Assembly (NCBI GenBank): GCA_030141605.1
Contig: JAQGDQ010000197.1
Location: 343,673-407,672 of the forward strand
Direction of reading: 5' to 3'
From: Tubiluchus corallicola
Lineage: Eukaryota > Priapulida > Priapulimorpha > Priapulimorphida > Tubiluchidae
Length of the DNA stretch: 64,000 nucleotides
The position numbers were made by a program, and so were the translations under genes. The notes under the pieces are model-generated. The model was not told the DNA's origin, searched no databases, and saw only the letters and a program-made list of their open reading frames with translations. The stretch's first letter is position 1, and every line of letters starts with the position of its first letter. Of the stretch, positions 1 to 64,000 are shown piece by piece.

Positions 1-152
1 GCAAGAACATCCTTCTTTAGGTATACTGAGGTGCGCGTATTGAGAAGTAGAAAATCAATAGCACCGTTCGCACCAACGAGAAGATACGCGACACGTCCTG
101 AATCTTCTAATTATTTCACACCTTTTAAGACATTGTCTTTTTGTACCCCATT
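1..152. other. Unassigned left edge
   Basis: Nothing recognisable as a gene or repeat is seen in these bases; they are the flank of the MITE that follows. Confidence 0.5.
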
Positions 153-530
153 CAGGGCTGGATTATCGTATTAGCAGGTATAGGCTGCGGTCTAGGGCCC
201 TCAAATTTAGGGAGCCCTCAAGTTGTGGTAACAGTTGGTAGAAAAAATCTGTTTTTCGCTATGGTTGTGTTGAAATATGTGCTAATTTGGTTTGCAGTAA
301 GTAGTAAAAAAGTAGTAGTTCTTGAAGAGTGTTTTTATTGAGAAACAAAAGAGTGTTCTAGTTTGCTTAAGTAATTTCGCTATGTGAATGTCGCTAAAAT
401 GTACAGCGAGTAAAAAATATTCAATACGGGTGCGAGCGAGTTAGAGAGGATGGCTCCGTCTAATAATTTCATTAGCCTAGGGCAATAATTTCATTAGCGT
501 AGGGGCCCCAAAAGCTCATAATCCGGCCCG
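153..530. mobile_element. hAT-like non-autonomous element (MITE)
   Basis: The left end reads CAGGGCTGGATTAT and the right end is ATAATCCGGCCCG, so the ends form imperfect terminal inverted repeats of about 14 bp. The ends and the CTAGGGCCC internal motif are typical of old hAT-type elements. A related end pair occurs near 20.5-21.0 kb. Flanking octamers (ACCCCATT and ACCCGAGT) are only partly alike, so the target duplication is eroded or wrong by a few bases. A short near-direct repeat (AATAATTTCATTAGC) lies near the right end. There is no transposase ORF. Confidence 0.5.
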
Positions 531-3500
531 ACCCGAGTTTACGTTACATGCAGATACACTGTATTTGGACTTAGTTTACTTCTGTGTCCTTATAAGACAC
601 TGTCAGTGTCCCCGAATGCAATGAAAAGTGCCTGGCCAGAGCCATCAGCCTAATAAACACATACACGACATAATGCCCTGTTTACATTACAAAATTAATA
701 CGGGTTCTGAAGGTATATAGCTTCTGTGATTACACAAGGACCTAATCACTGAAAGTCCAATACCCATAGTGGTCTACTGCAGGGAGAGTATTTTCTCATA
801 AGAAAACGTTGAATGCCCGTGTAGTCCCAAATAATTATTTTTATTTGTTACAGAAGCTTTCACGTTAGCGGACTTCATAAACTAAAAAAATTACAGATAA
901 AATGTTAAAAACAGTATGTACCAGAGTGAAACAAGAATATTAAAAGCAAAAATTGTAGCTAAACGTCACTGCTTTAAAGTACAATGACTGCATAGGAATT
1001 TTCTGCCTAATGTAAACGGGCAAACCTGTGCTCCTTTACAGAACTGGTTTCGCGGTATGTTTAGTAATAGTAACAACTTCAAATTTTGACTTTTTAGTTC
1101 CACAAAGTAATGTAAACTTAGGCCCCACGCAGACATGCCACAGACTAAAAGTTGCAAAATCTTTAAATAAATGAAACCCACGAGAGTTTTGCGCAGACAT
1201 ATGCAATTGCGAAACTAAAAGTTGAAGTCTGGGCTCAAAGTTTTAGTAGAACAACTGTTTTGAAATGCATACTGTTTTCAACGAGCGTGCGCAGACATGC
1301 AATTTTTAATTGCGCAACATTTAACCAACACGTTAGTTAAGCTTAAGAAGACGGCAGCGTCATATCAAGAATCGCCAATAAAGGTATAAAAGAGAAATTA
1401 AAAGAGAAACAAATAATGAACATAAATAATTCTTACCGTCTTTGCTATCATCTTTTACGAGATTTAGCGACAAATTTAGAAAAGGGAGATCAAAATGTGA
1501 AATTTTTGAAGAGAACAGTGCATGCGACCACGTCTCAGTACAATCAACACATTTCTGTTTTTCCACTGCTGATTTTTTTCCTACTACTTTTTTCACAACC
1601 TGTGATTGTATTTTTGTATTTCTGCGGTGTGGAACACTTCCAGCCTGGAAGTTATAGGGGAAACTCTTTTCCTCCTCACAATCCTTAAAAATCAGGAACA
1701 AAAGCATAGTAGCATCTTTTGTTCGGTGTTTTTCTACATTGTGATATATTTGGTGTTATAGGGTTATGATGCATTCTGTCTAATGCTGATAGAAAGAGTC
1801 TATTACTAAGCAATTAACTAACTAAATAAAATGAACTGAAATTGAATAAAAGGTAAATAAAAGTTAACGAAAACTGCGTTAAACTCGTGATTCGTCCTGC
1901 GGCTACTGATCTGGTTGATCACGTATTTGTATTGTGTTAGTTATATTATGTTTACATTTTATTTTTGTATTGTTTTTATTTACATTATGATTTGTATTGT
2001 ACGTATTGTGCCTTGAAACCTGACAGACTGTGACATACGCAGTGATTCTGAATGTTAGCTGTATACCTGTCATATTCTCCTGAAGTGAGGCTAGTCATTT
2101 AACTGCACATCCTCTGCTACTATCGCTTAGTGTATGAAGAGCATTACCTCTTGATTAAACTTGTTGCTGTACTGTTCCTTCACAAGTACACAGTTATGGC
2201 ACACAGGCTTACAAAAACGAGATGAAGAAAAGGCATTTTAATTGAATTCAACAAACGCTTCAAATACGTTCTAAAGTTATGAACTTGCTAACCGATATGG
2301 CGCATGCAGAGTTCTTTTAATATCACTGTCTCTTATCATACGACATCACTGTCACCACATCCTTATTTTTGCAATCGGATTTCGTCTTGATCGGTATTGT
2401 GAACTTTTAACTGATTATTGGAGATTTTTCTTGTTAAGCTTTGTAAAATTTGATTAACGCTACAAAACCCATTTTATAATTTTACCATTGTTATTTTGTT
2501 AGATATGAAAAAAAGGAAAAACCTAAAATCATATATTAAAACGTTTCTTTTTGGTCTATGCGTTTCTAGCGTATAAACAAACAACCGAGGAAGTGGGATT
2601 CATCGCTGGCTGTTGACTGACTATTGCTGACAATCCGACATTGCTGACTATTCGAGGACTTCTTCGATGATATCCAGCTTTAATCACACGTCCAATTAGT
2701 TTTGGTTTGGCTCGTTATTAAGATACTACATGGGAGTATGATGGCCACTAGAGACAGCTTGCGCGCCAGTTTGAATGTCATGCATCTAGTCAATAAAATT
2801 GATTGAGTCGTTGAACAAATCTGCGCATTTGCGCGCCAGTAATGAAAAGGATTTTAGGAAAATTTTTGCGCTCTTTGCCTGAATGACAGTGAATGCTGTC
2901 AAGTGCATAATTTATGAGACAGCTGTTTGAGTACAGCAGCAAGTACTGATTCAATTTGTAAAAGCAATTTACCGTCTCTTAGTTTTTTTACGTATTTTAA
3001 ATTTGTTTAATGCATATGGATAAAGCAAAATAAAGGAGATTCTTAACTCAACGGTGTCGCGTAAAGGCGCCGTAAAGCCATACTCGGTGCTTTAAGATTC
3101 ATTCTTAGCAATTGCTATATATGTCTACATGCCAGTTATCTCTTTAGGCCGTTAAAATCAATAACTGGTTAAGTATTATTAATAGTGACAAGAGGGTTGT
3201 TGCATTTTAACGAGAAATGAAACATCATCTGTTTATTAATACGGATATGATAAAGGTAAGGAATTCGTGCGAATAACTGCATTTGCAAAAGAAGATAAAG
3301 TAAAGTAAGAAAGTAAAAACACAAAACTATTGAAATACAACAACAATAAGGTGTCAAAGTTAAAGCTTAGCATGTTGGGTTTATTTTACTGATATCACTT
3401 AAACCTGGAAAAATATAACAAAGAAATTTGTAAAAAATTGTCTATATACCATAAAAGTCATTTATACTACCGCTGTATGGAAATTTTCAGGCACGGTGGT

Positions 3501-4620
3501 AGATGCCATTTACTTGAAAATTGCGACGTAACTGATAAACTTCATAACTTTTCGTAAGCGTGTCGTGGCTTTCCGCAAGTGCTCACTGTTTAAACTGGTT
3601 CAAACTTCTGCAACTTACCTAACATTCATGAAAAAATACTGCAAAATTAACTATCTAATTTTCTTCAGCCGATGAATAACGTCATTGTTGGACGAATGGA
3701 GACTCAAAATGGGAGCGCACAAACGTGAAATGATTGCTACTTTATAGTAATTTTACTAATTGTACGAGGCGCTTATAACACTCTTATTACAAAATCTTTG
3801 TAACATTTTTCGCAACACATTGAAATAAGCCAAACTTCCCAGAATGTTTGGCTTTCCCTTTAATTTTTAATAACAGCTTTTTTACTTTGTTATGAATGCG
3901 CAAAATCTGGCCTGACAAAACTTTATGTCAGTGACTTAATTCAACTCTGTTCTTTTTTTAAATTTATAATTGACATTTTTCATAATTCACGCTGCTCTTC
4001 CCTTTTGCAAATACTCTATCTTTTTAAGTGTCTCTCCTTTAAGCCTTCTTAAGAACTGTTAAACGGAGCAGAAGTTGTTCCTAACTGATTTCTAGAATTC
4101 AACATTTGTCTTATACCTAAACATGCAAGATCAGCGCAATAGTTAGAGCGTTCAGAATAACCACACAAAAATAATTAATGCTTATCGATTCACATTCACA
4201 AATTGTCACATTCAACTTTTTTCTTTTAGTTACATTCATTTTTGCCTTATTTGATACATCCAACAAATCCGTCGTTTTTGTAAAAGTGTGTGCAGCATAT
4301 GTCATTAAAATGGAAAAAAAGAGTGAAAGCTTTATTAGTTGCATTTTTAAACTTAATAAAAATGGGAATAAGAAAACTTTTGCACGTTTTTAGCATACAT
4401 TAAATGGTACCGTGGACCCTGGCAGCGATAAAAGACATTAAACTTTGCAAGTAGAAAGCGTGTGATTTCTAGGCGTCCGTGAAGCTTAATATCATGTCCA
4501 TAGTGTGGATTTTTTTTTAAAAATCGATTGGTAATTTTCAAGACAGTTAAGCGATTTTTAATGCACATGTTGAAGGTGTGTATTCGTGTACAATCAGAAA
4601 CCTGCCACCAATTTTTGTCA
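531..4620. other. AT-rich intergenic DNA without a recognised gene
   Basis: No convincing coding region is seen. Around 1,125-1,310 the string GCAGACAT recurs three times next to CTAAAAGTTG-like sequence, suggesting a decayed MITE. The motif TTACAGAAGCTTTCAC at about 849-865 matches one arm of the palindrome at 23.3 kb. The 115-codon minus-strand frame at 1,360-1,707 resembles no family I know, and overlapping plus-strand frames are equally open. Confidence 0.5.
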
Positions 4621-4626
4621 GAAAGA

Positions 4627-4652
4627 GTAGAGTAGAGTAGAGTAGAGTAAAG
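4627..4652. repeat. AGAGT pentanucleotide tandem repeat
   Basis: About five near-perfect copies of a 5-bp unit (GTAGA register) stand directly before ACTTTATTTAAAGTC. That tail-like sequence is also found at about 16.25 kb at the end of a SINE-like piece, so this may be the tail of a minus-strand retroposon. Confidence 0.6.
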
Positions 4653-4924
4653 TATACTTTATTTAAAGTCAGATCATACAAACTATAAACATAAGCTATG
4701 AAGTTATTGCAATCGACTGATAAAAATATACCTATAAAATACACGCCTAATAACAAAAAACGCACTAAAAAGCGGAAGTGACATCCTTTGCGGGCGGAAA
4801 ACTTCGTGTTGACGTAAGCTCTATAGATTTTTGTTTGTCAAATCACTAAGCCTAGGATTACATACAAATCACTAAGCCCTAGGCCCTGTAACACATAACT
4901 GAAACTAAATGCGTGCTCAAAAAA

Positions 4925-6385
4925 ATTATATTTTTATTTATTTATTAATGATACATCTGTGAACTGAAGTCAAGAGACTTATATGTCCATTAAAAACATC
5001 GTAAAATTTTCATCGACAATACATAGAATGTAAAATTACAACTAAAAGTACAAAATACATAGTACATGGTTAGTACAATATAAACACACAAGTACGTGCA
5101 AATAAATTAGAAGTGCAAATAAAAAGATGAAAAATTGATTAGTACGATAAAATTGTATAATTATGGTAAAAAAATTACATCTTACATCATTTATCAAATC
5201 ACACATTTTCTAGTAAATATTTTTTGAACGTTTCTTAAATTTATTTTTATTACTGACCTGTTTTATTTTACTGGGTAAATTATTCCACATTACAGCACCA
5301 TTATACATGACAGAATGTTTGATAACGTTGGTTCTACACTTAGGAATATGGAATTTGTGGTATTGTCGAGTTTGGTATGAATGTATACTGCTATTATAAC
5401 TGAAAAAATGTGATACATATTAAACGAAAGATTATTAACGTATTTGTACATGAACAGGTTAGTTTGCATGTCGACTACCTTGGGCGTTGTCAGTATTTTT
5501 AAATTTTTGAAGAGATTTTCGGTGTGAGCTATGTAATGCGAGTGCGTCATTAGACGGATGAGCTTTTTTGAACTGTTGATAATCTTTCTGAGGTATCTGC
5601 ATACGTATTACTCCATACTATACTGCAATAATCAAAGTAAGGGTGTGCAACCATATAATACAGCTGATTATAAGTAGATAAATCTAAAATTTTATAACAT
5701 TTTTTGAAAATTCCAAATATTTTACTAAGTTTTGAGCAAATGTGGTCGATGTGTTTTTTCCAAGATAAAATCTCATCCAAAACAAAACCTAAAAATTTAA
5801 CTTCTTTAACATGACTGATAAAAACACCATCGACATGAATCTGACAACTCTTTCTAAGATATCTTTTCTTTTTTCCAGTAAAAATTATAAAATTTGTCTT
5901 TTTTCCATTTAAACTTAATTTATTGGCCTTAGACCGATTCGATGGTAACATTAGTTCCTGATTAACGATTTCACAAAGAGAATAAACATTTTTATCAAAT
6001 AAGATGAAATATAAATGTCATCAGCAAATATTACCGTAAATAATTTTTTCGAAGCAGTTGCTAAATCATTGATGTAGATTAAAAACAATAGTGGTCCCAA
6101 AATAGAGCCCTGTGGGACACCACATACACTACACACGTCTAGTATTTATTATAGTAAACAAATTGTTTTCTATCACTTAAATAACTTTTAAGCCATTTGT
6201 AGCATATTCCTCTAATCCCATAAAAAGTCGATTTTTCTAGTAAAATTTGATGGTCGACAGTGTCAAACGCCTTCGTGTATCTTGTAGACATAAATGCACA
6301 AAAATGAAGGTTACTCTGGCTGAGTAATGGTAAACGTATAGCCATAAAAAGTCGTTGCATAACAAAGTGACAGAGCATCAAACAA
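4925..6385 (-). pseudogene. CR1/L2-like LINE reverse transcriptase remnant
   Basis: Read on the minus strand, consecutive open pieces follow the order of a non-LTR retrotransposon polymerase. KAFDTVDHQILLEK comes first (about 6,290-6,230), then the palm motif [20 protein letters not shown] (about 6,130-6,070), [10 protein letters not shown], and the thumb/C-terminal part with VKFLGFVLDEILSWKKHI and HPYFDYCSIVW (5,951-5,550). LFKNLKILTTPKVVDMQ follows near 5,480. Frame changes near 6,138, 5,950 and 5,550 break the ORF, and the catalytic FADD is kept. The fragment lacks the endonuclease and the first part of the RT, so it is 5'-truncated. The A/T-rich end near 4,925 is probably its 3' tail. The clade call is by motif resemblance only. 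Confidence 0.85.
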
Positions 6386-6764
6386 GCAAGCAGCCTATAA
6401 TTCTCTGGATGATATCATTTTCTCAAGACCGCTAATGAAGTATTCATTGGATCAAATCAAGATGGTATTCAGTATTTTGATGGAAAGAAGTATTCAGTAT
6501 TTTGGATTCATAGAAGCTGCGTGTAGCGGTTCTATGATCTATTAACGGAATAGTAACGAATCTACTAACTAAACTGATGTAGTACGATACAAAGGCTAGT
6601 AGAAAGCCTCTCTTTCATGTCAGAAATACGGCAGGATGGCGCTTTATCAATAGGATACCACACCACTTTATTAATTTTGGGCTACTCCGTTTCTGTTTGA
6701 AAATTCGAAACCATCCCCAGGCAAAGGGACCAAACTAAAATGTAAAAAACAAGCAAATTAAACC
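6386..6764. other. Unassigned spacer
   Basis: No gene seen. The string GTATTCAGTATTTTG occurs twice within 30 bases near 6,455-6,505, a small local duplication. Confidence 0.4.
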
Positions 6765-7401
<637 letters not shown>

Positions 7402-8114
7402 CAATTCGAAAAAAGATCAAGGCACGACTACCCAAATGAAGTTTTACTTGTTCGATACTTATTTCTTACAGATAAATGTCTTTTACTACAAATGCAGTCT
7501 TTTGATAAATGTTCCATACCAAATTGGATGATGGCAGAAACGGATGACATCTACGAGATTCTATGGAGATAAACTTTCCGTAACACATGCCCTATCAGAT
7601 TGCTTGTAGCATCTGTCTCGCCCTCTACTGGCCAATTCTTATTAACTAAGAGAAGACAGTGTAGTTTTTATATATATATATAATTTACAGTTTGCTGATA
7701 TATATATGCATATATATCATATAAAGTACATATAGTATATATAGTATACATACAAGTATTACCGTATCTGCATTTTAACAACAATAACAACAACACTCAG
7801 CAGAAAAAGAAACAATAAGAAAATGTTAGACCCTGTCTCAGAAGCAATACCGTTACTGAAAACTAAAAAGTCTCAGGATGCATACAGATCTATTCTGTTA
7901 ATATATAATTTAACATTGTTTGAATTTCATTATTTGGGAAATTTTTAATTGTTATTTGGCCTTCTCTTGTCCGGCGAATATATATTTATTTAAATGAATA
8001 TGTTTAAATATGTCTTATGAATGTATTGGAATTTTTCACAGTGATTAGACACTTATGAGATAATACGTATAACGCATTGTCTAAGTGCAAAAGGAGCGAG
8101 GCTTTCAGCGAGCC
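7402..8114 (+). repeat. Left arm of large inverted repeat
   Basis: This stretch pairs with the reverse complement of 10,032-10,373. Landmarks shared by both arms include CTTGTTCGATACTTATTTC, CTATGGAGATAAACTTTC, TCGCCCTCTACTGGC, TTCACAGTGATTAGAC and AATACGTATAACGCATTG. The left arm carries about 350 extra bases (roughly 7,660-8,012, including a TA-rich microsatellite) that the right arm lacks, so something inserted into it later. The two arms and the 1.9 kb between them may be one old DNA transposon with long terminal inverted repeats, or two copies of a dispersed repeat in opposite orientation. Confidence 0.85.
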
Positions 8115-8351
8115 GCTGACAGCGCCACTAATGGCATTGTATGTGTCCGTCGACTTAATTTATGTCTTCGCTTGTAAATACATCAAGCCATAACAATAAT
8201 CATTTGAGAGCAGTGTGAGTTTACTTCACGAACAATCGAAGCATTTTAAAAAAAGCTGGCAACGTTGTGTGTGCAATACGACTTTTGTGTTCTCCTTTAT
8301 CGTACCTTAATGTAATTCCTAGTTTATAAAACTTATACCTTACCTTAGACC
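8115..8351. other. Inner flank of the inverted repeat
   Basis: Sequence between the left arm and the LINE fragment; no feature recognised. Confidence 0.3.
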
Positions 8352-9056
8352 TTAGTCCTTCCTGCGCATTGATGCACATTGGGCAGACAGCATTTTCCAC
8401 TGAGTTCTATCGGCGGCTTCGTTCTCTACGTTTTCCCAACGTATGTTGACAGCTCGAAGGTCTTCTTTGAAGGATCTGCGCCACGTTGTTTTTGGCCGAC
8501 CTCTTTTTCGTTTCCCACCAGGTGGTTCCCACTGTACTGCTGTTTTGGCGTAACGACTTTCTGATAGACGGAGAATATGTCCAGCCAGTTTCATTCTTCT
8601 CTCTGTAACTATATCTTGTAACCGCAATGACTGCGCTCGTTGAAGAACTTCAACATTGGTGACATGGTCGCGGTAGGAGATTTTTAGTATCTTTCGAAGG
8701 CATTTTTGGTGGAAGACGTTCAGTTTCTTTGATAACTCCGCTGTGACTTTCCAGGTTTCGCTGGCATAGAGAGCCGTTCGCAGCACAATGGCGTTGTACA
8801 GACGAAGTTTGATTTTCATGTCAATTTTCTTGCTTGTCCAGATTTTTCCCATCTTCCTAAATACTGCTGTTGCTTTGCCGATTCTCCCCCTGATGTCATT
8901 TTCTGTACCTCCATTACAGGTCATCACACTGCCCAGATATGAAAAACTGGTAACGTTCTTAACCATTTGGCCTCCCACTGTTATATGTACATCATTCTGT
9001 TGGTTTGTCCACACTTTCAAAACTTTGGTCTTTTCTTGACTAATTCTCAATCCAAT
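8352..9056 (-). pseudogene. RTE-like LINE polymerase C-terminal fragment
   Basis: The minus-strand frame keeps about 235 codons of the region downstream of the RT active site. Visible motifs are GLRISQEKTKVLKVW, FSYLGSVMTCNGGTENDI, AVFRKMGKIWTSKKI, LRTALYASETWK and LAGHILRLSESRYAKTA. The end GKRKRGRPKTTWRRSF is typical of RTE-type elements often annotated as craniofacial development protein 2-like or endonuclease-reverse transcriptase. The YADD box and all upstream domains are missing, so this is a dead 5'-truncated insertion. The first 30 or so codons of the longest frame (up to 9,146) are unrelated flanking sequence. Unusually, the remaining frame has no internal stop. It lies between the two arms of the large inverted repeat. 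Confidence 0.9.
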
Positions 9057-10031
9057 AAAACTTATACGTATGTGCATAAATATGCATGGAGAGAACACAT
9101 AAGTTATAGGGCACTGTGCGTTGTACAAATGCGTATATATGTACATATATTAACTACTATGAATGCCGTCGATGAGGACAATGATTTTGTGACAGATTTT
9201 AGCTCCGTAATTTCAGTACATATTTAACACCACACAGAGACGTGCTGGCAAATTTATAGTAACCAGTCTGTTCACGTTTGGTATTAAATTAGCCTTGTCT
9301 AATTAAATTTTGTGGTGTCTTAATTGCCTAGAGTAGGTACTAACTAGACGCAACTCAATACAACTAGATACAGTCACATATTCAATTCGCCAAGTTAACT
9401 TAATTTAGTCCTTAAAGATTAATATTATACATTTCTGCTGTCGAATTGGGTCTTTAAACTAAGGAAAAAGAAGAAACAAAAAGAAAAAGATGAACACTAT
9501 TGAAACCACTGTGGTTCATTCTCAGGTGAAATATTAAGAAAGAAAAAAAATCACATGAAAATATTAAGCGTTAATTTTTTGCGTTACTAATACAAAAAAT
9601 ACCAAACTTAAAAAAGAGTGCAATCATATAGAAAGATGGAGGAAACACACTAAATGAAAAGAAGGAAAAGCACAGAAGCGTAAAATAAATGGCCTCAATG
9701 ATAAATTTTGAGCCTCACTTGAATTTTGGGTTCAGACACATAAGTTTTGGGTTTTACTCTAAGATGTTGGGATTGCGGCCAATAATTTTATACTTCTTTA
9801 TTTTTCTGTCGTGGTTTTTATTCATTGTGTCGCTGTGTTTTTGTACTTTGTGATTGTATCCTTTTTACGTGTGGTACTTTATGTGTTACAAACCTAAAAA
9901 ATGAACATGTTTTAATTCTTATGACTTTTTTCTTTTTATTAATCTTTCATTTGAAACTGCAATGTGGCTTGAAACGTCGCATTCTTTCTTTTTTTTATTA
10001 ATTGTACCTATTCCTGTTATTGACAATTATA
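9057..10031. other. Unassigned sequence inside the inverted repeat
   Basis: AT-rich DNA without recognised coding sequence, between the LINE fragment and the right arm. A purine-rich patch (AAGAAGAAACAAAAAGAAAAAG) is at about 9,468. Confidence 0.4.
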
Positions 10032-10373
10032 GGCTAGTTGAAAGCCTCGCTCCTTTCGTACCTAGCCAATGCGTTATACGTATTGTCTCAGTAGCGTCTA
10101 ATCACTGTGAAAAAGTTCCAATGCCTTCATAATTTACAGTTTCTCTTAATTGATAATAATTAGCCAGTAGAGGGCGAGGCAGATGCTAAGCAATTCGACA
10201 TGGCATGTTTTACAGAAAGTTTATCTCCATAGAGTCACGTAGACATTATCCGTTTTTGCCATCATCCAGTTTGATATGAGATGATACATTTATCAAAAGG
10301 CAGTAGGAAATAAGTATCGAACAAGTATAACTTCATTTAATGTAGTCGTGCAACGATCTTTTTTTCAGAATTC
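10032..10373 (-). repeat. Right arm of large inverted repeat
   Basis: Reverse-complement partner of the left arm at 7,402-8,114, with clear alignment from AGGCTTTCA at the inner end to GATC/CACGAC at the outer end. It lacks the roughly 350-bp insertion seen in the left arm. Its outer end carries a strong pyrimidine tract and CAG (TCTTTTTTTCAG), a good splice-acceptor-like sequence. Confidence 0.85.
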
Positions 10374-10616
10374 CTAATTTTGAAAACCAGCCAAATTGAC
10401 GCGTACGTGGTTTTTGCTCTTGCTTTCATTCTTATCACCAATGGACTGCGCGACATTGCTTCTTGCATAATAACAGAGTTTGCATTGCAACCTATAAATC
10501 GCTTTATGGGTGTTCGGAACGGGGAATACACAGGCCGTAAAACACGTCGTTCTGTCAGATCAAGTTATAAATCTATGTCGGCCATGCAAGCGCAGAGAAA
10601 AGGATTAGAAAGATGA
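10369..10616 (+). CDS. Unrecognised ORF, possible terminal exon with one membrane segment
   Basis: An open frame follows the acceptor-like TCTTTTTTTCAG and runs to a TGA at 10,614-10,616. Its first ATG is at 10,380, giving 78 residues. It encodes a hydrophobic stretch (AYVVFALAFILITNGL, about residues 8-23) and then a basic tail rich in Arg and Ser (RKTRRSVRSSYKS). Base composition is less AT-rich than the surroundings, as in real exons here. I recognise no family and see no partner exon upstream. It may be part of the element that owns the adjacent inverted repeat, an orphan exon, or chance. Confidence 0.2.
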
Positions 10617-13330
10617 ACCACTAGAAGCAGACACCGTCTGTTAGATCAGCTAGATTTGTTACAAATGATTTTTCCTTGACTATGCATTGCTTTGAAAGGC
10701 AAGTTCTGCGGGGCTTCAAAATCAATCTTGACGATGCCTCTAAGTAAGAAAACGGACTACAGTTGTGTATGTCTCAAGTCGAAACGGCGCTTAGCTTTTA
10801 GAATAAAACTCACTCAGAGTAAGAGTAAATGAGTTTATTTATTACCATTTATAACGACAAGAGAAGTGAATAAAAAAATTATAATTATAATTATTATTTA
10901 TATACTTTATATTACATACAACTTTTAGTAACATTAGAAATTGCACAAGTGATTATTCAATTGAGTAATTAAAGGGTGGCGAAAGAACTATATTTATCAA
11001 TGTCAGCCACCATCCCAGATATGCGACTAATAATAATAAGTTAATTAATTATTGCGGATGTATCAAGAAACATAACGTCACGAAACTTTCCTGCATTTTC
11101 TCGCATCAATGAGCTATAACAGCTTTTAACTAGCGTTTGCTGCCAAAACTAATTTGAAGTAAGACAAAAGAAATTTCATGGAAAAATAACGGAAACAGTA
11201 TCAAACTATTTTACATAGAAATGTAACTAATGTTTAATTGATCACGTTTTCCACAACATTGTAGCTGGGATTCAGCTTTGCTCCAGTATCATTTTGATAT
11301 CTATAGGCTTCTAAATAGACCAGATAATTACAGTACGTCGATATGGGCGCCAGTAAGCTTAAGCTTCCATTCTTCGCCTCGGATGTCATTGATCACACTT
11401 GTTTCAATAGCCAGTACTGATGGCAGCTGTTGGCGACCTACTTTACAAAAGGGTTAATTCTTGGTCATGCTCTTCAGTATTATATTGCTATACGAGCAGT
11501 CATCAGGCAAAAGTAGATTCCATTGTGTGATGGATTCGAAGTCACTGGCTTGCTCAATGGGCTTCCTTAAAGTTTGTATACCTTCACATACACTCATATG
11601 ATGGCTAATCTGTAAGCCCATCATATTGTTCTTACCTTGTCGTAAGTCATAAGTCATTAAATTTCACACAATACATTTGCAACAATTTTGTGTACAAAAA
11701 TACAGTGAAAAAGTCACAATGAACATTACAGTTTCTTACTGTTTCTGAACAAGAAAAGCTTTACACTACGTTTGCTGCGTTGCAGGACAATCGAAAACCA
11801 GAGCTTGTTAGATTGCCACACCCTGAAAAGTTAAAGGAGTAATGAATATAAATGGCGGTTCTTCAAATTTAATACCATTAACAAAGCAGTGCTAAAAAAT
11901 CAAAAGAAACCAGTTTTATAGTAAGTTTATAACAAAACAAATTGATTATTCGTAATTAGAGTAGGATTTTAGGTTTTAAAACCTTATATTATAGTAGGTA
12001 GACTTTAAATGGTTGATTTGCAATTGCTAGGTGCTTGCAATAATCTGGAATATCTTGACGTGACTCACGTTTCGTTGTAGAAATTCGCGTATCGTGCATG
12101 ACTTTGGCGTGACTTTGTTCTACACATATTTCCCAACTACTGTTATTGAATATCTTAAATTTCGAGCAAGCAGAGTGAAACTGTAGCAACTGTGTAATCA
12201 CTCACTGTGCAATTGTGTTTGTCGAGAACTATTGCTGTTTTGACAACTGCAGAAGATAAAACGCTCCTTCAACAACCTTTTTTGATGAAAAAGCTGACGT
12301 CGCTTGACGAATATGGATGCGACGCGCTTTTTGAAAAAATGTGAGGTTTTTTGGCTTCTTCACAAATAAAATCAGCAACATACACAATACAGTTCTGGTG
12401 ATTTAGTATTAATATTCATGTTTTAGTACTCACTGCATTCAACTGCGAAACGTTTTGTCCTCTGCTGTCCGAGCATCACAAAGCAGCAAGAATATGCTAA
12501 TCAATGCTGGAATATTACGTTTGATAAGAAGTGAAAACAGCTTGTAGAATTTAACTTTATAAAAAGTTTTCGAAGCGTAGAGAAAGCAACAATAGACAAC
12601 CAAATCATGGTTATTATAATAGAAACTCTAGAGTTTCTTTTTAAAACCATAGCGCACATAGATGTAGAAGTTTTCTTTTTCAAACCGAATGGTTGGTCAA
12701 AACTGAATATCAGATTTTCGCATTTTATTATAATTATCCAATTAAGCATTTATAGATGGATGGCAACAATGCAACGGTCTTTACTACTTAAATCGCCTCG
12801 TTGATCTTTAGGAACGGGGTAGATATTAGAGAATTTTAAATCGTCAGGGGAAATATTGAATTAACATTCATATTCATCAATAGACATAAGTGCACAAAAA
12901 TGTAAGGGGCATGTATTAAGTGATCAGACGTTAACCCAAGGTTGCCATCAGATTTAGTAGGTTTCATGGTAAATCGTGAGTGTCGATATCATCACATAGC
13001 TTAGATGATCTCTGGCATCCCAGAAAGAGGATTCTCGGAAGGAGATATACAATTCTTTAGAAAGAGGTGGAACAGGGCTACACGATGGAAGGGTCACATT
13101 TCAGGACACCTCCAAAGACAGGAGTGGCGACGAGTTGATTAGAGGTTCCGTTTTGGGCAATTCTTGCTTGGAAAACTGTTGACGCAAGCCATTGTACTGA
13201 CGTCATTCCTTTGTACTCTGATTATAATTTTGTTAAGTAAAAGCAGCTGCTGGCTGTTATAATGTAAGTTATATAATGATAATTAATACGATCAAATTAA
13301 TACGAGCATATTAATACGATCAAAAGGAGC
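10617..13330. other. Intergenic DNA without recognised gene
   Basis: No family-level match is seen on either strand. Short open frames at 11,454-11,657, 11,989-12,201 and 12,501-12,804 look like chance frames. GATCAAATTAATACGAGCATATTAATACGATC-like short direct repeats (AATTAATACGA) lie near 13,280-13,322. Confidence 0.4.
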
Positions 13331-13451
13331 AGTTTGCAAACACTATTTAGAATATCCGTGCATTACTGTTCATTGATGGATGGATCTAAGAGCTTTTGTT
13401 ATAGCATACAGTTTCAACTTTCTGCAAAATGTTTTGCAACGTTTCGCTACG
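13331..13451 (-). repeat. Dispersed repeat, copy C
   Basis: On the minus strand this begins GTAGCGAAACGTTGCAAAAC and can be followed for about 120 bp alongside copies at 37,164-37,288 and 44,906-45,008. Shared landmarks are GCGAAAC-TTGCAAAA-CATTTTG, CTTAGA-C-ATCCA and TAATGCAC. As in copy A, the 5' side of the element is a GAC/AAC-type microsatellite. Confidence 0.7.
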
Positions 13452-13919
<468 letters not shown>

Positions 13920-16227
13920 CACCATAAAATGATCAGGTTTCTGCTTGTTAAAACTGGATTCCTGACGCGAGCTATAATAGTTTACTCGCAGTTATTTTAT
14001 TACTGATTCAATAGGAGTTTCCGTTTCATATCATGCAGCCAATAAAACTATTTGTACAAGTTTCTGTCATCTTAACTTTGTGGTGACAGCCTTTGTGCTC
14101 CAACAACCTCTCAAGCGACTTACACCAAGCTCGGATCGCTGTGCAAATATGTCTCCTGATTTTCTGCTTCTCTTCTTTTTATACAAAACCCCACGAGACT
14201 GTCCTGACTTTGATTTATGTTTAATGATTTGTCACAAAACGCCATTAAGGCATGCGCATTACAAAAAGCAACCTTAGAACTATTATATCCCAGCAAATCT
14301 CAAGCCGTGACTGAGTGACTAACTAAAAGACTACCTCACTAGTTGGTTGACTTGCTGACTGACCGCATGGCTAACTCTCTTACTATAATTATATAGTGCG
14401 CTTACTAAGTGCCGTAATTTTTGAAATCTAGCATCATAACCACGAGTAGTTTGACGCAGCAGTTGTCTGAGTTTTTTTTTGAAGGGGGGCAAGTGCAAAA
14501 AATTGACTCGAAAATGAGGCGGATCATCTTGCAAATAGCTTTTCCGACTAAATAGCTGTGTGAATTACCGTGGCTGGTTGCAAAATCGATCCACTTTGGA
14601 AGCTGCGTGAATATACGCTGAGAAATATAGTCCTAATACTATATCAGAAACTTAAATGGTTGACAGATCCAATATAAACTTAATTACGTCTTCCCTGACT
14701 GAGCTGACTCGTTTGCAATGTGGTTTTGTCATACAGCTGTAAACCCCTGTCATGTATATGCAGGCTCGTGCGATATTAACTTGATGTAAATAATATTACG
14801 CATGCGCACATTGTAAGCAACAGTAAGTTGTGGATGACTAAACGGTAATTACTGGGAGTTGGAATAATATCTAATAATAATTAGGTATTTTAAAAAGACA
14901 ACAAGAAGAAACATATCAAAATAGGTTGAGAAAAGAAGGTTAAAAACACAGTGTCTAAAGCTCTGTTCGAAATAATTTAAAAATTGGTTTAGACGATTAA
15001 CTCTTAATTTAAGAAACAGCGGAAAGTTTGGAGATTTTAATGATAATTTTATCCTGCTGACTTTATCTTATTTTCAACAACATTTTGAAATGATCGCTTA
15101 GGCAATACATAAAAGCTACAAAATTACATGTTATCATTAACTTTTCAACTTTCGTTTGCTAACTAAAACTTAAGGGTTTTCACACCTAATTGGTTTCTAC
15201 GTAAAATTTTCGCTAGCCGTTGTCATTCATGTAGGGCTTCGCCGAAGACAACGCGTAATGGCTTCCCAGAACGCTATTTGAAAAGGTCATCTGTAGCTAA
15301 AAGCAATTCTACTTCCTAAATCCCTCAAACGAATTCAGTAGCTTGTATAATTTATCCGGAAAGGGCTGCCATATTTGCATTATCAAGTTTGCACAGTAGG
15401 AAACAGCGCGACATCTGCAATCTTGTATTAGGATTTTAGTCCCGCAACGTGAAGCCCTAATAGAAAGTATTAGAGACGGTGCAAGTAAGGGAAGATTGAG
15501 GAGACGATGTGAATCTTAATTTCACTATATGTGGTTGAACGATTGATGGCCATGTGAATGCTTTTGTATGGTGTCGTGAGATTAACTTCGACGTGTTTAA
15601 GTTGACCTGTCTTTTAGTGGTTCCTAGACATCAACTGAGCAATTAGCAAGGCCCAACAACAGCATTTTCAAACTGGCACAATTACACGACACCGAAACAC
15701 CAACATTACCCACAAATAATCAATAACGCGCGGAAGTTCCGCCTAATGTTTTTTTATGGAGAAATAATTCAGAAATAATGGAAGGTGTGGCAACAGCAAT
15801 TGGCAGCATTGTGGGCTTGAGGCCAGTATTGGCGTTTTTGGAGATCTCTTCAGATGAACTTTTTGCATTTTCTAGACAAACATCCAACTAAATTCTGTTT
15901 GATAAAGCTTAATTTTTGTGCGTTAACTGTAATGATTTTATTGCTTTTTGACACTATCCTAATATCTTATTGATATAAGCAATATAAACGAATTGCCGAC
16001 TACTAAGTAGATTTATGTGTTGTGTCTTAACTAGTTTGGTATCTTTGTTCGTTTATATGCACACGCTAATTTCTACTACTATAAAATTAAAGCTTTTCCT
16101 TAAACTTATTCATGGCGATAGTTCAAAATTTGTTACACCCATACATAATTTCGCTGTTTCATGGTTTTATAGTTTTCATTTTGATAATACGGAATGACAC
16201 GATATGACGTCGAACCTTTACGTTGTA
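13920..16227. other. Upstream flank of the TRPC gene, nothing recognised
   Basis: No coding homology, RNA gene or clear repeat was recognised. A 5' untranslated exon of the TRPC gene could lie here or further upstream, but I cannot place a promoter. Confidence 0.4.
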
Positions 16228-16505
16228 ATAATAATCAATAATAATATTCTTTATTTAAAGTCGGCTTTTGGATGAACAATTAACATAATCTCAAAGAGCT
16301 TTTGGGCCAACAGTAAATAACAGACTACAACTACATAACAGAGACTGTTATTTCCCCATTTTTACCCTAAATACCGCGCCCCAGGCAGGGCAACAGCATG
16401 TACCATTTTTAAAGTCTTTGGTATGACCAGGCCTCTGTATCGTACTCACGACTTCTTGAGGGAAAGCGGACGCGTTACAACTACACTAAACCATATGGTC
16501 TAAAC
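16228..16505 (-). mobile_element. Degenerate tRNA-derived SINE
   Basis: Read on the minus strand, the 16,505 side has a tRNA-like A/B-box arrangement: the plus strand shows GCGTTACAACTACACTAAACC and TCGTACTCACGACTTC, the reverse of tRNA-like promoter boxes. The 16,228 side ends in CTTTATTTAAAGTC, i.e. an AATAAAG tail on the minus strand. A similar tail stands at about 4.65 kb. Boxes are imperfect, so it is probably an old copy. Confidence 0.4.
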
Positions 16506-16712
16506 TCGTAACTTCACGTGTTATTGTGTTTTGCCAAAGTGTATTTAAAAGAGGTTTTTACACTTTGGCTCTGCCAACAATTCTGGGTGCAATAATCAGC
16601 AGCAAAATATAATATGGCTAAAGTTTACAATTCTCCACACAAAAGAAATACCGTAAAAGTATTATGACATCATTTCGGTAAATTAAATACATTATTATTA
16701 CTCTTGTTTCAG

Positions 16713-16874
16713 TTTGACACTCTCGTTGGCGAGGTGTTCAAAAGCAAGATGGATGTGGCGGGGAGCGAGGGCGAGAAAGAACCTGTTCCCATGAATCTGG
16801 TGCGCAAGGAACGTGATTTGACCATTGACGAAAAGCGATTCCTTCTTGCAGTCGAACATGGGGACATGCCAAAG
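16713..16874 (+). CDS. TRPC exon 1 (first coding exon)
   Basis: Starts after TCTTGTTTCAG, so at least one exon lies upstream. The first ATG is at 16,749 and gives [20 protein letters not shown], then the family signature [13 protein letters not shown]. The donor is AAAG|GTATTG, phase 0. The 12 codons before the ATG ([12 protein letters not shown]) are open and in frame, so translation might begin in an upstream exon; I use 16,749 as the conservative start. The sequence opens the ankyrin repeat domain. Confidence 0.9.
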
Positions 16875-19800
16875 GTATTGTGATTGTCGGCGTCCTAAAT
16901 TCTAAATTTCAATTAAACTTTATGTAATTTTCACCGTGAGCTTTGCCTTGATCTTTATTATGTTAATTATGTTAACTTCATATAGGAAAATAATTTGTAT
17001 TGGCCTGAATGGTCAGATTTTTTTACCAAAATATCGCTGCCACCGCAAGACTACCTTTACATAAGGTGACTTCCAGAAACAGTTTTACCAGCTTAACAAA
17101 AAAGGCAAGCAAGGAGAAGGGACCTGCTAACTTCTCAAACTTTGTCAGTTGTTCACATCTTGTGTCGTATTTGTGTGCAGTGAAGCACATTCCACACTTC
17201 ACTGTTGCTAGAAGAAAAGCTGCATCTAGTATCTAGATTAGAAACAATGATAAACGTGATAATTTCATTATTAGTGGGTTTATGGATGTGTCAGATGTAT
17301 GATATAGATCAAACTTCGTGTTGCACTGGTCGCAGGTACTTCTATCAGGTTCAATTATATAACCTTTGCGTATACGATAACTTTTACTTTCTATATAATT
17401 TTTTACTCTAATATCTAATTTTATGTCATTTTTTCCATACAGATTGTTAACATTGTGTGCCATAGTTTAGATTTACTTGTATGTGTTTGTTTATGGCTTT
17501 AAACTGCAATAGACTGATAAATAAATAACACAGTCTCATTCGAACGCAACAAGGCTTTAACTGTAGTCTCACTGTAAATTTGTAAATTTCTTGCTTGCCA
17601 GCAGAAAGTGTCATTACAGTAACTCCATTAAATTTTAAAATAGGCGTATGCATTTAAATTCGTCTACTAAATATTAAATTCGAGAAATAGTAGAATTCGC
17701 GGAAACTTGGAATGCACAGAGGGCTATATATTTAACATTAATATTAAAGCTAAATTCCAGCCAGGAATACACGAATTCGTGGATGAATGCAAATTTATAA
17801 TATCCTGCTTGTAAACAGTCAGTCGCGCGCACTTAAATTCATCATCTTTAAAAAAGTTACTTTTTGTATATTATAATCGGAAGTCATTGTCAGATGTAGA
17901 TACGCTAAATATATTTTATGTTTTTTTTTGTGTATTTTAACTCTGGTGTAATAATTTGTATTTGTGTTGTTTAGGTGAAATAAACTGAATTTGAATTTGA
18001 AATATTTGAAAAACTGGGAACACTGGCTGGCACTATTCGAATTCTGCTAAAACTGCAACTGTTTTTAAATCGACGCCGTTCTAACAGTTTGCATTGAAAA
18101 TACCGATTTTTTCATTCATTTTATCAACTTAAATTGTGTTTAATCGTCTGTCTTTACCGTTAAGTTAATTGCACGTCCTCATTTTATTAATATGCATAAT
18201 ATGCATTTCCAGAGAACTGGAGTACTTCTTCAATTATTTAGCAGTTCTATGTTTCTTACTACTCTTTGTTGTCATTTGTTCTTTTTTATACACTTCGTCA
18301 CACTGCATGTCAGAATCCCACATTCAGCGGCCTGACCTACTCAACGAAACGTTTGAGTCATGATCAGAGCCATGTATCATGGTGCCAAATATCTTATCGA
18401 GAACATGTCTATAAGTTGAGCCACTGACCCAGTAGAAGTGAATTAGGTTTGCGAATGATACCGCTCGAAACGAGTATCAAATCGCCAGCAGCCACACGCA
18501 ACTCACAAAGTGTGCATGTTTACCTACTCGGCCATGAGCCTCGCTACATCTTTTGACAAATTTCAGAATTGTCAAATTTTTGTAACAATTCATTTGTTTT
18601 CTTGTGCTGTACGTCTACAAAAAACAAACCTAATATGTCGCAAAACAAAATTTCAGGTGAAGCAGTTTCTTCAGGATGCTGCCGCAACAGGTCACATAAA
18701 CATCAACTGCGTCGATCCGCTAGGTCGCTCCGCCCTTCTCATCGCCATTGAGAATGAAAACTTGGAACTACTAGAAGTGCTCCTCCACCACAATGTGGAA
18801 CTAGGCGATGCCTTGCTCCATGCCATTAGTGAAGTCAACGTGGAGGCGGTGGAGATGCTGCTCAATTACGAGGAAGACAAACGCAAGGAGCAAGAAGAGA
18901 AAGAAAAGGACGGGGTAAGTTAAGGGAAAATTACCAATGATTATGGCTAAGTCCAAAAACATTACTTAATCACATAAAAACAAGAAATTAATATTAAAAT
19001 CGAAAGTCTAAAAACCTCCACGGGGTTCAATTCAAGACCTTTTGCTTTCCGGGCAGCTATGTAACCATTATATCACATAGGCTCAATAGTCCAAATGTCG
19101 GGAATGTCAAACTGAAGAATTTGTAACTTAGTCTGCATTTGAATGAGGGACTTTTATGGTATTAGTCTGCTTCGTGGGAGATCATTACCTAACAATTCTG
19201 ATTGCTGTAGCATCGACTTATCCGACAATAACAAGCTCTTCTGCTCAAAAGCCCAAAAACTGATGTCATCTGGCAAAGTCTAGCCTCTTCTCCTTTCATC
19301 TTCTGATGTCAGGTTGTCTCTTCCGTGCTAAGATGCAGGATTTGAGTCTCAATTCCTTACTTCGAAAAAGGTGTGAAATAAGTGTTAGTGCTATTTCAAG
19401 GCGAGTAAGTAAAAATTCAAGGCCTGCAACACCGAAGCCACACCTAACGCAAATGATAAAAAGGCTAGACTTTGTCAGACAACATCAATATTGGCCTGTT
19501 GAACAGTGGAGGAGCTTGTCGTTCTCTGATGAGTCGAGGCTGTAGCAGTTCATACGTCGCAAGAGACATGTATGGCAGTACTTACGTACCTAGGTACGTA
19601 GAACTGTGCAAGAAGAAGCGAAAACTGCATGTGAACATTCACAAAGGCAAAATTTTCATGCAAGGTGGTGCACCGGTGCAAGGTAGCAACCAGCTTCCTG
19701 AAATAGATGAAAATCCCTGTGTTGGGATTCCCTACAGTCTAGATCTCAATCCCATTTAGGGTCAGTACAGGTGGCAGAGTGATTAAGGTAACGGACTGTG

Positions 19801-22333
19801 GATGCTTCTCTGCTTCCAGCCCGAAATCGAATCTCACGACCACCTGTATTGGCGCAAACAGTTGTTATTTGTATCATTTATTTGTGGCGTCTTAGTGTTG
19901 TTGTATTCGTTAACAGTCGCTTATAGTTGCCTATGGCTAATGTTGTCTGTTGTCCCAGCGACTCTCAATAAGTATCTTTGTCATTTGTCCTGTGTATATA
20001 CTAAAAGATAAGGTGATAGAAAAACAGCCAACAAGTGCTGAACAGCCAACAGGTGCTGAAAATTTAAAACAAACTATCAAAAACGTATAAACAAAGAAAT
20101 TTGTGAGGAGAACTGTGAATTTATGGTTTCAGGTACGTCGATGCCTAGCAAAGGATATGATATTGCATGTTATGATAATGTAAAAACTAGATAAAGATAG
20201 TTTTGTCAAATTTCTTCAAAAATTGGCACTGGTCTTTGACTTTCACAAATCAAATGACTGTCCACTGCAGATTTACGTTACAGTGAACAACTGCTCCATG
20301 TAATCGATGTAGCTTCGAACTAGAAAGAAGTCAGTGCGGGGAAATTAAGCAAAATGTTCATATAAAATGGCAGCTATAGTATCCCTACAGTCATCAAATC
20401 GTCGTATACTGTAATTGAGTTGTTATCTACAGTAATGATGTGTTCGTCAATACCAACTCACACAAATTTGGAGTATAGTGGAATTGTATATCATGTAGTG
20501 CCGGATTAAGGCATGGGCTTTATGGGCTGCAGCCCAGGAGTCTCCGCTAGCTGAGAGACCTTCACAGATTAAGTGAAACTAATTTACTGTGAAAAAGTTA
20601 CTGCAGAATGAGAGTAAAAGTATGCTGAATTATCTCTTTAAAGGGACTAATTTAATTAATATACGGTATAATAATATACTGGTATTATTTTTTTGTCCAT
20701 CATTCCAACTCATTGGTACTGCTGCACCAATAATTTATTTATTGTAATTTGTACGTATTATATTTAATATTTCAAAATACAAAAATATTTCTACATATCA
20801 GAATATCATTTCTCTTTTTGTTGTGCCAGACTTGCACCCATCTATTTTAGCCTAATGTTGGCATTATGTTATAGAAGTTGAATAAACTGATTTGAAGAAG
20901 CCAACATTCATGCTTTTGTCAATTGTCACTGGGGGTCGGGCCTCACAACGTCCTGTAGGAGCCTACAAAATCATAATCCGAGTTCAGAGTGGTGTGATAC
21001 CTAATAATAAAAATAATCCGCATTGTGGGCTCTAAAATCGCGTCGAAACAACGTGTTTGTAATTCTCATAACAAAATTTTATGTTTGCCGGGAGAAAAAT
21101 TGTAGATAACAGAAAAGTATGATTTGGACATTAAGTGAACGGAGATTTAGTGGAATTGACCAATGAAGGCTTGTATAGTTGACTTTAGCGAATTCTTAAT
21201 CAAAGCGAATTTAATCAGATACATCTAACAAAACACGTAGCAGTAAAATTGAGATTTGATCGCTCTTTCATCACTGACAGTGTTAAATTTTCTACCGCAT
21301 CGTCTGCAACTGCCCACTTCAGGCATTATTATTGATTAATCAAAACTTGTTCTACCACAAGACTGCTCTGCTTGCTTAATCCAAATTGGTTGCATGTAGC
21401 AGTGTTCTCAACCTCCTCCATTTAGACTATTCAGAACGAAATGGATTGCTAATGTGTGCGTGTAGAGAGGCATTAGCGTATGCTCTGAGACAGTGGCTTC
21501 GACAATGCCACCACCGATAATGATAATTAACCTTGTCACACGGTTTCGTTCATGCCCAGGAATGCATTGGATGCTTAGGTAGGTACAGCTGCAAGCCTAG
21601 GCTAGGCAAAAGTTCTCCAAATTCCCATCATGAGGCACAAGCATAGTGGATATACGATTGGTGTCTTATATATTAAGGCCATTATCACCAATGAGCGACA
21701 GCAACTACTCTCACAAGAAACGATATCTTACTATGCCATAATTAAACCTGTGCACTACAGTGCAGTTCATCCAACGAACTGCAAGGCAACTGTTTTATAT
21801 ACTTACAGAGCTTTTAAAACCTCACACGATGTCCAAGTATAGGAAGCCGTGTATTAGCGATTATTTTGTCTTTCAAGGTTTTCATGGCTCCATTTCATCT
21901 TGTTGTCTTCCACGGTCCGGTCTTTATGCTTCGTGTTCTTTATAGCATTTTCGTGAAGCCGCCAGACCCAAAGGGAAACGGAAATAATGGCACACACGCC
22001 ATGCTTTGTCTCATTTGTCACGTGAAATCTTTAATGATCAGTGCATCATAACGATGTGATTCTTTTGGGATTAAGCCGGAAATACTCCTGCATTATCGCA
22101 GTGCTGCTCAGAAACCAAAATCTACGACGATGAACTAATGGTTCCTACTATCCAATATAAATATCCTGCATGAGATGCGAATCCCCCAAATTTGCGGAAA
22201 TACGTCAGTTTGTTACTCGTTATTTCTCTTATGAAAATACTTTTGACTTTTCAACTCCCAGCACGAGCCTCAAAAATGAATACTTTTTTGTTTTGCAAGA
22301 AGAGGGTCTGAGGGAGGGAGGGAGGGTCTGAGG

Positions 22334-22397
<64 letters not shown>

Positions 22398-25300
22398 CGA
22401 CTGATTGTGCTATCTGATGGTAATTGCCTGGCTACTGTGAGTGAGCAGGCGCCTAAAAACCAGGAGGTAAGTCGACTGAAGCAATATATGTCCGCCTGAA
22501 AACCACTTATATTTTATTTATAGTTTTAATTTGTAGTACTTTATTATGGTAAATGTATATTTAGATGAACTGTATTACGAATCTAGGCCTTTCCGGGACT
22601 TTCATGCAGTGCAAAATGAAACTAGAGCATAGCTCGAGTATGTATCTGTATATATGTATAATACAAATATGCATATAATACACTATATGCATATTTCCTT
22701 ATACGTAGAGACTCTACAACATATGGTAGAGATTCAATTATTTGGTATTATATATCTTATAATACCAAATAACTGGGTCTCTACCATAATTGTTTCCTCC
22801 AGTCTACGTGACCATTTCTTAAGTAACATGTAGCTGACTGTTTATCTAACCTCGGCTTCTAAAGTGCAGGCACGCTAGGTGTATTTGCAGAAGCTAAGGT
22901 ATACAAGATCCACAAAATGCAGCCATGTGGGAAATTAAATGTCACTGTAATATATCTTACTGCATATTTGTTGTTCCCTGCTGTAATGTACACATGCTGT
23001 GGTCAACATGTTATTAACTAAGTTCAAATAGATTAAATTTATTAACAATCGCTATATATGTCTAATAATTATGTTGTGGGTTTACACAAAAAAACATAAG
23101 TGTTATTATGAAATAAACTGAAATTATAGCACCGATGTTATAATGTAGGCAGGCAAATTTATATATCGGCTGCGAACAGTAAATGGATTTTTTTCTAGGC
23201 ATTCATGATAGACTTCTGTGCAATAATGCTTAAAGTTAAAATACAAAAACCATAACAATTCTTAATTATCACTGTAATGGTCACTTTTTTATGAAAAAGG
23301 CGGAGTACTTTTTCTTTTTTTGAACTTTGTGTCTTTTATCTTACAGAAGCTTTCACCCTACCCGACCTCAGCAGCAGCAGAGTCTATACAGCTAATAAGG
23401 ATCCGCTAGGGTGAAAGCTTCTAAGAGAAATAAAAGTTATTATTTTAAGACTATGCAGTCAACGTTTTTTTATGCTAAAATGGTAAGTCTCATGAGAGCT
23501 CTTTCATATTTTAGGCCGTTATATATATTGACGCACAGCCGTATTACGCGCCAAACCTAATGATTAGACAACAAAATCCATATCTATTGTTTACCCAGCT
23601 TGATTTATCACTTGACCAACTTCATCTGCAAATACACGCTGGCTTCATTGCCTTGTTAATAAACCGTGTTGGCTTCGTTTTGTTGGCACATCATCCCACA
23701 GTTGTTAATCTTTGATTGTTTATACAAACGGCAAAAATAGGGCGTTTCAACGTAAACGTAGACGAATTAGGCAGAAACTGCTTCTTTTTATAAAAAAATC
23801 CCACAATTAAATTTACATTGTTTGTTTCATCTCTCCTTTTGAAACTTTTTAATTGTTTATGTTTCTTGATACAGATCTGACGATAAGAACTAGTGAATTC
23901 TTGAAACGTTGTCATGCAGTAATAAAAACTTTATGTATTAGTAGGATTTTGTGTAAAAATGCTTCCAGCTTATGAAGAATTTCGTAGTAATTCTTCTTTT
24001 TATAGTTTATAAATTCGGTGTCCAATAAAATAACTACCATTAATAATATTGCTTTGTATAAAAATGAAAAAGGTGTAAGGCATTGAATTATACTCCTATA
24101 TTAAAAATTTAAATATTTAAAAACCCAAAAAGCTGGCATTATCCTAGCGACTCACAATCCCAATGTCCATCCGTAGCAAAGAAAATAATCATTATTAATT
24201 AAGCTTTTTAGACATGTATTTTTACTGAGCTAATGATGTGTACACAACTAATTTTTGCTAACTTTCACAAAAATGTAACTGTGAACTACAGCTAATAGAA
24301 CTCGTTCGGTTTCTTTGCAGACGCTGAACCAGTTATAAAATGGCTGATTCTAGTAAGTTAGCGCGGGAGTTAGACTTTTTTAAGTTTTAACACTTCTCGA
24401 AATGGGAAGCTTTAAAATAAAGTTGAAAATTTCCACTTAGATAAGGTTTAGAATTTAACATAATGTAATATAATCTTTATTTCATCTTATCGCGCACACA
24501 TACAATTATAATGCAAATGATATTTTGAAAAACATATTGTAAGAAAATGCAGCGAAAAACCAATTACTCATATCTAGTCAGTTGCCTGTTGATTAGTGAC
24601 GATCATTTTGTTTGATGTTGTTCTATTACAGTTAATAATACGTTAATAATAAAAATTAATTCTTATAATATGACATTAAATTAATAAAATAAGGAACCAT
24701 AGTTCATTAGTGACAGATGAAATAATAATATATGATAATCAATTTGAATGTTAATTTGTTTGACTGAATTTTATAACGCTGTTTTGCAGGAAGCGTTTCC
24801 GCCGCCGCCTCCATATGAACAAGTTAGAGAGAGTGCCTTCACGTCAGATATTACGCCTATCATCCTCGCAGCTCACCGGGACAATTACGAAATCATTAAA
24901 ATTTTACTGGACAGAGGTGCGAGCATACCCATGCCTCATGACGTGCGCTGTGGGTGTGACGAATGTGTCCAGAACAACATGTCGGACAGTCTTCGACACT
25001 CGCGCTCTCGATTAAACGCTTATCGTGCCTTATCTAGCCCGAGCTTGATCGCCCTGTCGAGCAAGGACCCCATCCTAACCGCATTCGAACTCAGTTGGGA
25101 ACTCAAGTATTTGAGCGGTATTGAGAACGAATTCAAGATGGAGTATGAACATTTAGCGAAACAGTGTCAAGAGTTCGCGGCCGTCCTGCTCGATCAGACT
25201 CGAACTTCGCAGGAATTAGAGGTCATACTGAACCATGATACCGGCTCGAATATGTTCGATCAGGGCACGTCGGTGCAACAACCGCCACCTAACGACCGAA

Positions 25301-28300
25301 TGTGTCTCAGCCGACTTCGGTTAGCCATAAAATACAAACAGAAAAAGGTGAGCCTTTGAGGTATTCTGTTAGTTTCTTGAGATTTCAATTTCCGTGTATT
25401 TCAACTTGCAAATTGCAATTTCTGAGGCCAGCTACTAAAGGGTGTAACGTAATCATTTCTTGTGGGTGCTGAAACAAAAAACAATTTATTGCATAAAAAT
25501 ATTGCCCGTAATGAAAGTACAATCTACATCATCCATATTTCGTGTGAGAGCCTCGCATGTCTCGCACAGCCTACAATATTGAGGGGCATGAATGGAGACT
25601 CAAAGAGAACAGCTAGGGTTAAACTCGTGATAGTTCAACATATCCTGTAGATGTCTCCCAAGCTTGCCTTTTACGTCGATCAATGATATGTCTTTGGATC
25701 GTCTTAGCCTCCATCCTATCTTCATGATATCTCCAAGGTGTTCCGGTCCGGGGGTGAAGTCCGTCAAATTTTCAAGTCATAAATTTCAATTTGCCCCAAT
25801 CTCACCATCTCAACATTGCAGGATATGCTAGATACACAAGGTTTCGACACTAGATGTTGAGGGCACGATAGATTCTCAATTACCTGAATAGTACCTCTGA
25901 TGAAATAAATTGTTCTATACTATTACTTGTTTTTTTCACCCCTCCCCCGCCATACTTTACAGGACACAGTTTCAATGATCATTTTGCACTAATTTCATAC
26001 TTTTACAACTTTACGTTTTTTAATTGATATTTTCACTAATTGTTATTGTGAACATTAAACTAAAATGAATAGAAGGTTTCAGGCGCCTAGATAAAGCTCG
26101 TAACAGCTTAAATAAAAAGTTTTTTGTGAAAATGGATTTCTAAATGCATAGCAAGTTTGCTTCAATACAGGCTAATTTGCTTTAATTCCATGCATGGACT
26201 TCAATAGAAACAGCAACATCGCTAATTTTAGCCACTGTCAAGCAACTGCCATATGGAAGTGACATTTCTGTACATCTCGTTTCGTCACAAACCGTTTTTA
26301 GATGTGAGAAATACAAAATCGTATTGGTAATAATAAAACCAACTTATCGAGTGACATGAAGCCCATCTGAGAGTTCTATTAAACATATAGATGGAAAGGT
26401 TACATCGTCGACGATCCCTCACTCTCTACATGCACACATAGGAATTGTATTTGTGTGCGCGAGAGACGGAAGTCAAAATTCTTTCTCCTGCTAAGAAGAC
26501 TGACGTCATCATCTGGCTCTTGACATTTCAAGGTCGAAACTCTAAAAGTCACCTTTTACATATAACACAGTCTGTTGCCATATACGGTAAAAGTACGGTT
26601 AATTATCTCGATTTTTCATAAGGTTGTGTACTAGAATGCTCATTCAACTGTCTTACGTTGATGACAAATCACACAGCGGGATTGCTTTATTAACTGCCTG
26701 ATGAAAAATAATCGTTTCGTGTCTGAGTAGCAGCACTTTTCTGTTTTTGGCGTGTAAAACAAACAAGATCCTGACATATGTCAACAATTAAAAAATTTAA
26801 CAAAAATATTACGCGTAAAATATATCAAGTTACATCTCATAGTTGTGTCGCTTAAAAATACAAATACTATAATAAAATAATTGTAATAATATAATTAATT
26901 ATATTAAATTATATTATTTTTTTATATTAAATTATATTATAATTATATAATTTCATATTATAATAATTATAATATGAAAATATTGTAAATAGATTATTAA
27001 AAAACTAATACTTTTTTAACATTAATGAAATTTTTAAACTGTTGAGTGCACCTAAATTAATGCACTAGGGAAACTTATCTGTTCTGTAGAAGACATGTTT
27101 CTTACTTGTCATAGTTTTGATGTAATTTTTTGCTTTTTGCAATAAACTCATCTAAATTATAACTCAAATAACATTTCCAGGTCAAGGGTTTCTATTAGGG
27201 CAAATTACTAGACGCATGTTTCCTACGTTTCCAACGTCAATGAATTAAATGTCTCATATTAAATATTTATGCTACAACTGGTAAATTTTAAAAATATATA
27301 AGCTCTACCTAATTATTTACCTATTAAAAAATAAAATGTCACGAGATCCGGTTTAGATGCATACGAAGGGCATACAGTCTTAGTCTTACTTGTCAGTTAT
27401 ATATACCTTTCTAATCCGGAATAAATTGAAGCGTGCCCAAGAAACCTGAGCCACTTATTAGTCCGATTTCAAATCGTCCGATTTGCCGAGCAAACACGAA
27501 TTTGTGTTACTGGGCTTCAGTCTGTGGCTTCCTAACCTGACTTGTAATATAAGCACAGAACAGCTCACTGCCACTGTCTTCCTGATTTAACCTGTAATGT
27601 AAGCACTTAACCGGTTACTGGATTACTGCATTTTGCATGATGCGTTCCTGTAATGACAATGTGTCACATAGGACTTTCTGTCATTTCAACGTACCATTCC
27701 TTGTGAGTGGTAAATACGAAAGTAATTGCAGCTTGCATCTCAGTCTAATGTCTAACTGCAAACAATTACTTCCAGCAAATTGATGTAACATGATTTAAAC
27801 AATTTTTTGTCGAGATCGATTTTTTTTATTACTCGTGAAGTATTAATATGGGAAGAATGAAAACTATAATTTATTAGTCTGAATTCTGACCTCACCGTTT
27901 GCACAGTTTCAAATTGTGTAACGTTTGTGAACGTTTATTGGGTAGTAAAAAATAACCGAAGTTTACAGTCATTGGTTAAGCAGGCAAAAATAGATCTTAT
28001 ATAATTTATCACTCTGAAATCCTGAATACACCCTGAATACAAAAATTAATGATATAGTTAGTAATAATTAAGGAGTTAGGAACCTTTCTGAGCTACCAAA
28101 GCCCTTCTTTTATGATGGCATGGTGACCTAAGCGTCCAAGTTGAGATCCTTATTAGCAAAAGTCAATACGTAATGATACTGTTGAAATTACGTTTTCGGA
28201 ACCGAATTTTGACTTTTACGATAAACCTGTCACATTTAGGCCTACCGCTTTCTATAACTCTGTCGTTTCATTAATACTTTAACATTTTGGTTACAGTATA

Positions 28301-28530
28301 ATACTAACACATTTTTTGCTTATGCCGTCTTCCAGTTTGTTTCCCATCCAAACTGCCAACAACTGCTAGCTTCCATTTGGTATGAAGGTTTACCTGGCTT
28401 CCGACGACGAAATATCGTTTATAAGGCAAGTATTATCAAGTGCAAATATTATTCTAATAAAATCCGTCGTTAACCAAAAGCGAGATCATGTTTCGTAAAG
28501 CGAGGGCACTGAATGCTTTTAATGTGTGCA

Positions 28531-28583
<53 letters not shown>

Positions 28584-31500
28584 GTGTGTGCGTGTGTACG
28601 TATACATATATGCCTATACATACTATTAATATTATATTTAGAAACATATACATATATAGTTCTGTTTATACAGAAAAACGATTACTGTGCGACTTTGCCC
28701 AGTATAATGATTTTGCCTAGCCATTCATTAGTTTGATGGCAGCCATTTGAAAATCAAGATTGGTGTTAGTTATAAACAGAGTAATGAAATAATCACACAG
28801 TAAATTATAATCAATTAGTAATTAATAACCAGTCGCCTTGTAATATAGCTCGGCAACGTAACCCCGGGCTACACGATTGTCATCACTTCTAAAGAAAATG
28901 AAAAGTTAAAGGAAAACAGGATGATTTTTCATATACCCCACCCCATTTTGAAGTACGGTAAAAAGTTTATACTTTAAGACTTATAATAATGTCAAAGAAT
29001 GTCCGGTAATTACATACTTAAATAACGGCAAGGGAGTCCAACTAGTGATGATGTCACAACTGAATATAGTTTTCAACTGCACAAACATTCAACGAGCATA
29101 TTGCAAGGGTTTGAAAAAGCGAAAATTGAAGTACAGTGCTACTATACAACATTCAGTGCGATGTACAAAACTCATATGATTTTTTAATATTACCACTGTG
29201 CTCACGCATGAGCTCTCGAACGTGTGCACTACGTCACAAGTGAACAACGCTGAATTGAGAGGTAGGCCACCTGCTTTTTATGCAATTTGTTTGCGAGATG
29301 TAAGTGCTAGTGCCCTTCGAATTGCGAATGGCGAAATGAAAGTAACACAGAACAGAACTAGCCGCGCAAACGCGAAACTACCATTTCTTGGTAATCATTC
29401 TTTCACAAAAGTCATTCTTGAAAAAATAGCATGTTCCCTTTCACTATTTTACAAGGTCGATTGAGCCTAGTTTAAGATGGGGTCTTTTAAGATTCTTACG
29501 ATTCTTCGTACGAGTCTGTTAGTTAGCTAAAAACAATATCTGAAACGAGATTGCAGTTCCTCAATAAGCTGTGTGGCTCCTGATTAAAGCTTTCACAATA
29601 ATTTTTCATCGTTTTTGTTTTCAGTTATCCATGATTGGTGTCGTAGGGCTCATGTTTCCAATTTTTTCCATTATCTACATGATAGCGCCAAAAAGCAGCG
29701 TTGGTCGTATGCTGAGGAAGCCATTTATAAAGTTTATTTGTCACAGCGCCTCATATTTTACATTTTTATGTGAGTATTTTCTTTTTTCTTCCTTTTTCGT
29801 AACGACAAATCTAAATTTAGGTGCCAGCCAAGTTTGAATAGCGTTGCAATATCATGTACTTCATCATTTAAATAGTACACAATGCCATTCTAATTCCATC
29901 TGTGCCACATGAGATTTTCGTTCTTCAATTCTCTTCTTACATGCTAAAATCAATGTGTTTAAAAGCATGTAAGAGTTTGATTCATTTATTTTTGCACAGA
30001 TGGAAAGGTAGATGCGCCTTAAATGCTTCTCAGAAAGTGATTTATTAGAAAACTCCTAAACACGTGCATTTTGGCAAAAATAGGGTACCTAGCGTTGATG
30101 ACCTTTAAATTTTTATCAACACTTTTATCAATAGTTATCGCCGATCCATTATTGATTGTTATTGAATAAGATTGCAACAAAGTGCTAGAAAATATTAAAT
30201 AATCAACAAGACAGATTGCTGTACGTCAACAAAGGACATATACTAGAGACAAAATCCCCTTACAATGGAGCACAATAAAGGGATTTGTTTGTTTGTCATT
30301 TTGTCTGCCTATTAACTGTATATCGGCGGGTCATTGGGTCTCTGTCTGTCGGTAGGTCAGTCGGTTTCTGTCTGTTTGTCTGTCTGATTAAAAGACTATA
30401 TGTTTCATACTTTTACTTTAGTGTTTTGTCTTTAACGTGAGCTTTTTTGCAGTTTTTTTAATATTGGCATCACAGAGGATAGAGTCAATTATCAGCATAG
30501 GAGAAGAAAACATTCCAGACCAGGAACCAGACAATAGCTCCTCTACGCCTACTTACAAGAATGAACGTCGCGGTGCCCCTGCCACAAGCATAGAATGGAT
30601 GATAATGGCGTGGGTCTTTGGTAAGAATCGGCGTATTTGCTTATTTGTCTATTTGTCTGTCTGTCCGTTTCTGTTTGTGTTTTCCCGCTGGTGGATAGCT
30701 TGTTAATTTGTTGCTAGAGTCTGTCTTATTTCTTAGGCTGTTTTTTTATTTGTTTCTTGGATTTATTATGACAAATTTAAATGCTGGTATTAGAACATCT
30801 TATTCGGAACTCATTCTGTGAAACGTTTTCTTGGCACTTCGAAGTGGAAGGGATTTTTTCACACTAAAGTCGAACAGACACCTTACTTATTACCCCATCC
30901 ATCAATCGGTGCACAACAATAAGGATACTAATCTGTACGCTCATGCTTTACTTTCTCTCAGGTTTAATATGGATGGAAATTAAGCAATTATGGGATGATG
31001 GATTGTGGGAATACGTTCACGACATGTGGAATATTCTAGATTTCATTACCAATGCGCTTTATTTGGCAACTATAGCACTACGTACTTGTGCCTACTTCAT
31101 GGTATGTATTAAAGTCACTTAAGATTTTGAAATAAATTTATGCCGCATTGCTTATCGACAGTGCAAAAGTGATTTTCTCAAGCCACGTTGCATATATTTT
31201 TTATAATTGCGCAAGAACAAACGAACAAGCGAAGATTAAACGTTTGTAAGCAAAACTATCCCACTTTAAAGTTATATTGTAAATGATTTATTGGGCATTA
31301 AAACTATCAATTATTTATTGGTATTAAAATTTTTGTTATTGTTAAATTTCAGTACACTATTGTATACAATTTTTACCTTGAATCCACAAATTTTGCAGGA
31401 CCGTTGCATCCACCCGAAGACATTGCGTTTGTTCGTTGAAAGTCTATTATGTACAACACATTTGTAAAAATGTGCGAAATGCTTTATTTGCTTCAAAACA

Positions 31501-34500
31501 CGAGAAACTGCACTATGAAGCCTTTCAATTACAAAAGTAAATTCGCAAAAAATATTCATTTAATTAACTGTAACATTCATTCTTGCTTCCAGAGCTCACA
31601 AGCGATAGGGATTAGACTGTAGACTGTATTTTGCAATAATGGTGAATACATACCCAGCATTTAATGACGTTGTAAACTCAACAGTTAATTAGTTGCTTAG
31701 AGGCTGCACATTAAAATTTCAGCCTTTGATTTACGGCTGCTTTGTCCGCTTTTCTAAGCAACGAAGTCCCCAAATACCGTCTTTCTAACATCCCATTTAG
31801 ACATGCACATCAGGCAGGCAGGCAATGCCCTATAACAAGAAATTTTTTATAATTTGAATATTAAGGTCTGAAAAAAGCAATACAAAACTGGAAGACCGTT
31901 ATAGTAAAAGGAATTGAAAACACCATACATGGTATAAAGCAACATGACTCAAGCAACTGTAAGCCATTGAATCTATAATTATAAAAAAGATAAAATCTTT
32001 AGGAAATATAAAAAATAAAAAAGGAGATACACTGTGTTATGATGGGCAGTGAAATCTTCGGGTTTCAGTAATTGGGCCTACTGCTTATTAGCCGTCCACC
32101 AGAGACTATACTCTCTAAGCTTGTTATCTATGCTGATTATCCTAAGCCTACACTATCTAACTCACTACGAGTAAATAACTCGCATGGAAGCCTTGAAAAT
32201 GATCTTGAGTTGGCTTTGAACTTTAGCCAAGATTAGCTTGTCACCTTTAATGCAAAGAGGATGAAGCTTATGTCAGTAGTGTGAAACTTCTTAGAAATAC
32301 ATTTTCCGTCGAGCCTTCTACCGTATTTTTTGCCAGAAGTTTTTTCCTTGCTAATTACAACCTCAAGAAAGCGCTACAATTATTAGACAATTAATTATTT
32401 AAATTGAGTTTTATCAACTTACGCTTAGAGGCGGAATTAATTGAGTCTGATAGGCAGCGATCGAAACGTGCCATGATCACATAGGTGCAGTATGGTAGGT
32501 GCATTTTGGGAGTCCGTAAAGTGATTTAACAAACTGTTTGATTTTTGCGCACAAGCAGACGTCTTCAAATCTGTAGTGCCTTAGCGAACTTACCCTTGCC
32601 GCACATATACTTGTGCTTGCGTAAATCATTAATGTATGATTGATGCGTAGGTCAAATCTGGTGAAATAGGCTTAACACTTTCTGTAACAGAAACTTTTTT
32701 CTCTCTTAGGTCGAACAAGAAAAGCTTGAGGGTAAATGGGAAATGGCCATGGCTCCCCGCAAAGACTGGGACGCTTACGATCCTACTCTCATCTCAGAGG
32801 GTTTGTTTGCAGCAGCAAATATATTTAGTTCTTTGAAGCTTGTACATATTTTCACCGTAAATCCTTATCTCGGACCGCTTCAAATATCGCTAGGTAATCA
32901 AATTTTACTCTATGTACTGGTCATGAAACAATGTATTTATTCAAAAGCTATTTCTTTGCGCAATCATAATTTAGTCAGCAAAACCGCGAAAAGAAATTTA
33001 TTATTTTTACATAGAATTCCTGCAAATAATTGTAAGGTATTATGTGAGTACTAAATTTTATGTACAGATGTCAAATTCATCTTTGTATGTATTTTCTTCT
33101 TTAGGTATAAGTTATTTACATAAATTTGATACAAATTTCTTTCCACAATTTTGCTGACTATACTGTAACATTGTGTATTTTGGCGTCTATAAATAGTTGT
33201 CGTCGAACTGACGCAGCTGAGAAGGGCCGATGGGCTGAGCCACAATAGGGCAAGTAGGTGTGGGGCGAGACATTAGGGTGGAATAGGATGAAATTGGAAT
33301 GGATTGAAAACTTTGGATGGTGTGAATTAGGGTGGCATGGATTTTTAACTGCATAAGTTTTCATATATAAGAAAAACTGCATCAGAAATTTGAACAACTA
33401 CTTAGATAGTTGTAATAAACAGGACGTGGCTGTACATTGTGTACAATTCATACATTGTGCACAAGTTTCTTAATGAGAATAGCTGATTTTTGTAACTCGG
33501 ATTAAGGTTTTCTAAAATGGTATTTAGCCCTAAAATATTACGTGTTTTATATAATATTATTACCTATAATAATTTTTTTATTTCATATGTTTTTGAAGTT
33601 TTTTCTTATTACCTACTTGCAACAGTGATAGAACAGTAGAAAAACTGCAGACAGTTTGCAGGCATATTCACTTATTATTAATGATAATATGCGAATTTAG
33701 TAATTATATATCAGTCTTGTTTGTTATTTTGTTCTAGGTCGAATGGTTTTTGATATCATGAAATTTGCTTTCATTCTTGCTCTTGTGGTGTTTGCTTTTG
33801 CTTGTGGTCTGACGCAACTGTATTGGTATTACGCCACCATGCGAGCAGACGAGTGCCTCAGGGGTGGTCCTGAAGATTCTTCCTGTGATAAAAAATATAA
33901 GAGTTTTTTAAAGTAAGTGTACAATGGTAAATATGGCGCGACGACTTTAGTTACTCTGTGTATGTATATTATATAGCTCTTCCTGATAAAAGATGAGTAG
34001 ATCGTCTTTCTAGTACTTTCTTTCAATCAACGTTTGACTCTGGTAAGGAATCTTGTGATTTCAGCAAACGATTTTGCATTTGCTATTTCCTAAGTACCTA
34101 TCTAAGATTCCGAAGAAAAATCATTTCTGAGTGCTACTGCTACTGCTGCTCGTATCTAAAGATTATTAGAATCGTTTTCACTTTTTGCTCTTATTATGTT
34201 TGCTGCAACAAGGTGTTCCTTCTGTTAGACTGACCTATGTATCATTAACTTTTAATGTGGTTTACAGACAGTGTAGTATTAGACTTATTTAGAACATGGA
34301 CTTATGCCCCAAACTGTACGTTGCTGATGATAGTACATTTTCCCGCTAATGAGTAATTCAGTGTAACAGAAACTATTCATTGAAATCCTTGTAAACATTT
34401 TCAGTAATTTTCAATTCATTGAGATCTTTTTAATACATTGTGAACATATTTTCTAAAATGTAAACCTTAAAACTGTACAGTAAATCACACTAATTTTCTT

Positions 34501-34972
34501 TGTATATGTGAGGAGCGGTGCACAAGTAATCCAAAAAGGAACTGACTATGCAATACAATAGCTATATTCATTTTCTCTATGAGCGCCCCAGCCCCATAGA
34601 ATAAAATTTCAGTAGCGTAACCATAATAACGAAGAACTTTTAAAGCTTTAGAAATATATCTTTTACAGAAACTTTTAGAGAAATCTTTTTAATGAATTTT
34701 CCTCTATAAAACAGTATTACACAGCATTTATGCGCAGTATTCCACAGTATTCATGAGGAATTTTATTTACGCTTTGTATTGTCGCTGTTTTAAGATATCC
34801 CATTTTGCATCTTTATACTTTTACCTATGTAAATATACAATGATTTTAGGTGTTAACTGTAGGTCTTATTTTCCTTAATATTTTTGGTATTGACTAATTA
34901 TTTTACTATTGTCAGTGTCTTGCTGAGAAGCAGTGTAGCGCTGTAAAAATTTATTATTATTATTGTTGTTGC

Positions 34973-35006
<34 letters not shown>

Positions 35007-38000
35007 ATATCGTCAATACAGAATTTCTGTAATGATTTCGTAAATTCTAAAAAATTGTGTATTTTTATTTACTAGTTAAGTAATATGCATTGATAAAGCA
35101 CAAATCTATTATGCTGATTATACTAAATCTATTATACTGATTTTACTAAATTTTATCTGTTTCCAGCTTGTTCGAGACATTGCAGACCTTATACTGGGGT
35201 CTGTATAATTTGATCGACTTAGATCGGTTTGACTTGAAGGAAAATCACACCTACACAGAGTTTGTTGGACTCCTTATGTTCGGCTGTTACTCGGCCATTT
35301 CTATTGTAGTCCTTTTGAATATGCTCATAGCTATGATGTCCAACTCATTTCAGTACATTGCTGTAAGTACAGCAAATTCACTGTGCAAAGTGTGCAATGT
35401 GCACTGGTTGACCTCACTGTACTTATGTTGTTGTTATCTGCACACTTAAACTACCGGGCTTTGAAATGTCAAAGTTTTTTCATGTCGGTACAGTTTATGA
35501 CTGAAATTGAAAGAAAATTATATCCTTTTCTGAGCTATTTTTTATTTCAAAATGTTTTCAAAGCTCAAATTTATATTTTACAATGAAAAGATCCTCTCAT
35601 TTTGGAGGTGCGCATTTCAATGCCTAGTAGTTATTCTTTAGCAGCACACGTAGTGATTGTACTTTACTCCTTGTGTAGAGCTTCACAGTAGGCGTTTCCC
35701 GCGTTTATAAGGGCTTGTTTTCAATTTATTTGGTTTTATTTCAGTTTGTTTGAGACTCTGCAGACTCTGTACTGGGGCCTTTTCAGTCTGGTAGATCGTT
35801 CGCACTTTGATCTACTAGAAAATCACGAATACACGGAATTCGTAGGCCTGTTGATGTTTGGTATTTACTGTGCTATGTCGATAGTGGTGCTTCTGAACAT
35901 GCTGATTGCAATGATGTCGAATTCATATCAGTTCATAGCAGTAAGTTGCTATGCCAACCGTCGCATGTCTATCCATCTTTACCTTCAGCTTGTTTCTTGC
36001 ACCAGTTGACTTAAAGCTATGGGGAATTTAAGTATGCGATTCGTCAATCTTACCTCACACAAGCGTATAACCAACATAAGAGACATGAAAAAAACAGCTT
36101 AAAATTGCGTCATTACTGATGCATAAATAAAAATTTCATTACTTACAATATTAACATGACACTTTTCTTTGTAAAGCTGTACGTAAATCAAAACAGAAAT
36201 AGAACTTTACCGTGTACATGATCAGTAGGTCCTAAATTATAACTAAATACTGTTGACTTGCTTTGCGAATAACTTGTATTATTGAAAGAAATAACTTTTA
36301 TTAAAAACTTTAAATTGCAAAATACTAAAAAATGTCAAACGTTTCGACTGCAGAGCCTAACAGTCATCTTCAGTGTGTAACAACTAGCTGCTTTTGTATA
36401 CTGTATCACACTGAAGGTGACTGTTAGTCTCTGCAGTCGTTATATGCTTTTAATGTTTTATATTTTAAAGTTTTTAATAATAAAAATTGCTTCTTTCAAT
36501 AATACTGACTTGTGCTTATTAAGATAGTTCTAAATTTGATAACGTTTTCTTTTCTTATGCAAACACGACATTTCAGCTGTACAGCGGCCTTTTTCAAATG
36601 AAAAATGTCGTTTTTGTGTAACAAATTAGCTTTCGTGGTATTCATGATTGATACTTTGGTATATTAGTGCAAGGGCATATGTAATTCCATGGGAAATTCA
36701 TGTTAATTTTTGATGCTACATATTATGTAAAGCTTGCGATGAGTATATTTTAAAAAATAAGATGTAATTTTTTAAGCAATTTTAACTCAAATATCAAAAT
36801 GGCTGCCGACTGTTGGAGCTTCTATATTCTTAATTCTATATTAAGTGAAACTAATTGTTCAGATGTTTAGTTACAATGCCTGTTAGTGTCCATAAATGAA
36901 TAAATCTCACAGCGAAACATCTCCTTGGCTAAGCCGCGTGCCCCTACAACCCACACAACACCATGGCAACAATCCAAACTGCTCCACAACAATAACCAAC
37001 ACCACATGACACAACGACGTTGGTGAGGTTGAACAACACCGACGACAACAACAACAACAATGACAACAACGACAACAACAACGAGGACAACAACGACGAC
37101 AACGACGACAACAACGACGATGACCACGACGACGACCATGACGACGACCACGACGACGACGCAGTAGCGAAACCATGCAAAAACATTTTGCCCAATATTA
37201 AAAGTGTATATACAAACGCTATTAGACCGATCCACTAATGATCAATAATGCACGACATTCAACATAGTCTTTCTTTACTACTTTTCAGATGGTAACAAGC
37301 TAACATATACAACTTATTATAGCTCTTTCTATAACACAAATGAAGGTGATGACACAGTGGTTGATGACAATACCTTTCCCATTTGCCAGCAGTGGATATC
37401 TCTTTAAACGAAACATCCACACCTTACAGATCTGCCCATTCTTTTTCTGATAGTGTGTATAATTATTTTCTTCCAAGACGCGCAAACAGCACTTCGAGTT
37501 TTCTTGAGTCTGTTTGTGCAGAAACCGCTGATCGCCACAAACCACGGGTCTATCACGAAATTTAATTATGCCTATTACACTCACCACTGAATGGATTCCC
37601 AACCATTATTGGCGCGACACCGGCCCACCCCTTTCTCTCAAACTAAGGACTATAAGTTTTGTGAAAATGGCGATTTTTGAAGGTTTTCGTCGCCTGTTCC
37701 TCCCGGTAGCCACGATTCAAAAGGTAAGCAATCGATAGGAGTACACAAATCAAGACCTTTCATTTGATATGTAGAAGTATAGATCTATAGATCACCAACA
37801 AAGGCGCAGCCCTTGAAGCTGCAGTTGCGGCAGTTACATAATAGAATAGCAATGGATAGTGGGGAGGGATACAGATAGAGCATAACCAAGATGGTATTAC
37901 ACTAACGCTAACAGGTATTACAACTAGATATCTAAACTAAAGTCTATTTTCACTTAATTAGAAGCAAGAATATATCAACTTGAACAGTTGGCAGCCATCT

Positions 38001-41000
38001 TGGATGCTATCTTGAATTTTGAGCTTACATTTGTTAAAAAATGAAACCACATTTTTGCAATGTACACGTCATAATCTTTAAAGTGATATATACAGTAGCA
38101 TCAAAAATTAACACGAATTTACCATAGGACCAAATAATCGTACATATGCTACTACACAGTATTGTTTGTTTTTCATTTATTTATTTCCTTATTTATTAAT
38201 GTTTATCCAAAATATTCCTTAAGCATGTATGCTTGTTATTTTCATGTTTAGTAATACTAGAGCATGTTTTACTCAAGTTGCTTATTCATTAAAGTGTAAG
38301 TCTGTGGGTAAAAACTTGATATTAAAGAAAAGTGGTACATTTTTCACCAAGTTCCGAAAGGCAGGTGGCAATAATGAGTTTCTCTGAAGAAAAACTGTCA
38401 GCGAACATGATTAACATCATTTTTGTTGCCAAGTTTACCACCCGTAATCACTGATACATGCGTCTAGACAAAAAACCCACTCCTGGTTAAATTACAAAAG
38501 TCAGCGGACTTGTAGTGAGGATGTAAAATGATCCCTGTCTCTGTTAAACGAACTGTTAAACTGTTCGATTCAATTCCATAATAAATTGTGTTTAAACAAA
38601 GTATGTAGATGCATTATTGATGTTACTTTGATTATAAGAATCATCACGTTAGATAAAAAGATTCTCTGTAACCTATGCATGCATTTGGTGTTGGGTCTGA
38701 TTAGATTTAGATTTCTCACCAGTTTTTAGTTTTTAGCTAATCAGTTTATCAATTACTTGTGTAAACCACAGGCACCACTTCTTTCATGGTGAATAAACAA
38801 ATTATATAATACCCAGCCAACGGCCACTCTTGCAATTAGAAAAATATACAAATTCTCCATAAATTATTGCTTCTGCTTATTCTGCTTAAATATTTTCACA
38901 AATCTAATTGACTGAATGTTGATTAAAACTGTCACTTTTTGCGTTTCCTGGATCAATTGCTTATTTGTTTGTTTCATTCTTGCAGAATCAAGCTGATTAT
39001 GAGTGGAAGTTTGCACGTTCCAAGCTTTGGATGTCTTATTTCGAGGAAGGAGGAACGGTGCCGCCGCCTTTCAATATCATCCCCAGTCCCAAGTCCGTGT
39101 ATTACCTGCTGAAATGGTTTTACCAGAAAATTTGTAGCTGTTCCACTAAACAGAAGCGAACTCGCTGGAAAAGTCTCAGAGTAATTTTTTACATTTAATC
39201 GCTCCCCCCCAACCGTCTAGCGCTTACAAAACTTCAGTGACACTTGAATTAACAGAAATAGGGTTTCGCTTGTTTTACCTAACTATTTCACCCCAGAAGG
39301 TTTTTTTTTGAATAAGCAGATATTGTTTGCATACTTGCGATCTTACAGTTTCTAGAACATAAGAAACTTGATTAGACTACTGTGCTATCACTATTCCAAC
39401 AAACGTTCGTATTGTTATAGTGAAATCGATTTAGTTTGTTTGTTTCATTTGTTTCATAAAACAGTAAACCTAAAATATGCAGACAATTGTTATTTTTCTC
39501 TCCTCTGGTCCTCTGGATTACTGGCCCAAAAATATTTTTTCTACAGACTATTCCAATAGCTACAATCTACAGCAAATACTATGAGGCTATCACTATTATA
39601 ATATAGAAAATCAAATCAAAATGGTCGTATCAAGTTACATGATGGGAAAACTGGAATAATGACGTAAAACTATTTATGCCTTTATAATGTCATAATGCAG
39701 AAGTGCAGGTCCATTTCGTCGTGCTTCGTAATATTTCTATTACACCGCTTCTTTTAGAACATCCTGTAAGATTGTTAGAACACCCTTTTATTTTTGTCAT
39801 GCATTATTGGGCATTTCTGTGACCAGTAATCATTACAAGAAGCTTTCCTTTTTTGGTTATATCTTAGACTTTAAATAAGCATTTCTTTCACAGAAATTTG
39901 TGCGAAAAGTCAGTGAAAGAGACGCTCGCTATCAAGCGGTTATTCGGAGTCTGGTGAAACGTTACATTACTAACATGCAGCGACAGCAACAACACCAGGG
40001 AGTCAACGAAGACGACATCAACGAGATAAAGCAGGACATATCTTCATTTCGATATGAACTTTTAGAAATACTCAAGTATAGTGGAATCTCAGGCCCACCC
40101 GGGGAACGCAAATCGAGTTAGTATTGATTTGAAAACTCAGGCCCTCATTTCTAATAAAGCAAAACTTACCGAAAAAATCTTATCATTAAGAAAGATGTTT
40201 CAGACTGTCGCTGGAATTTATCTTTTATGTGAAAGAATAAGAAAGAAGGAAGGAAAAAAGATAACAAAAAATTACTATACTAATTTAGGGGGGAGTTTTT
40301 ATATTGTCAACACACAAAGCTATCAGACTAAAAATAATACGACCACGTAGAAAAACAAAGAAGCACAGCAAATAAAAACAGAAGGGAAAAACACGGAAGT
40401 ACAAAATCACTGTCTACAGTATATAAGAGTGAAACAACGAGTTTTTTTATTTTAACTTACAGACCTATGAGTACTCAAGTTTATTTCAGGAGATAAAAAG
40501 TGCTATATAAAAGTTAAAATTTACACTAAAAACTGAGAAATACTACATGTCATGCACTATTAAAAGAGCTATGAAAATTTACAAAAACATAATAAAAATA
40601 TTTACGGAATTTAAAAATACAAAGCATCAGTTAGAAAACCAGCGGTTTCTACATAAAAAATCATGACATCTTCTAAATATTTTACTATACAATCGCACAT
40701 CTGTTTGGTGGCATATATGATTTACAATAAAATTTTTATCTGTCAATTACAAGCACTAACATTTAATTTGTTTCAGCAATGAACAAGAAAAACCGGCTAC
40801 AAGAACGTCGACTGATGAAAGGTTTAAATCTGGAGCGAAACATTGAAACCATCCCGGAACAGGATTTCGATCTTCCAGATTTCCTCAAAACCGATTACAA
40901 AAAGGGACGACCCCGGCATTCTCAAAGTGTTAAAAGATTTACTCATCTATCTCGATTTCGAATAGGAAGTAGAAAAGGAAAGGCTTCAGCGGCTCAACAA

Positions 41001-41644
41001 TGGGACGACCTCATTTCAACAGTACGTGCACAAAGACAAAAAGAATGCATTAAGAAAACTCAAAGTGCCTCGCTAGATAGGCAGTCCACATTAGAAACAG
41101 ACACTAGTTTTTCCAGTGATCCTAACCTTGTACGTGACACAGACAACACGGTTCAAGTTGCAAGTGCATCAGCTCTGGCTACAGCTGTGGGGTTGCACGC
41201 AGAACCAGGTTTGAAACTTCGCCGTACAGTTTCTCAACCTCCTCTGAACAATTCCGGTTCCTCTCCATTTAACATACAACCTAGTAGCTCAGATACGACG
41301 GACGTTCTTCAGTCTGAAGGGCCAAAGCGCGTCACATTTGAGTGGAAAAATTCTGTTGAACCTCAGACTGTACAATATGTTGAACCGGACCATAAGTACA
41401 CCAGCGTTCCCAGTACGTCTGTTGGGCTAAAGAAACGCAGTTATGGCGCAACAGTGACCAATGGTGACCAAGAGCCATCTGATTCTCCCTCCTGACAATC
41501 AGTGAAATTTAAGACTCATGCTGTCTTTCTTTGACAGTTTTGCTTCTATGACTAGCAAATTATATATTTTGTAGGCACTTTGTGCCATATTGTAAATACT
41601 TAATTAATTATACAAATATTATATAAACTAATTTAAATAATAAA
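16713..41644 (+). CDS. TRPC-family cation channel gene (TRPC4/5-like), whole locus
   Basis: Thirteen consecutive plus-strand exons join in frame (126+258+558+90+145+168+140+184+175+196+195+223+716 coding nt plus stop) into a 1058-residue model. Exon 10 exists in two versions. The product should be a plasma-membrane, non-selective, calcium-permeable channel working as a tetramer downstream of receptor/phospholipase C signalling, as known for the family. Visible in order: ankyrin repeats (about 25-180), zinc motif H178/C182/C184/C187, pre-S1 region, S1 (about 378-400), S2 (437-455), calcium site E454/Q457/N472/D475, S3 (470-494), S4, S5 (564-588), extracellular C596/C606, pore and S6 (616-672), TRP box EWKFAR (686-691), CIRB-type coiled coil (about 757-805) and a Ser/Thr-rich tail. 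The [10 protein letters not shown] and TEFVG motifs point to TRPC4/5 rather than TRPC3/6 or insect TRP. Family usual length is 800-1100. Confidence 0.95.
16875..18656 (+). other. TRPC intron 1
   Basis: GT...AG intron. A TGAATTTGAATTTGAA retroposon-like tail stands near 17,985. The membrane-like frame at 18,169-18,363 resembles nothing I know. Confidence 0.8.
18657..18914 (+). CDS. TRPC exon 2 (ankyrin repeats)
   Basis: Bounded by AATTTCAG and GG|GTAAGT, phase 0 on both sides, 86 codons. It carries the core TRPC ankyrin signature ([41 protein letters not shown]) and ends in a very charged helix rich in Lys and Glu. This matches the order of vertebrate and insect TRPC N-termini. Confidence 0.95.
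19010..19085 (-). mobile_element. tRNA-like SINE head
   Basis: The minus strand reads TGATATAATGGTTACATAG (A-box-like), then about 35 bases later CTTGAATTGAACCCC (B-box-like, GGTTCGAANCC). The cloverleaf is not clean, so it is a tRNA-derived SINE head or tRNA relic rather than a working tRNA. Confidence 0.4.
19306..19760 (+). pseudogene. Tc1/mariner transposase remnant
   Basis: The first frame shows helix-turn-helix-side sequence and the first catalytic block: [20 protein letters not shown], then FSDESRL (first Asp), followed by a stop at 19,543. Another frame resumes with the block [14 protein letters not shown], where the usual second catalytic Asp of QDGAP is Gly. It ends in YSLDLNPI (the PDLNPIEN block) and a stop before the acidic third residue. 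The middle of the catalytic core (VMVWG region) is missing. It is truncated, frameshifted and catalytically dead. Confidence 0.85.
19767..19847 (+). mobile_element. tRNA-like sequence (SINE head or tRNA pseudogene)
   Basis: ACAGGTG at the start pairs perfectly with CACCTGT at the end (7-bp acceptor-like stem, 81 nt). Inside are an A-box-like GGCAGAGTGATTAAGG and a B-box-like CGAAATCGAATCTC. The layout resembles a long-variable-arm tRNA (Ser/Leu class), but the anticodon stem does not pair well, so I treat it as a tRNA-derived relic. It lies immediately 3' of the Tc1 remnant. Confidence 0.45.
20500..20981. mobile_element. hAT-like MITE, old copy
   Basis: The left end GCCGGATTAAGGC...GGGCTGCAGCCCAGGAG and right end TCATAATCCGAG resemble the ends of the element at 153-530. 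No coding capacity. The target duplication is not evident. Confidence 0.4.
22337..22398. repeat. (GA)n microsatellite
   Basis: About 30 GA units, preceded by a short GGGA repeat. Confidence 0.97.
23345..23422. repeat. Perfect 16-bp inverted repeat, small palindromic element
   Basis: AGAAGCTTTCACCCTA at 23,345-23,360 pairs perfectly with its reverse complement at 23,407-23,422, around a 46-base loop containing CAGCAGCAGCAG. The sequence ACAGAAGCTTTCAC also occurs at about 851, so the arm is part of a dispersed family. Confidence 0.6.
24790..25347 (+). CDS. TRPC exon 3 (ankyrin end, zinc motif, linker helices)
   Basis: Bounded by TTTTGCAG and AAAAAG|GTGAGC, phase 0 on both sides, 186 codons. 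It begins with a run of prolines, continues with the fourth ankyrin repeat ([20 protein letters not shown]) and then [10 protein letters not shown], the TRPC zinc-binding HxxxCxCxxC. Linker helices follow with [18 protein letters not shown], a TRPC hallmark. The end [12 protein letters not shown] leads into the [11 protein letters not shown] block of exon 4. Confidence 0.97.
25348..28335 (+). other. TRPC intron 3
   Basis: No second gene seen. The stretch 26,870-27,000 is almost pure A/T with several short self-complementary blocks (e.g. ATATTATAATAATTATAATAT) and could extrude hairpins. Confidence 0.8.
28336..28425 (+). CDS. TRPC exon 4 (conserved pre-S1 block)
   Basis: Thirty codons containing [20 protein letters not shown], one of the most conserved TRPC segments. 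The acceptor is CTTCCAG. The donor is TATAAG|GCAAGT, a GC donor: the flanking bases are otherwise a perfect consensus, and no GT donor nearby keeps the family sequence. Phase 0 on both sides. Confidence 0.95.
28426..29624 (+). other. TRPC intron 4 (GC-AG type)
   Basis: Starts GCAAGT and ends TGTTTTCAG. It contains a CGCA/CA microsatellite at 28,527-28,580 followed by alternating purine-pyrimidine sequence. Confidence 0.85.
28527..28580. repeat. (CGCA)n(CA)n microsatellite
   Basis: Alternating purine-pyrimidine tract continuing into GTGTGCGTGTGTACGTATAC; a possible Z-DNA former. Confidence 0.95.
29625..29769 (+). CDS. TRPC exon 5 (pre-S1 and start of S1)
   Basis: Starts after TGTTTTCAG; ends TTTTTAT|GTGAGT in phase 1. 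It encodes [20 protein letters not shown] and HSASYFTFL, the usual re-entrant/pre-S1 hydrophobic segment and the first half of S1. Confidence 0.95.
29770..30452 (+). other. TRPC intron 5
   Basis: GT...AG. Near its 3' end it has a CTGT/GTCTG-rich pyrimidine stretch (about 30,330-30,390). No other feature. Confidence 0.85.
30453..30620 (+). CDS. TRPC exon 6 (end of S1, S1-S2 loop, start of S2)
   Basis: Enters in phase 1 after TTTTTTGCAG and restores [11 protein letters not shown], the TRPC S1 end. The variable extracellular S1-S2 loop follows, rich in acidic and Ser/Thr residues, then [12 protein letters not shown]. Donor TTTG|GTAAGA. Confidence 0.95.
30621..30961 (+). other. TRPC intron 6
   Basis: 341-bp GT...AG intron beginning with another TCTGTCTGTCC stretch; nothing else. 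Confidence 0.85.
30962..31101 (+). CDS. TRPC exon 7 (S2-S3, calcium-binding site)
   Basis: Encodes [20 protein letters not shown] and [21 protein letters not shown]454, Q457, N472 and D475 match in identity and spacing (3, 15 and 3) the four intracellular Ca2+-coordinating residues of TRPC4/5 structures. Donor TTCATG|GTATGT, phase 0. Confidence 0.96.
31102..32709 (+). other. TRPC intron 7
   Basis: GT...AG intron without another recognised element. The 82-codon minus-strand frame at 31,311-31,559 resembles nothing known. Confidence 0.85.
32710..32893 (+). CDS. TRPC exon 8 (S3-S4)
   Basis: Acceptor TCTCTTAG, donor CGCTAG|GTAATC in phase 1. It encodes [40 protein letters not shown] and the S4-S5 entry, all standard TRPC sequence. 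Confidence 0.96.
32894..33737 (+). other. TRPC intron 8
   Basis: GT...AG. A G-rich patch with tandem GGGTGGCATGG-like motifs lies at 33,200-33,345; otherwise plain AT-rich sequence. Confidence 0.85.
33738..33912 (+). CDS. TRPC exon 9 (S5 and pore turret)
   Basis: Encodes [20 protein letters not shown], the rest of S5, and an extracellular turret with two cysteines (C596 and C606) that could form the pore-loop disulfide known in TRPC4/5. It ends TTTTTAAA|GTAAGT in phase 2 (two bases AA left over), the phase that both versions of exon 10 accept. Confidence 0.96.
33913..35166 (+). other. TRPC intron 9
   Basis: GT...AG intron. A (TTG)n microsatellite occurs at 34,951-35,006, about 160 bases before exon 10a. 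Confidence 0.85.
34951..35006. repeat. (TTA)n(TTG)n microsatellite
   Basis: T-rich trinucleotide array on the sense strand upstream of alternative exon 10a; a potential binding tract for pyrimidine- or TTG-binding splicing factors. Confidence 0.95.
35167..35362 (+). CDS. TRPC exon 10a (alternative pore/S6 exon, proximal)
   Basis: 196 nt between TGTTTCCAG and ATTGCT|GTAAGT. Joined to exon 9 it gives [13 protein letters not shown] (pore helix), the filter region [14 protein letters not shown], then [20 protein letters not shown] and [17 protein letters not shown] (S6 and gate). It enters in phase 2 and leaves in phase 0. The filter Asp (D632 in the model, equivalent to the key pore acid of insect TRP) is followed by Leu-Asp-Arg. 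All positions are open and the splice sites are strong, so this is not a dead copy. Confidence 0.96.
35363..35744 (+). other. Intron between the duplicate pore exons
   Basis: 382 bases, GTAAGT to TTTTATTTCAG. No third copy of the pore exon is present here or in the following intron. Confidence 0.85.
35745..35940 (+). CDS. TRPC exon 10b (alternative pore/S6 exon, distal)
   Basis: 196 nt, exactly the length of 10a, between TATTTCAG and ATAGCA|GTAAGT, with the same phases. It encodes the same pore helix [12 protein letters not shown], a different filter flank ([14 protein letters not shown]), [18 protein letters not shown] and [21 protein letters not shown] count 52 identical residues of 65 with 10a. 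The pore Asp is kept, but the following Leu-Asp-Arg becomes Arg-Ser-His. Inclusion of both exons reads TTT GTT TGA at the 10a-10b junction, an immediate stop. Confidence 0.96.
36277..36504. mobile_element. Fold-back (palindromic) MITE in the pore intron
   Basis: Left arm 36,277-36,377 and right arm 36,408-36,504 are near-perfect reverse complements (TATTATTGAAAGAA at the ends; CGACTGCAGAG-CTAACAGTCA and CTTCAGTGTG near the centre), with about 30 bases between. The RNA would form a hairpin of roughly 100 bp. The central TCTGCAGTCG and TAACAGTCA motifs occur in widespread animal repeat families. Confidence 0.75.
36900..37163. repeat. C/A-rich block and (GAC/AAC)n microsatellite
   Basis: CAACCCACACAACACC-type sequence followed by AACAAC/GACGAC units. 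This is the reverse-complement counterpart of the G/T-rich block at 13.45-13.75 kb, placed directly before dispersed copy A. Confidence 0.8.
37164..37288 (+). repeat. Dispersed repeat, copy A
   Basis: Begins GTAGCGAAACCATGCAAAAA and matches copy B at 44,906 and copy C (minus) at 13,331-13,451 along its length. It ends CATAGTCTTTCTTTAC. Confidence 0.7.
37393..37565 (+). CDS. Exon-like open island in intron 10, unrecognised
   Basis: After CATTTGCCAGCAG a frame is open for 57 codons to TAA at 37,563-37,565. It encodes [20 protein letters not shown] and [20 protein letters not shown], a plausible hydrophilic tail. The island is less AT-rich than its surroundings. It would need a phase-1 donor, whereas exon 10 leaves phase 0, so it does not fit simply as a TRPC terminal exon. 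The opposite strand is also open for 100 codons, which weakens the case. Confidence 0.2.
38986..39180 (+). CDS. TRPC exon 11 (TRP box)
   Basis: Acceptor CATTCTTGCAG, donor CTCAGA|GTAATT, phase 0. It starts [20 protein letters not shown], containing the TRP-domain EWKFAR and its following helix, then [20 protein letters not shown] and a basic Cys-containing stretch. It joins either version of exon 10. Confidence 0.97.
39181..39893 (+). other. TRPC intron 11
   Basis: GT...AG, with C- and T-runs near the donor; no other feature recognised. Confidence 0.85.
39894..40116 (+). CDS. TRPC exon 12 (coiled coil/CIRB region)
   Basis: Begins [20 protein letters not shown], then [13 protein letters not shown] and [20 protein letters not shown], the conserved calmodulin/IP3-receptor-binding and coiled-coil region of TRPC4/5-type channels. 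It ends AAATCGA|GTTAGT in phase 1. If this donor is not used, the next codons read Ser-stop, so intron retention gives a natural short C-terminus. Confidence 0.95.
40117..40776 (+). other. TRPC intron 12
   Basis: Begins GTTAGT, in which TAG is the in-frame stop used if the intron is retained; ends TTTGTTTCAG. AT-rich, otherwise empty. Confidence 0.85.
40777..41495 (+). CDS. TRPC exon 13 (C-terminal tail and stop)
   Basis: Joined to exon 12 it reads ...[21 protein letters not shown]. The 239-codon tail is basic at first, then Ser/Thr-rich with possible phosphorylation sites (RRTVSQ, KKTQSAS). It ends SDSPS with TGA at 41,493-41,495. It has no obvious PDZ-binding terminus, unlike TRPC4/5 (TTRL). 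The tail is not conserved with families I know, but the reading frame, acceptor and following poly(A) signal support it. Confidence 0.9.
41639..41644 (+). terminator. Polyadenylation signal AATAAA
   Basis: Canonical hexamer about 145 bases after the exon 13 stop codon; the likely 3' end of the main TRPC mRNA. Confidence 0.65.
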
Positions 41645-41659
41645 CCTTTTCAAAGTCTT

Positions 41660-43640
41660 GCCATTACTTAGAAGTTTCAGTGTCAGTGTCTAGTAAATCT
41701 CGACAATATATGCTAGATTTAATGTATCTATTGCTGTCCTGCATATATGATGAGTTTTGAAAACTTCGAATAGTAATGCCTGCATTCAGCTTATTTCTTA
41801 TTCTGTGCTTTACTACAGTTTGTCTGCATTTCAGTACATGCATTATTCCCACTGCCTTCTGTATCGTTACTAGGCAGTTGTCTATTCCTGCTTTACGATT
41901 TCATCATATTTGTCACAAAAGTTGTATCCAACTACGCTTCTCTGTTATGTATGGTGTGAGCTTGGTTTCATTATTTTATGTGGCAAGCAGTAATGTTGCC
42001 TCTCAAACTCAAAATAAAAAATCATAAAAAATGATCAAACTGCATTAGTAGATTTGCCTTACGAACATAAAAAGACTTCCAAACAAGAATTACATGCTAG
42101 TTTATACCAATAAAATAAATAACTTTTTATTTGGGGAATTTAAAAACATAAAAGTAATTATAACCAATATTTATCTCTGTTTTTCGCTCCACGTAATGTT
42201 TACAAACTATAATGTTTATAAGCGGTTTTTAAATGTTTCCTAAACCTCTGACGGTTGGTTAAATAATTATAGTTAACATATTTTGTGTTAGGTCAACTGC
42301 AGTATGTACAGAATGTTTGCTGTAGGGCTAAGAAGCACAAGCCTATTATAAAGCGATATATTATTTTAAAGAATTATTCATTACGATGTAATATTTTATC
42401 TGTGATACAAAGCAAAATTCGTTATCTGTTTATTTTGTTGTTTTGTAAGATATGAATTGTTTGTTGTTATGGATTTACAGATTAAATCATGAATCTTGCA
42501 TTAATGACTGAATGTATGATTTGCAATGAACTACAATTTGAGCTAACTGTGAAAAAAATTTGAGGTTACTACACAATTGAAGCTTGAGCTAAGGAAAATG
42601 GCAAACATGCTGTTTTGTTGTCATCTGACGTTAATTCGATTTACTGGTTTTTAGCAGTGAGTCTCCTAATGCTGACCTAATATTATTTGACAAATTCCAA
42701 ATAAAAATCATTATTTTTATTCCTTCTTTCTTCCCATCATTCGCCATTTACTTATACCGTTCATTCATTCATTTGTTCTGAATGTATGCCTGTTTATTGA
42801 TTGATTATTTAGCGCCTTCGTGCAAAAGCTTACTGGTCTGACTTCAGAAATTTTTTTCTGATATAGGCTTGTAATAACAATATTATTACAATAATGTATA
42901 ATTTTCCTATGAATGTGCAAACCCAATAATTGTACATGCGTTTAAGATGTGTGTACAAGAACAAGCTTATATAGAGAACAGTTTTATTAACACCAAAAAT
43001 TATTATTGTTTTTCTGTATCCTGTGCCAATGAAGCATTGCTTTGGAATAAATTACCATTATTTATTTTCAAGTGATCTAAATGCAAATTAAAATAATTAG
43101 AACCCATCCTAGATCATTACGTCCATGTGTATGTGCACAAAGTTCATATGTTAACGCTTGCTCGCCTCAACATGACCAATAATAATAATTATTAAAATGG
43201 ATTTTTTCAGTATAGACTTGTTTACGTTGTTTATTATGAATGTTTGACATAATTATTAATCGCTACATACTTTACGCTGTAGCTCTATTTATCTCTCAAT
43301 GAAATTTTGCTGAAAGTGAAGTTGAATCAAAAGGACTACACGCCTTTTTTGACCGTGATTTAGTTGTTATACGCTACTGTTGAGTACTGTTTAGGCTGTA
43401 GCTTGCTAGTGTGTAGAAAAAAGTAACGTAGTAAAGTCAGTAAAGCAAGGGCTTTTGTGGCACTATCAGTAGGTGAACTCCCAAGGTTAAATTGCTTCAC
43501 CTACCTTTAGGGTATCTAGATTTTACTTGTAGCTAAAACCAGTATTTCTCAGTATTCGGAGTAGGGAGGGATATTATGTCACTACCGTGATTATGGCAGT
43601 AAATGGGATTTTGCAAGTAAATTCATTAACATTTAATGTA
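41660..43640. other. Downstream flank, nothing recognised
   Basis: AT-rich DNA. The frame at 41,776-42,027 encodes a hydrophobic stretch but resembles no family. Confidence 0.4.
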
Positions 43641-43644
43641 TTGG

Positions 43645-43710
43645 ACGCCGGGCCGGCTCTTCCACTAGGCAAAGTAAGCAGTGGCCTAGGGCGCCTAGAT
43701 TATACATTAC
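43645..43710. mobile_element. hAT-type element end (fragment)
   Basis: GCCGGGCCGGCTCTTCCACTAGGCAAAGTAAGCAGTGGCCTAGGGCGCC is split here as a recognisable hAT-like left end (GGGCCGGCTCT plus GCCTAGGGCGCC). The matching right end could not be placed with certainty; a GGGTGGGGGCCG patch at about 44,236 is a weak candidate. Confidence 0.35.
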
Positions 43711-44905
43711 AATATTTTCTACATTATTTCATGCCAATATGTATGATTCATCCACGATAACATGGAATTGTCTTCCTGCAATAAGCGCTTTCTCCTTTTT
43801 CTTTATCAGGTTTCCATAGATTTACGCCTGATTGCACTACTTTTGTTCATAATTTATATTATATGCAACTATGCTTTGAGTAACAGTTTCTTTCAAAGCA
43901 TTTATCTAATTACGACACAAACTTGTGAGAAATAGAAGTTTTCAGCCTTCAAGAATTAATGCAGGAAGCTAACGTACAGAGCTGGAGGACATTCAATTAT
44001 TTGAACAGTAGAAAGATGCGCCATGAAGTGTTTGTAACCGACGAGAGTGGTTGTGATGATTATTAAAATAATGAAATGGAAATGCTAGAAAAAAGAATTA
44101 GGGATTTAGAAATTTTCAGACGATTGACACTGTAATAGCTGTAATTGAAACCTTTACATTATATTTACTATATAAACTTAACAGGTTAACACCCGGGTAA
44201 TATGATAACATATATACAACAAAACAATTTTAAGGGTGGGGGCCGTAGGAAAGCTAAGTTTACCAATAGGCTAACTAGGCTGCAGGCTAGAACGGGGAAA
44301 ATTTGATGGGCACCAGAATTTAAGGGTTTAGTGTTGAAAATTCTTATTCTCCTCGGAAAATGCATATGCGTTCATATTCATTTAACACATATTTTATAAC
44401 ACCCACAAGCAGTTGCTAAAGCACATTTTATATAAGAGCCCATATATGTGTGTAATGTATTGGCAATAAATTTGTAATAATGTTATTATTATAATGTTCA
44501 AAGCTAGGTACAGACCCTGTACAAACAAGCAGATTACTTCTGTTACATAAAAGGTGCTATGCGTAATTGTGCAGCCTGCTTAGATTAGCTATATCAGTTT
44601 TTGCTTCCTCTCACTAATAAAAAAAAACTCAACAAAATTCTTATTATTGACTTAAAGAAATAACGTTCGCTCTACATTCGCATGTTTATCATTCATTATA
44701 TGCAATACATTCGATTTTAATGAATAAGGAAAACTTAATAGCTGTGAAGTAATATGGCCTGTGAAGTAATACATGACAACGCAACACCTGCGTGGGCAAA
44801 AAAGGTTACTTTGACTGGCACAGATTTTGACGTTCAAAACTACAAGTTTTGCTAATTCGTCTCAAATTGTATATCTTACAGACAAGAACAACCCAATCAA
44901 CAGAC
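43711..44905. other. Unassigned
   Basis: No gene or repeat recognised apart from the possible decayed hAT body noted in the previous entry. Confidence 0.35.
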
Positions 44906-45008
44906 TAGTGAAACCTTGCAAAAACATTTTGAACTATGTGAAATTACAAATGTTCTTAGACTCATCCAGTGATGATCATTAATGCACCAACATTTTACAT
45001 AGTCTTTG
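44906..45008 (+). repeat. Dispersed repeat, copy B
   Basis: TAGTGAAACCTTGCAAAAAC through TGATGATCATTAATGCAC to CATAGTCTTTGAAAG aligns with copies A and C. Its 5' flank (GACAAGAACAACCCAATCAAC) is a degraded form of the GAC/AAC tract seen at the other copies. Confidence 0.65.
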
Positions 45009-45043
45009 AAAGCTACTATTTTAACCATGTTTACTGGTTGCAG

Positions 45044-45188
45044 CAATAATAACACCCAGCAGTCAGAGTACAATGCAATGCGCCATCAATTTTCCAAGCG
45101 AGAGTCTTTCGAAATGGAATCTCCAATCAACTCGCAGCCGCCCTTCCTGGTGGAGGCGTCCTTAAAAGAGACCTACATCATCCTGTAG
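45044..45188 (+). CDS. Candidate terminal exon, possible TRPC alternative tail
   Basis: After TACTGGTTGCAG an open frame runs to TAG at 45,186-45,188. It encodes NNNTQQSEYNAMRHQFSKRE followed by SFEMESPINSQPP and LVEASLKETYIIL. Composition is clearly richer in G+C than the flanks, and the peptide looks like a regulated cytoplasmic tail. To use this frame from CAG|C a phase-2 donor is needed, whereas TRPC exon 12 leaves phase 1. An acceptor at TTTGAAAG (45,012) would fit phase 1 but is weak. It could instead belong to another transcript. Confidence 0.3.
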
Positions 45189-45294
45189 ACCAGTTCTTTC
45201 TTTTGCCAAAGAGCCATATATCTCCTTCCTAGAGTCTCATCAGGCGCAGTGAGAACGTTTTTCTGCACAGTTTTCAGTTAAAAGTTTAAAAAAA

Positions 45295-45425
45295 TCCGGC
45301 GTTGGGTCCGGGAAAACGCCCGTTACGGGAAACCGCGACTCCCGCGAATTCTAAATACACCTGGTACACCCACCGTATCCAACCATTGCCAGCACTACCC
45401 CGGCCCGTTCCCGATGTCTAGAAAT
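45295..45425. other. GC-rich island
   Basis: About 130 bases with CCGGCG, CCGGG, ACGCCCG and CCGCGACTCCCGCG in otherwise AT-rich DNA. A plus-strand frame is open from 45,282 to 45,467 (61 codons, many Arg and Pro) without an early ATG. It may be an exon, a transposon end or a CpG-like regulatory patch. Confidence 0.35.
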
Positions 45426-45587
45426 AAGAGGTTACGAAACGAATTTTCATTAAGGAATCAGTTATAGCCAACAACATGCTATGTTTCAGGTAATGCTCTT
45501 CCATCGGTTCCTTTAAGCAATTCATCAATTTTTCCAAGAAACTGTTGCTTTCTAATATTAGCTAAGAAACTGCGGCTCACACTAAGC

Positions 45588-46086
45588 CAGGGGTGTGCAA
45601 ATTATCTGACTAGCCGGGCCACATTAAACTTTCCCGCAATTCCTGCGGGCCACAGGCAGTTTGATCAAGGAGCCAAGTACAGAAAGGCCTAATAACGATT
45701 TTTTGCATCCGACCTGCGTACATCATTACTATTACACTCAGGAACCTATCTTAGTAGTTATTAAAATTTATATTACAAACCATATATTTATACTTTCACT
45801 ACAGATAGTGGTAATTTCATTACAATGTATATTAGTAATGTGTATCACACAGTCTGTATAGTACAGTGTTATTAAGCTACAACCGTCTTGTAAGGGTTAA
45901 TGGCATCCGATCTAGTAGAAAAAACTACCCGCACTATCTTTGGGTTCGTGGCACGGACTTCAGCTGGATACACTCAATTAATCGCCCGGGCTGCACTTTC
46001 ATTAGGTTGACAAATCTCTTCGCAGGCCGCACAAATTCACTCGGTGGGCCGCAAGTGGCCCGCGGGCCGCAATTTGCACACCCCTG
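45588..46086. mobile_element. hAT-type MITE with intact ends and 8-bp target duplication
   Basis: The left end CAGGGGTGTGCAAATT and right end AATTTGCACACCCCTG are perfect 16-bp terminal inverted repeats. The element is flanked by the identical octamer CACTAAGC at 45,580-45,587 and 46,087-46,094, the target-site duplication length of hAT transposons. Inside are GGGCC-rich sub-terminal motifs (GCGGGCCACAGGC, GGGCCGCAAGTGGCCCGCGG) but no transposase. Overlapping open frames are by-products. Confidence 0.95.
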
Positions 46087-46094
46087 CACTAAGC

Positions 46095-47059
46095 CCTATG
46101 GCGTCACTGACACGTCACGATCATATTTCTTGGAGTTCCAGTGTTGGTTACCAACAAATGTAATAAACATACTAAACCTCATTTACGATTGTTTGGTTTG
46201 TCTTTTGACAAAACATACCGTATTTTCTTCATCGATGCATTTTGCATTTTTGCTATTACTAACTCTTACCAATGATTGAATGAAAGTTTTCTGTCATTCT
46301 GATTTTCAAATTTTTGGATCATTTCCTAATTTTTAAAATTTAATCACTTATATATAAATTAATTACATGATTTTGTAGAATTCTGATTGGAGCTTGTTTT
46401 AATTTGCACTTGAGATATCTTATTCTACCCCACTAAAGGACCAGAGGGCTTACTGTAGCCATGAGCCTCACGATACCAAGAGTAAAACAAACCCTTGGTA
46501 TACTCTCGCAAAAATACCCTAATATCTCGTGTAGTACGCTCACCTCATGGAAACACTTACCAGTTACCAGCACCACCAACGAGATTTTGCTAAATTGTTG
46601 TATTTTCATTAAAAACAATCGAAAACATGCGCCATATGTGCCCGTTTCCAAAATGACCAATTTTTCCACGGGATAACATTCCCAACCCTAGAATATCTCG
46701 GCAATATTATTGTTATCTTAGTGACACACGCGGATCATACAGTGTACTAAGAACAGAATAACATCATAATGTCAGGCAAACAAGCTGCAATTCCATAAAC
46801 ATAAAGGCGCGTGCACGCACGCAAGCTAAATGGTTACTCTGGTGTGAATGTGAAAAAGGCTAAAATTCATATTTAGCCAAAAGAGGGCCCGAGGACGACG
46901 AATATGCAAAGAAAAACTTGCGAAACACACGCGCACACGCACACACACATTCACACAAATGGACTGGAAAATACCAAATAGTAATTTACAACAACGATTA
47001 TAGATTGATGACGTTATATTTAAAGGAGAAGAGAATTTTAAAGTATGCCACCAAAAAAC
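46095..47059. other. Unassigned
   Basis: Frames on both strands at about 46,433-46,676 are open for over 70 codons with no family match. A short CACACGCGCACACG tract lies near 46,925. Confidence 0.35.
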
Positions 47060-47265
47060 TTTCCACACAAAGTTATATTACTTTCCACTACATTTACCTG
47101 CCGGACTTATGTAACTAGAAAAGAAAATTCTGAGTAATTTAAAATGTTTGCGCTAACTGGTAAAATGCCACTGTCTCACCTTTTCAGGGTGTACTGCTTG
47201 CTCACCAAAAAACACATTATTGATCTTATTGACAAGATAAAATAATTTAAACTTTCCTTAATTAG
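47060..47265 (+). repeat. Dispersed repeat shared with 61.6 kb
   Basis: Shares AACTTTCCACACAA-GTTATATTACT, GAAAAGAAAATTCT, GCGCTAACTG-TAAAA and TCACCAAAAA-CAC with 61,605-61,785 in the same orientation. Confidence 0.65.
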
Positions 47266-47568
47266 CGAAGAGTCTGCTAAGAGTACTCTGTTTTTTCAAA
47301 CTCTACGCTATGTTACCTAAACTTGTTTCAAGCGACTTACCGTTAAAATGGCTGCGGCTAACGGTCATCGCGGGAGTTTAAATTTACAAGTTTTATACAG
47401 AGCTACTACTAACGCAATAAGCCATCATGTATGTGATATAAAATATCAAGACAATTTTTTTATTATTATTAATAAATAAATCTCGTTTATTTACAAATTA
47501 ATCAAAACTTTCCATTTGCAAGGCACGTGGACAAAAGAGAGAGGAACAGGGTGATAGATGGAGAAAGG

Positions 47569-47868
<300 letters not shown>

Positions 47869-48001
47869 GAAACTGTTGTGCATAAAATAAACAATTTTTC
47901 AAAAATAACAATGATCGTACATAATCGTACCTAAAAATAACGTTGGTTTTCACATATCCTTCACAGATAATCTTGTAACCACACATTAAGAACATTAATA
48001 T

Positions 48002-48700
48002 CTAGTTTTTTATCATTATGTTACCAAACCTCAAAGATAAGCCATACTTTCTTCTTAAGTGACAATGACAATCGTTAGTTAAATACAACGTTAATTGAAT
48101 ATTGTCGATGCTTGAATTTTGAATTTTCTTTAAAAAATTTAATTTTCTACAATCAGTTAGAACGTTTGCAGGCGTGCTACCACGGTAATGCATTAAAACC
48201 TTGACACACTCATTACTATTCTTCCTATGAAAAATCTTCCTATAGGCTATGTTCCAGCAAACTTTTTAAATATTTTCTTGAATATAACAATATGAATTTA
48301 TCAGCGTTTTGGACACCATTTCATTACATCTCCTTCCTAGAGTTGACAATAACGAGTGAAACAATGCATAAAATTTGCTTTTATTTATAGCAATGTCCAT
48401 TTTAAAAATTTTATAAGATTTTATATCAATTCCTAAGTATTTTACCTTCTCCTTCTAAATCAATGTTTTACCATAAAAAAATATTTTACCAACCCTATGA
48501 CCCCACATTATCTATATAACTACCAAGTTTTACAAGGATTAAATGTAATAGACCCAGTCTGACCATACATTTCATAGATTTTCAACATTTTCTTAAGATG
48601 ATTATGTGAACCAGCCATTAGGGCAATATCATCGTCAAACATGACTGATCCAAAGAAGTTTCACCAACATGACACCCCAAACCTGATTCACGCAGTCGCT
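48002..48700 (-). pseudogene. LINE reverse transcriptase remnant
   Basis: On the minus strand SGLGCHVGET precedes, after a frameshift, FDDDIALMAGSHNHLKKMLK and GQTGSITFNPCKT. This is the palm region of a non-LTR RT (usual box YADD, here DDD). Further on, RRCNEMVSKTLINSYCYIQ and SIDNIQLTLYLTND-like thumb and C-terminal sequence follows. Several stops and frameshifts interrupt it. The LINE clade is not clear, and it is a different family from the remnant at 4.9-6.4 kb. Confidence 0.75.
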
Positions 48701-48708
48701 TATTATAA

Positions 48709-48975
<267 letters not shown>

Positions 48976-49996
48976 AAAATAACAATTTCAGAAAGGGTGA
49001 GTGAAAGAGAGGGGGAGCAGAAAGACAGAGAGAGAAAGAAGAACGGAAGAACCGCAGAACGAAAAACGAACCTTACGTAGATGTACAAAACACATGATAC
49101 GATACAGTAACTATGTAAATACAGCTGGTTGTTGCTTAATACCTTACTGAAAAACTCGTCCTAGGCTCACTGTACAGTAACGAAGCGTACGAAACTAGAC
49201 ACAATATTCTGTATACAAATTCTGCAAAGAACTGAACGAGTGGGCAACGACGTCAAGTTTTTGTTTGTTTGAAATGGACTGTCGGAAGCCAAGAGACCCC
49301 GTATAAAAGCAGCGAGCACACCATTACAAAGCATTTTTATTGAGCGTTCCATTGTGTGAAACACGTGAAGTTTGTGGCGTAGGCCTATTTACGAACATTA
49401 GCAAAACATTGGTAGCCACGATCAGATAATTTTTGTTTATAACAGTGAATACTTTTGAATGTTACCAACATCTGAGTAAACTTGTGCAACTTGAGTAAAC
49501 GTGAGTACACTTTATATTTATTACTTACTATGAAGAAAATTATTTTAGTACTCGCGTAACATCGCGGACAATAGCGGTTAATTTCGATAATCATTTTCGG
49601 GTTACTGAGTTTAAAAGTCAGAAAAAAATCTTATGCCATTGTTATCTTTAGATATCGACAGGAAGCACTTCAGTTCATATAGTATTGGTAATGCACACGG
49701 CTGTGCAAAAATGACTAAATTTTCGCCATGTTTGCAAGCTACTGTTACTGTATGATTTTGTTATATGCAAGCCAGTCATCTACGATTGGTGATTTTTTTC
49801 GATTTTTTGCTTTGAAGCCTTCATATAATTTTTAAAAATTTAGTTTTCTCAGCACTATTACAATTTTGCAGCTGTTAATTTTTCAGCTAGTTTTTTTTCG
49901 CCAGAATTACGATTATTTTTAGGTAGAGATTTGAAGCCCTGGCGCAAACACCTACAAGTTAAAACATGATGCGGTAGTTTAATAGTGCCGCTGTAC
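48976..49996. other. Unassigned
   Basis: A purine-rich patch (GAGAGGGGGAGCAGAAAGACAGAGAGAG split near 49,005-49,035) is present. No gene recognised. Confidence 0.4.
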
Positions 49997-51236
49997 TGCA
50001 AGTTAACTGTTTTCTTTGCCAAGTGACTAAACATTCGCATTACATCAGTTGGCACAAAATACGTGCCAAAGTTTAGAATATATGCCGACGATATTATAAG
50101 AAGAAAAAAAACAAAATCATTTGAAAATTATCACACTGATGTTGCATACGGAGTTTTACATCAGCAATTCAAAAAGTAAATCGAGACCGCCCGATATGCT
50201 TAACTATGCTTGATTACTGCTTTAAATTTAGGAAGCTCTTAATAGTTAGATAACATTTTCCCTTTAAAACTTGGGCAGATGCTTCATTTTGTCTCATGTC
50301 TTCGATCATTAACTATTTTTACTGTGCAGCTAATGCATTTTAATAAAACAAAATTAAACTTCAGATTCAAACTGCCAATTTGAAATAATTATATGGGATA
50401 TGTATGCCAGTAATTTATAGGCCTATGTATCCATTTTGAAGAGGTTGCGCACTCGCGCTCATCGAGTTGTAGAGACAGTTTCCACAAATGCATCAGAACT
50501 GGAAAAGAAATCTATACAAATCTCGCTGTTGTGACAAAACATTAGCCAAAATTTTGCCAAAGAAGAAGAAAGAAGAAATAAATACTGTATCAAAATTAAA
50601 TCTGTAATTTGTAATGACATATTATTTTGTGCACTTGGTAAGAATCATCATATATGTCAACCATATTAATCATAATTTATTTATGTAATTTTTCTCATGT
50701 TTTTATTATTTGGGCTTCGCTTCTACCTAATCAAATTAAGCAGTAAATGTAATAATTAAAATGTTTGCATAATTTTAGCATAGGGACGGGACAGGCCTAA
50801 CACACCGCCATAATAATACGCCGGTTAAGAAGGGAGTAAGCAATATAGAACGAAGTTAAATAATTCGACTTTAAACTTGAAATTATTTTCTGTGGTTGAT
50901 TCTCTGTTAAAACTTTACACCGCATTTTGTATTGAATTGTTCTGTTTTATATAATAATCAATTGTTTCTTTTCCAACTTTATTAACTTTATTTATCATTG
51001 CATTTTAGCTCCTTAACGTCGTTATTGAATACATGGATGAGGGAGTTCTGGTAACGAAAAATTTATGTATCATACTAAACCACAAATAAAAATCGTATGA
51101 CTGTATTCCATCGCCATAATAAATTACGAAGAATATCAGTTCTTTATCATTCTGTTGGAAACTCATTTACAGAAAATACCCTGTTCAAATTGTGCAATTT
51201 ATCAATGAATCTTATTTATTTAATTTTTGCTTTTAG

Positions 51237-51329
51237 GCGCCATTCCAGTTTTCCAGTGGACGGTCATCAAATTCCTGCCCTTGTATAGATAAAACGGGAA
51301 AAAAGGAGAACGAAAATAGCAGATCCTGA
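51237..51329 (+). CDS. Possible short terminal exon (unit 1)
   Basis: After TTTTTGCTTTTAG a phase-0 frame gives APFQFSSGRSSNSCPCIDKT then GKKENENSRS and TGA. A second frame (AIPVFQWTVIKFLPLYR-stop) is also open, so the coding frame is undecided. Duplicated at 56,212. Confidence 0.2.
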   Translation, partial: APFQFSSGRSSNSCPCIDKTGKKENENSRS

Positions 51330-51578
51330 TATTTCAAGGAAACGTGTTCGGTTGCCATTGTCCAATAAACGAATGATACATCAAATATGAGTTTATGTAC
51401 AAAAGTCTGGTTTATATTTGACTAAATACACAAATCTTAATTTTTCTCGTAAAGAATGTTCATTTACATTAAACTTTTGATTTATTTTCTCTGCTTCGAG
51501 GTTGAAGTATGCTAGGTAGTTTAGCTGAAGAGTTTTTAAACACGTTTGCATATTAACACAAACGTTTCTTTCCAGTAG

Positions 51579-51743
51579 AAGATGCGGCAAATGCACAGTT
51601 ACGGTCGTAGATGGGAAGCAGGTCCTAAGAGGCTGCATCGGGCGCAGAAACAGGATTCAAGGGCGACGTCGGCACTACAAGAGGTAAAACTGCCTGTGGG
51701 ATCAGGAGAATCCGATACCAGCTTCACAACCTTGAGTGACGAG
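51579..51743 (+). CDS. Candidate exon c (unit 1), unknown protein
   Basis: A G+C-richer island with acceptor TTTCCAGTAG (a NAGNAG pair) and a perfect donor GACGAG|GTAAGT. Using the second AG the frame is open for 55 codons: KMRQMHSYGRRWEAGPKRLH, RAQKQDSRATSALQ and GSGESDTSFTTLSDE. It leaves phase 0 and can join the island at 52,888. Using the first AG puts TAG in frame. Phase 0 would fit a splice from TRPC exon 11, not exon 12. The ATG at 51,582 could also start a small separate protein. Confidence 0.3.
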
Positions 51744-52887
51744 GTAAGTGAGACATTAGAGATGCCGTGGCATCCCTTATCATACGTGATGATAATTATT
51801 AACTTTCTGATGTCTTCACGCTGAGAAAATGTCCGGGGTATCTCTAGATTTGTAGTGGTTCAATTATAAGTTAGGGCCCTTTCACATTATTTTTGAAACA
51901 AATGTAGGATCATATATGAGAATATTTAGCAGTTTTCCAATAATGGAGAAATGCGCTGTGCCATCATTATGAACGGCCATGAAAAATACAAGTTTATAAT
52001 ATTACGTGAATAAAGTTATGCTTACTTTAGTGATTCTGACAATACCTTCTGACAAGTGCTAGATGTTTTAGGTAAATATATGCAGCGTACAGCAACAGAT
52101 TTTCAATGTTCATTATGAGAATTCCATAAACCAACATTGCATGAATTTTTGTAATTTTTAATAGTAATCAGATTTTTGCGATCTTTTCTTTTATTATTAA
52201 TAATTCAGTTATATAAATTATGCTTCTTAAATAACTGCACATCTGTATTTTTGACATTAATTCGTTTCTAAAATTCGTTTAAAGTCTTTGCAATGCATAC
52301 TAGTGTGATGAGTGATGACTCATACTTGTATAACAGTAATGTACTAAACCCCCATTGACCCAAGAAGTGAGTCTATTAAGTAGCGCCTACTGTATTATCA
52401 ATTTTTATTGTTATCAATATGGTACTATTTTCTCTTTTTTATCATTACTCCTAATAAAAAATGAGTGTTTAGCAAATAGACAAAAAGATATTAAATATTT
52501 CAGGCATTGTTATGCTTCATTTTATCTCCCTTTTCACTTCATTAATACATCATTTTTTGTCTCATCACATTGTTTTTTCAGTTATTTGTCTTCAGTAGTT
52601 TTTTGTCTAACACAGCCAAACGCGCTGACATTGTCTTTTGAAAACTAATTTAACTTTAATATGTGCAGAAAACATCTTGCTATTGGCTGTAACGGTGGTT
52701 GTCCTGTTGTAGCTAAATGTTCTATAACAACTGTCGCATATTGTAGTTACGTAGTGTTTTGCTAATCATTTTGCAAGGTATTTCGAAACTCTCAAATGCT
52801 TACAAAGAGATTAATTGTTTTATTTGTGTTAGCAATTTGGTCACCATTTATTTTCTATTAATGTTCAACCTTGATAATTATTTTTAG

Positions 52888-52953
52888 ATTCAAATCAATG
52901 TTGATTACACAAGGCAGCAGAGCAGCAACGACAAAAAGAAGATAACAGTATAG
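52888..52953 (+). CDS. Candidate terminal exon d (unit 1)
   Basis: After AATTATTTTTAG the phase-0 frame reads IQINVDYTRQQSSNDKKKIT-V and TAG. Joined to island c it gives ...TTLSDE-IQINVD..., with a C-terminus I-T-V that fits a class II PDZ ligand. The join is in frame in both duplication units, the main argument for it. The island alone is too short to be convincing. Confidence 0.28.
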   Translation: MQINVDYTRQQSSNDKKKITV

Positions 52954-53580
52954 CCGTTCATTCACAAGCAATCTTATGACAGATACTGCGGGTATTCCAG
53001 AATCGTGGCAGTAGCAAAGCTTCTTCCGCCTTGGAACAAGGGCAGTTCTTTCCAAACAGTCTTAAGGTCATGTATATATTGTTGATTTCCTATTCAAATA
53101 GAGAATCCAAGTCCAAAACGGAAATTAAGAACCATGAATTAAAAATTAGCATGAAAGGTATTGGTACTTGACCAATTAAATTGAATTTCAATACTTTTAA
53201 TCGAAATTTAATACAAGTTAGCACTAATACGAAAATTTCTTGTTAAAACTGAAGTGTCTATTTTTTGCTATTTGATTTCAATTCTGCCTTAAATATACAA
53301 ATGTAAACTTTCTAAACGGATTCAATGTACGAATCAGACGTACAAACAACATGAAGTCTGTCACTGAAGTCACTTTCCTACTTAAGAAGTTAGATCACAA
53401 ACTATGAAAAAGGGAGCCTACTGAGAACAGGGTGGTCAGGTTTGTTACAAGGCAGGATCCGCATTGTTGAGGGTGTAAGGTGCCAGACAAAAGTTCTGTC
53501 CTCGGTAGGTTGAGTGTTGAAGGTCAACATTTTTACTGCATTCATTCTGCAACGTCGAACTTTTGGGTAAAGTTTTGATC

Positions 53581-53730
53581 ACACTCATTCATTCACTTCA
53601 CTCACTCACTCACTCATTCATTCACTCGCCCAATCACTCATCCTCTCACTCACTCACTCAGTCACTCACCCACTCACTCGCTTGCTCACTTATTCACTCA
53701 CTTGCTTGCTCAACTTATTCACTCACTCCT
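53581..53730. repeat. (ACTC/ATTC)n tandem repeat
   Basis: Imperfect tetranucleotide array (CACTCACTCATTC). The frame through it encodes only Ser/His repeats. The shorter counterpart is at 58,511-58,594. Confidence 0.95.
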
Positions 53731-55579
53731 CTAAAATTTATTAGGTTGATGTACACTTTAATCATGTAAATTTAACTATTAGGAGCTTTTTTGCAATAGC
53801 TTTTTTGTCACAACGAATCTCTGACTTGCAGAAATTTTGTAGCCCGAGGGAACATGATGAATATGAATAGAACAATAATACAGCTGTAAGGAGCTTAGCT
53901 TAGCACAAAATAATTTTATGAATATCCATATGTACATACGTGGAACTTTTACATCCTGTAATTCACAGCCTAAAGTTCTCTCGGTGAGCAAAGTGCTTTG
54001 CAATTTTAGTAAAACTATTCGTGTTTGTCTTTCCAATTATTTGCTGGTCACTGCAATAATTGTAAACAAGTTTAACTTCCGCTATCAACTACTGCATAGA
54101 TCAAAGAGTTGATTCTTTACTTTAAATTTCATTATTATTTTTTATAGTCACACTTGCTTCATTTTCAAGCTGCTGCCTGCTTTTAGTTGTGCTCTTAGTA
54201 CCATAATTAAGTAATAATTAGTGTCACTAGACAACAATATTACGTTAGGTAATTGTTACAAAGCATAAGTAAGGCTTATAGTTGGTAGAAGAGGGTAAAT
54301 TTAGAAAAGTGGAGCTCCTTCAGTCATGAACGTGTTTTTCTCAGTTTGGTAACATCTTTTTGACACCAAATTTCATTGCCATTTTACCCGAAGGTTTAAA
54401 AAGCACCCTAATGTAATTTACCCTCACCCTCACATAATACACTAACATTAAAATTGATTAATAATTAGTAAAGTTAATCTCTAAATTTTACAAAATCAGC
54501 AGTGCGCGCGAAGTTTGGTTACCCTTAATACAAAATGAACAGGTATATTTTGTAAAATTTTGACTTAGTTAGTTACTTAATTGTTTTAATTAATTTTAAG
54601 TAAGAAGTAGATTTATAGCTACTAACTCCTCTAGATTACTAGAAATGGCATTGAAGGCAGCTTGAGTTATGAAGTATTTAGTGATCAAAAGTTTTCAAGT
54701 ATCACTCATATAATTTTTTAAATGGCCTTTGCTTTTTATGCTAATGCAAGTTAACTGTTTTCTTTGCCAAGTGACTAAACATTCGCATTACATCAGTTGG
54801 CACAAAATATGTGCCAAAGTTTAGAATATATGCAGACGATATTATAAGAAGGAAAAAACAAAATCGTTTGAAAATTACCTCACTGATGTTGCATACGGAG
54901 TTTTACATCAGCAATTCAAAAAAGTAAATCGAGACCGCCCGATATGCTTAACTACGCTTAAGTATGCTTAATTACTGCTTTAAATTTAGGAAGCTCTTAA
55001 TAGTTAAATAACATTTTCCCTTTAAAACTTGGGCAGATGCTTCATTTTGTCTCATGTCTTCGATCATTAACTATTTTTACTGTGCAGCTAATGCATTTTA
55101 ATAAAACAAAATTAAACTTCAGATTCAAACTGTCAATTTGTAATATAATTTGGCATATTTGAAATAATTATATGGGATACGTATGCCAGTAATTTATAGG
55201 CCTATGTATCCATTTTGAAGAGGTCGCGCTCATCGAGTTGTAGAGACAGTTTCCACAAATGCATCAGAACTGGAAAAAAATCTGTTCAAATCTCGCTGTT
55301 GCGACAAAACATTAGCCAAAATTTTGCCAAAGAAGAAGAAAGAAGAAATAAATACTGTATCAAAATTAAATCTGTAATTTGTAATGACATATTATTTTGT
55401 GCACTTGGTAAGAATCATCATATTTATATGTCAACAATATTAATCATAATTTATTTATGTAATTTTTCTCATGTTTTTATTATCTGGGCTTCGCTTCTAC
55501 CTAATCAAATTAAGCAGTAAATGTAATAATTAAAATGTTTGCATAATTTTAGCATAGGGACGGGACGGGCCTAACACAC

Positions 55580-55790
55580 TGAAGATTCTCATAATCTCTT
55601 TCCAGACTCGTACCACCTTTTTGAAAACTCTATCGCTCATAGCTACAGCCTTTTTTGTTATTTTTCCGTGCTCTATTCCCATGGACAGCACAGCTTTAGA
55701 CTACAAGTGCATATCATATGAATTAGGCTTTATATATTGTCACAACTTGGATCAGAATTAAGATGTCTGTTTGTTAATGGCAAGATTAAA
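55580..55790 (+). other. Block present only in duplication unit 2
   Basis: After CTCTTTCCAG a frame is open for about 51 codons (TRTTFLKTLSLIATAFFVIF, PCSIPMDSTALDYKC, then stop) with a hydrophobic stretch. Unit 1 has about 10 unrelated bases here, so either the block was inserted into unit 2 or deleted from unit 1. No family recognised. Confidence 0.5.
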
Positions 55791-56211
55791 TACGCCGATT
55801 AAGAAGGGAGTAAGCAATATAGAACGAAGTTAAATAATTCGACTTTAAACTTGAAATTATTTTCTGTGGTTGATTCTCTGTTAAAACTTTACACCGCATT
55901 TTGTATTGAATTGTTCTGTTTTATATAATAATCATTTGTTTCTTTTCCAACTTTATTAACTTTATTTATCATTGCATTTTTAGCTCCTTAACGTCGTTAT
56001 TGAATACATGGATGAGGGGGTTCTGGTAACGAAAAATTTATGTATCATACTAAACCACAAATAAAAATCGTGTGACTGTATTCCATCCCCATAATAAATT
56101 ATGAAGAATATCAGTTCTTTATCATTCTGTTGGAAACTCATTTACAGAAAATACTCTGTTCAAATTGTGCAATTTATCAATGAATCTTATTTATTTAATT
56201 TTTGCTTTTAG

Positions 56212-56304
56212 GCGCCATTCCAGTTTTGCAGTGGACGGTCATCAAATTCCTGCCCTTGTATAGATAAAACGGGAAAAAAGGAGAACGAAAATAGCAGATC
56301 CTGA
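56212..56304 (+). CDS. Possible short terminal exon (unit 2)
   Basis: Counterpart of 51,237-51,329, with one base change turning Ser into Cys (APFQFCSGRSS...). Acceptor and stop are kept; the frame is undecided as in unit 1. Confidence 0.2.
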   Translation, partial: APFQFCSGRSSNSCPCIDKTGKKENENSRS

Positions 56305-56552
56305 TATTCCAAGGAAACGTGTTCGGTTGCCATTGTCCAATAAACGAATGATACATCAAATATGAGTTTATGTACAAAAGTCTAGTTTATATTTAACTAA
56401 ATACACAAATCTTAATTTTTCTTGTATAGAATGTTCATTTACATTAAACTTTTGATTTATTTTCTCTGCCTCGAGGTTGAAGTATGTTAGGTAGTTTAGC
56501 TGAAGAGTTTTTAAACACGTTTGCATATTAACACAAACGTTTTTTCCAGTAG

Positions 56553-56717
56553 AAGATGCGGCAAATGCACAGTTACGGTCGCAGATGGGAAGCAGGTCCC
56601 AGGAGGCTGCATCGGGCGTGCAAACAGGATTCACTGGCGACATCAACATTACAAGAGGTAAAACTGCTTGTGGGAGCAGGAGAACCCGATACCAGCTTCA
56701 CAACCTTGAGTGACGAG
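56553..56717 (+). CDS. Candidate exon c' (unit 2)
   Basis: Counterpart of island c with the same CAGTAG acceptor pair and the donor GACGAG|GTGAGA. The 55-codon frame is still open (KMRQMHSYGRRWEAGPRRLH, RACKQDSLATSTLQ, GAGEPDTSFTTLSDE). In unit 2 a second frame (EDAANAQLRSQMGSRSQEAA...) is open too and would fit TRPC exon 12 phase; in unit 1 that frame has two stops. Changes between the copies fall about equally on all codon positions, so there is no clear sign of selection. Confidence 0.28.
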
Positions 56718-57812
56718 GTGAGACATTAGAGATGCCGTGGCATCCCTTATCATACGTCATGATAATTATTAACTTTCTGGTGTCTTCACGCTGAGAAAAT
56801 GTCCCAGGTATCTCTAGATTTGTAGTGGTTCAATTATAAGTTAGGGCCCTTTATTTTTGAAACAAACGTAGGATCATGTATGAGAATATTTGGCAGTTTT
56901 CCACTAATGGAGAAATGGCCATGAAAAATACAAGTTTATAATCTTAATATTACGTGAATAAAGTTTTGCTTGCTTTAGTGATTCTGACAAGCAAGCACTA
57001 GGTGACTAGATGTTTTAGGTGAATATGTGCAGCATACAGCAACAGATTTTCAATGTTTAATATGAGAATTTCATAAACCAACATTGCTTGAATTTTTGTA
57101 ATTTTTAATGGTAATCAGATTTTTGCTATTTTTTCTTTTATTAATAATTCACTTATATAAATTATGCTTCTTAAATAACTGCACAACGATATTTTTGATT
57201 CGTTTAAAGTCTTTGCAATGCATACTAGTGTGATGAGTGATGACTCATACTTGTATAACAGTAATGTACTAAACCCCCATTGACCCAAGAAGTGAGTCTA
57301 TTAAGCAGCGCCTACTGTATTATCAATTTTTATTGCTATCAATATGGTACTATTTTCTCTTTTTTATCATTACTCCTAATAAAAAATTAGTGTTTAGCAA
57401 ATAGTCAAAAAGATATTAAATATTTCAGGCATTGTTATGCTTCATTTTATCTCCCTTTTCACTTCATTAATACAACATTTTTTGTCTCATCACATTGTTT
57501 TTTCAGTTATTTGTCTTCAGTAGTTTTTTGTCTAACACAGCCAAACGCGCTGACATTGTCTTTTGAAAACTAATTTAACTTTAATATGTGCAGAAAACAT
57601 CTTGCTATTGGCTGTAACGGTGGTTGTCGTGTTGTAGCTAAATGTTCTATAACAGCTGTCGCATATTGTAGTTACGTAGTGTTTTGCTAATCATTTTGCA
57701 AGGTATTTCGAAACTCTCAAATGCTTACAAAGAGATTAATTGTTTTATTTGTGTTAGCAATTTGGTCACCACTTATTTTCTATTAATGTTCAACCTTGAT
57801 AATTATTTTTAG

Positions 57813-57878
57813 ATTCAAATCAATGTTGATGACACAAGGCAGCAGAACAGCAACGACAAAAAGAAGATAACAGTATAG
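57813..57878 (+). CDS. Candidate terminal exon d' (unit 2)
   Basis: Counterpart of d: IQINVDDTRQQNSNDKKKIT-V and TAG, with two amino-acid changes and the C-terminal I-T-V kept. Confidence 0.25.
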   Translation: MQINVDDTRQQNSNDKKKITV

Positions 57879-58510
57879 CCGTTCATTCACAAGCAATCTT
57901 ATGACAGATACTGCGGGTATTCCAGAATCGTGGCAGTAGCAAAGCTTCTTCCGCCTTGGAACAAGGGCAGTTCTTTCCAAACAGTCTTAAGGTCATGTAT
58001 ATATTGTTGATTTCCTATTCAAATAGAGAATCCAAGTCCAAAACGGAAATTAAGAACCATGAATTAAAAATTAGCATGAAAGGTATTGGTACTTGAGCAA
58101 TTAAATTGAATTTCAATACTTTTAATCGAAACTTAATACAAGTTAGCACTAATACGAAAGTTTCTTGTTAAAATTCAAGTGTCTATTTTTTTGCTATTTC
58201 ATTTCAACTCGGCCTTAAATATACAAATGTAAACAACTTTCTAAACGGATTCAATGTACGAATCAGACGTACAAACAACATGAAGTCTGTCACTGAAGTT
58301 ACTTTCTTACTTAAGAAGTTAGATCACAAACTATGAAAAAGGGGAGCCTACTGAAAACAGGGTGGTCAGGTTTGTTACAAGGCAGGATCCGCATTGTTGA
58401 GGGTGTAAGGTGCCAGACAAAAGTTCTGTCCTCGGTAGGTTGAGTGTTGAAGGTCAACATTTTTACTGCATTCATTCTGCAACGTCGAACTTTTGGGTAA
58501 AGTTTTGATC

Positions 58511-58594
58511 ACACTCATTCTCTCATTCATTCACTCACTCACTCACTCGCTTGCTCACTTATTCACTCGCTTGCTCAACTTATTCACTCACTCC
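58511..58594. repeat. (ACTC)n tandem repeat, unit 2
   Basis: Shorter version of the unit 1 array at 53,581-53,730; the array length changed after the duplication. Confidence 0.95.
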
Positions 58595-59861
58595 TCTAAA
58601 ATTTATTAGGTTGAAATTTAATCATGTACACTTTAATCATGTAAATTTAACTATTAGGAGCTTTTTTGCAATAGCTTTTTTGTCACAACGAATCTCTGAC
58701 TTGCAGAAATTTTGTAGCCCGAGGGAACATGATGAATATGAATAGAACAATAATACAGCTGTAAGGAGCTTAGCTTAGCGCAAAATAATTTTATGAATAT
58801 CCATATGTACATACGTGGAACTTTTACATCCTGTAATTTGCAGCCTAAAGTTCTCTCGGTGAGCAAAGTGCTTTACGATTTTAGTGAAACTATTCGTGTT
58901 CGTCTTTCCAATTATTTGTTGGTCACTGCAATTATTGTAAACAAGTTTAACTTCTATCAAATACTGCATAGATCAAAGAGCTGAGTCTTTATTTTAAATT
59001 TCGTTATTATTTTTTATAGTCACACTTGCTTCATTTTCAAGCTGCTGCCTGCTTTTAGTTGTGCTCTTAGTACCATAATTAAGTAATAATTAGTGTCACT
59101 AGACAACAATATTACGTTAGGTAATTGTTACAAAGCATAAGTAAGGCTTATAGTTGGTAGAAGAGGGTAAATTTAGAAAAGTGGAGCTTCTTCAGTCATG
59201 AACGTGTTTTTCTCATTTTTGACACCAAATTTCATTGCCATTTTACCCGAAGGTTTAAAAAGCACCCTAATGTAATTTACCCTCACCCTCACATAATATA
59301 CTAACTTTAAAATTAATTAATAATTATTTAAGTTAATCTCAAAATTTTACAAAATCAGCAGTGCGCGCGAAGTTTGGTTACCCGTAATACAAAATGAACA
59401 AGTACATTTTGTAAAATTTTGGCTTAATTAGTATATAGTTAATTGTTTTAATTAGTTTTAAGTAAGAAGTAGATTTATAGCTACTAAATCCTCTATATTA
59501 CTAGAAATGGCATTGAAGGCAGCTTGAGTTATGAAGTATTTAGTGATCAAAAGTTTTCAAGTATCACTCATATAATTTTATAAATGGCCTTCGTTTTTTA
59601 TGATAATTTCTTATTATGTTTGCACCTCTTAATAAGACCTTTACGTTTGGAAGTTAAATTTTACCCTTTTCAGCAGTTTCGTGAATTGTAATTAAGAAAT
59701 GTTGCGTATAAAGTTATGGGGTGTTCCGTTTAGCATTTTAAAGAGACATTTTTGTATAGGAATAGCTGAACTTATACTAAATTGTACTCCATAATAACTG
59801 TAGTTAAAAATAGCAAAATTCATTTTCAATCGGACATTTCTTAGCTATATTATTTTCCTTA

Positions 59862-59900
59862 ATGGTGGTTATATTTCTATTATTGTGCTTCACTGGACAG
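59862..59900 (+). CDS. Possible first exon with a signal-like peptide
   Basis: ATG followed by 12 codons gives MVVIFLLLCFTGQ and ends GGACAG|GTAAGC, a good donor in phase 0. It could join in frame to the island at 60,883 (also phase 0), giving a 57-residue secreted-type product. The hydrophobic core is short, no basic n-region is present and the start context is not strong, so chance is a real alternative. Confidence 0.15.
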
Positions 59901-60628
59901 GTAAGCAACTAGTACTTTCTTCAAAAGTTTTTAGACAAAGGTCCAACTTAACTTAACGACTCCGGTTAAGCCGTTTCGTTTCTTAGGAAGCAGCTACGTC
60001 ACTGAGCAAAAACTTGTATATTTGTTTTGTGGTAGTTATTGAAAAATGTGAGGTTCAGCGGTACATTTAACAGTTCAACAGTTCTTTTTCCTTGTCAATG
60101 CTAAATATGATGTAGCGATAACGGGTCTAGCAGTTTGCCTCACTAGCACGCGGAGTATTTTAGACTAATGGAGCAGTACCCAGTACCAATTCTGATATAA
60201 TTGTAGCTTTGTTTTATAAATAGTTCTTGCAGTTAGGCTTATAATTTACAGTTTTTGCTTACAGTGTTCAGTGTTAGTTCTTGATTACACGTATTAAGTT
60301 TTGTAGTGATTTACTAGTAGCACTATGCCTTATATCTTCCACTTTGAAAAATTATGGGTCCCATGGTAGGCTTATTACTATCAACATTGCTTTTCCCTTG
60401 GTTTATGCTAAACATGATCGTAACGGTAGCGTTTCACTGCAAAAATATTAGCAAACAATGAATTTGTCACTTCAGTTTCATGGTAGTAGACATAGTAGTT
60501 GGCAAGCGGACGTATTTGGTATTATTGGAGCCTGTTTACCAATAAGACTTATAATACCGTATATTTAAATCACGCTGAGATAAACAGATGTGATTAAGAA
60601 ACCTCGAACACGTGCTCTGTGATAGGGA

Positions 60629-60862
60629 AATGTGCACGTATAAAAATATCGTCAAACTTTTGTTTTAGTTTGCTTTATCAGGAACTAATTCTGTACTTCT
60701 TTTATGTGGCAACCTGGTATTGATTTGTGTTAGGGAAACTAGAAGAAATGTGCACGTATAAAAAATATTGTCAAACTGTATAGAGAGGAGCTTTTGTTTT
60801 AGTTTGTTTCATCAAGAACCAATTCTGTGCTTTTTTTATGTTGGCAACCTGGTATTGATTTG
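60629..60862 (+). repeat. Local tandem duplication (about 110 bp x 2)
   Basis: AAATGTGCACGTATAAAAA through AACCTGGTATTGATTTG occurs at 60,629-60,728 and again at 60,746-60,862 with small changes, immediately before the exon-like island. Confidence 0.85.
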
Positions 60863-60882
60863 AGCTTTTTTCAATTGAACAG

Positions 60883-61017
60883 AATCACTGGTTCACATCC
60901 AGAGGATCCAGAGGACACATCCATATAGAAGGGCAGGGTCGAATCCATATGGTTGATAAAAGAACTGGTAGCAGTTGGACCACGAAAGTTTCGTCCAATG
61001 ACAGTGACACAGGATAG
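60883..61017 (+). CDS. Candidate terminal exon, unknown protein
   Basis: After TTTTTTCAATTGAACAG a phase-0 frame is open for 44 codons to TAG at 61,015-61,017: NHWFTSRGSRGHIHIEGQGR, IHMVDKRTGSSWTTKVSSND, SDTG. Composition is exon-like (much less AT-rich than the flanks), and the peptide is hydrophilic and varied. No family recognised. It could be a distal TRPC tail exon spliced from exon 11 (phase 0), the second exon of a small gene, or chance. A minus-strand frame is open over the same bases. Confidence 0.28.
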   Translation, partial: NHWFTSRGSRGHIHIEGQGRIHMVDKRTGSSWTTKVSSNDSDTG

Positions 61018-61574
61018 TTACATATTTGGTCATACGTGTATCAGTTATTAGTTCACAGCTGCCATCAGTAAATCTGATCAGAATCATTGTCAGCAAATTC
61101 ATGATTAGCTTGCACTTTTGTATAGCGCATTTTTTTGTTTTTTAAACGCGTAAGCTTTTATTTTAGAAAAGTGAGAGACTTGTTAGCCTATAGTTCCTAA
61201 TTTACTGTCATATTTTAGACATTTCAGTCTGAAAGTTTTATACACGAGTGTTTTGATTGACTATAAAAGAGACCCTGCGTGGAAAAACGTGAATTTAAAA
61301 GAACGAAATTTCTTTTGCGCTTGTGTTTACCATCCGAGAGAAGTTATTTTAAAAAACTGCCGCATCAGGATTGAGGTGTCTGCAAAAATAGATATGACGG
61401 GTGCAGCCAAAAAATGACATTTGATCATATCTGTCCAGAGTTGCCGAGAGGTTTTAATCCAGATTAGTTCATTCATTCAACTTTGTGAAAAACTTTGTGA
61501 AAAGAAGACTCGTTAGTTATGAATGAGACAACAATAGGCCATTGTAGGCTAATTTTTATACACATTTTAAAGAG
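61018..61574. other. Unassigned
   Basis: Nothing recognised. Confidence 0.35.
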
Positions 61575-61900
61575 TAAGATATGAGATTTAAAATATTTCC
61601 CAGTGAACTTTCCACACAAGTTATATTACTCGTCATTATGCTTACCAGATTGTAATTGGAAAAGAAAATTCTTAATATAAAATTTTCGCGCTAACTGATA
61701 AAACTTCACTACATCGCCGTCAAAGCGTACACCACTGAGTCACCAAAAACACGTTGCAGATCTTACTGACCAAATGTGCAATTTAACCTTTTGCTTAGTT
61801 TTTTAGAGAAAATCAAGTATGTTTTATCTTCACCCACTCTAACTACCCTGCGTTAGTGAGTGAGGTAATTCTTGAAACACTCGGGATTGCAAATCTATAT
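61575..61900 (+). repeat. Dispersed repeat shared with 47.1 kb and with the right-end fold-back
   Basis: The first part matches 47,060-47,265. The second part (CTTCACCCACTCTAACTACCC...GTGAGGTAATTC-TGAAACACTCGGGATT) matches the inner end of the inverted repeat at 62,760-62,815. Confidence 0.6.
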
Positions 61901-62244
61901 GTTATATTAAATAGCGAGTTGGTTATTTTTATTTAAATGTTTCTAGCAGTACATCCCATCTTAATCTATACTAACGTGCACTGTACATGACATTGACATT
62001 GACTATTCGTACTGACGTGTGTAGAGGCCTACACCCGTTCTAACATGTGCTGTATTCCTGGAAGCATAGTGATAAAAACAACAAAAACAACATTGAATTG
62101 CGGGTAATTTTGTCAAAAAATTTAACAATTTCAGCAATGAATAAAGCGGCATTTGCGTTAACCTGCAATGCAAGTTAAGATCAGACAAATAACAGTGCGT
62201 ACGACTTTGATCTAACCACTGATTAGTTTTTTTCGTTTTAGTGT

Positions 62245-62815
62245 AAATAAGAGCAGCAAATATATCAATTTTTCACTTCTCAATTAGTGGTTTTACTAAA
62301 TCAACTTCCACTTCAGCAAAAAATCGAATAACGTATTGGATGTGCCTTTTTATCGTTTTCCTGATTTAGAAATGGTGTATACATTGACCTTTCGCAACTC
62401 TCTCTAAGTGCTATAAAGAGTCCCTTTGTTGTCTCTTTCATAAGTATTAAGTCTTTTTCTCACATTGATCGATGAATTAATTAATCCTGAATTAAAGAGA
62501 GTTTGTTCCAGACTGGACCTCTCTTACATAGCCCAGTCTAATGACTCGCGTGTTAACGTTGTTAGCTTAAAATTGAAGTAGTCAATTAAAAACCACTGAC
62601 TAGGAACTGATTCTCACTTTTCTAAAAATAGAACTCTATACAGTTTAAGTGAAAAAATGCACCATAAAAATATAAGATTGTGAATTTGCTGAAAGATTAG
62701 GATTACTAATTGAAGTAATCAGAGTGAACGATACACAGTTCGACAAAATATGTACTGCCTTCACCCACTAACTACTCTGCATCAGTGCGTGAGGTACTAG
62801 TCGAAACACTCGAGA
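62245..62815 (+). repeat. Left arm of 1.7-kb fold-back element
   Basis: Pairs with the reverse complement of 63,385-63,990 over its length. Landmarks are TTTACTAAATCAACTTCCACTTC, TTTTCCTGATTTAGAAAT, CATAAGTATTAAGTCTTTTTCTCAC, GCACCATAAAAATATAAGATTG and CTCTGCATCAGTGCGTGAGG (read across both arms, with gaps). Confidence 0.9.
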
Positions 62816-63384
62816 TTCCAATTCTTCTTGAATTCAAAACTTGAACCAACGGCAGGATTCTTCAAAAAAATTAAGCAGAAAAATTATCGTAGACCAAAAT
62901 CACAGACGTTTCAGATGAAGTTTGCGGAGTCTATTTTTTGTTTTGTTGAGTAATAGTACAACGAAATGCCAAGCAAGAACCTAATAGGCTAGGTTACTTA
63001 CAATGCTATATTTCTGTATGTTGCTTCAAACTGTTTTTTGTATTTTGAAATTCACCAAATTAGTGATTAACAATGCCTCATTCTTTTTTATGCAAATATT
63101 TGCAAGCTCTCTGCAGGGTTTTATTCCTGACAGAATACTGCTCCTGGTTCAGATTTAGGGTTCAAGAAGAATTGGCTTCTGCTTCGAAATTTTTGAAATT
63201 GTGGAATACTTTATCTTTACGATGACATTGTAAATTTTAAATTGTAAATTGTAAATGTTTTGTTTTTTTATATTTAGTAATGTCAGTGTTTTTAGTGTAG
63301 TTGTTAGTCGTAAAATTTAATTGTAATTTCTTTGGCTCATTTATGCTGAAATAAATAGCAACGAATAAATAATCTGTTGAAAAT
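62816..63384. other. Spacer of the fold-back element
   Basis: About 570 bases between the arms, without an open frame of note. A TTGTAAATTTTAAATTGTAAATTGTAAATG tandem run is at about 63,228-63,257. Confidence 0.5.
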
Positions 63385-63990
63385 CTCTAGTGTTTCGACT
63401 AGTACCTCACGCACTGATGCAGAGTAGTTAGTGGGTGGAAGGCAGTACATATTTGGTCGAACTGTGTATCGTTCACTCTGATGACTTAATTTCTCTTTAA
63501 TCAGTAAACTTTTTTTCAGTAAACCTAATCTTTTTTTCATAGAATTCACAATCTTATATTTTTATGGTGCACTTTCACCTAAAATGTATAAAGCTGTATT
63601 TTTAAAAAAGTGAGAGTCAGTGGCTAGTCTAAAAATTTTAACACGAGAGTCCTTAGACTGGTCTATACAAGAGGGGTCCAGTTTGAAACAAACTTTTTCA
63701 ATTCAACATTAATTAATTCATGCTTCGGTGTGAGAAAAAGACTTAATACTTATGAAAAAGACAACAGCATGAATTGTGGTTGATATGCATTTGTAGTCAT
63801 TTTGTGAAGACACTACAGTGAAAGAGAGAGAGTGGCAAAAGGTCAATGTAAACATTATTTCTAAATCAGGAAAATAATAAAAATGCCACATCCAGTATGT
63901 TATTCATATTTTGTTTCCCGAAGTGGAAGTTGATTTAGTAAAGCCGCTAGTTGGCGAAAAAATGATATACCTGCTAGAAATAGGGTGCAG
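63385..63990 (-). repeat. Right arm of 1.7-kb fold-back element
   Basis: Reverse complement of the left arm; the match is strongest at the inner end (AGTGTTTCGACTAGTACCTC, GTGCGTGAGG in complement) and continues to within about 10 bases of the window edge, so the element may extend beyond it. Confidence 0.9.
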
Positions 63991-64000
63991 TAGGATGTAA

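Follow-up and report, generated by a model that had tools for sequence, protein, structure and literature searches.

Can a single TRPC gene make two channels with different pores? The question is raised by two tandem exons on the forward strand of a 64,000-nucleotide stretch of the Tubiluchus corallicola genome (this whole stretch is referred to as the window), which the initial annotation described as alternative modules of a TRPC pore in the architecture of mutually exclusive splicing. Judged on their sequence, the two exons are best read as mutually exclusive exons that would tune the selectivity filter and the outer pore, similar to exons 15a and 15b of NALCN. Through such a swap, the gene is probably able to produce two channels that differ in their pores.

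A TRPC gene with two copies of its pore exon

The gene was assembled from 14 coding exons on the forward strand between positions 16713 and 41495, of which any one transcript uses 13. The first coding exon (16713 to 16874) contains an in-frame ATG at 16749; the gene model is less certain upstream of this ATG, at the 5' end of the gene, and at the exon 12 donor. The gene model and Pfam placed ankyrin repeats in the second exon (18657 to 18914), and ankyrin and TRP_2 domain sequence in the third (24790 to 25347). The next exon of the gene model (28336 to 28425) ends in AAG followed by the GC donor gcaagt, giving a GC-AG intron after 28425. Upstream of the duplicated exons, the gene model and alignment gave exons at 29625 to 29769, which appears to cover the pre-S1/S1 region, at 30453 to 30620, 30962 to 31101, and 32710 to 32893, and exon 9 at 33738 to 33912. 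Exon 9 is predicted to encode S5 and the turret, and its last two bases are the AA of an Asn codon. Downstream, the gene model comprises exon 11 (38986 to 39180), which carries the TRP box EWKFAR after S6, exon 12 (39894 to 40116), for which gttagt is the predicted donor, and exon 13 (40777 to 41495), which encodes the C terminus and contains the stop codon.

The family of the gene product was examined using domain and structure matches. Pfam scores exceeded the curated cut-offs for the N-terminal ankyrin repeats (Ank_2, E value of 9.4e-13, 49 bits against a cut-off of 27.3), the TRP_2 domain (PF08344, 98.8 bits against 27), and the six-helix ion transport domain (PF00520, 95.5 bits against 25). 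The best solved relatives, which also gave the best matches along most of the protein sequence, were TRPgamma (PDB 9vqq, which we take to be the Drosophila structure) with 1048 bits, followed by TRPC4 with 886 and TRPC5 with 869. Because the three domains lie above their cut-offs, the EWKFAR motif follows S6, and these are the best solved relatives, the predicted product is assigned to the TRPC channels as a TRPgamma/TRPC4/5-like member. The pore helix motif reads LYW in both copies of the duplicated exon and in a close paralogous gene of the same genome (on contig C25), and LFW in TRPgamma, TRPC4, and TRPC5. The window also contains open frames at 5550-6414 and 8352-9149 on the reverse strand and at 19264-19545 on the forward strand, which presumably resemble pieces of LINE reverse transcriptase and mariner transposase. 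Pfam searches with frames 5550-6017, 8352-9149, and 19264-19545 gave nothing above the cut-off, and Rfam gave 0 matches. A COX1 search had no match, and neither did a search for a molluscan haemocyanin domain, for which all 14 controls were silent as well; 11 homeobox matches may be of lophotrochozoan type.

The two copies, exon 10a (35167 to 35362) and exon 10b (35745 to 35940), are both on the forward strand, 196 nt in length, and separated by 382 nt. Each has a CAG acceptor, a GTAAGT donor, and no stop codon. Either copy supplies the final base of the Asn codon left incomplete by exon 9 (AA completed by C or by T), and both finish on a codon boundary. The copies are identical at 52 of 65 residues and at 132 of 196 nucleotides (67%), with 53, 54, and 25 of 65 identical bases at codon positions 1, 2, and 3, respectively. 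The initial annotation had given the same size, phases, splice sites, lack of stops, and residue identity, and a base-by-base check reproduced its numbers. In leave-one-out scoring, the donors of 10a and 10b scored 4.71 and 5.76 (2.83 to 8.0 for the other 11 donors of the gene) and the acceptors scored 9.84 and 9.92 (0.11 to 13.62 for the other 12 acceptors), so that both pore exons fall within the gene's own range.

Such a pair could also arise as an assembly artefact, if two alleles or two paralogues had been joined in one contig. We consider this explanation hardly credible, as the nucleotide identity between the copies is only 67% and the flanking 300 nt of intron sequence resemble each other no more than shuffled sequences do. 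In addition, the other exons of the gene are single in the window, where a tblastn search with the whole protein (E value up to 10) found no second copies of them.

One pore exon at a time keeps the reading frame open

The consequences of each exon combination were read from the sequence. With 10a alone or 10b alone, the frame is open for 1058 codons. When 10a is joined to 10b, an out-of-frame TGA occurs at the third codon of 10b, and when neither exon is included, a stop occurs within exon 11. Because the inclusion of both or neither breaks the frame, one-at-a-time inclusion is the sole productive choice. Under this frame rule, each productive transcript would carry exactly one of the two pore exons, and the products with both exons or neither would stop early and be degraded or dead. 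The mutually exclusive architecture proposed in the initial annotation thus appears well supported by the equal size and phase of the exons, the few replacements against saturated silent sites, and the single-inclusion frame.

Both copies appear to be old and under selection

At E values up to 0.01, at least 7 matches to the pore exon were found in the genome, and the matches listed comprise the 10a/10b pair, the close paralogous gene on C25, the more distant TRPC-like genes on C1156 and C162, and two partial S6 matches (C1009 and C1738). In the C25 gene, the pore exon is present once; it measures 196 nt, begins and ends in the same phases as 10a and 10b, and is equally distant from the two copies, with 53 of 65 residues identical to 10a and 52 of 65 to 10b. 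As to the order of the exon duplication and the gene duplication, all three topologies passed the AU test (P values of 0.71, 0.29, and 0.36; 65 residues). By eye, the TRPC-like gene at C162:280205-280390 (L013) has a 454-residue open frame that starts upstream of S1 and continues beyond the TRP box with no intron, unlike the TRPC gene of the window, which is split over these regions by introns.

Between 10a and 10b, pS was 1.01, which is saturated, and pN was 0.136. Because the silent sites are saturated while the replacements are few, both copies look old and selected. Of the 31 positions that are invariant in C25, TRPgamma, TRPC4, and TRPC5, only 2 are changed in 10a and 3 in 10b. A chance likeness of the two exons was judged unlikely. 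When 63 random differences were introduced into 195 coding nt in 5000 trials, the mean identity was 26/65 and the maximum was 36/65, compared with the observed 52/65, and a stop was present in 91% of the trials.

If one copy were dying or unused, the gene would make a single channel, as the single pore exon of the C25 paralogue might suggest. This explanation is improbable given the small number of changes at invariant sites in each copy, the lack of stops, and the splice scores within the range of the gene. The saturated silent sites with few replacements also argue against it, although the pS/pN test is pairwise and a very recent decay of one copy would be compatible with its result. We consider it very likely that the locus is a TRPC gene with a tandem-duplicated pore exon and that its productive transcripts carry 10a or 10b; the choice between them would probably tune permeation.

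The copies differ at the filter, outer mouth, and upper S6

To locate the differences within the channel, the 65 residues of the two copies were compared position by position. The 13 differing exon positions (13, 14, 16, 18, 19, 20, 24, 28, 40, 42, 44, 61, and 63) are located at the filter, the outer mouth, the upper S6, and just after S6. In contrast, positions 1 to 12, forming the pore helix, and positions 45 to 60, forming the lower S6 with its NMLIAMM motif, are identical in both copies. Eight of the 13 differences fall within positions 13 to 28, which cover the filter and the outer mouth. This clustering is modest, as 623 of 20,000 random placements contained some equally dense 16-residue stretch. 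The exon does encode the pore helix, the filter, and S6, as initially annotated, but S5 and the turret are not part of it. Because the pore helix and the lower S6 are identical and S5 and the turret are predicted to lie in exon 9, the swap concerns the filter, outer mouth, and upper S6; the earlier description of an exchange of the entire conduction pathway was too strong.

The filter reads YNLID in 10a and FSLVD in 10b. Position 14, which corresponds to TRPC5 G581 by alignment, is Asn in 10a and Ser in 10b. This residue is Gly in all 6 relatives whose filters were compared (C25, TRPgamma, TRPC4, TRPC5, C1156, and C162), a comparison from which TRPC1, TRPC3, and TRPC6 were left out although they were matched. 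Thus, TRPgamma and TRPC4/5 keep the filter glycine, whereas 10a and 10b do not. The position of TRPC5 N584 is Asp in 10a, 10b, C25, and TRPgamma. Just outside the filter, 10a has Leu-Asp-Arg and 10b has Arg-Ser-His, and where TRPC5 has E595 (numbering by alignment), 10a carries Thr and 10b carries Glu. The net charge of positions 13 to 32 hardly differs between the copies (-3 for 10a, -4 for 10b), which lends little weight to a simple charge-based explanation of calcium selectivity.

The two predicted proteins would share everything else, including S5, the pore helix, and the lower S6, and the swap would be expected to tune permeation, extracellular cation block, and inactivation instead of the stimulus to which the channel opens. 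We infer from the replaced residues that the two isoforms differ in permeation. TRP subunits form tetramers, so a homotetramer of either isoform would carry the change in all four subunits. For the same reason, mixed pores could be assembled in cells that express both isoforms. In a 2019 review, the TRPC5 G581A mutant is reported to conduct a large, rapidly inactivating current and the N584A mutant a minute current (PMC7017149). A filter glycine is given as conserved at 86.3% in the alignment of an eLife analysis (PMC9242649). Since neither copy retains the filter glycine, conduction might be impaired. A more specific proposal is a filter switched by splicing, in which Asn or Ser replaces the glycine and gives two pores, together with their mixtures, that differ in how they select for calcium, are blocked by cations, or inactivate; the C25 paralogue keeps a glycine pore. 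We regard the case for and against this proposal as evenly balanced.

Alternatively, the two isoforms might be nearly equivalent and both exons used in an unregulated manner, with only the frame rule and decay removing the wrong products; the arrangement would then mainly set the amount of channel. The early stops after double inclusion or skipping and the identical lower S6 are consistent with such use. However, the replacements are found at the filter glycine, the outer mouth, and the upper S6, places that are likely to change permeation, and we consider unregulated use unlikely.

Comparison with known pore-switching exons

The reading of 10a and 10b as mutually exclusive pore exons was compared with splice variants described for other channels. 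NALCN exons 15a and 15b are tandem, mutually exclusive exons that encode the P-loop together with the proximate portion of S6 and change the residue at the narrowest point of the filter, and they are known from flatworms, molluscs, annelids, echinoderms, and hemichordates (PMC3557258). The TRPC pair is similar in that tandem exons span the P-loop and part of S6 and a filter residue is changed. However, NALCN is a four-domain channel in which one domain of four is swapped with an E/K change, whereas the TRPC pair places Asn or Ser at the filter glycine. In invertebrate CaV3 T-type channels, turret splicing in the pore region is reported to shift the sodium/calcium selectivity (PMC4436565). There, the S5-P-helix loop of a four-domain channel is changed, in contrast to the filter and S6 in the TRPC pair.

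A study of human and fly genes describes tandem duplicated exon substitutions as ancient, as giving homologous isoforms, and as enriched in ion channels; its main text contains 0 words beginning with TRP (PMC9741552). For insect TRPgamma and TRPL, two reports place the described splice forms in the TRP domain and the N terminus (PMC7143563 and PMC6137742). The initial annotation knew of no described TRPC with a pore exon pair, and none was evident among the papers listed in searches of the open-licence literature, for which mostly titles and the beginnings of abstracts were covered, making this a weak test. To our knowledge, there is no pore exon pair in TRPgamma or TRPC4/5. The locus would thus represent a known device, pore-switching exons, in a channel family for which no report was found, and it would bring this device, so far seen in NALCN and other four-domain channels, into the TRP family. 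According to the 2019 review, the pore basis of TRPC4/5 permeability ratios, for example of calcium to sodium, is difficult to explain (PMC7017149). Two natural pores in a subunit that is otherwise the same, with 13 differing positions that include the filter glycine, offer a ready-made swap experiment.

Candidate elements for the exon choice

Sequence features that might direct the choice between 10a and 10b were searched for in the introns around the pair, and no mechanism that would enforce it emerged. Both pore exons have GT-AG sites, which were checked with regard to a U2/U12 mechanism. The inter-exon intron, at 382 nt, is probably too long for steric exclusion. The predicted pairing of this intron with its two neighbours was -37.4 and -34.3, compared with -35.6/-36.6 and -32.8/-40.5 for two shuffles each, and thus gave no signal. 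The lack of pairing above shuffles is a further result that fits unregulated use of both exons. In intron 9, the inter-exon intron, and intron 10-11, TGCATG occurs 0, 0, and 1 times and GCATG occurs 0, 0, and 4 times, respectively.

The pair is flanked by two complementary arrays annotated on the forward strand, a (TTA/TTG)n array in intron 9 (34951 to 35008) and a (CAA/ACG)n array in intron 10-11 (37032 to 37115), with a predicted stem of -63.3 kcal/mol between them. In this model, the arrays could form a long-range RNA stem that loops out 10a and 10b, which is only a lead and may be due to chance. The same energy was reached by 5 of 2131 windows across the 64 kb, two of which lie on the partner array and three of which start at 48721-48781. 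Because these 5 windows reach the energy of the stem and arrays of this kind abound in the genome, the stem was not leaned on in our reading of the locus. An 18-base ATG repeat has 19,032 forward and 18,140 reverse matches genome-wide (overlapping matches counted), and other long trinucleotide arrays are located in the window at 6735-6938, 13776-13990, 47558-47890, and 48700-48950.

Inverted repeats were also observed in intron 10-11. About 350 nt downstream from exon 10b, nested inverted repeats at 36286-36492 might fold into a hairpin. A second set of inverted arms, at 36678-36838 and about 37959-38136, is separated by about 1.1 kb. These arms have seven genome matches, including themselves, and contig C1399 carries two of the matches in opposite orientation; the arms are perhaps a low-copy foldback mobile element.
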